From Scilla litardierei (taxonomy: Eukaryota; Streptophyta; Magnoliopsida; Asparagales; Asparagaceae): a stretch of 64,000 nucleotides of DNA. The DNA is taken from NCBI GenBank assembly GCA_030789695.1, contig CM061139.1:109218837-109282836 (forward strand), read 5' to 3'. Numbering within the stretch: the first letter of the stretch is position 1; each line of letters starts with the position of its first letter. Below, in pieces: positions 1 through 64,000 of this stretch. The notes beneath the pieces are model-generated. The model saw nothing but the letters and a program-made list of their open reading frames with translations, searched no databases and had not been told where the DNA came from. The position numbers and the translations under genes were made by a program.

Positions 1-210
1 TTGCGTCGCCGTGCTTGCACGCGCACGTGCGCCGCCAATCGCCGGAGCTGCCGCCCAGCCGCCGCCGAAGATCGCCAGAAACCGCCGGCCGTGCTGCCCT
101 CTCCCCCTCCCCGTGCGTGAATAGCCTCCCCCTTGCATGAGAGGAGACAGAGGAGACAGGGGGAGAGAGTGTGTTAGAGAGAAAGAGAGTGACAGCCATA
201 TTACAGAATG

Positions 211-249
211 AAGAGAGAGAGAGAGGGAGAGAGAGAGAGAGAGAGAGAG
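211..249. repeat. GA microsatellite
   Basis: Almost uninterrupted GA dinucleotides with one GGG interruption, inside the putative LTR. Confidence 0.9.
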
Positions 250-1571
250 TTATGTTAATTTGTGTAAGGGGTAGGTGATAGTAGGTGGGGGTATTGAATG
301 TAATTTTTAACATGTTTTTAACCATATCATTAGCTAGTATTAGGTTAATTAATCGGTTGTTAGTGATAGATTTAATATCAACTAGTTAGCTTAATTCCAG
401 CATCTTATTAAATTGTTAGATAATGTTAGGTTAATAATATTTGAATAAAATGAGGCGTATCATGTTAATGTAACACAATATAAACATCACTTTAGCCAGA
501 GAACCCAATAAAATTAGACGAACCCAATTTAAAGATTATTTTAATATTGTGTTTATTCACGAAAAATCTAATTCAGTGATTTGTTTAACCAAAACAGAGA
601 ACCAGAAGTACCAACACGTAGTACCCGTCAAGACGAACCCAACGGCACAAAATTCGCTGAAATCAGGCAAGTATGCAATTTATAGTGAATTTCTGAAGTT
701 ATATGCTTATTTAGTCTTTTGCATGTAAAGTTGCATAACTCAAAACCTGCACGTGAAATGACGGGTGAAATCATTACCATGACAACCGTGACTAAAAATG
801 TGATCCAACGGCATATAACTTGATATACCTTAGTTTAGAACAATAGCAAGAAAAGTTAGTTTTCTGTATCATAATCGTTAAACTCTCATGTTCACCCTTT
901 TGATTAAATTATTGTGACTGTTGTTTCGACACTCTTGTAAATATGGAAAATGTTGTAATGATGACATTATTTAATTGATGCATGTCTTGGAATATTTAAC
1001 AAATGCGTGACATCGTGAGATCATGCGCCTCAAGGCGAAATCGTGACTTTCGTGATGTCATGTGAGTTGACAAATTCGTGCTTGTAATATAACTAAGCTG
1101 GCTCGTGTTCCAGCACATATTTGGGTGGGATTAGGGTTGAGGAGCTACTAGGCGTACGAAAGGGTACTCTCTTCAGGGGCACCACCCGTATGCGGTGGGT
1201 TAGCGCCAATCACGGTAAGCCCCCGTGTGAAGAACGACTCACTCATCACGACATAAAGGCGAGAACCCTATGCATGATAGAAAGCATTGCATTGTAATTG
1301 TAATAATCGTGTTCACTTGCTCGCACATTGGGATTGATATGTTTATAGTGCTTCCTTTTTAATTCGTTATAACTGCCATGTCATAACTTCTCACATTACT
1401 TGTTAAACTGCTTAGAACTGCATGCTAGGAGTATTTTACTTTATTTCATTATTTTTAATCAGCATGTTTAATCTTGTTGTCACTATCTCGTTTAATTCAT
1501 TAATGCCTCTTAAATTCAGTATAATTTTGTATAACTTGCCTTGGGTTCTAACATCTACTTGCAGACCTTTG

Positions 1572-1605
1572 CTGACATACATTCATGTTTTTGGATGTAT
1601 GTCAG
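1572..1605. repeat. perfect 10-bp inverted repeat in putative LTR
   Basis: CTGACATACA at 1572-1581 is matched by TGTATGTCAG at 1596-1605, giving a 10-bp stem with a 14-base loop. It could be an RNA hairpin in the R/U5 part of the LTR. Confidence 0.8.
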
Positions 1606-1956
1606 ATCCCGAGCTATAGCACCATGAGGACTAGTTGAGATAGCTGAACCAGTGGACCAAGACTTGTCAAACTAGTGAACCTTCATTGCACTTCTTTTCA
1701 TTTGTTGTATGGGTCATAAGACCCACTCTTCTTTTCTCCATTTGTTGTAATTCCGTTGAGACGTTTGAGATTGTAATAATGTTTTATTTACCTGTGTTGT
1801 TTTTAAGTAATGCAAGCAAGAATCTGCAAGATTTCACACAGACGCTTATTGTGTTAAGTCAGGAGGGAAAGAAAAGCAAAAGTACCTCCTCCTTACTTGC
1901 AATGTGGACCCGTTCGTGTCCTCGCTCCTAAGCTTAATGGGAAGCAGGGTGTGACA

Positions 1957-3661
1957 TTGTTCCATCGAGCTTCATTAAGAAACCTTTGCACATTTGATAT
2001 GAGAAAATGAGAGGTGAAGAAGAGAGCTGCCTAAAGTTGATCATGGAGAAATTTGATACACCATGTTGTCTCTTGAAGGACTGAAGCCGTGTCTGTCTGC
2101 AAAATCAATACTGTACTTGTATCTTTTAGTTCTTAAATCAAACACAGAAACAAAAGGTGAGTGCTAAGAGTTTCTCATAAATCAAAAACACAAATGAATA
2201 GTATGTAGACAACTCCATATAGTAATATTGGCACCACAGAGAAATGTATTCATGTCACTCACCTTAATGGTTCAGTTTGGGCCGTGTTAACATTGTAGGG
2301 ATACTGAACCTCCAGGAAGTGTGAGTAAATAACCTATTGTAGTTATCACATTGCAAAAAAGAAAAATTAACAATTCAAGAAATATACCACTATACAGTAA
2401 TAGGTCTGGGCCACTGACTGTGCAGCCCATTAGGACCTAAAATAGAGTGCCTTTATAGTGTTTATTCCTTTGAATAATGTAAACTAAAGGATCTGCATAA
2501 TTATTCGGTAAATTAAACTGTATAAAGGTAAAGGTTATGCACTAATTATATCATATTAAGCAACTGATATTTATTTTAGGAAACCTCTAAGATATAAAGT
2601 GCCTTCACTGGGCACAAATGGAAGATCAAGAGACAAGATTAAAATTAAGTGCGACATGATAAACAAAAGCAAGCACCTTGAAAAACAAAATAAGCAATTG
2701 CTTGGACGCCCCCCTATGGCCATATCTATACATAAAAGAATCTTGTTGTCCAAACCAGAGTTGTTTACTTGCAGAACAATTTATACATTGGCTACTAAAT
2801 TCTTGATAGTCAATGGCAAGCCCTTGTGATTATCAAAAACCACACCTTGAACAAAGTCATGTGTTTTAGTATTCAAAAAAATGTTGCTTTGTTCATGCCA
2901 AGCTGCACATATACTGTTCTTTTATATCCAGATACCAAATTCCCACTAAATAAACCATTTGTTCACATACATCAACGAGCAATATCTATTGTCGTACAGT
3001 TCTCGAATCTAGTGTATGAATATGATTTACAGAAATACGGGTGCGTGTGATCCATGGAAAAATTTTAAAACTTTATCCAGCCAGTCAAGACTTTAAAGAA
3101 CTCGAATTAGAGATACCTCAAACAAACATAAGTGAGAGAAGAAAATGTCAGTAATGCATACTGCTGTAGAATAGCTTTAGAGCATGTTGTACATGTTCTC
3201 CATGGTGCTCTCATTAGTTACAATAGAATGCATCTACAAGTGTTGTTGCGAAAAATGATAAATGCACTGATTGACAGTAAACATATATACCAGGGAGCAT
3301 GATCAGAAGCAAATATGTGCGAAGGCCTGATGCATCGATTTCCATAACCAGATTGAAAAATTGATGTCCATTTTCAAGATACATCACATAGAAAATAAAC
3401 AAATAAAATAAAAAACTAAGTCTATACAGTACCCGTATTTGGTATGTCTTTTGCAAATAGAGTAAAAAAGATATTATTCTACCAAAATTTTTATTTAAAT
3501 GAAAATTTAGTTTGGTTTATAATCTAATAGAAATTACATTACAATGCCAACAAGATTCTACATTTTGTCTTGCAGGCTCGTCCCTTAGAAAATCTCTTTA
3601 TTCAGTGTAATATAACTATAAGGAGGTGTATGATATTTAAGGTGTCCGTCTGAACTATGTG
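1957..3661. other. unassigned AT-rich DNA
   Basis: Only short chance ORFs on both strands, no recognised protein motifs, no RNA gene and no terminal repeats were seen. Before nest 1 inserted, this DNA was continuous with 41583 onward, as the GACAT duplication shows. Confidence 0.6.
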
Positions 3662-3666
3662 GACAT
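3662..3666. repeat. target site duplication GACAT of copia element A (left copy)
   Basis: GACAT precedes the TG that opens the left LTR at 3667. The same five bases follow the terminal CA of the split right LTR at 41578-41582. This fixes the outer limits of nest 1. Confidence 0.93.
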
Positions 3667-4397
3667 TGTAATGCCCTGCTAAGCTACTGCACAAGTACTA
3701 GAGGGGGGTGAATAGTACTTTAAAATAATTAAGAGGCTAATTCCTAATTACTTGCAAACTCTACCAAACAATGCGGAAAATGCGGAAATGTAAATGTTAG
3801 ACAACAAAGAAACAATCGTAAACAACGATATTACTGGGTTCGGATCCACCCAAGTCTCTCCGACTTGTTCCCGGTGATCCTACGTCCCAACCACCCGGAT
3901 CCCCTCCGGATACTCAAGTTAGAAACCCTAACTCAAGATTTCCACTATGAAATACTTGTGAAAAACCTTCACAAGTTAAATCATACACAAAGTAATTTGT
4001 GACTCCCACAACCCGGGATCACAACCACACTCTCACAACCGAGAGTGAAACTTACAATATGAATTGAAATGAAATAGAACTTCTTACCGACAAAATACCT
4101 ATGCCTTGAGTAATGCTTACGAATTAGGGCAAAGATGATTTTGAGGAAGAAGATGAGGCACCAAACCCTAGCTCCAAGATGTGGATCAACGATGGAGAGC
4201 TATGGGGATGTTGTTGACCTAGAATCAAGCACTTGGCTTGGAAGGCTTCACACTCAATGAATCTCACTTTGGAAGTAAGAGTGGGGAGAGATTATTGAAT
4301 GGAATGAAAGAGCTTTGAATGAGCTTGGAATGATTTCTGTTGATCTCTAAACTTGCAATAATATCAGCCTTGACTGCAATGAATGCAGCCCATCAAG

Positions 4398-4405
4398 TAT
4401 TTATA
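4398..4405 (-). promoter_or_regulatory. TATA box of element A LTR
   Basis: Minus strand reads TATAAATA, about 65 bases downstream (in element orientation) of the hairpin array. Transcription would start roughly 25-35 bases further, near 4370. The twin in the 5' LTR is at 14961-14968. Confidence 0.7.
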
Positions 4406-4470
4406 AGTTAGAGGAGAGAGAGAAAGAAAAACGTTTCAATTAATGCTCCAACGGCTCTTTTCTGAACCCA

Positions 4471-5007
4471 ACTAGTCGGTCAAAGAACAACCACCGACCG
4501 ACTAGTTCATCAACTAGTCGGTCGGTCAATTAACATAGACCGACTAATGAGAACAGAGAAAAGGTCGAAGCACAGACAAAAGGAACTAGTCGGTCCAAGA
4601 AGGGTACCTGACCGACTAGTTTCACAACTAGTCGGTCGGTTACTCAACTGATACCGACTAAGAGAAAAGCAAATAGTCTGAGAGCAAATTGAATTAGTCG
4701 GTCCAAGAACAAATGTTGACCGACTAGTTCATCAACTAGTCGGTCACCAAATGTGCATAGACCGACTAACGATAAACAGTAAGTCAGGTGAAAATTGGCA
4801 TGTACAGTAAAACTCAACTAGTCGGTCCAAGAAGGAAAGTTGACCAACTAGTTCATCAATTAGTCGGTCGATCAAAGAACACAGACCGACTAATGATAAA
4901 CCGTAACGAGCTTGGAAATGACTGACTGAAACTAGTCGGTCCAAGAAGCTTTGCCGACCGACTAGATGACCATCTAGTCGGTCAGTTCTTCTTCTTGAAC
5001 CAACTAA
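4471..5007 (-). repeat. CTAGTCGGTC hairpin array in U3 of element A (3' LTR)
   Basis: Five units of roughly 100-115 bp. Each holds CTAGTCGGTC, then a nearby GACCGACTAG, then CTAGTCGGTC again and GACCGACTAA, so each unit can fold into one or two hairpins. Half-sites are conserved while the sequence between them drifts. The array lies directly upstream of the TATA box in element orientation. The twin in the 5' LTR is at about 15032-15570, and a homologous array sits in unrelated element B. Confidence 0.9.
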
Positions 5008-5410
5008 CATGCACAAGAAGTCCCGAATCGAAGCGCGATGCTTCGGGAAAGATTGTATGGACTTCAACTAAGATCCTAGAGCTATGATATGAGCGTTATG
5101 AAGATTTAAGACGTAAGACCTACTCAAGGCTTAACATTCTACGAAAGAAGCTTAAAGACTATAAATAAAACTTGACGATACCGTCTTCAAAAGCTTCAAT
5201 CGAATCTTCATGACTTCTAAAATGGTCCATAAGCTTCAACGAAGCTTTAGGCATACGATCACGTGCTTTGAGAAGTCTTGAGACGTCGCTTTGGATGTTC
5301 ATATGAATTTGGCGACGATCTCCATAACTGCGCTCACAAAGTGTTAGTTCACGATATATTTATGTTTGTTCATCATCCAAAACCAAATCCGGGGAGTCCA
5401 ATATCCAACA

Positions 5411-5425
5411 TTCTCCCCCTTTTTG
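5411..5425 (-). promoter_or_regulatory. polypurine tract of element A
   Basis: Minus strand reads CAAAAAGGGGGAGAA directly before the 3' LTR, the expected plus-strand DNA primer. Similar CT runs on the plus strand near 5484, 5631 and 5712 may be extra purine tracts; several tracts are known in SIRE-type elements. Confidence 0.85.
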
Positions 5426-6372
5426 GTGATGACAAACCAACATAAATAATAATCAAAAATAATGATTCAAATGAAATTTACTTACTCCCCCTGCATTGAT
5501 GACACGTTAATTCCAAATTAAACAATAATAGTATGCATCAAGCAGACAAGTAAAGTATATAAAATGAGAATCGATTACCAAAAGTTGGTTATTGAAATAT
5601 CGGATTTGAAAATCCATTTATATATCTTAACTCCCCCTGAATCTAACATATCAAATTAGATTCTTGGAAAGATGCTTTAAATTTTCATTTAGCACATCGT
5701 TATTATTATATCTCTCCCCCTTTGGCATTAGCAAAAAGAGCGGGAGGAGATCAACGACAACAACAATGGCTTCAAATAAAAGCACGGGAGTCGTAGAATA
5801 CGACGATGATTCAAGTGACACCAAAGGAAAATACGAATAAAATCAAGGCGTGTCAATGATACCATAGTCGAAAATCGTAAAACAAAATAATCAAAACTCA
5901 AATCAATTTTACGGATTGAGTTAAGGAATATACTCTTCAATATCAACATTCTTGGTTAATTTAGTGCATGGAAAACAATTCTATGTTTCCATAGAATAAA
6001 TTTCTATTAAACCAAGTTATTATCGTCGAGCGTCGAAATTAAGACATAAGAGACATATAAAGAATATATAATGTGCACAATATAATGGAATGTCAACATC
6101 GATGTATATAAATATAAATGAAGCATGAGTACAACAAAATCATACATCGTTAACATACAAAAGCGATCCAACGATCGAGGCACAAAATACAACAGCAGAG
6201 ATACCAAATCACACATATATCAGAGTATCACAAAACATACAACATCACCAGAGTACATCATTATACATCATCAAAATGATCCAAAAATCATAGCCACCCT
6301 CACTATCCTACCCAATCTCTCTCACAACTAGATATGTCATCCAATGTGCATCGGGAGAGGCCTCAAAGGAGC
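5426..6372 (-). other. 3' untranslated region of element A
   Basis: AT-rich internal DNA between the extra ORF and the 3' LTR. It holds up to three additional AGGGGGAG-type purine tracts (near 5484, 5631, 5712). Only short chance ORFs were seen. Confidence 0.7.
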
Positions 6373-8010
6373 TCAAGAGGCAGCGGGAGGATCAGAAGCA
6401 ACTGCAGGCTCAGCAGGAGCGGAGGTGGTAACTGGATCAGCTGGAATGTCAACGGGAGCGACGGTAGATGAGATCTCAGGCACGGTAGTGGAGACGATCT
6501 CAGGAGCAGCGACGGCAGTGGCCTCGGGAGCACCAGTCGAAGTATCCACCGCAGGTGTGGTGGCAACAGGAGTACTCTCGGGGTCACCAGCAGAAGAGAC
6601 AGCAGCAGCACCAGAAGTGCCCTCGGGGGCACGAGTAGAAACACGAGCAAGCTCCTCAATGTCCTCCTCATCCAACTCATCCTCGTCAGAAAAAGACGGA
6701 GGGATCTCAATATCAAGGTGACGAGCTATACGGCAGAGAATCTCCTCAGAACGAGCCTGACGAGACTCCAAACGTCGCACAGAACGAACGAGCTCGGCAA
6801 GAGTGGAAGAGGGAGCAGCAGAGGCAGACGCGGAGGCAGACGCTGAAGGTGTCATCCTCTGAACGTGACGGAGTGCCGCAAGAGACTTCTTGACGGCCGT
6901 CGCGTTTAGAGGAGGACCAAGAGGTCGCTCATCGTCACGAGGGAGTGTGACACGGAAGTGGCGAAATACCAGAGTCAACAAGCACGAGAAGGGGATATGA
7001 GCCGACTTCGTGGACTTGCGAACACACTCCAAAGAGTCCATCTTATCGAGTATAATGCGAGCCCAGTTAATCGAGCTCCCCATGAAAATAGCATAGATCA
7101 ATTTCAAGAAGGGCTGGGACGGTAGAGATGAGGAGCCGTACTTGGGAAGCAAGCACGACTTCAGAATCAAATTCAGGACCCATGCATTAGGCTTGAAGGA
7201 TTTGGAGGGTACGCCAATCATGGCGGGAGGAATCTGATGGAAAATCTCAGAAAGGATGGTCTGATCGAGGGAAGATATATCATCAACAGAAATGTCAGAG
7301 GGGAGGAGGCCAGACGAGGAGATACCCAAAATCTCTCCTAAGATTTCTGCCGTGAGGACTATAGGAGTCCCCAAAACAGTCGTCTCAATCGAGTGGGTCT
7401 CGTCGTACTGACCCCAGACGCGGTTGGCATAGAAAAGTTTCACTAGGCGAGGGTAGGGGTGAGGGTTCGACTTCGGGTCATATCGAAGGTAATCGAGAAG
7501 ACCTGAGGACGAAAGAAGATCAGCTAGCCCTATGAAGTCACTAAACTGCACGAAATGCTCCAGAAGCAGTGGGCAATGTTCAATACGGTTGTAAGCCGCG
7601 AGACACAGAGGGTCGTCACGACACAACGAGATATCGACACCGCCTACCGGCATCGGAGCCTTTCCCTTAGGCTTTCGGGTAGACGTACGTGGTCGGGAGC
7701 TAGACTCAGGATGGGTAGGAGGAGTGGGTTCCCTATGAGTCTCAGTCTCGGGTCTGAACTCGGTATCGGAATCGGTAGGAGTATGGAAAGAGGAGGGAAA
7801 GGCAAGTTCCTTGGTCTTGGGCATAGGCTTGGGCTTGGGTTGAGCACGGGGCTTTGCTTTCGTCGTCCTCTTACGCTTAAGAGGAGGCGAAGACGAAGAG
7901 GGTTCGGTAGGCTTCGAACGACGTTTCGGAGGAGGGGGGTCCGAGGGTGGCGAATCGACGGTCATGGGCGAAGGGCCAGAGGGAGTGATCGAAATACGTG
8001 TACGAGCCAT
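6373..8010 (-). CDS. additional ORF of element A, putative plant transposon protein family
   Basis: An uninterrupted 545-residue ORF that begins MARTRIS, lying downstream of pol in the place where SIRE elements carry an env-like gene. Residues 1-125 are rich in Pro, Ser, Lys and Arg with basic clusters resembling nuclear localisation signals. Residues about 130-330 hold a folded-looking domain with LVKLFYAN and TAEILGEILGI, which I recognise as the putative plant transposon protein family (Pfam Transposase_32 type). A basic helical stretch near 395-425 precedes an acidic EDELDEEDIEEL segment and an Ala/Thr/Pro/Val-rich tail. No signal peptide or transmembrane segment is obvious, which argues against an envelope role. 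It is intact while the neighbouring gag-pol is broken. Its function is unknown. The plus ORFs at 6344-6721 and 7555-8052 are antisense shadows. Confidence 0.8.
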   Translation of the reverse strand: MARTRISITPSGPSPMTVDSPPSDPPPPKRRSKPTEPSSSSPPLKRKRTTKAKPRAQPKPKPMPKTKELAFPSSFHTPTDSDTEFRPETETHREPTPPTHPESSSRPRTSTRKPKGKAPMPVGGVDISLCRDDPLCLAAYNRIEHCPLLLEHFVQFSDFIGLADLLSSSGLLDYLRYDPKSNPHPYPRLVKLFYANRVWGQYDETHSIETTVLGTPIVLTAEILGEILGISSSGLLPSDISVDDISSLDQTILSEIFHQIPPAMIGVPSKSFKPNAWVLNLILKSCLLPKYGSSSLPSQPFLKLIYAIFMGSSINWARIILDKMDSLECVRKSTKSAHIPFSCLLTLVFRHFRVTLPRDDERPLGPPLNATAVKKSLAALRHVQRMTPSASASASASAAPSSTLAELVRSVRRLESRQARSEEILCRIARHLDIEIPPSFSDEDELDEEDIEELARVSTRAPEGTSGAAAVSSAGDPESTPVATTPAVDTSTGAPEATAVAAPEIVSTTVPEISSTVAPVDIPADPVTTSAPAEPAVASDPPAAS

Positions 8011-8260
8011 AATCGAGGCACTACACGACGCAAGAGATCGAAGAAGCCCTAGAGAATCGAAATGACACCCTAGCCGAAATGATCTAACCCTAGAGAGCTA
8101 ACCCTAACCCTAGGAAGCTAAAAGAGGGGAGAGGATCACCTAGGAGGAGAGGGTCACGGTCGGCGACGGAGGAGATGGCCGGAAACAGGCCGGAGATCGA
8201 CGGACACGAAGGAAGAAGTCGAAGGGTCGGGGGGTTTTGAGCTGGAGAGAGGGGAGAGAG
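8011..8260 (-). promoter_or_regulatory. leader of the extra ORF with telobox-like motifs
   Basis: The DNA just upstream of the extra ORF is CT-rich on the minus strand. It has several TTAGGGT/CCCTAA telobox-like motifs between 8066 and 8115, typical of plant 5' leaders. A weak TATA-like CTATACTC lies near 8275-8282. Whether this is an independent promoter is inference. Confidence 0.35.
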
Positions 8261-8530
8261 ACCGACTAAAAGTGAGTATAGTCGGTCGGGGCTGAGTTTT
8301 AATCGACTGGAATTCGAAAAGACAAAACAGTCCCCGTCACAACTAGTCGGTCACAGTTCAAGCACTGACCGACTAGATTACGATCTAGTCGGTCGGTCAA
8401 TGAGCTTGAACCGACTAGTTGCAAACAGTGGCTGAACCCAATTTAACTGACAAGAATTAGTCGGTCTGAGTTCATTTACTGACCGACTAGATCTCAATCT
8501 AGTCGGTCGGTCAATGAACATGAACCGACT
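8261..8530 (-). repeat. internal copy of the CTAGTCGGTC hairpin module upstream of the extra ORF
   Basis: Two full units (about 8341-8425 and 8456-8532) plus a half unit at 8261-8287 repeat the half-sites of the LTR array, in the same orientation. They lie between pol and the extra ORF, on its 5' side. The remaining sequence to 8782 is AT-rich and non-coding. Confidence 0.85.
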
Positions 8531-8782
8531 AAGGAGGTCCAAAAATTTTAGAATTTGAAATTTTGATTTCTCTCCTAATCGCATATCGATGAAACATCAA
8601 AACACTCTCATTAATCATTATACTACCCCATTAAACATCGAAAATCTAAAATTTGACGATTACGCACAAATCGAGCGAAAATTCCGAAAATTCAACAAAA
8701 ATCCAGAAAATTTCAATTAATCTAGCATGAGCAAATATAAAGAATTGAATAGCATGCAAGATTATTGAAAAACATATGAATC

Positions 8783-10641
8783 CTAAATCTCGGATTCACC
8801 CATAATCCCCAATTCTCGACGCAACCGCACAAAGGAGTCCTCCTTTAGGGGTTTCGTGAAAATATCGGCGATTTGCTTCTGGGTTTCAACGTACACTAAT
8901 ATGATGTCCTTTTTAGCAACATGATCATCTAAGAAATGGTGTCGGACATCTATGTGTTTCGAACGGGAATGGTGTACCGGGTTCTTGGAGAGACATATTG
9001 CACTTTGGTTGTCCACCATGATAGGGCAAGTATCACAGTTTATCCCAAAGTCTTTAAGTGTGTGTCTCATCCAAAGAACTTGAGCACACGCGGCACCGGC
9101 GGCAATGTATTCCGCCTCGGTGGTTGAAAGTGATACGGAATTCTGCTTCTTGGAAAACCAAGAGACAAGAGAATTTCCTATAAAATGGCAAGTGCCACTA
9201 GTACTTTTCCTGTCGGATTTGCATCCCGCATAATCGGCGTCACTATATGAGATTAACTCATATGTGCTAGATTTTGGATAAAGTAATCCAAAATCAAGTG
9301 TGTAACTTAGATAACGGAAAATACGTTTTACCGCTACTAAGTGTGACTCCTTAGGTTGAGACTGATAACGAGCACATACGAATACGGCAAACATAATATC
9401 GGGCCTACTTGCGGTAAGATAAAGTAAACTACCTATCATACCTCGATATAGACGAATGTCTACATCCTTACCGCCCGTATCCTTATCAAGATGCGTAGTT
9501 GTGCTCATTGAAGTCTTTTTCCCGGAGGCATTCTCCATTCCAAATCGCTTTAGCAACTCCACCGTATACTTCGTTTGGTGGATGAAGATTGCATCGTCCA
9601 TTTGGCGAATTTGGAGACCTAAGAAATATTTGAGCGCACCCATGTGGCTCATCTCAAATTGATCCTTCATCACATTAGAAAACTCTTCGCAAAGAGCAAA
9701 GTTAGTAGCACCGAAAATGATATCATCAACATATATTTGGACTAAAATTATATCATTATTCGAATACTTAACAAATAATGTGGAATCAACTTCTCCCATT
9801 TTAAATCCTAAATCCAAAAGAAAATTCTTTAGACGGTCATACCAAGCTCGAGGAGCTTGTCTCAAACCGTAAAGAGCTTTCTTAAGTTTAAAAACATGAT
9901 TTGGAAATTTTTCATTAATAAAACCCGGAGGTTGAGGAACATAAACTTCCTCAACAACATCTCCGTTTAAAACACACTTTTAACATCCATTTGAAATAAT
10001 TTAAAATCTTTATGGCATGCAAAAGACAATAATAATCTAATTGATTCTAATCTAGCTACCGGAGCGAAGGATTCTTCGAAATCAATACCTTCCTCTTGAC
10101 GGTAGCCTTGAGCAACCAACCGAGCTTTGTTCCGGACGACGACTTGGTTTTCGTCGGTCTTGTTCTTGAAGATCCACTTTGTCCCTATGACGGTGTGGTT
10201 CTTCGATGGCAAAGGAACAAGCTCCCAAACCTCATTCCTCTCGAATTGAATGAGTTCCTCCTCCATGGCTAAGATCCAAGCGCTATCTTCGCACGCCTCA
10301 TTAATATTCTTTGGCTCAATCGAGGAGGCAAAGGCACAATGCGCGAAGTAGTTCACTTGCGATCTCGTCTTGACACTATCATGGATATTGCCAATGACTT
10401 GCTCATGAGGATGGTCACGAACGGTATGAAGTCGTTTGGGAATACCTTGATCACTAGGAACATTCTCAAAAACTTCATTAGTAGGGTTAGTCTCAATAGA
10501 ATCAATAGAATTATTGGAATTAGAAATAGAATTACCAATTGAATCACATAAGACATCCATAGAGTCATCATCATTAGTAATTCGAGTTGGGACAAATCCT
10601 TCATTAAATGAGACATGAAGCGATTCCTCGATCGTTGAGGT
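8783..10641 (-). pseudogene. RT and RNase H of element A (broken)
   Basis: Ty1/copia reverse transcriptase with [32 protein letters not shown] and the catalytic YVDDI motif, then RNase H with SYSDADYAG, SLSTTEAEYIAAG and KHIDVRHHFLDD. The sequence ends at GESEI with a stop at 8783. A one-base loss in a T run near 9969 shifts the frame just after DVKS, splitting RT into 9967-10560 and the downstream part. A TGA at 10642-10644 separates it from integrase. LLYLTASRPDIMF and the linker style fit the SIRE lineage. The catalytic residues remain, so the damage is recent. Confidence 0.9.
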
Positions 10642-11856
10642 TCATTTGTTGTATATCCGGTAGGCTTTGCTACGTGAGGAATATCCAACAAAAATCCCCT
10701 CATCGGATCTTGGATCGAATTTGTCCAAACTCCCATACGTGTTCTTAATAAAACATTTTGAACCAAAATCACGAAAATGTTTAACTTGAGGCAACCTACC
10801 AAACAACAATTCATAACAAGTTTGTTTAGTGCCAGGCCTCAAAAGTATTCTATTAAACACATAGCAAGCGGTGTGTACCGCTTCCGCCCAAAATTGATGG
10901 CCAAGTTGGCTATCATCAAGCATCGTGCGAGCACACTCCACTAGAGTCCTATTCTTTCTCTCAACTACACCATTTTGAGGAGGTGCACGAGGGAAAGAGA
11001 ATGTGTGTGTAATACCAACTTCATCACAAAATGTCTCAAAAGACTCATTCTCAAATTCCCCTCCATGATCACTACGAATAGTGACAATGGTGGTTCCAAT
11101 GAGATTTTGTACTTTCTTAACAAAAATTGTGAAGTTTTCAAAAGCTTCATTTTTATTACATAATGAAAATACCCAAGTAAACCTAGAAAAGTCATCAACG
11201 ATGACAAGTCCATATCTAGCATTACCTAATGAAGCAACTCTAGTTGGCCCAAATAAATCTAGATGTAATAGCTCTAGTGGCCGCTTAGAGGAAATGTTTT
11301 TCTTAGGTTTAAATGAAGATTTTGGAAGCTTGCCTCATTGACACGAGTCACAAAAGCTTTTCTTTTGAAAGACTAGCTTAGGGAAGCCTCTAATAGAGTT
11401 TAACTTGGAAAGCTTAAATAGTGTTCCAAAGTTCACATGACCAAAACGTCGATGCCATAAGTGTTGTTCACTTGTGTTGGCAATGAAACATTGTTCATGT
11501 GATCTTGGAAGATCTAGGATATATATATCCTTATGGCGTGTGCCGGAAAACAATAATTCATTATTATCTTTTCTTAAAATATGGAACATTCCTTTCGCAA
11601 AGTTAACTTTGTAACCTTTGTCACAAAGTTGACTTATTGAAATAAGATTGTGGTTTAATCCTTTAACAAGGTAAACATCACATATTAGGGGTTTAGAAGG
11701 ATTACCCACTTTTCCAACACCTATGATGGTTCCGCTCTCGTTGCCTCCAAAGACGACGTGATTCACATTTGCAATGGGCACCACTCCGGAGAGCAATTGA
11801 GCGTCACCCGTCATGTGTTTTGAACACCCGCTATCGAGTATCCAATTTCTCTTGGA
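10642..11856 (-). pseudogene. protease and integrase of element A (broken)
   Basis: Protease active site LDSGCSKHM lies at about 11820-11850, followed by the GAG-pre-integrase HLWHRRFGH zinc-binding start. The integrase core has its three acidic residues in HLDLFGP, RSDHGGEF and QNGVVERKNRT. The frame has a TGA at 11335-11337 (after DSCQ) and another at 10642. It is shifted relative to gag, so a frame break lies between 11815 and 12192. The plus ORFs here are antisense shadows. Confidence 0.88.
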
Positions 11857-12191
11857 GCTAAATTTAAATTTGTTGCTCCGTTCCTTTTTCTTGAGTACCT
11901 ATAGATATGAAATGTCGTATCACGGTACCCAAGGTCATTGGGTCCTAAAGATTAGACCTTTGGAAGCCAAGTCCAATTGGACTTAGACTTCTCCACATAA
12001 TTACTACTATGCACAACATTCAAAAAATAAGCATTCATATAAACTTGTTTTTCATCCATGCTTGTGTCCTTTGGGCTCCAAATAGTGAAAATCTTGGGAG
12101 CCCTCATCCTATTGGGTGCATGCATGCGACGTTGATTTCTACGTGATGCATGTTGTGGATAGGCATAAGGAACATGATGAAATGGTGCATG

Positions 12192-14201
12192 TCAATAATT
12201 ATTCACATGATGATGTGGGTGTACATATGCATGTGGGGGAGCACGTGCGTGAGGGTGTCTCACATGGTGTGCACGTGCCCGTGGATGTGTAGCATAGAAA
12301 TCATCATATGTGTGAGCCGGTGGAGTAGGATGTGTGTTCCTACGTGGCATGGTATTGGTGTACATGTAGGCATGGCCCTTCTTTGGAGGTCCACCCAAAG
12401 TGGGTTTCTTTCCGAAAGAGGGTGTGAACGAGGTGGAAGCACCATTGGTAGATGAACTACCAATAGAGTGTTTGCTACCACTCGTTGAGGTATCGGAAGT
12501 TGGCCTAACAAAGGTAGTGGCCGACTTGGATGAACTTCCCAAAGTATACCCCAAGCCAATGTGGTGATTGGCCGGAGGTAAGACACTTAGGATATTATCC
12601 AAATGGCCCTTACCCTTATTGAATTCATTGATTCGGCCTAATGTGTTCTCATATTTCTCGGTGAGAGAACGCAAAGAAGTATCCAAAGTGGATACTTGCG
12701 ATGTGAGCACATAAACACGAGATTTAAGACTCTCATTCTCAATACTCAAAGTCGAGTTTTGAGAAGTCAAATCCTCTATGTTATGTTCTTCCGGATCCTC
12801 AATGCTAACATGTTCAAGTTGAGTCTTGAGATTAACAATCTCATTCTTCAACTCTTCAACAACGGTGTCGTTGTTGGTGATGATAGTTTTAGGCGAGGTT
12901 TGGATGCTAGCTAAATCATCTTTTACTTTAGTATATTTATTTACTAACTTAGAGTATTTAGACCATAATTGCTCATTAGCATTTCTAAGGTCATCCATGG
13001 TTACCTCATCGCCTTCGTTGTCGCTATCATCGGAGGAGGAAGATCCTTGATCATGCTCCTCTCTCGCCATGAAGCACATGTGCGCTTGCTCCACTTGCTC
13101 ATCGTCCGACTCTCCGCTTGAGGAATCCTCGGAGTCGGTGAATGTTGCTCCGACAAGTCCCTTTTTGTACACCTTTTTGTACTTCTTGGACTTATCGAAC
13201 TTCGGCGCCTTCCACTTCTCCTTTTGCTTGTTTAGAGGACACTCCGCTTTCATGTGTCCTGGCTTATTGCACTTGAAACACAAAGGAGAGGAGGAGGCGT
13301 TAGAAGAATTGAACTTCGATTTGTTTTTGAAGTTACCTTTCCGGAAGAACCGGTTGAACTTCTTGGCCATGAGTGCCATGGACTCCAAGTCCAACTCGTC
13401 TTCCGAGTCTTCATCATCGGTTGAGGTGGAAGTGGATGGAGCGGCCTTGAAAGCAATAGCCTTCTTCTTTGGCTCGTCTTGCTTTAGGTAGGACTTCATC
13501 TTGTCCTGCAACTTCAACTTGCTATCTTTACGTACCTTGTATGACATTAAGGTACCCATTAGTTGAACAACGGTATAGGTTTTCATGTCATTACCTTCCT
13601 CGATGGCGAAGGTCCGTTTCTCCCAACTAGAAGGAAGTCCATCGATGATCTTCGAGACTTTCTCCTTTTGGGTGTAGGTTTTGCCGAGAGACTCCAACTC
13701 GTTTGTGATGTCGACGAAGCGAGCGTAGTACTCCTTCATCTTCTCACCCTGTAGCATATGAAACAACTCGTAATCTCTATTAACTACCACGAGTTTAGAG
13801 TCTCTTACCCTACTAGTCCCTTCATGTAATATGAGGAGGGAATTCCATATTTGATATGCACTCTTACATGTGCATATCTTATTGAAATCCTCGGGTTCCA
13901 AGGCGCATTGCAAGGCGTTCATTGCCTTGGCATTGCTCACCTCCGCGACGACCTCCGCGGGAGTCCACTTCTAAAAGTCTTCTTCGGCAGGCTCGACGTA
14001 TTCCTTCATTGTGTCCCTCCATAGCGAAGCACTCCGGAGGAAAGTTTCCATCCGGCATTTCCAGTACCCGTAGTTGGTACCGTTGAAGTATGGAGGCCTC
14101 GTCGAGGAATGTCCTTCCATCACCGAAGACGCTCTTTCACGGTTCCTGAAGGTGCTATAGTCGGAAGGTGGACGAACGGTCTTGTTGTCGTTGGCAGACA
14201 T
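12192..14201 (-). pseudogene. gag of element A (broken)
   Basis: Reads from MSANDNK at 14201 with FNGTNYGYWKCRME, the typical copia Gag start. A TAG at 13971-13973 interrupts it, and the same frame resumes through NALQCALEP and the UBN2-type Gag region. A CCHC zinc knuckle, CFKCNKPGHMKAEC, follows after a basic region, then coiled-coil-like LEHVSIEDPEEHN sequence and a His-rich tail. A TGA closes the frame at 12192. Both stops look like single-base changes in an otherwise well kept frame. Confidence 0.88.
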
Positions 14202-14213
14202 AGCTATAGACTT

Positions 14214-14226
14214 GGCTCTGATATCA
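14214..14226 (-). promoter_or_regulatory. primer binding site of element A (initiator tRNA-Met type)
   Basis: Minus strand reads TGATATCAGAGCC two bases from the 5' LTR. This is one base off the plant initiator-Met primer site TGGTATCAGAGCC. Confidence 0.85.
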
Positions 14227-14960
14227 AATGTAATGCACTGCTAAGCTACTGCACAAGTACTAGAGGGGGGGTGAATAGTACTATAAAATAATTAAGAGGC
14301 TAATTCCTAATTACTTGCAAACTCTACCAAACAATGCGGAAAATGCGGAAATGTAAATGTTAGACAACAAAGAAACAATCGCAAACAACGATATTACTGG
14401 GTTCGGATCCACCCAAGTCTCTCCGACTTGTTCCCGGTGATCCTACGTCCCAACCACCCGGATCCCCTCCGGATACTCAAGTTAGAAACCCTAACTCAAG
14501 ATTTCCACTATGAAATACTTGTGAAAAACCTTCACAAGTCAAATCATACACAAATTAATTTGTGACTCCCACAACCCGGGATCACAACCACACTCTCACA
14601 ACCGAGAGTGAAACTTACAATATGAATTGAAATGAAATAGAACTTCTTACCGACAAAATACCTATGCCTTGAGTAATGCTTACGAATTAGGGCAAAGATG
14701 ATTTTGAGGAAGAAGATGAGGCACCAAACCCTAGCTCCAAGATGTGGATCAGCGATGGAGAGCTATGGAGATGTTGGTGACCTAGAATCAAGCACTTGGC
14801 TTGGAAGGCTTCACACTCAATGAATCTCTCTTTGGAAGTAAGAGTGGGGAGAGATTATTGAATGGAATGAAAGAGCTTTGAATGAGCTTGGAATGATTTC
14901 TGTTGATCTCTAAACTTGCAATAATATCAGCATTGACTGCAATGAATGCAGCCCATCAAG

Positions 14961-14968
14961 TATTTATA
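14961..14968 (-). promoter_or_regulatory. TATA box of element A 5' LTR
   Basis: TATAAATA on the minus strand, the copy positioned to drive element A transcripts. Element B inserted at the far 5' end of U3, so the array and TATA box remain joined. Confidence 0.7.
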
Positions 14969-15031
14969 AGTTAGAGGAGAGAGAGAAAGAAAAACGTTTC
15001 AATTAATGCTCCAACGGCTCTTTTCTGAACC

Positions 15032-15570
15032 CAACTAGTCGGTCAAAGAACAACCACCGACCGACTAGTTCATCAACTAGTCGGTCGGTCAATTAACATA
15101 GACCGACTAATGAGAGAACAGGGAAAAGGTCGAAGCACAGACAAAAGGAACTAGTCGGTCCAAGAAGGGTAGCTGACCGACTAGTTTCACAACTAGTCGG
15201 TCGGTTACTCAACTGATACCGACTAAGAGAAAAGCAAATAGTCTGAGAGCAAATTGAATTAGTCGGTCCAAGAACAAATGTTGACCGACTAGTTCATCAA
15301 CTAGTCGGTCACCAAATGTGCATAGACCGACTAACGATAAACAGTAAGTCAGGTGAAAATTGGCATGTACAGTAAAACTCAACTAGTCGGTCCAAGAAGG
15401 AAAGTTGACCGACTAGTTCATCAACTAGGCGGTCGATCAAAGAACACAGACCGACTAATGATAAACAGTAACGAGCTTGGAAATGACTGACTGAAACTAG
15501 TCGGTCCAAGAAGCTTTGCCGACCGACTAGATGACCATCTAGTCGGTCAGTTCTTCTTCTTGAACCAACT
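15032..15570 (-). repeat. CTAGTCGGTC hairpin array in U3 of element A (5' LTR)
   Basis: The same five-unit array as at 4471-5007, with a few half-site differences, for example CTAGGCGGTC near 15425. Confidence 0.9.
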
Positions 15571-15964
15571 AACATGCACAAGAAGTCCCGAATCGAAGCG
15601 CGATGCTTCGGGAAAGATTGTATGGACTTCAACTAAGATCCTAGAGCTATGATATGAGCGTTATGAAGATTTAAGACGTAAGACCTACTCAAGGCTTAAC
15701 ATTCTACGAAAGAAGCTTAAAGACTATAAATAAAACTTGACGATACCGTCTTCAAAAGCTTCAATCGAATCTTCATGACTTCTAAAATGGTCCATAAGCT
15801 TCAACGAAGCTTTAGGCATACGATCACGTGCTTTGAGAAGTCTTGAGACGTCGCTTTGGATGTTCATATGAATTTGGCGACGATCTCCATAACTGCGCTC
15901 ACAAAGTGTTAGTTCACGATATATTTATGTTTGTTCATCATCCAAAACCAAATCCGGTGAGTCC

Positions 15965-16533
15965 TGTCACGACTCGCTTCCCTAAAATGGAGGCGAGACG
16001 TGAGAAGGTCCGCACGAGAGTGGAGCTGTGAAGCCCTAAACCCGATAAGCGTCAATAATACATAAGCAGGTCCCTGTAACCACAACGGAATAATAATAAT
16101 AACACAAGGAGAGACTGAAATAAAATCTCACATCTCATACATTGTCCAACAAGAAAATAAGTCCAACATCCAGAAAAGCCACCAGGCTAAAAGAGAAGAA
16201 TCTAAAGGCCCAGAACAAGGCCAACAAAAGCAACAACAACAACAAAGTATAGGTGCTACGCACCGATAACAAACAACTGTTTAACAAAAGTAAAACACAA
16301 CGAAGACACTAGGACTGGTCCCCAGTGTCCACGTACTCCCCGTCAAACACAAGCTCGGGCTCGGCGTCAGCAAACACCTCGTCCTCAACAAGGTACTCAG
16401 GCTCAGGATCTAACATGTGTCACCCAAAAGAGTAAAGGGGCACATGTCAGCAAGTCTAAAAGACTTGGGCAAGGAAACTGAAAGTAAGGCAACTAGCAAC
16501 CTAGCAGTTTAGTATGCATGACATGGCAGTTAT
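15965..16533 (-). repeat. 3' LTR of element B, outer part (split by element C)
   Basis: Matches 39052-39620 almost base for base and breaks at 16533 where element C entered. GTTAT at 16529-16533 and 32276-32280 is the duplication made by element C. Confidence 0.92.
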
Positions 16534-17577
16534 TGTAGGAATATTATGCCCTCGAGGCCATTTATTCCTGTGTGAATAGCACAAACATCTTGTTCGAAAT
16601 AACAGTAAGCTGTTTGGTAATAATTTATCTAAGTTATATTGTTATATAGTTAACGTTAGATATCAACTTAGGTAAAGTCCTGAGACTTTATGCAAGGTCA
16701 AACGTGTATCGAGATGAGTATCTCGATCATGGAGAAACGTTTGACCGTCTGTAGCATAAGTCTGAAATGGTTCATGGTCGTAGATGTTTCGAGACAAGGA
16801 TATCGAAACATCGGATAGACCATTGTGTCTTAGTCTTCACCGTTTAGCGGTGGCGATGATCTCATGATCGTTTGACTTGGCGAAGTCGAAGACGAGACAC
16901 AGGTGCTCATTAGAATGAGTTCACTGAACGATCCACTAGAGTTATCATATGGTTATATTGACCAATCTGTCAGTGATAACTCTGAGTGATGATAGGATAG
17001 TTGGTCTTTTGACTTGAGGTCATTTTAACGGACCTGTGCGTGAATGGTGCCACTTAGATCAACTGACCTAGCTTCGAGGCAAGGCCTGTCGAAAGGTCTT
17101 TTGATTGGGTGTCACTTGAAACGTACGAGGCGAGTAATGACCAAGAGAGGATTCGTCTCTCCCGGTCAATGGGAGTTAGTGTCGTAGAGTTAGTTCGGTC
17201 TTTAGTAAAAACTCTGCGCAGAGTATGTTGGAAGATGTCCAACATTAGTCGACTAAAGATCGATAGAAACTAACCGGAGTCAAGTTATTGGGGTTGACAG
17301 TTTGACCGTACCCCAGACTTGATCTACACGACACAGCTAAGACGAAAAGACTATAACTACGGAATTCATCACGGAAACAGTCAGGTGGTCCCGACAATAC
17401 TCATGTCAATGAGTCAACCACATAATGATGATTCCTGAAGCAGGGACGGCAACCACTGCTCGTGGTCACTGCCGTATAGGGCTTCGAGCCCAACCTGTTG
17501 TAAGGGTCAGGCTGTAGGGTCTCACACAGAGTGTAACGCTTCGTCTAGTAATAGGTAGAAATTAGTTAGGGAGAATA

Positions 17578-17668
17578 TTTGCATTTGACGCAAAAGAAGA
17601 GATAATTGCATTTGATGCAATATGGTAATTTAAGCTTAGATAGGGACTATTTTGCATTTGATGCAAAA
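17578..17668 (+). repeat. three TTGCATTTGATGCAA palindromes in U3 of element C
   Basis: Palindromes lie at 17578-17595 (one changed base), 17606-17620 and 17651-17668. Arms of 6-8 bp surround a TTG centre. The same trio recurs in LTR2 and LTR3 at offsets of 6557 and 13114. Confidence 0.85.
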
Positions 17669-17839
17669 GCAATTAAATGTGTATTAAATTGTTTAATACA
17701 ATATTTAATAAGATAAACGCAAGGAAAAAGTTCACGGGTAAGACGGGAATGTCCCGGTCTAGACCCAGGTTCGAACGGCGTCCAAATCGGACGCCGGATG
17801 CTCAAGTTAGAGCCAAAACAGCCAAACAGATCAGACCGG

Positions 17840-18118
17840 GTCAGACCAGGCTGACCCAGACCAGACCAAGTCTGGCCTGGGTGCCTGGCCAGACCTGGCT
17901 GAGCCAGGAACCCAGGCAGCCAGGCCTGGGCACAGGCCCAGGCGCTGGGCGCCTGGGCCTGCGCCCAGGCGGGCCTGGGCGCCTGGGAGCCCAGGCGCCC
18001 TGGGCGCCTGGGCGCCCAGGCGCCCTGGGCCGGGCGCCTTGGGCGCCCGGCCCAGGCGCCCGGGCCCAGACTTGGGCGCCCGTGCCCAAGTCTGGGTTTT
18101 GGGCGCCCAGTCAGACTT
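17840..18118 (+). repeat. GC-rich CAGGCGCC palindrome array in LTR1
   Basis: Repeated GGGCGCCTGGGCGCC-type palindromes. The large ORFs on both strands here (for example 17677-18198) are Pro/Gly/Arg-rich readings of the array and not genes. The array is identical in LTR2 (24397-24675) but rearranged and 68 bp longer in LTR3 (30954-31300). Confidence 0.9.
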
Positions 18119-18399
18119 GTGGGTCCCACCTCTGGGTGTGGAACCCTAGGTTTAATGGGCAGTTTTTGACGGCTCGTTTTTGTGAAAAACTAGCCTAGGG
18201 CTGATCTTTGGACACTCAATTGGAGGGTCAAACGAACTCCGATTGACGAACGGTTTTTTCCTATGCGTTCACCGTTGAACGCTTGTCGTATTGATAGGTT
18301 GTATCGATCTTGAAGCTCAACGGTGAGTGAGTTAAAATTCACGGAAGTTTGCACCTTTTGAAGTGCAAACTAACTTGATTTTAAATTAACTCTATTTTA

Positions 18400-18473
18400 G
18401 TCCCACATCGGATTTTGAGAAAAGGGGAGAGTCCGCCGCCTATATAAATAGGGGTCTCCCCCCTTTCTCAAAA
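18400..18473 (+). promoter_or_regulatory. snRNA-type upstream element plus TATA box in LTR1
   Basis: GTCCCACATCG at 18400-18410 matches the plant snRNA-gene USE consensus RTCCCACATCG. TATATAAATA follows at 18441-18450, with 30 bp between. The TATA box sits in the loop of an imperfect inverted repeat, TTTTGAGAAAAGGGGAGA (18413-18430) against 18455-18473. Copies are at 24957-25030 and 31582-31655. Confidence 0.7.
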
Positions 18474-19094
18474 CTCGTCCCAAGCTCTAGATCTGAGCGG
18501 CTCTCGTAAATGTTGGAGCACGCTCGGATCTAAGCTTAAATAAATATTTCTCTATCTCCCTAAAATTCTGCCTTACTCCTGCGGGCTCTAGCAAAGCCAC
18601 AAAGGAGTTCGGATTCTGGATCTGAAATCTTGGCGGAGGTTTCACTCGCGTGAAACTTTCTTCGGCGGTTGGTTGGCTCGGCGGCACGGGGATTGATCGC
18701 CTCGGGATGCGGAGCGGTTCGAGGAGCGGTTCGGGGAGCGGTTCAAGGAGCGGCTCGGCGTGGGACGGGAGCAGCTCGGAAGACGGCGCGGAACATCTCG
18801 CCTGCTCCAGGGCTGAGATTCCGGGTATGTGGTTAAAGTAGTTTATTAGCATTAGTTTAGTTTAATCGCAGTAGGCTAGATCCTTCTTGGGATGGTCAGA
18901 CCCATCCCAAGTCGGCAGAGATCTTGGCATAGGGTCTTGGACCTTAGGGCCAAGTTAAAATTGTTTTAACTTGCATGTTAATATAGATTAACTAGTTTTT
19001 CTTCCGCTGTAATTCTCTTTTATGTCTATGTTCCGTCCGACTTAGGACGGGACTAGAATTTTTGTGCCCTAAGGGAACGCCCAATTCCCTGCAG

Positions 19095-19107
19095 TGGTAT
19101 CAGAGCC
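19095..19107 (+). promoter_or_regulatory. primer binding site of element C, first copy
   Basis: TGGTATCAGAGCC, an exact initiator tRNA-Met primer site, one base after LTR1. The second copy is at 25652-25664, after LTR2. Confidence 0.92.
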
Positions 19108-19196
19108 TAGGTTTGCGTAGCGATCTAGGTACTGCGATTTTATTAAACGTGTTTAATGCTTTTAAATACTTTTTTAATTAAAAATATTTTTTAAAG

Positions 19197-19660
19197 TTAT
19201 GTGATAAATTTTAAAAATGTTTAAGATGTTCTAAAATTTTTTTTTTGGATAAATTTTGAACATGGAAATTTTTTAAAATAACGTTTTAAAATTTATGTGA
19301 TATTTTTAAAACTAATTTTAAATCTTTTAAAATTTATGCGATAAGTTTAAAGTGCCCAAAAATTTTTTATTTGCTAAATTTTTTAAGCATGAAAGTTTTA
19401 AAATGATGTTTTAATTTTATGAGATAATTTTAAAATTGATTTTAAAGATTAAAATTTTTATGAGATAAATTTTTCAAATAGCATGCAAAGTTAGTGATTT
19501 TAAAAATTAAGTTTTTTTTATGAGATAAAAATAAAATATTTTAAAATCATATTTTAAATTTAAATGTTAAATTTATGTATGCATGCTAAAAATTGTTTAT
19601 GCGATAAACTTGGTATATTTAAATGTTAAATAGTTGTGCACTATCTTTATGCGATAAATT
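19197..19660 (+). repeat. AT-rich TTATGNGATAA degenerate tandem repeat
   Basis: Eight related blocks (near 19197, 19285, 19333, 19415, 19455, 19515, 19595 and 19640) with a TTATG-N-GATA core, most followed by a T/A-rich run. Spacing is irregular, mostly 40-85 bp. They lie shortly after the primer site, where packaging or dimerisation signals usually are. The twin is 6557 bp further on. Confidence 0.7.
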
Positions 19661-22600
19661 AGTGTAGAGTTATTTTAATGGCATGTTATATCTTGTCCCT
19701 TATTTGATAACACAAGACAAACCTTTAGGTTAGCCATTAAAATTGATTAAAATTTATTACTTGAATTTTAATGACATGCTATGTTTTAATAAATCATTAA
19801 CAACAATATTAAGACCTAATACCTGATTAGGGTAGTCCTTTAAATGAATTTTCAATTCTAAATGTTATAATTAATTTTCATTAAAGGACTTCGCTTCTAG
19901 CGTTGTTAATAAAATTTATTAAAATCCTAACACCAAATAGGATAGCGCGTGAACCTTATAGTTGATAAGGACTTAATAAAAGTTATTAAACAAATCCTAA
20001 AAATTTTGAATTTAAGGATTCAACTAGTTGATAGGATTAATTAGTTGTTAATAAAAGCTGTTTAGTCTATGGCATACATACAAAAATGACAAGCTTCATT
20101 CAATGGACCATGATCCAGTCAATGTGCTTGGCTAAGAGTTCTGGGTCAACCCTTGCTAGTCCAAGGGGTAGTGATCCTGGCTTAGTCAATTCCCTGGCTG
20201 AGTTCCGCTGGACCGCAATGTCGCGAATCATGATTGTATGACACCCTGGACTATATCTAAGTCAAATACGTTAATGATCTTTTTCAAGATTAGCCGTATC
20301 CCTCCTTGTTTTAGGGGTTAGTAACTATAGGACCCGCGTTATAGTTGTTGAGATACACTCAAGCTGTAACCTGGCAATCTTATAGGAACCAACTCCTCAA
20401 ATACATAAGATGAAATCTTGACTAACCCTAACCGTCGTCTCGTACCCCGAGCGCTGGCGTAAGTTAAGTCAACGATGTAGTCTGCCTAGATGTAGTCTAA
20501 GACCTGACCCAAACCGACGTGTCGTGCATACACCGAGCTGAGGTGTAAGTCAGGCTAGACATGAAAACAAGGGTCCGACTAGACTAGACATTGTGATTTG
20601 GATGAGCACACTCATGATCCCGAATGGCTAGGGGCAAAAACCGATTAAGAGAGTCATATCCGATATGATCGATGAAGAGTCATCTTCCGATCGCAGAGTC
20701 AATCAACTTGTTGAGCTACACTCAAGGTTGTTTAGACTCAAGGTGATTGGAACTCTTACCCATTAATTTTAATTCGATTAAATCGTTCGTTATTAAGCTT
20801 TAAAACGTTCGTAAAATTAGTGTGAGGATATAGATAGATAAAAGCCAATCTACCTATATTTAATATTGAACATATGCTAAAACTAGGGCAAGACAATGTT
20901 TACCGAAAGAATCAATTGATAATATTGGAATTAGTTAACTGGTCAATAAGATGATTAATTGAATATCAAGTTAAATTCTAATTGATATAATTAAACTATA
21001 TTCTCATTGACATTAAATGACCTTCTAAAGAACAGACTTAAGAAATATGATTTCATTAAGTTCTGAGTCCAACAAATAAATTAAAGCTACATGTCACTCG
21101 TCTCTATATGAGGTAGCTTGAACATATAGGACATTCAAAGTATGTTTCTCCCTACAACTTGTCGAGCTACCCTCAAGGTTTTATGGACAAACAATTTTGA
21201 TCCGCAAAGTTCGAGAATTCGATTAAACCGTTTGAATCGAATACGAGTGCATGAGCGATGCAAAACTATGTATCCCAACCGGATCTTGAGACAAGCAACT
21301 TCTTGAGTTACACTCAAGATTGCAAAGCTCAAGCGTTTGGATACATAAGTTGCTTGCATAGCTATTTATTTATGTTGATATCTAAATATGATTTAGAAAA
21401 GGAAGAAGGCACTTCGGAAAGTCAATTGAGAAAGTTAGTTTAATTTATCATTAGTAGAGGCATAAGTAGGAGGAAATGAAAACGTGACATATTTTAAATG
21501 TCACATTTCGGAATAAGTTGTTATACAAAAGACGTTTAACACATTTTGACGAATGTCGTCACATTGCTTCTGAAGTAATGTTTTGTGTTAAGTAATTTGT
21601 AAATAACCATATATATATTAAATGTTAATATATAAATACACAAGATTGTAGCAAACTTATATGGTAAAATTAGACTAGGCCGTATCAAGAGATTAAGCTT
21701 CACAAGTCACATAAAGAGGGGTCTGACCTCTCGTATTATGAAGTCTACGGACACTTGTGAGTCTTAGCCGCTTAGATACAAAGGCCGAAACCCATCTGTA
21801 AGAAGTGGGAGAATGAGTTGTCGAACTCAGTCTCGTACATACTGATGTACCCGAGTCTATTTTTAACAAAATAAGTTATTCGTATATTTTACTAAGACAC
21901 GTGTTCTTGATGAAACGCAAGTCTGATAAAATAAAGAACGAAGTGACCAAAGTATTTAAACTGATTCGATTAGATCGAATGGTCAAATACTTAGCTAAAT
22001 AAAATCTTGTGTAATTAAAAGAAAATGTGATTTTCTCTCAGATCAAGTCTGTTAACACATCGGTGTGTTAAAAGGTATGAATCACACTTAATTAGATTTA
22101 GTGTGATCCATTGTAAGTGACTCTGAGCTAAGTCCTCCCTCTGGGTTAAGTCCCAAATAGTAATGCCTAGGTTTTGATAAAGTTCTATGAGAACATTATC
22201 AATAAGATATTCATTAAATCAAACATGAGGAAGTTGTATATTTACTCGAATTTCGTAAGACGAAAAGTCGAGTTAAGACATCATAACTAATGATGACTTA
22301 GTCAACTTTTAGGATGAAATCCGGAGTAGTAACTCCGATTTAAAACTTGATGCAATCAGAATAGGTCTGTGTGCGTAAATAAATTTGAGAATTTAGTTTA
22401 CGTGCCCAAGGAAAATGTTTTCTCACTTTCTGCAAGAAAATCTTTAAGTTGAAAGATTGGTGCAGAAAAGAAAATAGTGAAGTACAATAATGTTGGATGG
22501 GAACGGTTTTCATCCTAATTTCTTTAAAACGGATTATGATGAAACCGGTTTCGCCAACAGATGTGTACAGATCTACTCGGACCAAAGTCGATGTAAACGC

Positions 22601-22982
22601 TCAAGTTGACCATGAAAATCTGAGCATTCACTTATAAGTTCGTTTTTCTAAATATGATTTAGACGAACCAACTTATATGAATTGGCCAGATAGTTTTCAA
22701 GGTCAGTGGGAGCGTATAAATTACATGCGAATCATCAAAGGGATGGAACATACATTTTGACAAAGTAATCAAAAGGTTTGATACTTTATCAAGAATAGAT
22801 ATGAGCCATTTAAAATGACCAGTAACTAATTTAAAATTATTATCGTAAGGAACGATAAACTGGATAAGATCCAAGTAAAATAAAATATTATGGATTCCGA
22901 CAGACCAAATGAATTATTTGAATAAGATTCAAATGGTTGGTCTGACATGAACATAGAAACCCCTTAAGTCTATAGAGTAGAC

Positions 22983-23038
22983 GGTCTTAGCAGATCCACT
23001 CACGAAGGCTCTATCACATGAAGTCGGGAAAACTTATG
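22983..23038 (+). pseudogene. relic of copia RNase H C-terminus in element C
   Basis: The plus frame gives VLADPLTKALSHEV and then degenerates to a stop. ADPLTK is the hallmark end of Ty1/copia polyproteins and sits about 50 bp before the purine tract, as in element F. The identical copy is at 29540-29595. Confidence 0.65.
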
Positions 23039-23090
23039 TGTAAAACGATATTAGATATCGAGATAAATGGGCCTGAGTGCAAGTGGGAGA

Positions 23091-25650
23091 TGTAGGAATA
23101 TTATGCCCTCGAGGCCATTTATTCCTGTGTGAATAGCACAAACATCTTGTTCGAAATAACAGTAAGCTGTTTGGTAATAATTTATCTAAGTTATATTGTT
23201 ATGTAGTTAACGTTAGATATCAACTTAGGTAAAGTCCTGAGACTTTATGCAAGGTCAAACGTGTATCGAGATGAGTATCTCGATCATGGAGAAACGTTTG
23301 ACCGTCTGTAGCATAAGTCTGAAATGGTTCATGGTCGTAGATGTTTCGAGACAAGGATATCGAAACATCGGATAGACCATTGTGTCTTAGTCTTCACCGT
23401 TTAGCGGTGGCGATGATCTCATGATCGTTTGACTTGGCGAAGTCGAAGACGAGACACAGGTGCTCATTAGAATGAGTTCACTGAACGATCCACTAGAGTT
23501 ATCATATGGTTATATTGACCAATCTGTCAGTGATAACTCTGAGTGATGATAGGATAGTTGGTCTTTTGACTTGAGGTCATTTTAACGGACCTGTGCGTGA
23601 ATGGTGCCACTTAGATCAACTGACCTAGCTTCGAGGCAAGGCCTGTCGAAAGGTCTTTTGATTGGGTGTCACTTGAAACGTACGAGGCGAGTAATGACCA
23701 AGAGAGGATTCGTCTCTCCCGGTCAATGGGAGTTAGTGTCGTAGAGTTAGTTCGGTCTTTAGTAAAAACTCTGCGCAGAGTATGTTGGAAGATGTCCAAC
23801 ATTAGTCGACTAAAGATCGATAGAAACTAACCGGAGTCAAGTTATTGGGGTTGACAGTTTGACCGTACCCCAGACTTGATCTACACGACACAGCTAAGAC
23901 GAAAAGACTATAACTACGGAATTCATCACGGAAACAGTCAGGTGGTCCCGACAATACTCATGTCAATGAGTCAACCACATAATGATGATTCCTGAAGCAG
24001 GGACGGCAACCACTGCTCGTGGTCACTGCCGTATAGGGCTTCGAGCCCAACCTGTTGTAAGGGTCAGGCTGTAGGGTCTCACACAGAGTGTAACGCTTCG
24101 TCTAGTAATAGGTAGAAATTAGTTAGGGAGAATATTTGCATTTGACGCAAAAGAAGAGATAATTGCATTTGATGCAATATGGTAATTTAAGCTTAGATAG
24201 GGACTATTTTGCATTTGATGCAAAAGCAATTAAATGGGTATTAAATTGTTTAATACAATATTTAATAAGATAAACGCAAGGAAAAAGTTCACGGGTAAGA
24301 CGGGAATGTCCCGGTCTAGACCCAGGTTCGAACGGCGTCCAAATCGGACGCCGGATGCTCAAGTTAGAGCCAAAACAGCCAAACAGATCAGACCGGGTCA
24401 GACCAGGCTGACCCAGACCAGACCAAGTCTGGCCTGGGTGCCTGGCCAGACCTGGCTGAGCCAGGAACCCAGGCAGCCAGGCCTGGGCACAGGCCCAGGC
24501 GCTGGGCGCCTGGGCCTGCGCCCAGGCGGGCCTGGGCGCCTGGGAGCCCAGGCGCCCTGGGCGCCTGGGCGCCCAGGCGCCCTGGGCCGGGCGCCTTGGG
24601 CGCCCGGCCCAGGCGCCCGGGCCCAGACTTGGGCGCCCGTGCCCAAGTCTGGGTTTTGGGCGCCCAGTCAGACTTGTGGGTCCCACCTCTGGGTGTGGAA
24701 CCCTAGGTTTAATGGGCAGTTTTTGACGGCTCGTTTTTGTGAAAAACTAGCCTAGGGCTGATCTTTGGACACTCAATTGGAGGGTCAAACGAACTCCGAT
24801 TGACGAACGGTTTTTTCCTATGCGTTCACCGTTGAACGCTTGTCGTATTGATAGGTTGTATCGATCTTGAAGCTCAACGGTGAGTGAGTTAAAATTCACG
24901 GAAGTTTGCACCTTTTGAAGTGCAAACTAACTTGATTTTAAATTAACTCTATTTTAGTCCCACATCGGATTTTGAGAAAAGGGGAGAGTCCGCCGCCTAT
25001 ATAAATAGGGGTCTCCCCCCTTTCTCAAAACTCGTCCCAAGCTCTAGATCTGAGCGGCTCTCGTAAATGTTGGAGCACGCTCGGATCTAAGCTTAAATAA
25101 ATATTTCTCTATCTCCCTAAAATTCTGCCTTACTCCTGCGGGCTCTAGCAAAGCCACAAAGGAGTTCGGATTCTGGATCTGAAATCTTGGCGGAGGTTTC
25201 ACTCGCGTGAAACTTTCTTCGGTGGTTGGTTGGCTCGGCGGCACGGGGATTGATCGCCTCGGGATGCGGAGCGGTTCGAGGAGCGGTTCGGGGAGCGGTT
25301 CAAGGAGCGGCTCGGCGTGGGACGGGAGCAGCTCGGAAGACGGCGCGGAACATCTCGCCTGCTCCAGGGCTGAGATTCCGGGTATGTGGTTAAAGTAGTT
25401 TATTAGCATTAGTTTAGTTTAATCGCAGTAGGCTAGATCCTTCTTGGGATGGTCAGACCCATCCCAAGTCGGCAGAGATCTTGGCATAGGGTCTTGGACC
25501 TTAGGGCCAAGTTAAAATTGTTTTAACTTGCATGTTAATATAGATTAACTAGTTTTTCTTCCGCTGTAATTCTCTTTTATGTCTATGTTCCGTCCGACTT
25601 AGGACGGGACTAGAATTTTTGTGCCCTAAGGGAACGCCCAATTCCCTGCA
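23091..25650 (+). repeat. LTR2 (shared middle LTR) of element C
   Basis: 2560 bp. It shares 23203 G and 24237 G with LTR3 against LTR1, but has the short GC array of LTR1. It therefore looks like a recombinant of the two outer LTRs. T at about 25223 (in TTCGGTGG) is private to it. Confidence 0.93.
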
Positions 25651-28600
25651 GTGGTATCAGAGCCTAGGTTTGCGTAGCGATCTAGGTACTGCGATTTTAT
25701 TAAACGTGTTTAATGCTTTTAAATACTTTTTTAATTAAAAATATTTTTTAAAGTTATGTGATAAATTTTAAAAATGTTTAAGATGTTCTAAAATTTTTTT
25801 TTTGGATAAATTTTGAACATGGAAATTTTTTAAAATAACGTTTTAAAATTTATGTGATATTTTTAAAACTAATTTTAAATCTTTTAAAATTTATGCGATA
25901 AGTTTAAAGTGCCCAAAAATTTTTTATTTGCTAAATTTTTTAAGCATGAAAGTTTTAAAATGATGTTTTAATTTTATGAGATAATTTTAAAATTGATTTT
26001 AAAGATTAAAATTTTTATGAGATAAATTTTTCAAATAGCATGCAAAGTTAGTGATTTTAAAAATTAAGTTTTTTTTATGAGATAAAAATAAAATATTTTA
26101 AAATCATATTTTAAATTTAAATGTTAAATTTATGTATGCATGCTAAAAATTGTTTATGCGATAAACTTGGTATATTTAAATGTTAAATAGTTGTGCACTA
26201 TCTTTATGCGATAAATTAGTGTAGAGTTATTTTAATGGCATGTTATATCTTGTCCCTTATTTGATAACACAAGACAAACCTTTAGGTTAGCCATTAAAAT
26301 TGATTAAAATTTATTACTTGAATTTTAATGACATGCTATGTTTTAATAAATCATTAACAACAATATTAAGACCTAATACCTGATTAGGGTAGTCCTTTAA
26401 ATGAATTTTCAATTCTAAATGTTATAATTAATTTTCATTAAAGGACTTCGCTTCTAGCGTTGTTAATAAAATTTATTAAAATCCTAACACCAAATAGGAT
26501 AGCGCGTGAACCTTATAGTTGATAAGGACTTAATAAAAGTTATTAAACAAATCCTAAAAATTTTGAATTTAAGGATTCAACTAGTTGATAGGATTAATTA
26601 GTTGTTAATAAAAGCTGTTTAGTCTATGGCATACATACAAAAATGACAAGCTTCATTCAATGGACCATGATCCAGTCAATGTGCTTGGCTAAGAGTTCTG
26701 GGTCAACCCTTGCTAGTCCAAGGGGTAGTGATCCTGGCTTAGTCAATTCCCTGGCTGAGTTCCGCTGGACCGCAATGTCGCGAATCATGATTGTATGACA
26801 CCCTGGACTATATCTAAGTCAAATACGTTAATGATCTTTTTCAAGATTAGCCGTATCCCTCCTTGTTTTAGGGGTTAGTAACTATAGGACCCGCGTTATA
26901 GTTGTTGAGATACACTCAAGCTGTAACCTGGCAATCTTATAGGAACCAACTCCTCAAATACATAAGATGAAATCTTGACTAACCCTAACCGTCGTCTCGT
27001 ACCCCGAGCGCTGGCGTAAGTTAAGTCAACGATGTAGTCTGCCTAGATGTAGTCTAAGACCTGACCCAAACCGACGTGTCGTGCATACACCGAGCTGAGG
27101 TGTAAGTCAGGCTAGACATGAAAACAAGGGTCCGACTAGACTAGACATTGTGATTTGGATGAGCACACTCATGATCCCGAATGGCTAGGGGCAAAAACCG
27201 ATTAAGAGAGTCATATCCGATATGATCGATGAAGAGTCATCTTCCGATCGCAGAGTCAATCAACTTGTTGAGCTACACTCAAGGTTGTTTAGACTCAAGG
27301 TGATTGGAACTCTTACCCATTAATTTTAATTCGATTAAATCGTTCGTTATTAAGCTTTAAAACGTTCGTAAAATTAGTGTGAGGATATAGATAGATAAAA
27401 GCCAATCTACCTATATTTAATATTGAACATATGCTAAAACTAGGGCAAGACAATGTTTACCGAAAGAATCAATTGATAATATTGGAATTAGTTAACTGGT
27501 CAATAAGATGATTAATTGAATATCAAGTTAAATTCTAATTGATATAATTAAACTATATTCTCATTGACATTAAATGACCTTCTAAAGAACAGACTTAAGA
27601 AATATGATTTCATTAAGTTCTGAGTCCAACAAATAAATTAAAGCTACATGTCACTCGTCTCTATATGAGGTAGCTTGAACATATAGGACATTCAAAGTAT
27701 GTTTCTCCCTACAACTTGTCGAGCTACCCTCAAGGTTTTATGGACAAACAATTTTGATCCGCAAAGTTCGAGAATTCGATTAAACCGTTTGAATCGAATA
27801 CGAGTGCATGAGCGATGCAAAACTATGTATCCCAACCGGATCTTGAGACAAGCAACTTCTTGAGTTACACTCAAGATTGCAAAGCTCAAGCGTTTGGATA
27901 CATAAGTTGCTTGCATAGCTATTTATTTATGTTGATATCTAAATATGATTTAGAAAAGGAAGAAGGCACTTCGGAAAGTCAATTGAGAAAGTTAGTTTAA
28001 TTTATCATTAGTAGAGGCATAAGTAGGAGGAAATGAAAACGTGACATATTTTAAATGTCACATTTCGGAATAAGTTGTTATACAAAAGACGTTTAACACA
28101 TTTTGACGAATGTCGTCACATTGCTTCTGAAGTAATGTTTTGTGTTAAGTAATTTGTAAATAACCATATATATATTAAATGTTAATATATAAATACACAA
28201 GATTGTAGCAAACTTATATGGTAAAATTAGACTAGGCCGTATCAAGAGATTAAGCTTCACAAGTCACATAAAGAGGGGTCTGACCTCTCGTATTATGAAG
28301 TCTACGGACACTTGTGAGTCTTAGCCGCTTAGATACAAAGGCCGAAACCCATCTGTAAGAAGTGGGAGAATGAGTTGTCGAACTCAGTCTCGTACATACT
28401 GATGTACCCGAGTCTATTTTTAACAAAATAAGTTATTCGTATATTTTACTAAGACACGTGTTCTTGATGAAACGCAAGTCTGATAAAATAAAGAACGAAG
28501 TGACCAAAGTATTTAAACTGATTCGATTAGATCGAATGGTCAAATACTTAGCTAAATAAAATCTTGTGTAATTAAAAGAAAATGTGATTTTCTCTCAGAT

Positions 28601-29647
28601 CAAGTCTGTTAACACATCGGTGTGTTAAAAGGTATGAATCACACTTAATTAGATTTAGTGTGATCCATTGTAAGTGACTCTGAGCTAAGTCCTCCCTCTG
28701 GGTTAAGTCCCAAATAGTAATGCCTAGGTTTTGATAAAGTTCTATGAGAACATTATCAATAAGATATTCATTAAATCAAACATGAGGAAGTTGTATATTT
28801 ACTCGAATTTCGTAAGACGAAAAGTCGAGTTAAGACATCATAACTAATGATGACTTAGTCAACTTTTAGGATGAAATCCGGAGTAGTAACTCCGATTTAA
28901 AACTTGATGCAATCAGAATAGGTCTGTGTGCGTAAATAAATTTGAGAATTTAGTTTACGTGCCCAAGGAAAATGTTTTCTCACTTTCTGCAAGAAAATCT
29001 TTAAGTTGAAAGATTGGTGCAGAAAAGAAAATAGTGAAGTACAATAATGTTGGATGGGAACGGTTTTCATCCTAATTTCTTTAAAACGGATTATGATGAA
29101 ACCGGTTTCGCCAACAGATGTGTACAGATCTACTCGGACCAAAGTCGATGTAAACGCTCAAGTTGACCATGAAAATCTGAGCATTCACTTATAAGTTCGT
29201 TTTTCTAAATATGATTTAGACGAACCAACTTATATGAATTGGCCAGATAGTTTTCAAGGTCAGTGGGAGCGTATAAATTACATGCGAATCATCAAAGGGA
29301 TGGAACATACATTTTGACAAAGTAATCAAAAGGTTTGATACTTTATCAAGAATAGATATGAGCCATTTAAAATGACCAGTAACTAATTTAAAATTATTAT
29401 CGTAAGGAACGATAAACTGGATAAGATCCAAGTAAAATAAAATATTATGGATTCCGACAGACCAAATGAATTATTTGAATAAGATTCAAATGGTTGGTCT
29501 GACATGAACATAGAAACCCCTTAAGTCTATAGAGTAGACGGTCTTAGCAGATCCACTCACGAAGGCTCTATCACATGAAGTCGGGAAAACTTATGTGTAA
29601 AACGATATTAGATATCGAGATAAATGGGCCTGAGTGCAAGTGGGAGA
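25651..29647 (+). other. internal region of element C, second copy (non-coding)
   Basis: Repeats 19094-23090 at exactly the same length and, as far as read, the same sequence. It has primer site 25652-25664, four GAGNTACNCTCAAG hairpins, the RNase H relic and purine tract 29638-29647. Confidence 0.9.
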
Positions 29648-32275
29648 TGTAGGAATATTATGCCCTCGAGGCCATTTATTCCTGTGTGAATAGCACAAAC
29701 ATCTTGTTCGAAATAACAGTAAGCTGTTTGGTAATAATTTATCTAAGTTATATTGTTATGTAGTTAACGTTAGATATCAACTTAGGTAAAGTCCTGAGAC
29801 TTTATGCAAGGTCAAACGTGTATCGAGATGAGTATCTCGATCATGGAGAAACGTTTGACCGTCTGTAGCATAAGTCTGAAATGGTTCATGGTCGTAGATG
29901 TTTCGAGACAAGGATATCGAAACATCGGATAGACCATTGTGTCTTAGTCTTCACCGTTTAGCGGTGGCGATGATCTCATGATCGTTTGACTTGGCGAAGT
30001 CGAAGACGAGACACAGGTGCTCATTAGAATGAGTTCACTGAACGATCCACTAGAGTTATCATATGGTTATATTGACCAATCTGTCAGTGATAACTCTGAG
30101 TGATGATAGGATAGTTGGTCTTTTGACTTGAGGTCATTTTAACGGACCTGTGCGTGAATGGTGCCACTTAGATCAACTGACCTAGCTTCGAGGCAAGGCC
30201 TGTCGAAAGGTTTTTTGATTGGGTGTCACTTGAAACGTACGAGGCGAGTAATGACCAAGAGAGGATTCGTCTCTCCCGGTCAATGGGAGTTAGTGTCGTA
30301 GAGTTAGTTCGGTCTTTAGTAAAAACTCTGCGCAGAGTATGTTGGAAGATGTCCAACATTAGTCGACTAAAGATCGATAGAAACTAACCGGAGTCAAGTT
30401 ATTGGGGTTGACAGTTTGACCGTACCCCAGACTTGATCTACACGACACAGCTAAGACGAAAAGACTATAACTACGGAATTCATCACGGAAACAGTCAGGT
30501 GGTCCCGACAATACTCATGTCAATGAGTCAACCACATAATGATGATTCCTGAAGCAGGGACGGCAACCACTGCTCGTGGTCACTGCCGTATAGGGCTTCG
30601 AGCCCAACCTGTTGTAAGGGTCAGGCTGTAGGGTCTCACACAGAGTGTAACGCTTCGTCTAGTAATAGGTAGAAATTAGTTAGGGAGAATATTTGCATTT
30701 GACGCAAAAGAAGAGATAATTGCATTTGATGCAATATGGTAATTTAAGCTTAGATAGGGACTATTTTGCATTTGATGCAAAAGCAATTAAATGGGTATTA
30801 AATTGTTTAATACAATATTTAATAAGATAAACGCAAGGAAAAAGTTCACGGGTAAGACGGGAATGTCCCGGTCTAGACCCAGGTTCGAACGGCGTCCAAA
30901 TCGGACGCCGGATGCTCAAGTTAGAGCCAAAACAGCCAAACAGATCAGACCGGGTCAGACCAGGCTGACCCAGACCAGACCAAGTCTGGCCTGGGTGCCT
31001 GGCCAGACCTGGCTGAGCCAGGAACCCAGGCAGCCAGGCCTGGGCACAGGCCCAGGCGCTGGGCGCCTGGGCCTGCGCCCAGGCGGGCCTGGGCGCCTGG
31101 GAGCCCTGGGCGCCCTGGGCGCCTGGGCGCCCTGGGCCGGGCGCCTTGGGCGCCCTGGGCCGGGCGCCTTGGGCGCCCGGCCCAGGCGCCCGCCTGGCGC
31201 CTGGCGCCAGGCTGGCGCCTGGGCGCCAGGCGCCTGGGTGCCCGGGCCCAGACTTGGGCGCCCGTGCCCAAGTCTGGGTTTTGGGCGCCCAGTCAGACTT
31301 GTGGGTCCCACCTCTGGGTGTGGAACCCTAGGTTTAATGGGCAGTTTTTGACGGCTCGTTTTTGTGAAAAACTAGCCTAGGGCTGATCTTTGGACACTCA
31401 ATTGGAGGGTCAAACGAACTCCTATTGACGAACGGTTTTTTCCTATGCGTTCACCGTTGAACGCTTGTCGTATTGATAGGTTGTATCGATCTTGAAGCTC
31501 AACGGTGAGTGAGTTAAAATTCACGGAAGTTTGCACCTTTTGAAGTGCAAACTAACTTGATTTTAAATTAACTCTATTTTAGTCCCACATCGGATTTTGA
31601 GAAAAGGGGAGAGTCCGCCGCCTATATAAATAGGGGTCTCCCCCCTTTCTCAAAACTCGTCCCAAGCTCTAGATCTGAGCGGCTCTCGTAAATGTTGGAG
31701 CACGCTCGGATCTAAGCTTAAATAAATATTTCTCTATCTCCCTAAAATTCTGCCTTACTCCTGCGGGCTCTAGCAAAGCCACAAAGGAGTTCGGATTCTG
31801 GATCTGAAATCTTGGCGGAGGTTTCACTCGCGTGAAACTTTCTTCGGCGGTTGGTTGGCTCGGCGGCACGGGGATTGATCGCCTCGGGATGCGGAGCGGT
31901 TCGAGGAGCGGTTCGGGGAGCGGTTCAAGGAGCGGCTCGGCGTGGGACGGGAGCAGCTCGGAAGACGGCGCGGAACATCTCGCCTGCTCCAGGGCTGAGA
32001 TTCCGGGTATGTGGTTAAAGTAGTTTATTAGCATTAGTTTAGTTTAATCGCAGTAGGCTAGATCCTTCTTGGGATGGTCAGACCCATCCCAAGTCGGCAG
32101 AGATCTTGGCATAGGGTCTTGGACCTTAGGGCCAAGTTAAAATTGTTTTAACTTGCATGTTAATATAGATTAACTAGTTTTTCTTCCGCTGTAATTCTCT
32201 TTTATGTCTATGTTCCGTCCGACTTAGGACGGGACTAGAATTTTTGTGCCCTAAGGGAACGCCCAATTCCCTGCA
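29648..32275 (+). repeat. LTR3 of element C
   Basis: 2628 bp, 68 bp longer than the others because of its GC array. Private changes include T at 30212 and T in GAACTCCTATTG near 31423. It ends TTCCCTGCA, directly followed by the GTTAT duplication. Confidence 0.93.
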
Positions 32276-32413
32276 GTTATAACATGAGTGCACAATTTAA
32301 GACATGGCAAGACAATTTGTACAAGAGAACGATCATCGGGACAAGACAAGACAAGACAAGACAAGAGTAGCCACGCTACTATCAATCTCAATCAATTCAC
32401 ATTGTTTGCAGGT

Positions 32414-32547
32414 GTTTACGCCCTTCGCTGAATGGTACAACATTCAGACCGATCGGCACTAAACACAAATCACGTTTCACGTTGTTTTGTAGATGTTTAC
32501 GCCCTTCGCTGAATGGTACAACATTCAGACCGATCGGCACTAAACAC
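32414..32547 (-). repeat. 81-bp tandem duplication with internal palindromes in element B LTR
   Basis: Two copies start at 32414 and 32495. Each has the inner stem CTGAATG / CATTCAG and outer GTGTTTA/TAAACAC-type ends. The other LTR has the same pair at 39754 and 39835. It lies downstream of the TATA box, in transcribed R/U5 sequence. Confidence 0.8.
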
Positions 32548-33485
32548 TACCCCACCCCAAAGAGTTTACGCCTTACAACTGCAGTTGTTGATCAAACAGA
32601 CCCCCAGTTGCCTGGCCGCTTAACCCTTACCCCATCCCGCACTAAACAAGCCAGGGTCCCTGAACATGAGCCCAGCAAGTGAGCCAGGGTTGCCCCGCAC
32701 GGGAGCTTGTTTCTTAGTTCACAATTCAATATATCGAGCGTTGGGGTTAGCAACTCATTATGCTCGCTTCTGGTCACGAGCCATGAACACAAGTAGTGTA
32801 GCGATGCTACGCAATCACGGGATCACCAAAAGAATGCAATGACATGACATTTAATTCGCGTACCGTTAATGGAAAGTAAACATGAAATGGTAATTGTGCA
32901 ACATGCTAAATGTCGGAACTAGCTTCGTTGTCAGCTAGTTCCCCAATTTGCGCCTAGGCGAGTATCATTTCGTCGCCTAGCCTCTTTTACGCCTACAACA
33001 AGCAAATGGCCTAAAACATGGCCTAAACCCTAAGTGGCAAGTTTCACTTGCCTAGCACCGGGGATGACGACCACTTCGTCACACGGATGCCAATCTACGG
33101 GGAAATCGCTGTTTTGGGGGAACAATCATCAAACAACATGAAATTTTATTAGGGTTTCATAAAAATGTAAATAGGTTATGAAAACAACGGTAGATCGATT
33201 TCTTACCGAGAGGAAGCGGAAGAAACACTCCGGGGAACCCTAGGATCAGATCTGGAAAAGATTGGAGAAGTTTGGGGAAACTAGGGTTTTGGGGGATTTG
33301 GGGATTTTGATGGATTTGGTGAGATTTTGGGGAAGATGAGAGGTAGATAGAGTGGATGGATGGTTTGGATGATGGATTTAGGGCTTGGAATGAAGAAATG
33401 AAGCTTGGAGGAAGATGGGGGCTCAAGGGGGAAGATTTTAGGGTTTTGGGTCGTGTTGGAGAAGATGAAATCGTTTGGGTTGGGT

Positions 33486-33492
33486 TTAAATA
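33486..33492 (-). promoter_or_regulatory. TATA box of element B 3' LTR
   Basis: Minus strand reads TATTTAA within CCTATTTAAACCCA, about 45 bases downstream of the hairpin array in element orientation. The 5' LTR copy is at 40826-40832. Confidence 0.65.
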
Positions 33493-33536
33493 GGATGGGC
33501 TGGCGGCTGCCCAGAAATTAGGGTTTCAACACTGGT

Positions 33537-33957
33537 TAGTCGGTCAAAGAGCAACCACTGACCGACTAGTTTGGCAACTAGTCGGTCGGTCGACCAACGC
33601 AGACCGACTAAGTGCAAACAGTAACTCCTGAACGAAAATAGGATTTTAGAGTTAGTCGGTCCATGAACAATTACTGACCGACTAGTTTAGCATCTAGTCG
33701 GTCAATGAACGTTCTTAGACCGACTAAGAGTAAACAGTAACTCAACTAAAATTAAGATGATGAGTTAGTCGGTTAAAGAAGCATTGCTGACCGACTAGTT
33801 TGCAACCTAGTCAGTCAACCAACGTTCTTAGACCGACTAACGATTAACAGTAACTCCTGAGAAATTTAGAAAGCCAACTAGTCGGTCCAAGAAGGATTTC
33901 CGACCGACTGGATCGTCATCTAGTCGGTCGGTGGCCCTTCTTACACCGGCTAATGAG
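33537..33957 (-). repeat. CTAGTCGGTC hairpin array in U3 of element B (3' LTR)
   Basis: Four units with the same half-sites, order and orientation as the array of element A, including the shared AAACAGTAACTC spacer. Similarity extends past the array to about 34050 (AAGTTCCGATACGGAGCGCG and CGTTATGAAG against comparable sequence at 5015-5105). Confidence 0.9.
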
Positions 33958-34222
33958 CACCAAAAGTTCCGATACGGAGCGCGGGGCCCCGGGATCGATT
34001 CCTAAGACTCCTAGGCTTAATCTAATAGTTAGATACGACCGTTATGAAGTCTGTCACGAGTGACACACTTCGAAATCGACGATCCTAAGGAAGAAACGAG
34101 AAAATACGACGAATCGATCGAAAATGAAATCTACGGAGACGAAAACCACACGAGAGGAGAAAATCCACCAAAACATATATTATATTATAATAAATCCAGA
34201 TACATGAAAAGCAGTCGTTACA

Positions 34223-34235
34223 TCCTCCCCAACTT
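34223..34235 (-). promoter_or_regulatory. polypurine tract of element B
   Basis: Minus strand reads AGTTGGGGAGGA directly before the 3' LTR, which begins TGTAACGACTGC. Confidence 0.85.
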
Positions 34236-34268
34236 AAGAAAAATTCCGTCCTCGGAATTTCCAAATAC

Positions 34269-37200
34269 TCACGAGTCCGGAAACAAAAGTGGGAAACGCT
34301 CTCGCATCTCATCCTCATTCTCCCAAGTAGACTCTCCAGGTGACCCGTGTCGCCACATCACCCTCACAAGATTATCAATCTTGTTCCGAAGCGATTTCTG
34401 ACGCCTGTCCAGAATCTGCACTGGATGCTGGTCATGCGTCATATCGGGACAAACGGTAATCTCCGAAAAATCTACCGCATGAGACGGATCGCTAATGTAT
34501 CGACGAAGCTGCGACACATGGAAAACATTGTGAACTCCTTCCAAAGATGGCGGCAAGGCCAAGCGATAAGCTACCTCGCCAACCCTCTCCAAAACGTCAA
34601 ACGGTCCAATGTATCGCGGGCTCAACTTTCCACGCTTCCCGAAACGAGTCACACCACGATTCGGGGAAATCTTCAAGAACACATGGTCGCCCGGCTGAAA
34701 TTCCAAAGGACGACGTTTAGCATCCGCCCAATGCTTGAAACGGTCCTGAGCAATTCTCAACCTCTCCCGAATATTCCTGACGATATCCACGGCCTCCACG
34801 ATCATCTCAGGTCCCAACAACTCCCGATCACCAACGTCATCCCAACTCAATGGCGATCGACATTTCCTCCCATAAAGAGCGGCGAAAGGCGCCATGCCAA
34901 TACTCGCCTGGAAGCTGTTGTTGTAAGAGAACTCCACCAAATGCAGATGGTCCTCCCACGAACCCTTGAAATCCAACATGCACGCCCTCAGCATGTCTTC
35001 CAAAATCTGAATCGTCCTCTCGGACTGGCCATCCGTCTGCGGATGGTACGCCGTGCTGAAACTCAGACGCGTACCCAAACTCTTCTGCAAACTCTGCCAG
35101 AACTGAGATATGAACCTCGTGTCTCTGTCAGACACGATACTCACGGGGACTCCATGAAGTCGCACAACCTCCTGCACGATTCACGTTACATCACTATCCA
35201 AACTAGGAAAAGGAAATAAAACGGAGAGTAAAAGAATTTTACCTCCATGTATCTCCTCGCTAGCGCCTCAGTGGACTGTCCCACTCGGAACGGAATAAAG
35301 TGCGCAGATTTGGTCAATCGATCTACGATCACCCAAATCGCGTCATTCTGCTTCGGACTCCGAGGTAGTCCAGTCACGAAATCCATAGTGATGTGTTGCC
35401 ACTTCCACTCCGGAATCGGAAGCGGTTGTAGCAACCCGGCCGTACGCTGATGCTCCGCCTTCACTTGCTGGCAAACCAAGCACTTGGCTACACTCCGAGC
35501 CACGCTCCTCTTCATACCATGCCACCAATAATTCAGACGAAGATCCTGGTACATCTTGGTGCCACCAGGATGCACAGAATACGGCGAACTGTGTGCCTCC
35601 ACCATCAGCTCCTCTCTGATATCCCCAGCCGGCACACACAACCTGGCTCCGAACCTCAGCGAGCCATCCTCATGAATCAAAAAGTCAGTCCGCAGACCGG
35701 CTTCCACCTGCTCCCGAATCTTCATCAGCTTCGGATCCTCGGCCTGGCCAGCCTTAATCCGATCCACGATCGTCGACTGTACCTGCATGTACATCAACGA
35801 CGAAGCCTCCTCAGGAAGAACAACCTCCACACCAGACTCGTAAAAATCCTGCTGCAATCTCCACTGCGAGGTCAAAATCATCACCGCTGGAAGCCTACTC
35901 AAATCATCCGGAACCACATTCACCTTGCCAGGGTGAAACTGCAAATCAATCTCATAATCCGCCATAAGCTCCAACCATCGACGCTGTCGCATGTTGAGCT
36001 CCTTCTGAGTGAAAATATCCTTCAAGCTTTTGTGATCGGTGAAAATCTTCACTTTCTCACTCAGCAGGAAGTGCCTCCAAATCTTAAGAGCAAACACAAC
36101 GGCAGCCAACTCCAAATCATGCGTCGGGTAATTCTTCTCATGAACCTTAAGCTAACGAGACGCATACGCCACAACATGCCCGTGCTGATGCAACACACAA
36201 CCGAGACCCTTGCCAGAAGCATCGCAAAAGATCTCAAATCCACCGCTGCGATCAGGCACAACAAGAATAGGGGCAGTCGTCAACCTCTCCTTCAGAACAC
36301 CAAAAGCACTCTCACAATCACCCGACCAAACAAAAGCAACATCCTTCCGCGTCAACCTAGTCATCGGCTCAGCAATACGAGAAAAGTCCTTAATGAATCG
36401 TCGATAGTAACCAGCAAGTCCAAGGAAGCTCCGAATCTCAGACGCAGACGACGGAACAGGCCACTCCCTGATGGCCCGAATCTTCTCGGGATCCACTGAA
36501 ATACCATCTCCAGTCACCACATGCCCGAGAAAAGCAACTCGATCCAGCCAAAACTCGCACTTCGAAAACTTTGCATACAACCGATGCTTCCTCAAAATCT
36601 CCAACACCGTCCTTAAGTGCGAGGCATGCTCTTCCTCCGACCTCGAATAGATCAGAATGTCGTCAATAAATATAACAACAAACTTATCCAAAAAGTCGTA
36701 GAAAATCAGGTTCATCAGATTCATGAAAACTGCGGGCGCGTTAGTTACGTCGAAAGGCATAACCACAAACTCATAGTGTCCATACTTCGTCCTGAACGCT
36801 GTCTTCGGAACATCATCCTTCTTCACCTTCAACTGATGGTAACCACTCCTCAAATCCAATTTAGAAAACACCCTCGAACCTCCAAGCTGATCAAAAATAT
36901 CATCGATGCGAGGCAACGGGTATTTATTCTTAATGGTCACCGCATTCAACTCCCGATAATCCACGCACATGCGACGCGAACCATCCTTCTTCTTCACCAG
37001 CAACACCGGTGCTCCCCACGGAGACACACTAGGATTAATATAACCCTTCTGCAAAAGCTCATCCAACTGCTTCCGCAACTCTTCCAACTCTGCAGGTGCC
37101 ATACGATACGGCGCCTTCGAAATCGGCTGCGCACATGGAACAAGATCGATAGAAAATTCCAGAGCTCGATCAGGTGGCAAACCAGACATCTCCTCGGGGA

Positions 37201-37662
37201 AGACGTCGCCAAAATCACGCACCACAGCTGGCCACTCCAACTCCATCTGCAAAGCCACAGCCTCCACCGGCCTGGCCCGAAATCTGACAGGACCAAGCGA
37301 ACTGCTACCACGACTGAACTCAAATACTGGATGTCCAGGAATCTCGAACACCACCTTCTTCCTCCGACAGTCGATCGTAGCATAGAAGCTCGCAAGCCAG
37401 TCCATCCCAAGAACCGCATCATAGTTGATGATGTCGTGGACAATGAAATCAGCGAAAAGCTCATGTCCACAGACCACCAACGAGCAAGAATTGCAGCCAC
37501 GATGCACCGAGACCACGTCATTCCCTGTAACGATATTCCAACTCTTGGGAAGAGGGGACGTCGACAAGGAATGCCTCTCCACGAAGCTCCGAGAAATAAT
37601 GCACATCGATGCACCAGAGTCAAAGAGGACTCGTGCAGGAAATGTGCAAACCAAAACCACAC
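34269..37662 (-). pseudogene. pol of element B: protease, RT, RNase H, integrase, chromodomain
   Basis: In order from 37662 down: protease FDSGAS; RT with [17 protein letters not shown] and the catalytic FIDDILIYS; RNase H with [10 protein letters not shown]; integrase with a C-X2-C finger, the first acidic residue in TMDFVTGLP, then IVSDRDTRF and GQSERT. A C-terminal chromodomain-like stretch follows ([31 protein letters not shown]). This places it in the chromoviruses, Tekay/Del clade. One TAG at 36152-36154 inside RNase H looks like a Gln codon lost by C-to-T. The only other frame break is the intron-like 35172-35242. Plus ORFs opposite are shadows. Confidence 0.9.
35172..35242 (-). other. 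candidate 71-bp GT-AG intron in integrase of element B
   Basis: On the minus strand GAG|GTAAAATTC opens it and CGTGCAG|GAG closes it. It is T-rich, 71 bases long (not a multiple of three), and falls between the first two catalytic acids of integrase. Conserved integrase sequence stops exactly at its left edge (RRYME) and resumes exactly at its right edge (EVVRLHG). Confidence 0.65.
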
Positions 37663-37775
37663 CTAACAAGCAATTAGCAATCAAACCCTATTCTAGCAAG
37701 CAACCATGTTCAAGCAAACAACACAATCTAACAATCAAAACCAGCTAGGAAAGTAACAGCTAGATTGAGGATTAC
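37663..37775 (-). other. candidate 113-bp GT-AG intron at the gag/protease junction of element B
   Basis: On the minus strand it starts CACAG|GTAATC and ends CTTGTTAG|GTGTGG. TGCTAATTG, a good plant branch point, lies about 15 bases before the AG. It is 113 bases long, T-rich, and its unspliced reading stops in frame at 37735. Excision would connect the gag and pol frames in phase. Confidence 0.7.
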
Positions 37776-38907
37776 CTGTGATAACCTCATCCACAGCCTC
37801 GCTCTCCGCAGCAGTCATCAGAAAAGCCTGCCTCCTCGGCGGAACAGCCTGCCGAAAAGCCTGCCCCTGCGGAACAAGAGCTGCTCCACGACCAGCAGGA
37901 ACAGACGCTCGCTGTTGCAACGGCTGAGCTGCAACAGGAGCCCTCCGCAGCGGACCCGCATGCCGACAATCCTTCGCGACATGGGAAGCATCACCACAAA
38001 CCAGACACTGGCCCAAAAACTTCCGACACTGATCCTTGATATGGCCAGGCTTGTCGCAGAAATGGCAAGACTTCAGAATAGGCCCTCCTGGCCTCTTAAA
38101 CTGAGCAGACTGATTAGGCCTGAATCCAGGTCTAACCACAGCTCTCGCCTGCTCCATAGGCCTCTTCCCAGCACCAACAACAGACCCCCTCCTCTGGTCC
38201 ACGAGCAACTCATGCCTCTTGGCAGCGACCAGAACCTTATGATAAGATTCCCGGTCAGAAGAGCTCACAAAACTCTGGAGCTCCGAAGCAAGCCCCTGCA
38301 GGAACCTCTGAGCCTTCTCCTCAGCGTCCTGCACCATCTTTGGTGCAAACCGACTCAGCCTCATGAACTCTTGGTGATATAGGTCCACCGACGAGTTCCC
38401 TTGCTTCAAATCGATAAAACGCTGCAGCATCTCTTCCCTGGCAGCTTTCAGGAAGAACTCACCCTCAAATCTAGCCTTGAAGGTAGCCCAAGCTATCAGC
38501 TCCACCAACAACTTCTCTTCCGCATCCCACCAATTCCGAGCATTATCCTTGAGTTGCCTCTTCGCCAAATCAACCCATCCAGCCGGGGTGATCTTGGCCA
38601 TCTTCAGATTGTCCTCGATGTTCCGAATCCACTCATCGGCAGCCAGAGGACCCTCAGAACCATCAAAATATGCGGGACCCAGCTCCCGAAATTGCTTCGC
38701 TCCTGGCTCAGAGCGAGGGGCATCCGGAAGAGCCCGGGCAGCTCGAGCAAGTGGAGCATTCTGGACTTGCAGAAGCACGCCCTGCTGCACTTGCATCATC
38801 TGGAGCATCATCCGCATCATCTCACCGCTGGTGGGTTCCCGCTCAAGCTCCTCATGATGAGGGACCGCGCCACTACCCCCACCACGGGTGAAACGTCTTC
38901 CTGCCAT
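37776..38907 (-). CDS. gag of element B
   Basis: The ORF starts at MAGRRFTRGG and, read without splicing, ends at 37735 after 390 codons. It carries the chromovirus Gag core (PAYFDGSEGPLAADEWI, then VDLYHQEFMRLSRFAP) and two CCHC zinc knuckles, CHFCDKPGHIKDQC and CLVCGDASHVAKDC. It is uninterrupted. The last 13 or so residues before the stop come from the candidate intron, so an unspliced message gives a Gag with a short private tail. The leader upstream is only 144 bases. Confidence 0.88.
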
Positions 38908-39051
38908 CTAGTGACACAGAAAACGAATCAGATTAGACTCATAGCTTATGACATCGGACGTCGAACTTAATTTATTGGACATTCTAATATTATTATCGCT
39001 ATTCCAAAAATCGCAGTTACAGAAGGACCTGCATGGGCCACCAACAAAACC
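38908..39051 (-). other. short leader of element B without a clear primer site
   Basis: In element orientation it begins GGTTTTGTTGGTGGCCCATG. No initiator-Met match is present. TGGTGGCCCATGC, 9 bases in, is the only TGG-initial candidate. Confidence 0.5.
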
Positions 39052-41561
39052 TGTCACGACCCGCTTCCCTAAAATGGAGTCGAGACGTGAGAAGGTCCGC
39101 ACGAGAGTGGAGCTGTGAAGCCCCAAACCCGATAAGCGTCAATAATACATAAGCAGGTCCCTGTAACCACAACGGAATAACAATAATAACACAAGGAGAT
39201 ACTGAAATAAAATCTCACATCTCATACATTGTCCAACAAGAAAATAAGTCCAACATCCAGAAAAGCCACCAGGCTAAAAGAGAAGAATCTAAAGGCCCAG
39301 AACAAGGCCAACAAAAGCAACAACAACAACAAAGTATAGGTGCTACGCACCGATAACAAACAACTGTTTAACAAAAGTAAAACACAACGAAGACACTAGG
39401 ACTGGTCCCCAGTGTCCACGTACTCCCCGTCAAACACAAGCTCGGGCTCGGCGTCAGCAAACACCTCGTCCTCAACAAGGTACTCAGGCTCAGGATATAA
39501 CATGTGTCACCCAAAAGAGTAAAGGGGCACATGTCAGCAAGTCTAAAAGACTTGGGCAAGGAAACTGAAAGTAAGGCAACTAGCAACCTAGCAGTTTAGT
39601 ATGCATGACATGGCAGTTATAACATGAGTGCACAATTTAAGACATGGCAAGACAATTTGTACAAGAGAACGATCATCGGGACAAGACAAGACAAGACAAG
39701 ACAAGAGTAGCCACGCTACTATCAATCTCAATCAATTCACATTGTTTGCAGGTGTTTACGCCCTTCGCTGAATGGTACAACATTCAGACCGATCGGCACT
39801 AAACACAAATCACGTTTCACGTTGTTTTGTAGATGTTTACGCCCTTCGCTGAATGGTACAACATTCAGACCGATCGGCACTAAACACTACCCCACCCCAA
39901 AGAGTTTACGCCTTACAACTGCAGTTGTTGATCAAACAGACCCCCAGTTGCCTGGCCGCTTAACCCTTACCCCATCCCGCACTAAACAAGCCAGGGTCCC
40001 TGAACATGAGCCCAGCAAGTGAGCCAGGGTTGCCCCGCACGGGAGCTTGTTTCTTAGTTCACAATTCAATATATCGAGCGTTGGGGTTAGCAACTCATTA
40101 TGCTCGCTTCTGGTCACGAGCCATGAACACAAGTAGTGTAGCGATGCTACGCAATCACGGGATCACCAAAAGAATGCAATGACATGACATTTAATTCGCG
40201 TACCGTTAATGGAAAGTAAACATGAAATGGTAATTGTGCAACATGCTAAATGTCGGAACTAGCTTCGTTGTCAGCTAGTTCCCCAATTTGCGCCTAGGCG
40301 AGTATCATTTCGTCGCCTAGCCTCTTTTACGCCTACAACAAGCAAATGGCCTAAAACATGGCCTAAACCCTAAGTGGCAAGTTTCACTTGCCTAGCACCG
40401 AGGATGACGACCACTTCGTCACACGGATGCCAATCTACGGGGAAATCGCTGTTTTGGGGGAACAATCATCAAACAACATGAAATTTTATTAGGGTTTCAT
40501 AAAAATGTAAATAGGTTATGAAAACAACGGTAGATCGATTTCTTACCGAGAGGAAGCGGAAGAAACACTCCGGGGAACCCTAGGATCAGATCTGGAAAAG
40601 ATTGGAGAAGTTTGGGGAAACTAGGGTTTTGGGGGATTTGGGGATTTTGATGGATTTGGTGAGATTTTGGGGAAGATGAGAGGTAGATAGAGTGGATGGA
40701 TGGTTTGGATGATGGATTTAGGGCTTGGAATGAAGAAATGAAGCTTGGAGGAAGATGGGGGCTCAAGGGGGAAGATTTTAGGGTTTTGGGTCGTGTTGGA
40801 GAAGATGAAATCGTTTGGGTTGGGTTTAAATAGGATGGACTGGCGGCTGCCCAGAAATTAGGGTTTCAACACTGGTTAGTCGGTCAAAGAGCAACCACTG
40901 ACCGACTAGTTTGGCAACTAGTCGGTCGGTCGACCAACGCAGACCGACTAAGTGCAAACAGTAACTCCTGAACGAAAATAGGATTTTAGAGTTAGTCGGT
41001 CCATGAACAATTACTGACCGACTAGTTTAGCATCTAGTCGGTCGATGAACGTTCTTAGACCGACTAAGAGTAAACAGTAACTCAACTAAAATTAAGATGA
41101 TGAGTTAGTTGGTTAAAGAAGCATTGCTGACCGACTAGTTTGCAACCTAGTCGGTCAACCAACGTTCTTAGACCGACTAACGATTAACAGTAACTCCTGA
41201 GAAATTTAGAAAGCCAACTAGTCGGTCCAAGAAGGATTTCCGACCACTGGATCGTCATCTAGTCGGTCGGTGGCCCTTCTTACACCGGCTAATGAGCACC
41301 AAAAGTTCCGATACGGAGCGCGGGGCCCCGGGATCGATTCCTAAGACTCCTAGGCTTGATCTAATAGTTAGATACGACCGTTATGAAGTCCGTCACGAGT
41401 GACACACTTCGAAATCGACGATCCTAAGGAAGAAACGAGAAAATACGACGAATCGATCGAAAATGAAATCTACGGAGACGAAAACCACACGAGAGGAGAA
41501 AATCCACCAAAACATATATTATATTATAATAAATCCAGATACATGAAAAGCAGTCGTTACA
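39052..41561 (-). repeat. 5' LTR of element B
   Basis: 2510 bp, TG at 39052 to CA at 41561. It carries ACAAG repeats (39681-39705), the 81-bp duplication (39754-39887), a TATA box (40826-40832) and the four-unit hairpin array (40877-41295). A one-base loss near 41245 breaks one half-site. Confidence 0.93.
40877..41295 (-). repeat. CTAGTCGGTC hairpin array in U3 of element B (5' LTR)
   Basis: The same array as 33537-33957 with four or five base differences. This is the copy placed to control element B transcription from the TATA box at 40826-40832. Confidence 0.9.
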
Positions 41562-41566
41562 AGTCC

Positions 41567-41577
41567 AATATCCAACA
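41567..41577 (-). repeat. terminal 11 bases of the split 5' LTR of element A
   Basis: AATATCCAACA after the AGTCC duplication is exactly the end missing at 15964. GACAT follows at 41578-41582. Confidence 0.92.
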
Positions 41578-41582
41578 GACAT

Positions 41583-42522
41583 CTCCTTCAAACTATAAGA
41601 ATAAACATCATATAACCTTCTTATAAATTAGAATGCATGGTACCGTTTTGATCTTGCTTGTTGATTAAAAAACAGTAGGTGGCACGGCATGGTTTTTATT
41701 AAAAGTGACATAATATTTTATGTATATTGAAAAAATAGAAATTATAGAAAATTAAGGAAATGTTTAGAAAAATTACAGTATGAAACAATGCATTTAATAT
41801 ATAAAGGCATATCAAGTCGAAGCCATAACTTTTAATAAAGGTACAAATTAATAAAAAAAAAGTTAAAGAGCTCTATTAAGAACCGTTAAATAGAAAAGTG
41901 CAATGAGAATTAAAGCACTTGATTTATATTTTAATTGTCCCTTTAGCCTCTTTCGTTTATCACTTACTAGTCCACTTGCAAAGGGCACAACTCGATAATA
42001 CATTGAATAATAGAGGTAAAAATCGACAAAAATAACATCGACGTAGAGAAGCAGTGAGCCAATGACAAAAGCAGCGATGATAGAAGTACTTGCAGTTAGA
42101 AGATAAAAAGGAGGAGACGCAAAATAGGAGCAACAATGCAAGCAACAATGGGAAGCAGTGCATTGCGCTAAAAACCCACATGATTAAAATTATCACAACA
42201 TGCTTAAAATTTTTGCATCATGCAAACCACGGGATCGTGAATGTGTCAATGATATCAAGAATTTAAAGAAATTAAAATTGGCTTATTGATTTCAAAAAAA
42301 ATAGTTATGTAAATTCTAACTTCTATGTATCAATTCAAAGTACTCATATAAGCATTTTCACAAACAGTTAAAGTGTGTTGTGCTATCAAATAAAGAGAAT
42401 CACACAAATTATTCAAATGTCTTCTACCATTATATAAATTTAACAAATTAAACCCAACATAAAAAATCAAGAAATAAAACATATCCACTAAATTAAAACT
42501 GGCACTTGGTAAATTGAATCGT
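41583..42522. other. unassigned AT-rich DNA, possibly former intron of the KUP7-like fragment
   Basis: No convincing exon. A hydrophobic minus ORF (41863-42141) has no recognisable family motif. Confidence 0.5.
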
Positions 42523-42526
42523 ACCT

Positions 42527-42938
42527 CTAATCATTCTGATGAGTGCCAGGGACCTCAAGGGCCTCGACGTCGAAAGAATCGATCCTGGGCCCCATCCTGA
42601 TCAGCCTCTGCTCCACATTATTCTCTTCCTCATACAACTCGAAGCTCATTCGATGTGACAAATCCAGGCCATCATCTTCCTCATCGCTGTTGGGATCGCC
42701 CTCATTTTGGAAAACACATCTCGATTCAATCGAATCAGACTTCAACAGATTAGTTACCAGAATCGAGAGATGCCGGAGCAGTGGAATGATCCATGGCGAT
42801 TCGAAGCGGAAGGCCACCGAGCAAGGGATCCGACTCGGATCTGAATCCAAGACAAAGAAGAGGAGTCCATCCAAGGAAGATCCGACTGAGATCCGAGCCC
42901 ATCAACTGCTCTCGTCCGACCCCATCAGCTTGCAACAA
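42527..42938 (-). pseudogene. first-exon fragment of a KUP7-type potassium transporter
   Basis: The minus strand encodes DSIESR, an acidic DEEDDGLDL region and RLIRMGPRIDSFDVEALEVPG. This is the conserved N-terminal tail of the plant HAK/KUP/KT transporter subgroup containing Arabidopsis KUP7, which moves K+ across membranes. A CT-rich leader and a candidate start, MDHSTAPASLDSG near 42790, lie upstream but in another frame. A TAG at 42527-42529 falls three bases before a good donor, AG|GTACG, at 42523-42524, where the family normally continues with Tyr-Glu. No transmembrane exon was found in the window. The frame break and stop indicate a pseudogene or displaced first exon. Confidence 0.65.
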
Positions 42939-43091
42939 CGGAGGGGAGAAGGAGAGGGAGGGAGGGTGGGTGGGTGGGGGGAGAGAGATTTTTTGAGAGA
43001 GGAGAAGCTTATGGTCTGGAATTAAAAGGGAGAAACGAAAAAGATTGGCAGAAACATTTGGGAAGCCCGCGCCAGCGAAAATGTTTTGAGC

Positions 43092-43318
43092 TTTTCAGCC
43101 ACGGAAGTACATGTGGCCGTTTACACTTAGCCAGAGAAGAATCTGTGGCTAATATCATCCATCAGCCACGGATTAGTCTGTGGCTAAAATTCCGTGGCTA
43201 AATTAAATATATGGCCACAGATCTTCAACCACAGACGAATCTGTGGCTGAAAGCTAATCTTCAGCCATGGATATGTCTGTGGCTGATGATATGTGGCCAT
43301 TTGTCCGTTTTCTATTAG
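43092..43318 (-). mobile_element. terminal region of a CACTA (En/Spm) DNA transposon
   Basis: In minus orientation it begins CACTAATAGAAAACGG and continues with many short GTGGCCA, GCCACAG and GTGGCTGA subterminal repeats in both orientations. This is the hallmark of plant CACTA ends. Only one terminus is visible. The left limit is approximate and no transposase is present. Confidence 0.65.
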
Positions 43319-44170
43319 TGAGTGAAGGAAAGAAGAAGCTGCACATAGTGAATTGGAAGAAGGTGTGTATAACTAAGAAGGGTTGGTGGCCTTGGTCTTC
43401 ATTCTATGGAGTTGCATAATGATGTGCTTTTGCGGCAGTTAGCTTGGAGGTTTTTAACGGAACCACATGCTCTTTGGATTCGGCTTCTGAAGTCAAAATA
43501 TAAGCTTCTTTCTAATTTTGTCTCTTATGTTTCAAGTTTAGATTCCATCCCTTCTACTTGGTCTTATTCCTAGAGAGGATTGGTCCAGGGATTGCAGAAT
43601 TTATCCGATGGACTTTTTGAAACGGATTGGGGATGGAACAAGTACTTATTTTTGGAGGGATAATTGGTTGGGTCAGCCGCTTCTGTCTACTATTTCTCTT
43701 CCGTTATACTAGTCCGAGACTTTATCCAGGATGATATATGGGATATGGGAAACTTTTCACATTAGTTCTTTAGAAGGTGGCACAAATAATCATGTCTTAT
43801 CCACTTCACAGGGTCACATCCCAGTCTGATCGGTATATAAGGCATCCCACGTCGAATGTGATTTTTTCTACTCAATCAGCTTATCTGAAGTTGATGCAGA
43901 GGTATGGCAGGGGTCTGGGGAGTTATCTTGATTGGTTGTAGAAATTACCTTTACCTGCTGGGTGGCTTTTCTTCATATGGTTATTTGTCAGAGATCGGAT
44001 CGTTATAAATGCACTACGATTTCGTCGGGAATCTCTGAGTCTGACTTGTGCTTATTCTGTGGTTCTGAATCCGAGACTACTCTCTAAGTTCTCAGGGATT
44101 GCATAGAAGCTAAGAAGGTCTGGATTGTTTTCTTCTGGACTTTGGATTCCCGTGGTTCTATCATGTAATA
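43319..44170 (+). pseudogene. LINE (L1-type) reverse transcriptase C-terminal relic
   Basis: Broken plus-strand frames give HIVNWKKVCITKKG, then NDVLLRQLAWRF and LWIRLLKSKYK, the region that follows RT in plant L1 elements. Near 44030 CLFCGSESETTL, with DCIEAKKVW following, matches the RT zinc-binding domain (zf-RVT). Several stops and frame changes show it is old. Confidence 0.7.
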
Positions 44171-44671
44171 CCATATTTTCATGTATACGAGTATTATGTA
44201 GGTATTTTTTATCGTATTTATACACGTACATCTTTATGTCTTTTTGGGTATTTTTCCTAATTTTTCTAAAATTATTATTATAATAAATGCCTTAAATCTT
44301 TTAATACATTAAGTATTTAGTGTAATACATGCTGTATAGTATTGTATGCGGTATAATGAGTGTATTTATATTTTCCAAGAATTTAAGAATTCAATTTTCC
44401 TTAAGATGACACATACCACTCTTAGGTGTCATTAGCTAGGGCACCCTTAACCAAATGACTTGATTTAAGACAATCTGGAATCATAACTTAATTATCTACA
44501 AATTTTATGTTGGGACCTCAATCAGGATCTGATTGTAAACTGACTGAATTAACTGATTTTTATTACTATAAATTTTAGTTTCAGAACAGATTCTGCACCC
44601 TATATGGTACAAGCGATAACTAGTAACCTAGAGATCCAAAAATTATGATTCGTGTTGCTATGGAAACATAA
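44171..44671. other. unassigned AT-rich DNA
   Basis: No ORF or RNA gene recognised. A segment near 44480-44600 (AATTATCTACAAATTTTATG and following) resembles 45082-45210 on the far side of the MITE, suggesting an older duplication. Confidence 0.5.
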
Positions 44672-44680
44672 TTAAATTAT

Positions 44681-45079
44681 GGGTAAAGTGTTCCTAGGGT
44701 GACTCCTTAGATTCAATCTAAGGAGTCGCCCTCATTTTCCCCATATCCCACATTTTTTTTCGGAATTTTTTTTCATGGGGTTGTTGTTCACCTCATGGAT
44801 GATCAACATACCAAAAATCAATTCATTCCAATACTTTTAGAGCCCCCATCCACCCCTTGCAACTTCATGGGTTTTCAGCACGTTTTCAGACCGTTGAAGT
44901 TGCAAGGGGTAGATGGTGGCTCTAAAAGTATTGGAATGGCTTGATTTTTGGTATGTTGATCATCCATGAGGTGAACAACCCCATGAAAAATAAAATCCAA
45001 AAAAATTGTGGGATATGAGGGAAAATGGGAGCGACTCCTTAGGTTTAATCTAAGGAGTCACCCTAGGAACACTTTACCC
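44681..45079. mobile_element. fold-back MITE with 9-bp target duplication (Mutator-like)
   Basis: 399 bp that is nearly one long palindrome. GGGTAAAGTGTTCCTAGGGT opens it and the matching complement closes it. The arms run to a small loop near 44880. Each arm has its own inner hairpin built on GACTCCTTAG / CTAAGGAGTC. TTAAATTAT at 44672-44680 and 45080-45088 is a perfect 9-bp duplication, the Mutator signature. Confidence 0.88.
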
Positions 45080-45088
45080 TTAAATTAT

Positions 45089-47100
45089 CTACAATTGTTA
45101 TGTTGAGACCTAAATCATATTATGGCTGTAAATGACCGATATGGCATGATTTTTTAGACTCCAGATTCAAAAACTGTTTCTGAAACTGTTCTCTGCTAGA
45201 ATGAGTTATGAACCTTATACCAGTTGCTCCTTCTGTTAAATTGGAAATTTCTGTCAAGATTGAAAGGGGTTATGCTGATTGTTCTCTGCTTATAGTCATG
45301 AATTGGTTTTGCTTTACGAAATTGTATTTCATATGTAAATTCCTCCATGTTATATTTATCCCATGTTAACCAGTATGCTAAAGGCAACTAGTGATTAAAA
45401 TGATATCTCATCAATTGAAAGATGTTTTAGCAGAAACGAGTATATTGTGATAATAATGAACTCATGCAAATCTCTAGACATTGATTAAGTTTTGGTAATC
45501 TCATATGTCATGTTATTCCCCTTAAATATGTTGGTCCATTTCAAATGTTGACACATCATGCTCATCGATAAGTAATGTAAAGATTATGGTCATAATATGA
45601 AATCTTTTGTGGGTTGTCCTCTTCCATATGTAGATTACTCCATGTCCCTTGTTTAATTCCATTCATTATGGTTCATGTTCATAATAAGAAGCTCTATCTT
45701 GTTTGATGTGTTATATACCATGGTAGTAGCATACCTCATCTTGATGTTTATTATGAAAGAAATGTGCGGCTGAAATTTCTATAAATAGAAATGTTGGACT
45801 GTCTCTATGAAACAATGGTAATTCTGACATCGATGTAATGATAGAAGGAATGGTAATTCAATAGAGATAAATAACACATAGACTAAAGTGCTACATGGAC
45901 CAAAATGTCACGAAAATACCGGGGGCCATCTCTTGAATCTATGGAGGCCACCTCTTAAATCTATGTGTGATGCAGTTGATGACATTGACCTGCATGCCAC
46001 ATGGATCAATTGCAATCACAAGGAAAATCCGAAAAAGATAATTAAATAAAGACAGCATTAATTTGGTAAATCAAATCAGCAATCTCTATTTACATGTAAC
46101 CAGATGGTAAATGGGAAGAAACTACTAGATTTAAAAAAAATTACGCCGCACCAAAATCAGTTACAAAACAATCAAGCATCATAAGAAATAAAACCAATAA
46201 CTAGATTTATCAATGTCGATCACTCAATTTCATAACATAAATAACCATAAATTAATTTCATATAAGGCATATACATTGAAAAATTTAAATCAGACGGTAA
46301 AGATGAGACAAAAAATACAACGTATAATCACGTCCTAAATATTGAAAATAACAATTGAAAATAAGGAGGCATTCAGAATGAGTAGGAGGATTGTGATCGC
46401 TCAGAGAAAGAAAATCTCAGAATAAATCGATCATCATAATGCCACTTCAAATTCATTTCATATTTTATTTCCGAACGTAAAAAAACAAAATTAAAGATCA
46501 ATTTAAAATATATTGGGGATTTCTTTTCTCTCTCAGACAAATGCCTCGATTTGTCCACACGATGAATGGAATGGATATACATCGGACTCGTCATCTTAAT
46601 TCATTGATCATCACCGAGAAATAAAACCCCCTTCCAAAAATTAGAACTCGCAAAAAGACACATCGAACTAAAAATTTCGCCTTACAGATCTAAGGATGAA
46701 GAGTAAATATATAAAGATCAAAAATCAAAAGAATAAAAAATTCAATCAAAAGACGATGGATCTATCAGAATACAATAAGAAGTGAAGAAAAAAAACGGAA
46801 CGGCTTTGCAATGATGTAAAAGGCGCAGGCGTGGCTACATATTTATAGCTAAAAAGGGTTTAGGGTTTTCTTCGAAAGGAATATGCATAGAGGCATAATT
46901 ACAATAGTACCACTCACGATGTGTTACGAGAAACGATTGTTTTGTCTCTGATTGCCTGATTTGGCGGAGCTGGAAACGGGCCGCCTGCAAATCCAAAGAA
47001 GCTGCATCGTCCGTGAACCGTTTGACGGGCCGAACGGATAGCTCCAGATTTAGATCCAACTTCATGCTATCTATGTTATTCTAAATACTAAAAAAAAGAT
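45089..47100. other. unassigned AT-rich DNA with one promoter-like patch
   Basis: No gene recognised. At 46838-46868 the plus strand has a TATTTATAGC TATA-like box followed by GGGTTTAGGGTTTT telobox motifs, as in many plant 5' ends, but no convincing ORF follows. The minus ORF at 46835-47065 (MKLDLNLELS start) crosses it and has no recognised family. Confidence 0.45.
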
Positions 47101-47397
47101 TAATGTTGTGAGTTGAGAGAGGCCCACTATTATACCCTACTACTAAGTAGTGGGGGTCTCTTGGGCTTCTTACACCCCCTTTGAAAAAGAATATATACAG
47201 AATCATGGCTTATGTTATTATTTTTCCGGGTTTAAACACATTGGGCTTGGGCTCCACTTTGGTAAGATATTGTCCGCTCTGGGGCCGCACCGGCACTCGC
47301 ACGGTTTTAAACACGGGGCTTTCCCCCAAAAGGTCTCTTACTAATGAAATTCCCAAGCCACATTTTAAACCCCCCGGATCCCCCCATGTCCCCCATG
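47101..47397 (+). repeat. possible TRIM-like LTR fragment
   Basis: Contains GATATTGTCCGCTCTGGG, CGCACGGTTTTAAAC and GGCTTTCCCCCAAAAGG, which I associate with a dispersed plant short-LTR repeat. Ends were not identified. Confidence 0.3.
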
Positions 47398-48848
47398 TTC
47401 CTGATCTTGCAGTGGCCTGATATCGATAGGAGCTTTGACCGGGATGGGCTACATGGCAGTGATCGAGGATGATCGACTGCGTATTTCTCGAGGATGTCTG
47501 GTTGTCATGAGGGGGAAGAAGCGTGGTAACTTGTATGCGCTCGATGGGCACACGGTAGTGGGCGAGACTGGCAAATCACAGGAGTCCGAGAGTGGAGATC
47601 CAGCGAGACTGTGGCATCTCAGATTGGGGCATGCTGATGAGCAGAGCCTTGACATTCTTCAGAGGAAGAGTGTGTTTGAAGGTGATCGTGGGCTTGAGTC
47701 TTGCAGTGACTATAGTGCAGAGCGGCCGAGGCAAGTACAATTTGGGACAGCTGTCAGACACAGTAGGGAGCCCCTAGAGTGCGTCTACGCCGGCGTATAG
47801 GGTCCATGTCCAGTTCCTTCTCTGGAAGGCGCCAGGTACTTCGTGGCCTTCATAGATGACTTCTCGAGGAGAGTCATGGTTACTCTCATGGGATCTCGAG
47901 AGGAGATCCATGAGAAGGTGCGGCTATGGAGGAGCATAGTCGAGAGGCAGATGGGTAGACCCGTAGGAGAGATCTGTACCAACAACGTAGAGATACAAGA
48001 TGTTTGCAAGTAAGAGGGGATCGCGTGCCGTTACACCATTCCTGATGGAGACTAGGTGTGGCAAAATAGACCCGACCCGACCCAACCCGACCCGAACCCG
48101 GCCTCTTGGGTCGGGTATGGGTATGGGCCAATACGGGTCGGGTCGAATTCGGGTCAACCCGACCGACCCGGATAAAAATCCGGGTCGGGTATGGGTTTGA
48201 CCCTTCGACCCAGTTGACCCGAATTCGACCCGTATTTTCACTCTTTTCACCCCGGACCCGACCCGGACCCGACCCGAACCCGACCCGGACCCGACCTTTT
48301 TTGCAAAATAATCACTCTTTCACACCGAACCCGGCCCGAACCCGACCCATACCCGACCCGTAAGACAAACCGGGTCGGGTGCAGGTCACCCGGGTTAAGG
48401 CCGGGTCGGGTACGGGTATCCGAACCCTGACCCGAATTTAATTCTGGTCGGGTTCGGGTTTACCCTTATTCGGGTCGGGTCAAACCTGACCCGACCCGAA
48501 CCCGACCCGACCCGCCCGTTTGCCACCCCTAATGGAGACCCTCACGGTGGCGTAGCAGACAGCATGATCAGGATGTTGGTAGAGAAGATACGGAGGGCTA
48601 TTGAGACCATCCGGCCTTCCTAGGGAATTATGGGCGGAGACCCTTGCTACTGCGGCATACCTCATCAACCGAACACCGTCACTAGCCGCAGGTAGTTCTA
48701 TTCCCGAGGAGTTATGGACGGGCAGAGTCGTTGATTTTCTCGCACTTGCGTACGTTTGGATGTCCTGTGCGGCCGCACAAGAGGGACGATGACGATGTAG
48801 GACAGTGCGTGTATGATTGTGTCCTAGTCGGGTACACTGGTGGAGGTG
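47398..48848 (+). pseudogene. Ty1/copia relic D, protease end and integrase (left part)
   Basis: Plus-strand frames give ALTGMGYMAVIEDDRLRIS and RGKKRGNLYALDG (end of protease region), RLWHLRLGHADEQ (GAG-pre-integrase), ARYFVAFIDDFSRRVMV (integrase core) and LPRELWAETLATAAYLINR. Stops and frame changes are frequent; the second catalytic acid is replaced in ICTNNVEIQD. A hAT-type MITE (48053-48531) interrupts it. At 48848 it is cut by element E, in a VGYTGG context that resumes at 63024. Confidence 0.8.
48053..48531. mobile_element. hAT-type MITE filled with CCCGA pentamers
   Basis: 479 bp with terminal inverted repeats TAGGTGTGGCAAA and TTTGCCACCCCTA, the common plant hAT MITE end. ATGGAGAC at 48045-48052 and 48532-48539 is a perfect 8-bp duplication. 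The interior is almost entirely GACCC/GGGTC pentamers in both orientations, so it folds strongly. Confidence 0.88.
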
Positions 48849-50580
48849 TGATTCGGGTTCAATATTACATATTTAACCCCCCCCATTTAGCCCTATTTTG
48901 TGCTCATGTGATGCTATATTGTTCTCTAATACATACGTATTTTGTACACAATCATTTATTAGAGAAAACACTCTATTTGAGCAAAAAACTACAATTAATG
49001 GAGTATTTCTGCACTTTTATATTTTTCATAGCTTGGTCTCGATCTCACGATTCCAACGACTATTTATTTGTATTTTTATGAGATCTGTGCTAATTACTGT
49101 GAATTTTTGAATGCAGAATATCATTTAATTGGATAAAGCCGCACAAAATACGGTCGTAAATACGAATATACGCGCTGAAATACGTTTCCGTATGCACCCG
49201 CACGCATCTTGGTGGCTACGTGGCGCAGTATAAGCCGCCCGATCGTCATCCGACGATCCGCAGCCGAGCGGAACGCAGCGGAGACGTGGCCGCTTGCGAG
49301 CCACATGATGGCTATCTGACGATCCAAAGTGAAGCGACGTGGATCAGCGCATGCATCGTTGGATCAATATTTGACGGCCCAGATCGACTCCGCCTTGTAT
49401 TCGGATGGAGCGCAAACAGCGGCGACGTGGAAGACTACGGACCGTCGTTTCTCATCCGACGGCTGCGATCAACTCTTTTAGCGGATTCGAGTTTTCGAAA
49501 CGAAGCGGTTGAGGGCGATTGCGGAGCCACGTGTCGAGCAGAGATCCAATCCCGCTTGCGATGAACGGATGCGATTGCGAGCGGCTGATGGGTTTGGTTT
49601 TAAAGAGAAATGGATGCGGGTTTAGACCCGTTAGCAACCCAAAACTCGCAATGCTTATTATTTAAGCGTATTCTAGGGTTTTGGGGCGTATTCTAGCGTA
49701 TTCTTGGCGTATTGGAGGCTCTAGGAGCCGTATTTCTCCTCTGAAAAATTCTTTAAAATTCCAGAGGTTATTCTTCTTATTTCCAAAGAGTTTTGGTGTC
49801 TATATTGGAGATTTAGTGATAAATTCTTAAACTTATACACCGTATTTGGTGCTTTTCTATTGTATTTTGCTATTAGAACGATGTATTTTGCTATGAAACT
49901 TGATTTTTCTTGCACCATGAGTAGCTAAATTCTTATTGTGCATGGTATGGCGTAGTTAGGGGATATGATTTGTATTCGTTTGGTTGAATCGTTGTGCTAA
50001 ATCGTTAACGTTGATAAAGTTGTGAACTTTGTTATTAAATCTTCTTTTTCATCTTCCAAAAGAAGTGATTGAGTTGATGATCGCCCCACAAGGGTGAGTT
50101 TTGATCTCTCCAAAAGAGAGTTTCATACCGTATTTGTAAGATTATAACTTTAGCAACGATTTTATTCATATTGTGCTTTAACCACCAAAAGGGTATTTTC
50201 CGATGAATTGCTCCCAAAAAGGAGAATTCATTGAGTTATATTGGGTATTTTCCGGTGAATTGCTCTCAAAAAGAGAATTCACTGTGTTATATTCGTCAAC
50301 CAAATTAATACGACTCATGGACCCTAATGAACCCATACCATGTGCATACTTTTCATGGATATTTTCATACACGACTTTTCTTTGTTCGCATTGTTCACCA
50401 CGATCAAACCCATTAAAATCATCGTCACCATAAGTGGTTAGCTTCTTTTCGTTGGATTTCTATTTGATTTAAGCTGTGGTTGCAACAGATTATCTCATGT
50501 GGATTCGACATCTGGACTCCCAGATTATATTACTTGTACGGACTCTTACGCTTGAGAGAAGCACTATTTTGGGCATACCA
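48849..50580 (+). repeat. 5' LTR of element E
   Basis: 1732 bp, TG to CA. The first 260 bp and the last 850 bp match the other LTR closely; roughly 49110-49580 does not. The divergent section contains ACGTGG boxes near 49214, 49284, 49337, 49424 and a CACGTG box near 49526. A TATA-like TATTTAA lies at 49659-49665. Confidence 0.88.
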
Positions 50581-50586
50581 AGTTTT

Positions 50587-50604
50587 TGGCGCCGTTGCCA
50601 GGGA
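50587..50604 (+). promoter_or_regulatory. primer binding site of element E (tRNA-Asp type)
   Basis: TGGCGCCGTTGCCAGGGA, six bases after the LTR, differs by one base from the Athila-type tRNA-Asp primer site. Confidence 0.85.
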
Positions 50605-50618
50605 GAATGGTTTGTTAC

Positions 50619-51224
50619 TGTAGGATCCTGACCAAAACAGAGTTAGGATCGATAATTAAAGTGGAGACTTACGCTAGCGTATGCGGAGCGGTAGTCTCGG
50701 AACTTTGCCTTCGGATTCGCCACGACGGATCGAGTCTTCTCACGAACGGAGTAAGGCTACTAATCCACAATCTAAATCTCTATTTTAGATTAAGAACTTG
50801 GATGGAGGGAGAGGAAATATTTCTGCAGAGCTTCGCTATGAAGAAGATGCATGCATGAATTTCATGCAAATGGTGTAAGGAAAATGGCTACCCTTGGGTC
50901 TTATTTATAGCCCCCAAGGTAGTTATTTTAGGGTAAGTTGTTCCTTTGGAACAACTTAATTAAGGTGTACCATGATGCATGGCACATTATAAGCTTAAGT
51001 TGTACCATATGCATGGTACAACATAAGCTTAAGATATTCCCCCTTTATTAGCCATATGTCGCATGCATTTATGCATATATAATGCGACTTTCCCACTCAT
51101 ACAGAGATCCTCTCCGCAAGGGAACAGATTCCCTTTGCACACGACTTCGTGTGCGCGACGTTCGAGGTCCGTATTCCCTCGTACATCCCCCACAAGGGTG
51201 TACAAACGTCTTCCATATCCAACA
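50619..51224 (-). repeat. 3' LTR of element F
   Basis: Begins TGTTGGATATGG and ends GGATCCTACA in element orientation. The purine tract GTGAGTGGGAGA lies directly upstream (51225-51236). Short ORFs here are duplicated in the other LTR and are not genes. Confidence 0.93.
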
Positions 51225-51236
51225 TCTCCCACTCAC

Positions 51237-52276
51237 ACTTGAGGGGATTGTAAGAGAACGTCTTTCCCTTAGTTCTTTCATCTATCATACCGAGAAATAG
51301 ACCGTGCGACCGTCATGCGCGTAGAGTCTGTTGTTGTGCACTTGTTAGAGATACACAACGACCTCGAAGGTGCAAAGTTGAGTAGTTCAACGCATGCTTT
51401 ACCCTAGATTATTTCTTCACATTTTCTTGTACTTTATATTCAACAATTGAATCTCATCTGGATTACAATTGGCTGGCCAGCTTTGAATCACTAAAGTCCA
51501 AATGCGAATATGAAATCAATCTTCCTCTTCTTGCGAACCTTCTGATCTTGACTTGATTCGCTTTTCTAACGTGCCCCGCCGAGCCGAATTACCATAGCCC
51601 ATTAGTAACACGCTAAGATAGCGATCATCTCGTCAAATCTAAAGGAACCAATTGGAGTCCTTGAGGGTAAGAGTTAAGACCCGTATGGCCTTTGAGTCTC
51701 ACATAATAGCAAACACTATTGCTACTAACTCAGTGGTCGAAATGCATACGTGGTATGAACACGTATTACAACATCACTCCTTTCCCAGGGAGAGTATGTC
51801 TTAATGATGTTGTACGGATGAAAGATCAGACACCACAGTGCCTATCTTTTTGAGTCCCCTTACTACTCGTGAAATATTCACGGACTCTCATCCTGCATAA
51901 GACAGATAGGATTTAAAAAATCTAATGAGATCTTTATATCCTTGTGATACAGATCTCAGATCTTTTGTAAGCATCCGTATGATGCAGATCTTTTATTCGA
52001 CTATCTTGTTTAAGTCATGACTCTAAATCATTTGTCTAATGATTTTGACTTTAAACTAGTCTCATCTCTATCTTATCCATCTGATAAGATAAGGCGGTTG
52101 CTCATGTGAGAGAGCCAACCTTAATCTGTCCGACATACACACAATAAAATAGCTGAGACTAAAACACAAATGTTTAAAATCATTTGTAAGAAACTTGTAT
52201 GCAATATATAAAAGAACTTCTTTCTTTTATTAAACTTTGATCTTCTATAGACATGGGAAATATTACATGATACAGC
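51237..52276 (-). other. 3' untranslated region of element F
   Basis: About 1 kb between the RNase H stop and the purine tract, with no ORF of note. Confidence 0.7.
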
Positions 52277-54112
52277 TCAGCACCTACGCATTCCCATAGA
52301 TGATAAGTGTTTGAAAAACACATCTCTGGGGATCGCCTTAGTAAGGGGATCCGCTATCATCTCATGCGTGGATATGTATCCTATGTCTACTTCCTTCTGT
52401 TTGTCATAATCCTTCGTAAACTTGAATCGAATGTCAATGTGTTTGGTCTTACAATGAAATTTAGGATCTTTGACATAGGCAATCGAAGCTTGACTATCAC
52501 TGTATATAGGAACAGTGCTCGAGTCAGAGGCATTCGTCAGCCTATCTAAGAATTTCCTAAGCCAAACAGCTTCTTGGACCGCCATGCTGAATGCTACGAA
52601 TTCGGCTTCCATGGTTGATAAGGCGATGCAGGTTTGCTTCTTGCTGCTCCAGGATATTGCACCATTCCCGAGCAAGTAAACAAAGCCTGAGGTAGATCTA
52701 CGCTCGTCGAGATCACCCGCCCAATCAGCATCGGTATAGCCTTCGAGTCTCAAGGTATTGTCTTGATAGCATAACGCATAGTCCGCAGTCCCTTTGAGGT
52801 ATCTTAATATCCTCTTCACCGCTTTCCAGTGTGCTTGTCCTGGGTTGGATTGGTAACGGCTTACCATACCAACAGCATAGCAAATGTCCGGTCTGGTACA
52901 CATCATGGCGTACATCAGACTCCCGACAGCACTGGAGTATGGAACTTTTTCCATAGCTTTCTTTTCTTTTGGATCTTTGGGACACATCTCCAAACATAGA
53001 CCCTCGCCTTTGCTTATTGGAGTATCAATTGGCTTGCAATCCTGCATATTAAACCGTTCTAAAACTTTCTTTATATATGTCTCTTGAGAGAGAGAAAGAA
53101 GTTTCTTGGAACGATTCCTTGAGATCTTAACCCCAAGGATATATGCAGCTTCACCCATGTCTTTCATCTCAAAGACGGATGAAAGCCAAGCTTTGATATC
53201 CACGACAAGACGCTTATCATTTCCGGCTATAAGTATGCCATCTACATAAAGAGACATAATTACATACTTGTTTTTAATCCTCTTAATATATACGCAGTTG
53301 TCTTCGTCGAGCATGGAGAATCCATACGACAAAACAACTTCTTGAAAGCGCATATACCACTGCCTTGAGGATTGTTTAAGACCATATATGGATTTACGAA
53401 GTTTACAAACCTTATGTTTGTTTTCTTCTTGTACGAACCCGTTTGGTTGTTCCATGTAGATCTCCTCATTTAGTTCTCCGTTAAGAAAGGCAGTCTTTAC
53501 ATCCATCTGATGTAATTCGAGGTCCAAACAAGCCACCATTGCCAGAATTAAGCGAATCGAGGTAAAACGCACAACATGAGAGAAAGTCTCTTCGTAGTCT
53601 ATTCCTTCCTGTTGCGTGAAACCTTTCGCAACAAGGCGAGCTTTATATTTCTCGATGGAGCCATCAACCTTATGCTTGATTTTGAGAACCCACTTGTTCC
53701 CAATGGCTCTACGTCCCTTAGGTAAATTAACCAAGTCCAAGACTTGGTTTGTTTTCATGGATTGAAGTTCTTCTTCCATTGCCGCTATCCATTTATCTTT
53801 AGCAGGGCATGTGACGGCCTGTTTGAAATTTGCAGGTTCGTCATCATCTTGTAGTAATGTCATGAATGTTTGAGGAAATTCATCCTCAAATCTCAGAGGT
53901 GTTAGCCTCGTTCGATTACTACGTCTTGTTTGAGTTTGATCACTCCCACTTGGAATGACATCACTCCCACTTGGAATAACATCACTCCCACTCGGAATAG
54001 GATTGGTATCGTTCGTATCATCCATTGGTGAAGTTTGAAACGTATTTTCTTCTTCACCAAGAATTCTCCCACTCGAACGTTCCGATCCTTCTTGATCCCA
54101 AGTCTCAAACAA
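52277..54112 (-). pseudogene. RT and RNase H of element F
   Basis: The 611-codon frame has RT motifs AIGNKWVLKIK, YKARLVAKGF, QMDVKTAFLNGE and SIYGLKQSSRQW, and RNase H motifs YTDADWAGD, LSTMEAEFVAF and HIDIRFKFTKD, ending IADPLTKAIPRDVFF. The active site at residues 289-292 reads YVDG, where copia RT has YVDD; the Gly codon is at 53237-53239, an A-to-G change. VIPSGSD repeated near the start (53940-54000) reflects a 21-bp tandem repeat. The frame is open at its 5' end because a TAA at 54122-54124 divides it from integrase. Confidence 0.92.
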
Positions 54113-54121
54113 GGATAAGTC

Positions 54122-56347
54122 TTAACTTATCTCACCCTGTCTTGGAAACTCTTTTTCCAAGAAGACAACATCCCTCGATTCGAATTCTATTAGACCCCCA
54201 TTGTCCTCTTGACCGACGAAAACATATCCTTTGGAGTTTTCAGCGTATCGGATGAAGATACACTTCCTCCCACGTGGCCCAAGTTTGCCATATTTGTGAG
54301 AGGATAAATGTGCGTAAGAGGCACAACCCCAAGGTTTTAGAATGTTTAAGTCTGGAGTTCTATTGTTCCACAACTCATAAGGAGTGGAACTTACTGACTT
54401 CGAGGGTACACGGTTTAAGATGAATGCTGCCGTCAATAATGCGTCACCCCAAAAGGTGATAGGCAAATTTGCCTGAGACATCATTGATCGGACCATTTCC
54501 ATCAATGTCCTATTCCTTCTTTCCGCAACACCGTTTTGTTGCGGAGTGTAAGGCATAGTTACCTGATGTACTATGCCTTTTTCATCACAAAGTTCCTTAA
54601 AACTTATTGATTGATATTCACCACCCCTATCGGTTCGCAAAACCTTAATCTTGCGATCTAATTGATTCTCCACTAAACTCATATAGTTTTTAAAGCAAGC
54701 CAAAGCTTCACTTTTGTGGGATATCAAATAGATATGTCCGAAACGGGTGAAGTCATCAATGAATGTGATGAAATAGGACTTCCCGCGTCTTGTCTTAACA
54801 TTCATTGGACCGCAAATGTCCGAATGGATAAGCTGTAATGGAACTTCGGCCCTTGTGCCAGTTCCAAACGGCTTGCGACAAGTTTTCCCTACAAGACAAT
54901 GTTCGCAAGTTGACATTTCAACTTTTGAAACATTAGATAGCAAGCCACTTTTGGCAAGTCTATCCATTCTAGTTGGTCCAATATGACCAAGTCTTGCATG
55001 CCAACAAATGATCTCAGACTCAGAGTTAGAAACATTTGTTAAATGGAAACTTTCATTAATGGAAGAAGAATCATCATACATTGTATTTAAAACAATTAAT
55101 CCATTACAAACATTACCAGAACCAATCAAAGAATTATTACAAACAAGGTCAACATATTGTTTATAGAACCTCCACTCATAATCTAAAGACATTAACATGA
55201 CCATGGAAACGATATTCCTTCTAATATCTGGAGCAAAGAGGACGTCGTGCAATAATAATGTCCGGCCGTTGTCGAGAACTAGCTTACATGTTCCGACGCC
55301 TTTGACTTCAACACGAGTGTTGTTGCCGACGTATATCCACTTTGTTCCTTGAGTTATCCTTCGATACTCTACGAAGAACCTTCTGTCCTTCGCAACGTGG
55401 TCTGTGGCCCCTGAATCAATCAACCAAAAATAGTTAGATTCAGCAAGAAACATGGAACTAGAAACACATATGTAACTAGTCCTACAAGTTACCTTATCAC
55501 TTCCATCCGTACATGTACGGGCGAAGTGACCGTACTTGTTGCACTTAAAGCACTTGATCTTCTTCAAGTTTTTCTTCTTTGAGTGCACATTCTTTTGCCA
55601 CTTTTTGTTCTTTGTCTTCTTTGAGGTCTCCGGTTCTTGCTTACGTTCGTTCACAAACCTTAAGCGTTTATTCTTCCGCTTATTTCCTCCATGTGAGGAA
55701 CTAGCGGCCACGTGCACTTCTGCACTTGGTTTTGCGGCTAGAATCCGCTCTTCCTCGAGTTCGAGGTGTTTCGATACATCGCTTAAAGTTTTAATGCACT
55801 CATTATGAGTGAGATGCATTTTCATGTTATCCCAGCTATCTGGGAGTGAACGAATGACTGCTTGGATTTGCTGTTCGTCAGACAGCGTGACTCCCGCATC
55901 CTTTAATTCAGATATAAGATTCGCCATGTGGCGGAGATGCTTTTTCATAGAATGATCTCGCCGCATCTTGTACGAATCAAATTGAATATTCAAGGAGCGG
56001 AGTTTGGTAACCGAAGTTCCACCAAACTTTATCTCTAGCTCAGACCATATGTCTTTGGCTAGGTCGAATTCCCGAAATAGACGCATTATGTCATTGTCCA
56101 TTGCGGACAGTAACGTAATGCGTGCTATTTTGTTCTTTCGAGTCCAAGTGTCATAAGCTTCCCGGTCCCTCTTGTGTTGGGCCGTATTGCCCAACTCAGG
56201 TTCTACCATTATGTTTTGGAGTGTTTCGAGCACATCTTGCTCCTCCAAAACATATTGGATTTTAATTGACCAAAGTTTATAATTGTCGCCGTTGAGCTTT
56301 TCACCTTTGTTAAGCTCTGCGACAATATTCTTAGAAGCGGTAGACAT
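54122..56347 (-). CDS. gag, protease and integrase of element F
   Basis: I place the start at MSTASKN (56347) and not the upstream MIVFF, because copia Gag proteins begin this way before LNGDNYKLW. Counting from MIVFF, the zinc knuckle CFKCNKYGHFARTC is at residues 281-294, protease LIDSGATDH near 324-332, HARLGH near 464, and the integrase acids are in HSDICG (about 525), RTDRGGEY (about 588) and QNGVAERRNRT (about 624). The frame is open over the whole length and closes with TAA at 54122-54124, where related polyproteins continue into RT. Confidence 0.92.
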   Translation of the reverse strand: MSTASKNIVAELNKGEKLNGDNYKLWSIKIQYVLEEQDVLETLQNIMVEPELGNTAQHKRDREAYDTWTRKNKIARITLLSAMDNDIMRLFREFDLAKDIWSELEIKFGGTSVTKLRSLNIQFDSYKMRRDHSMKKHLRHMANLISELKDAGVTLSDEQQIQAVIRSLPDSWDNMKMHLTHNECIKTLSDVSKHLELEEERILAAKPSAEVHVAASSSHGGNKRKNKRLRFVNERKQEPETSKKTKNKKWQKNVHSKKKNLKKIKCFKCNKYGHFARTCTDGSDKVTCRTSYICVSSSMFLAESNYFWLIDSGATDHVAKDRRFFVEYRRITQGTKWIYVGNNTRVEVKGVGTCKLVLDNGRTLLLHDVLFAPDIRRNIVSMVMLMSLDYEWRFYKQYVDLVCNNSLIGSGNVCNGLIVLNTMYDDSSSINESFHLTNVSNSESEIICWHARLGHIGPTRMDRLAKSGLLSNVSKVEMSTCEHCLVGKTCRKPFGTGTRAEVPLQLIHSDICGPMNVKTRRGKSYFITFIDDFTRFGHIYLISHKSEALACFKNYMSLVENQLDRKIKVLRTDRGGEYQSISFKELCDEKGIVHQVTMPYTPQQNGVAERRNRTLMEMVRSMMSQANLPITFWGDALLTAAFILNRVPSKSVSSTPYELWNNRTPDLNILKPWGCASYAHLSSHKYGKLGPRGRKCIFIRYAENSKGYVFVGQEDNGGLIEFESRDVVFLEKEFPRQGEIS

Positions 56348-56392
56348 ATTCGATTCAAAAAAACTGCAAAGAAAATGGAAAAACACGATCAA

Positions 56393-58223
56393 AATTCAAT
56401 GCATAAAGTTTCGATTCTTTAAACACTTGATAAGTTCCTTGGATGCGTTGAAATGTTACTCTAGAATCGAGAAGTTCACTACGTTCCCAACTACCATCTA
56501 GAAGTAACTTTCAAAATATCCCTCTTACTTATCTTAAGTAAAAAGAAATCAGAAATAATACCCGTATGGTATTAGCAGCGGAAAATTACTTTGAAAAACA
56601 TATCTTTCAAAATAGAATAGGTGAGAATTAGCGCAAAGAATTTTAACGCAACAATTGCCAAGCCACGAGACCTGTTCTACACACCCATGGGTTAGATAAC
56701 CATGGCCGGATCGTGGTAGGACTTGGAATTCTAAATTGCGCTGTCCCGATTTAAGGATGGGACATAACCTATTTGAAAAACATCTTTTTCCAAAAATTTG
56801 AAAGCACGTTGGCTAATCTCCGTAGAGTAGAACACAACGTCACAAGTACATTGGCTAATCTCCGTAGAGTAGAGCACAATGACATGGCTAATCTCGCATG
56901 AAGTAGAGCACTATGGCTAATCTTCAAGGAGTAGAGCCCAAAAAAACTTCATTAAAACGTTAGTCCCGTATGAACTAGTCGACACTGTGGTTAGCCCCGT
57001 ATGGGCTAATCGACACATTCGAGTTTGGCCAATGCCTTTTGTCACCCCGTATGGGTCAGTAAGCAAGTTTGCAGTCGATTCAGACCTTCTGCCAGATTGA
57101 TCGACCAAAAACACAAAATTGGTCGACCAATTTTCGAAAGCAACTTCTTCCCGGCCAGGGCCTCTGCCCTGGCCGGGGCTTGGCCAAGGGCCGGCCAGGG
57201 CCTCTGCCCTGGCCGGCCAGAGGGCCCTGGCCCCCTCGGCCAGGGCCGGCCAGGCCCTGGCCTCTGCCAGGGCCGGCCGGCCAGGCCACTGGCCGGGGCC
57301 AGGGCTCCTGCCCTGGCCTCGACCAGGCCCTGGCCTGAGGCCAGGGCTCCTGCCCTGGCCTCGACCAGGCCCTGGCCTGAGGCCAGGGCGCTGCCCTGGC
57401 CTCTGCCAGGGCGGCCTGGCCGCTGGCCGGGGCCAGGGCTCCTGCCCTGGCCTCGGCCAGGCCCTGGCCTGAGGCCAGGGCGCCGGCCCTGGCCACTGCC
57501 AGGGCCGGCAGGCCGGCCAAGGGCCGGCCCTGGCCACTGCCAGGGCCGGCCTGGCCGGCAGGGCTTGGCCAAGGCCGGCCTGGCCGGCAGGGCTTGGCCA
57601 AGGCCGGCCACTGTCGGCCTGGCCTTGGCCGGCCACTGCCGGCCTGGCCATGGCCGGCCATGGCTTGGCCATGGCCGGTCATGGCCAAGGCCATTCGGCG
57701 TTGGCCGGCCATGGCCCTTTTGGCCATGGCCGGCCACCCCCTTTAAATGGGGTTGCCGCACTCATTCCTCCCCCTTGATGGGGTGGTCGCCGGTGGTTAT
57801 TGGCCGTAGCCAACCCCCTCCGCATGGGGAGAGGGGGTGCATGGCCTTCATAGCCCATTTGGCCATGGTGCACATGCACCAAATTTTCCTCTTACCCGAT
57901 GGAAATAACTTCCATCATCTTCCTCGATGAAGCACCCGTTCGTCGATGAAGCACCCGTTCGTCGAGAAATTAGTTATTTCCTAATGGCCGTGTGCCAAAA
58001 AATGAATAACGTACTACGTGAACGGTCAGTTCTTCCCGTCACGGAGAGTTCCTACCATATCCGTAATGATAGGAGACCCTAACGTGAAAAGAACAACCGC
58101 TGCGTTCTCTCCGTCACGAAGCGTTCCTACTATATCCGTAATAGTAGGAGACCCATTCGTGAAAAAGACAACGACTCGTTCGTAGTTTCGACGGGGCGGT
58201 GGATTGACCGGGGCGAACCCATA
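56393..58223 (-). other. leader of element F with repeats
   Basis: Non-coding stretch between primer site and gag. It contains a four-fold GGCTAATCTCCGTAGAGTAG-type repeat (starts 56811, 56853, 56886, 56914), the GGCC array (57150-57740) and a 75-bp duplication beside the primer site (58036 and 58111). Confidence 0.8.
57150..57740 (-). repeat. GGCC palindrome array in leader of element F
   Basis: About 590 bp built of GGCCAGGGCC, GGCCCTGGCC and GGCCGGCC palindromes. Large ORFs in all frames (for example 57025-57930 plus and 56917-57672 minus) are low-complexity Pro/Gly/Arg/Trp/Ala readings and not genes. Confidence 0.92.
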
Positions 58224-58237
58224 TGGCTCTGATACCA
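58224..58237 (-). promoter_or_regulatory. primer binding site of element F (initiator tRNA-Met)
   Basis: Minus strand reads TGGTATCAGAGCC one base from the 5' LTR, an exact match. Confidence 0.92.
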
Positions 58238-58238
58238 A

Positions 58239-58844
58239 TGTAGGATCCTGTCCAAAACAGAGTTAGGATCGATAATTAAAGTGGAGACTTACGCTAGCGT
58301 ATGCGGAGCGGTAGTCTCGGAACTTTGCCTTCGGATTCGCCACGACGGATCGAGTCTTCTCACGAACGGAGTAAGGCTACTAATCCACAATCTAAATCTC
58401 TATTTTAGATTAAGAACTTGGATGGAGGGAGAGGAAATATTTCTGCAGAGCTTCGCTATGAAGAAGATGCATGCATGAATTTCATGCAAATGGTGTAAGG
58501 AAAATGGCTACCCTTGGGTCTTATTTATAGCCCCCAAGGTAGTTATTTTAGGGTAAGTTGTTCCTTTGGAACAACTTAATTAAGGTGTACCATGATGCAT
58601 GGCACATTATAAGCTTAAGTTGTACCATATGCATGGTACAACATAAGCTTAAGATATTCCCCCTTTATTAGCCATATGTCGCATGCATTTATGCATATAT
58701 AATGCGACTTTCCCACTCATACAGAGATCCTCTCCGCAAGGGAACAGATTCCCTTTGCACATGACTTCGTGTGCGCGACGTTCGAGGTCCGTATTCCCTC
58801 GTACATCCCCCACAAGGGTGTACAAACGTCTTCCATATCCAACA
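58239..58844 (-). repeat. 5' LTR of element F
   Basis: Matches 50619-51224 except T for A near 58253 and T for C near 58762. Minus ORF 58649-58852 is a chance reading. Confidence 0.93.
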
Positions 58845-58932
58845 GTTACCACAGTTTATTTTATTTAGAGGACCTTCGGTGAGATCTTTCCACTTTATTG
58901 TACATAAATTTTTGTTTATTTTTGTAAAAAAA

Positions 58933-60054
58933 ATGGAGTATATGAATTTCTATTGCATAAACAATTGGCATGATGCAGAGTACGCTAATGCACACAAATA
59001 TAGGATGGAGAGGCTCAAGATTGTTAATTTTAATCAGACTGATTGTGAAACTTTCTTTCAGGCCTGGAGGAGGTTCACAGACATAATATCGAGCTATCCG
59101 CAGCATGGGTACACAGAGGAAGAGCTTATAGAGTCCTTCCTAGATGGACTACGACCAGAGCTGCAAGAATTTTTGGGAGTCATGTCGCCGACAGAGGCGT
59201 GGAAATACATGGAGTCTCTACAAGAGAATGAAGAAACCATAAAAGAGACTTCAGAGTGCTATTCAACGAAGCCTTCATGCCTTGATCAAGGGGGGCAAAG
59301 CGTAGACGTACCTTTGCAATCCTTGAAAGAGGAAGTTTACTTGATTATTCAGACACAGGAGGCCACATCCCATCAATTCCAAGAGAATTTTCTTGCTCGG
59401 AATCGGCAGATTCAGAAATCCTTTGAAAATCTTACTCTGATTGCCACTTGCCTAGAAGAAAGTAATGCTTTTGAAACTCAATTTCAAGAATCTAATACGA
59501 GTTTATCTTCTACTGTAGGTATATCAAGCGAACCATGTCGCGTTGAGGACACGAATAAAAAAATCTACATGGCAGGAAGTGTGTGCAAAAGAGAGGACGA
59601 GCTAGCAATTTTGGATGCGCGAGAGGAGGAGACAGCTAGGGAGAAGGGTTTTGAGATTATCGCCATGGAGCCAGAACCATTCCCTCCTCCAGTTTTTTCC
59701 AAAAATCATTTACCCCTCTCCCCAATGACTGAGCATCATACCGAGAGTAGTGCATATCTTTCAGGGAGTAGTCGTCAACTTGCTTTAATTTATTTCAACT
59801 ATTTTGATGACTACATTTGGAATACTTTTATTAAGAAGAATCTTAGACTAAAATGGATTGACGTGACTCATCTCTTGCAGGATACAGGTGAACATCTTAT
59901 AGAGATGCTTGGAGTTACGTTGCTGGGATCCAGTTTAGTCATTGGAGGAAAATTACTCGCCGAGGAGCGCAAGGAGCAAATTGAACAACTTCCTCCACAA
60001 TTAAAGATTCGGGATCCGCCATTTGACCACGGTGTGTTCTTTCCATTAGTGTAG
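58933..60054 (+). CDS. gag-like ORF of element E
   Basis: An intact ORF of about 373 residues starting MEYMNFYC; the upstream extension into element F is an artefact of the insertion. Residues about 30-80 carry FFQAWRRFTDIISSYPQHGY and LIESFLDGL, the retrotransposon Gag signature of the Athila/Tat type. The centre is Glu/Gln-rich and probably helical. No zinc knuckle, protease or RT is present. The C-terminus (EERKEQIEQLPPQL) loosely resembles the start of Athila pol regions, so it may be a gag fused to a small pol remnant. It stayed open although the element lacks pol, suggesting recent activity in trans. Confidence 0.7.
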   Translation: MEYMNFYCINNWHDAEYANAHKYRMERLKIVNFNQTDCETFFQAWRRFTDIISSYPQHGYTEEELIESFLDGLRPELQEFLGVMSPTEAWKYMESLQENEETIKETSECYSTKPSCLDQGGQSVDVPLQSLKEEVYLIIQTQEATSHQFQENFLARNRQIQKSFENLTLIATCLEESNAFETQFQESNTSLSSTVGISSEPCRVEDTNKKIYMAGSVCKREDELAILDAREEETAREKGFEIIAMEPEPFPPPVFSKNHLPLSPMTEHHTESSAYLSGSSRQLALIYFNYFDDYIWNTFIKKNLRLKWIDVTHLLQDTGEHLIEMLGVTLLGSSLVIGGKLLAEERKEQIEQLPPQLKIRDPPFDHGVFFPLV

Positions 60055-61060
60055 TTTTATATGCTTTCTAGGTTGCTTGCTTGAATAAACTCGTACCCCT
60101 TTCGACATTGAGGACAATGTCCATCTTTAGTTGGGAGGTGTGTATGAGACCTTAGGATTTTTTTTTCAAAAATAAGGCTAATAAATCACCAAATCCCATC
60201 TTTTAAAACTCCTTCATATGCTACAAATACGGATGATTACGCATTAATTGAGTTCTAAAATTTGTTTATGACTTGATTAAATTATTTTTCCTTCATGGAA
60301 TTACCGTTAATATGCTATTCATGAAAATTTTCAATTACCTTGATTAATATCTCGACATAGTTTGAATTTATTTCATGCATGCTAATGTGATGAAAAAGCT
60401 TAAGTATGTTAGAATAGTCTTCAAGTTGAAGAGGAATTTGGCCATTGTTATTAATGTTTTGTTCGAAGAATGGGCGTTGAGTTGCTTACAAAAAAAAAGA
60501 AAGAGAAAAAAATGAATGAAAAATGAATGAAGAAAAATGAATGAATAAGTATGTCACTAATAAATAACTTGGTTGGCTCGAGTAGTACAGTCCGAGGGGT
60601 CCTTCTTGGCCTAATGCCCTATTATCGTCTGATTTGGGAGCCATTGACCGGAAACTCACTCATTTGATGGAGCGATCCAAGTTATACATTTTTCTGCGAA
60701 TGTTGCTTGATGCGCGTTACGCAGAACTAATAAAAGAAAAGAAGTGGCGAATAAACTAAGCAACCTCAATGCCCATGACTTGAACGATCTTTGTGAGATG
60801 CCAATTCCTTGGAAACAAGAAAACTGGAATATAACGACGTGTTATACTTTCGCTTGCGCAAAACGATGCTTGCATGCTATTTATTCAAACTAAATTAGAG
60901 AAAATATCATGTGATTGATCTTGTGCATGGATTGTGTATATTGATAGTCTAGATAATGTTGGAAAGCGTACTATTGAGCCATGCCATAAGCAATTGATGG
61001 AATTTATTGTTTTATTAATCATCCGAATTAATCGCTCTTTTTGCTAGAGACTAGAAAAAC
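60055..61060 (+). other. 3' internal region of element E
   Basis: Non-coding. It has CATTGAGGACAATGTCC (60107 onward), an A-rich AATGAATG microsatellite (60484-60550) and otherwise AT-rich sequence. Confidence 0.75.
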
Positions 61061-61075
61061 GCTAGTTGGGGGGTG
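61061..61075 (+). promoter_or_regulatory. polypurine tract of element E
   Basis: AGTTGGGGGGTG immediately before the 3' LTR. Confidence 0.85.
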
Positions 61076-63018
61076 TGATTTGGAGTGATATTTGCATATT
61101 TAACCCCCCATTTAGCCCTATTTTGTGCTCATGTGATGCTATATTGTTCTCTAATACATTCGTATTTTGTACACAATCATTTATTAGAGAAAACACTCTA
61201 TTTGAGCACAAAACAGCAATTAATGGAGTATTTCTGCACTTTTTATATTTTTCATAGCTTGGTCTCGATCTCACGATTCCAACGACTATTTATTTGTATT
61301 TTTTTAGATCTGTGCTAATTACTGTGAATTTTTGAATGCAGAATACCAATTAAATAGGGAAATACGCAAGGAAATACGAAAATACGGTCGCCAGCGAATC
61401 ATAAGCCACCACGTGGCAGCATCGGAACGGTTCCTGCTTGCATCGAACGGCGATTAGCGGCGGGGCGAATACTGGCGACGTGGCGACTTTTTGGGCGTCA
61501 GATCGCGATCCTACGGTCTATCTTCACCCCGATCTGGGTTCGAGCGGCGCTAAATTAGACAGTGACGTGGGAGCATCCTGTCCACTGCTCGAGATCTAGC
61601 GGCGGAGATCGAAAGTCGATGCGACGCGATAGTGGCCGTTCGATGCGAATCTAACGGGCGACAGCGCTTCTCTACGAGACGGCGACGCGGCAACTTCCCG
61701 AGCGCACGATCATCATCCAACGGCTCCTATCACCCCCGTTGAGTAGCGGAGCGGGCGAATAAATCTAGCGACGTGGCGCCTGCTTGACCGCTCGATTAGA
61801 ATCTAAGGGCCACAAATGGCCCTGCAAATGGAAAGCGCAGCGGCGATCGTAAGTGGTGACGTGGCCGCTTGTAATCCACCCGATAGGCGATCGACGGCCA
61901 GGATTCATCCCGAGTTGAATTCGAAACGAAGATGGATGCGGGCGAAGCACGACTTTTGAAGTAAACGTGGCACGTCCACGTTCCATCCTGCCTGGATCCA
62001 ACGGTGAGAAATTGCGGCGGCTGATGGGTTGGGTTTTAAGTGCTATTGGTGCGGGTTTTGAACACGCTAAGCTCATTAAACCCGCAATGCCTATTATATA
62101 CGCGTATTCTAGGGTTTTTGAGCGGATTCTGGCGTATTTTGGGGTTTTTGGAGCGGCTACTGTGCGTATTTCTGCAGAGAAAAATTCTGTAAAATTCCAG
62201 AGGCTATTCTTCTTATTTCCAGAGAGTTTTGGTGTCTATATTGGAGATTTGGTGATAAATTCTTAAACTTATACCCCGTATTTGGTGCTTTTCTATTGTA
62301 TTTTGCTATTAGAATGATGTATTTTGCTATGAAACTTGATTTTTCTTGCACCATGAGTAGTTAAATTCTTATTGTGCATGGTATGGTGTAGTTAGGGGAT
62401 ATGATTTGTGTTCGTTTGGTTGAATATTCGTTGTGCTAAATTGTTAACGTTGATAAAGTTATAGTCTTTGTTATTAAATCTTCTCTTCATTTTCCAAGAG
62501 AACGTGTTAGAGTAGATGATCACCCCATAAGGGTGAGTTTTGATTTCCCCAAAAGGGACTTTCATATCGTATTTAAAAGACTAAAACTTTAGCAACAATC
62601 TTATTGAATTTTGTGCTTGAACCCCCAAAAGGATATTTTCCGATGAATTGCTCCCAAAAGGAGAATTCATTGAGTTATATTGGGTATTTTCCGATGAATT
62701 GCTCTCAAAAAGAGAATTCATTGTGTTATATTCGTCAACCAATTAATACGATTCATGGACCCTAATGAACCCATACCATGTGCATACTTTTCATCGATAT
62801 TTTCATACACGACTTTTCTTTGTTCGCATTGTTCACCACGATCAAACCCATTAAAATCATCGTCACCATAAGTGGTTAGCTTCTTTTCGTTGGATTTCTA
62901 TTTGATTTAAGCTGTGGTTGCAACAGATTTTCTCCTGTGGATTCGACATCTGGACTCCCAGATTATATTACTTGTACGGACTCTTGCGCTTGAGAGAAGC
63001 ACTATTTTGGGCCTACCA
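61076..63018 (+). repeat. 3' LTR of element E
   Basis: 1943 bp. Its ends match the 5' LTR. The centre (about 61345-62010) differs and holds seven boxes with the ACGTGGC/ACGCGGC pattern at 61411, 61478, 61565, 61685, 61771, 61859 and 61965. TATATA at 62095-62100 would be the TATA box. Confidence 0.88.
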
Positions 63019-63023
63019 AGGTG

Positions 63024-64000
63024 CGAAAGGGTATAGGTTATGGTGTCCTAGTACCTGCGAGGTGATTGTCAGACGACACGTCATGATTGACGAGTCTGCA
63101 GTGCTTAGGGCGGAGTAGACTCATGACGGTGTGCAGAGAACAGAGGACAGCACAGTCCATAGAGAAGATGAGGTGCTTCAGATTCAGACTCAGGCAGATG
63201 ATCAGTCACATGTGCAGACGGACAGGGTGCAGAGTTCATCCGATGTGGTTAGTGTCAGTGATCAGCAGGTATCTCATGATGTAGCTCCAGATTCAGTTCA
63301 GTTGGAGGTGCAGAGGACAGCGGTCTACGAGGAGGCGTTGCAGTCGGTCGTCATATTGATGCGGTCAGTTACATTGTGTGAGGAGACAGAGATCTCTCAC
63401 AGTTCCAGCATGCACGTTGTGGGTGCTTTTGAGGAGACCTAGCATGCTGAGGTGTGCAGCTTTAGCTTCGAGGTAGAGCCGTTGATCTACGGAGAAGTAG
63501 GGCAGTTGGTTTCCGTGCCGATGCCAGAGGTTGTAGTTGGTGAGGAGACGGAGGTCTCTCACGTTTCTAGCATGCATGATTTGGTTGTTTCTGATGTTTC
63601 TGATGAGGACCAGCGTGTTGAGGTGTACAGCTTCAGCTTCAAGGTAGATAGGTCTTCTGAGGAGCTTGACATCCGGGTAGAGCATTTGATGTGCATGGTA
63701 GAGCAGTCTTCACAGTATGGGGTAATGCATTATGGCTTTCGTTTGGCTAAGCATAATTTATCAGGCGCATCTTTTGATACTTCAGAGGCCAGACCGGTAG
63801 AGATGCAAAGGAGCAGGGAATCTGATAGCGTGGTGGAGCGTGGAGACTCACACGGCAGTGTGGAGATTGCGATGGTGGTCCCAGGTGGAGTTGCCACTAG
63901 GGACATGGAGCTGAGAGTTAGGAGGCCACATATCGAGTGCATTCTTGCTCGATATAGAGAGGAGGCAAAGCCGAGAGGAGCTCCTTTAGTGTGTGCTCAT
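63024..64000 (+). pseudogene. Ty1/copia relic D, right part
   Basis: Continues the relic after element E with KGYRLWCPSTCEVIVRRHVMID, the usual end of the integrase region. A long Glu/Val/Ser-rich linker toward RT follows, running off the window. The linker contains a diverged direct repeat of about 163 bp (63379-63480 and 63542-63650). At least two stops occur (63116 and 63440). Confidence 0.75.

Follow-up and report, generated by a model that had tools for sequence, protein, structure and literature searches.

A Sirevirus-type U3 array present in colinear form in copia and gypsy retrotransposons of Scilla litardierei

In Scilla litardierei, copia and gypsy retrotransposons have in common a block of about 600 bases of repeated sites ahead of their promoters, arranged in the same order. 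By its sequence features, the copia array is the already known Sirevirus repeated motif, a point that the first-pass annotation of this DNA had missed. What is new here is a Sirevirus-type array, colinear and accompanied by about 85 bp of distal flank, in two gypsy lineages. The original observation, that a copia and a gypsy element carry the same promoter module, is confirmed and is stronger than first stated. The simplest reading is probably one old en bloc transfer onto the TATA region of a gypsy element, with a Sirevirus as the probable donor. With moderate confidence, we favor the idea that a Sirevirus U3 cassette was captured once by a gypsy element as a block and would work as a promoter-proximal enhancer through a protein that binds its half-sites.

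The usual view is that control sequences evolve inside a single retrotransposon superfamily. If the transfer is true, control modules move between unrelated retrotransposons, as a U3 module crossing between Copia and Gypsy would show. Divergent descendants would have preserved the order of the units and their near-fixed geometry, and the transferred module would have multiplied to a very high copy number. A single plant genome would then contain candidate binding sites in very large numbers, nearly identical to one another.

Arrays in nested copia and gypsy elements

The window (the whole 64,000-nucleotide stretch that was analysed) comes from a genome of 3.68 Gb and is composed of nested LTR retrotransposons. 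The elements and their parts are as follows.

3667–41577, minus strand: copia element A, outer target duplication GACAT
3667–5411, minus strand: low-coordinate (3') LTR copy of A
5413–5721, minus strand: four polypurine-tract copies of A, motif AGGGGGAG, with CTCCCCCT at 5413, 5485, 5631 and 5714
6373–8097, minus strand: ORF3 of A, PF20167 ('putative plant transposon protein'), the internal array lying directly upstream
8783–9979, minus strand: copia-type reverse transcriptase of A, PF07727
12192–13970, minus strand: gag of A, PF14223 and zinc knuckle
14229–15964, minus strand: other LTR of A, split at 15964/41562 by element B, with the end of A at 41577
15965–41561, minus strand: gypsy element B, inside the second LTR of A, 5-bp target duplication AGTCC
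15965–16533, minus strand: end part of the 3' LTR of B, with element D inserted at 16533/16534 (duplication GTTAT)
16534–32275: element D, splitting the 3' LTR of B, duplication GTTAT
32276–34222, minus strand: remainder of the 3' LTR of B
34269–38907, minus strand: coding region of B, with gag PF03732, protease, reverse transcriptase PF00078, RNase H, integrase zinc finger, SH3_Tf2-1 and a weak chromodomain
39052–41561, minus strand: 5' LTR of B

Element A is a Sirevirus by its marks, which are copia domains, AGGGGGAG tracts by the 3' LTR (four within 310 bp) and a third ORF. Element B is a Ty3/gypsy element by the order of gag, reverse transcriptase, RNase H and integrase, and does not qualify as a Sirevirus; none of the window's eight exact AGGGGGAG matches, counted on both strands, falls within it. 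Its Pfam domains are PF03732, PF00078, PF17917, PF17921 and PF24626, and the position of the integrase after RNase H marks it as gypsy-type. The Chromo match at the C-terminus of the integrase is weak (E 1.2e-4, 22.3 bits, against a curated cut-off of 25.1). As first proposed, the two elements belong to different superfamilies, with copia domains in A and gypsy domains in B. Five arrays are present in these elements, and we list them with their flanks and TATA-like boxes.

4398–4405, minus strand: TATA-like box TATAAATA of A, 67 bp after the array
4472–5007, minus strand: array in the 3' LTR of A, five quartet units, F starts at 4472, 4586, 4694, 4818 and 4932
5008–5110, minus strand: TATA-distal flank of A, homologous to that of B
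8260–8532, minus strand: internal array of A, between the reverse-transcriptase ORF and ORF3, two full units and one partial unit
15035–15572, minus strand: array in the other LTR of A, five units
33486–33492, minus strand: TATA-like box TATTTAA of B, 44 bp after the array
33536–33953, minus strand: array in the 3' LTR of B, four units, F starts at 33536, 33652, 33765 and 33878
33954–34060, minus strand: TATA-distal flank of B, homologous to that of A
40876–41292, minus strand: array in the 5' LTR of B, four units, one half-site with a 1-base deletion

With at most one mismatch, 75 copies of the half-site CTAGTCGGTC occur in the window against 2.05 expected, and none of 100 shuffles reaches 75 (shuffle maximum 6). 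The five arrays contain 72 of the 75. Each LTR array of the window has 13–19 half-sites when up to two mismatches are allowed, and each LTR array of A has 19. The LTR array of A begins about 404 bp from the start of the LTR, extends over 536 bp and ends 67 bp before the TATA-like box. The CpG observed/expected ratio is 1.13 in the five window arrays (A and B pooled) versus 0.88 elsewhere, at an array GC content of just 0.44.

The first-pass annotation had named four LTR sites in A and B, all of which were recovered with coordinates within 4 bp. Both elements lie on the minus strand, and the claims that array orientation relative to the element is alike and that unit design is identical both hold. 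So does the position just upstream of TATA, with TATA-like boxes at 67 bp in A and 44 bp in B. The same spacer had also been claimed for both elements. A linker motif is indeed common to them, but the letters differ among linkers: AAACAGTAACTC is found in two of the three B linkers and AACAGTAACTC in the remaining one, and two of the four A linkers contain AAACAGTAAGTC or AAACCGTAACGAG. TTACTGTTT occurs seven times in the window arrays and 0 times in the remainder of the window. The third array inside A, at 8260–8532, is a feature absent from the earlier description. Internal arrays ahead of ORF3 are also present in two other loci (L017 and L021), and no second, non-LTR array was found in element B.

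Meanwhile, we notice other palindromic sequences in the window. In element D, a 6,557-bp head-to-tail repeat comprises two internal regions and three LTRs. A palindromic run rich in GC (CGCCTGGGCG-like) lies in the LTR of D at about 17850–18110, approximately 330 bp upstream of a TATATAAATA box. The leader of copia element E (57153–57737), between its LTR (58239–58852) and gag, contains a dense GGCCAGGGCC/GGCCGGCC inverted-repeat array, which uses another word than the arrays of A and B in a similar dyad style.

Unit geometry and possible functions

The unit is a quartet of half-sites, F-24-R-18-F-24-R from start to start, with spacers of 14, 8 and 14 bp. The half-site is 10 bp long with the consensus (C/T)TAGTCGGTC, and four of them form a dyad in each unit. 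Across 74 units from all carriers, with six second LTRs left out, half-site positions 2–9 are conserved at 88–100%, and positions 1 and 10 are the most variable. Given the start distances of 24, 18 and 24, like-oriented half-sites are 42 bp apart, which is about four helical turns. Units repeat at a distance of 104–125 bp, mostly 113–116 bp, and spacer identity between units of the window is 33–72%.

Spacing was counted in 22 arrays from the window and the fetched loci, with both LTRs of an element included, weaker overlapping hits dropped and L031 not among them. F-to-R neighbors are at 24 in 169 of 172 cases; the other three, at 14, sit in loci retrieved by searching for exactly their spacing. 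All 99 R-to-F neighbors inside units are at 18, and the other 73 of 172 are linkers of 42–82. Distances of 41 and 65 (FF) and of 63, 71 and 74 (RR) are artefacts of a half-site with more than two mismatches or a 1-base deletion. In the whole genome, exact inner pairs whose half-sites are 0–30 bp apart number 238,937; the spacer is exactly 8 bp in 238,470 of these, and the reversed control pattern of the inner pair occurs 0 times.

The exact outer pair with a 4-bp spacer is found at three places in the genome (L006, L007 and L009). Those in L006 (1075–1604) and L007 (2–530) resemble a 32-bp duplication in the TATA-proximal unit, and the one in L009 (9096–9715) resembles a loss in the distal unit. 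Among IMG/VR viral contigs, the inner pair is present at two places, both single hairpins and not arrays, which we read as chance. On an IMG/VR contig (L002, 818–845), a single GACCGACTAG...CTAGTCGGTC hairpin is followed by a T run, like a bacterial terminator, and is read as unrelated.

The near-fixed geometry suggests a constraint from protein assembly on DNA. We think that a sequence-specific protein would bind the four half-sites of a unit jointly on DNA, and that the bound array would act as a promoter-proximal enhancer of the adjacent TATA box. In A, the internal array would perhaps also drive ORF3. Both superfamilies would thereby come under one signal. A host-factor enhancer is plausible, and would fit both the place of the array upstream of TATA and the near-fixed spacing. 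Protein binding, enhancer action and the identity of the binder are points that we infer from the sequence.

Among named candidates for the binder, the best would be an AP2/ERF factor of the host from the DREB/CBF class, since ACCGAC is part of every exact half-site. This word occurs 85 times in the 2.2 kb of window arrays versus 11 times in the other 61.8 kb, and the array half-sites contain the A/GCCGAC core of the DREB/CBF site. On the other hand, DREB1A prefers A/GCCGACNT, with T, not A, at the eighth base. The conserved half-site word ACCGACTA has A at this base, and its departure from the DREB1A preference counts against the DREB reading.

Alternatively, the array may have been selected as an inverted repeat, forming RNA hairpins that feed small RNAs, or DNA cruciforms, in which case the motif would not be a protein site. 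We consider this rather unlikely. Folding five units as RNA yields strong hairpins of -38 to -46 kcal/mol, values that come with no shuffle control, and the 14-bp spacers show a complementarity of 7.0/14 within a unit versus 6.1/14 between units (permutation p 0.0028, for 22 non-independent units). Bousios et al. are said to have tied the LTR palindromes of maize Sireviruses to siRNAs in 2016, a link that would also favor hairpins. However, equal spacers are no requirement for a hairpin, and those observed measure 14, 8 and 14 nearly throughout; a stem needs complementarity alone, whereas one fixed word occupies all four slots. In addition, since the array lies upstream of TATA, the main transcript should be without the 5' LTR copy of the array, which argues against its selection as an RNA hairpin.

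Carriers, homology and transfer

Other members of both families also carry the array. It is present in 20 of 20 LTR copies of carrier families that were read at the array position, 10 copia and 10 gypsy. These comprise four copies of the window, five in L006, L007 and L009 (retrieved for the motif), two in L010 (which adjoins L006), eight in the blind loci L011–L030, and one in L031. The last was retrieved beside blind L022, whose LTR similarity pointed to an array past its edge; the adjoining 4 kb contained one. Opposing this all-carrier pattern, L026, whose downstream LTR part is 73–91% identical to that of carrier L022, has no array. L013 (143 bp) and L015 (252 bp) contain short A-like LTR pieces without array, and the A-related L015, which is readable in part, was left out of the count of array presence.

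The copia carriers are A-type elements (window, L009, L021, L025), L017, and L007 grouped with L023. The gypsy carriers are B-type elements (window, L006, L010, L011 and the second L012 array) and a second lineage (the first L012 array and L031/L022). Matching coding domains or homologues accompany the arrays of gypsy B, L006, L010, L011 (gag) and both L012 elements, and those of copia A, L017, L021 and L025; L007, L009 and L023 were assigned to copia from their LTRs. Protein identity to B is 78% (pol) and 80–84% (integrase parts) for the L012 member, and 47–53% in gag for L022.

Arrays are abundant in the genome. Among 20 blind stretches of 10 kb, which comprise 196,313 readable bases on contigs C1–C10, six contain arrays, ten in number with 154 half-sites, and the extrapolated genome total is about 2.9 million half-sites (bootstrap 0.9–5.3 million). 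The first 100 inner pairs listed, from the first 0.8 Mb of C1, correspond to 35 arrays, of which 16 are gypsy-type, 17 copia-type and 2 unassigned by a rough vote of spacer words that overlap between the types.

We compared the units of copia and gypsy arrays in order. The best spacer pairing between A and B is A1 with B1 (72%), A5 with B4 (67%) and A3 with B2 (64%), and the colinear order is the best of all, reached by 120 of 2,880 permutations (1 in 24). For five-unit arrays in eight colinear comparisons of copia with gypsy, 1 to 9 of 120 orders are as good. Colinearity between the gypsy loci L031 and L006 is weaker (16 of 120 permutations), and each of the colinearity p-values is modest when taken alone. 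The unit periods are 113, 114, 109 and 116 in copia L021 and gypsy L031 alike, and 33 of 100,000 random draws are as close. They are 113, 115, 110 and 116 in copia L007, and 114, 115, 109 and 116 in gypsy L012. In L021 as in L031, no linker is shorter than the third, which is also without TTACTGTTT. Period matches are poorer for window A and L017, with 6–13% of random draws as close; the match of window A to the gypsy series (8–13% of draws) is no better than chance. Overall, units and linkers are colinear, and the likeness of the arrays goes beyond what a common short motif would produce. With this likeness and the array found in all 20 LTR copies, neither of the refutation tests set in the first-pass annotation overturned its observation.

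Similarity had also been claimed for about 90 bp beyond the array. This stands on the TATA-distal side, where A and B are alike over approximately 84 bp with a score of 29 (0 of 500 shuffles as high, the maximum of 28 leaving a narrow margin), but not on the TATA-proximal side, where 13 of 200 shuffles score as high. In 17 of 23 arrays, copia-to-gypsy identity is 46–65% for the distal flank and 76–88% for the last unit. The unrooted tree of this distal module, built from the same 17, splits copia from gypsy by one change (91/87; 92% of bootstraps). G1_W5, SC_L007a and SA_L009, in which the first unit is lost, merged or altered, and three internal arrays were dropped from it.

On the TATA side, the likeness stops at the array edge. 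B-type and L012 gypsy LTRs continue with AAACCCTAATTT-like sequence and then a TATA-like box at 44–47 bp, and copia LTRs have a different proximal sequence with a TATA-like box at 54–68 bp. These distances leave out L031, L023 and one L007 copy, in which the sequence ends too early, and the 76 bp of L006a is counted from a duplicated unit. The TATTTATA boxes of L010 and L012, outside the TATA pattern used, were spotted by eye at about the same place. In L017 (1206–2297), an A-like distal LTR and array are fused to a TATA-proximal part without detectable similarity to that of A. This junction may be another sign of the array edge as a recombination boundary.

Unit orthology, colinearity, identical periods, the distal flank and the tree argue for homology over convergence. 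Exchange between superfamilies, one of two origins suggested in the first-pass annotation, is supported by the common unit order, the linker-length series, the distal flank and the one-change tree. We propose that about five units and about 85–100 bp of TATA-distal flank would have been acquired as a block, once, and that the gypsy recipient was probably an ancestral chromovirus. The acquired block would have been set 44–47 bp upstream of the gypsy element's own TATA box. We infer this single transfer and its direction, of which Sirevirus to gypsy is the likelier because arrays are present in many Sireviruses and gypsy relatives free of the array exist.

There are two such gypsy-type relatives, L013 and L026. 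L013 is a gypsy relative with 66–77% amino acid identity in pol and integrase, and its LTR contains neither an array nor comparable palindromes. In the pol tree, it falls outside the five carriers (87/92), and the outgroup, L019, has no visible LTR. The gypsy-type LTR of L026 (2002–5640) starts as in L012 and continues downstream as in L022, and its U3 and TATA region are unrelated to those of the carriers. No coding match was found to place L026 in the tree. It indicates that U3 changes while the remainder of the LTR stays, and its layout is as a U3 swap would leave it; its array-free state may represent array loss.

The route of transfer is a guess, either strand transfer between co-packaged RNAs or a recombinant from a nested insertion. 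B sits in the LTR of A, at a distance of 392 bp from its array and flanked by a clean target duplication. In L012, a B-type element has similarly inserted into the LTR of a different gypsy element that carries the array, so that nesting is common. We rejected these present nestings as the exchange event because the arrays differ by about 30%.

A transfer from gypsy to copia, a third element or a host promoter as the common source, or more than one transfer is, in our view, unlikely. Such readings are favored by the distal-module tree being unrooted and by there being just two array-free gypsy-type relatives, L026 perhaps by loss. On the other hand, Sireviruses of other plants bear such arrays at both sites in the accessible text of PMC2829016, and A-type elements also have an array upstream of ORF3 (window, L017, L021), with none second in B.

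A doubtful extension of the one-time capture is that gypsy elements pirate copia control, so that the captured block would let them be switched on or shielded from silencing by a factor that Sireviruses use, possibly one that Sireviruses encode. If this is true, approximately a quarter million exact inner pairs, brought into a 3.7-Gb genome by the two lineages together, could titrate the factor or rewire nearby genes. It is very unlikely, we think, that the binder is encoded by the element, for example as the ORF3 product, and lifts silencing, the gypsy elements having copied the sites and borrowing the copia protein. VANC provides a precedent, as VANC6 also acts on an unrelated repeat with the same motif (PMC5735166, accessible text). 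The internal array lies directly ahead of ORF3, and extra linker copies are described solely in ENV-containing Sireviruses in the accessible text of PMC2829016. However, the same text has four Sireviruses with LTR motifs and no ENV, and ORF3 shows PF20167 alone in Pfam, with no named DNA-binding domain. The predicted structure of ORF3 was discarded (mean pLDDT 41, pTM 0.22).

Independent spread, the other origin first suggested, in which one host-factor site was amplified separately in copia and gypsy, is highly improbable: binding-site arrays do form by tandem repeats, for example in VANDAL elements (PMC5735166, accessible text), and motif words differ among Sireviruses (PMC2829016, accessible text), but the two superfamilies agree in their series of linker lengths, in spacers and linkers that are specific to position, and in a flank outside the array.

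Comparison with known systems

Clusters of a repeated motif (RM) in Sireviruses were described by Bousios et al., 2010 (PMC2829016). As far as the accessible text of that paper goes, palindrome arrays are present in the LTRs of 13 Sireviruses of monocots and eudicots, 12 of them with a CGG-CCG core, and further motif copies lie upstream of ENV in nine. The RM is defined there as a CGG-CCG palindrome in at least 8 copies, 200–400 bp into the LTR and upstream of TATA, and its clusters define CpG islands. Comparison with other Ty1/copia elements led its authors to call it specific to Sireviruses, and no one factor was found for all Sirevirus motifs.

The array of A is like the RM in its palindromic CGG-CCG core, its many copies, its place in U3 upstream of TATA, and a second cluster placed immediately ahead of the third (ENV-like) ORF. 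The half-site is similar to RM core words such as CGGTCGACCG from Vitis and TCGGTCYCACCGA from Barbara (PMC2829016, accessible text). Where the RM is a single compact palindrome, each unit here consists of four 10-bp half-sites set apart by near-fixed spacers of 14, 8 and 14 bp. Also unlike the RM as described for Sireviruses, the same array is present here in Ty3/gypsy elements. If the transfer is true, it offers a natural test of the role of the Sirevirus repeated motif, a question left by the accessible text of PMC2829016.

The DRE/CRT core is A/GCCGAC and is bound by DREB/CBF factors, and Vitis CBFs activate reporters with GACCGACAA and GACCGACTC (PMC4196112, accessible text). The half-site GACCGACTA resembles these tested variants, GACCGACTC and GACCGACAA. 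In the same text, the RD29A promoter has CCGAC twice, whereas each LTR array of the window has 13–19 half-sites in dyad quartets.

Judged by title, we found no prior report of the colinear gypsy array block, the quartet geometry or the abundance, and no title on Sirevirus-type motifs in gypsy or chromovirus elements or on regulatory exchange between copia and gypsy; the coverage left subscription journals mostly outside. The literature containing the 10-mer CTAGTCGGTC included, by title, none on retrotransposons.

VANDAL elements are DNA transposons. Their VANC proteins recognise motifs of 8–9 bp, which are dense in non-coding regions of the elements to which the proteins belong; an unrelated repeat bearing the same motif is affected by VANC6 as well (PMC5735166, accessible text). 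The half-sites here are similarly short, dense and non-coding, built by repeat formation, and present in an unrelated repeat too. VANDAL motifs have one orientation in that text, whereas the half-sites here, for which an element-encoded binder is a candidate only, are arranged as dyads in LTRs.
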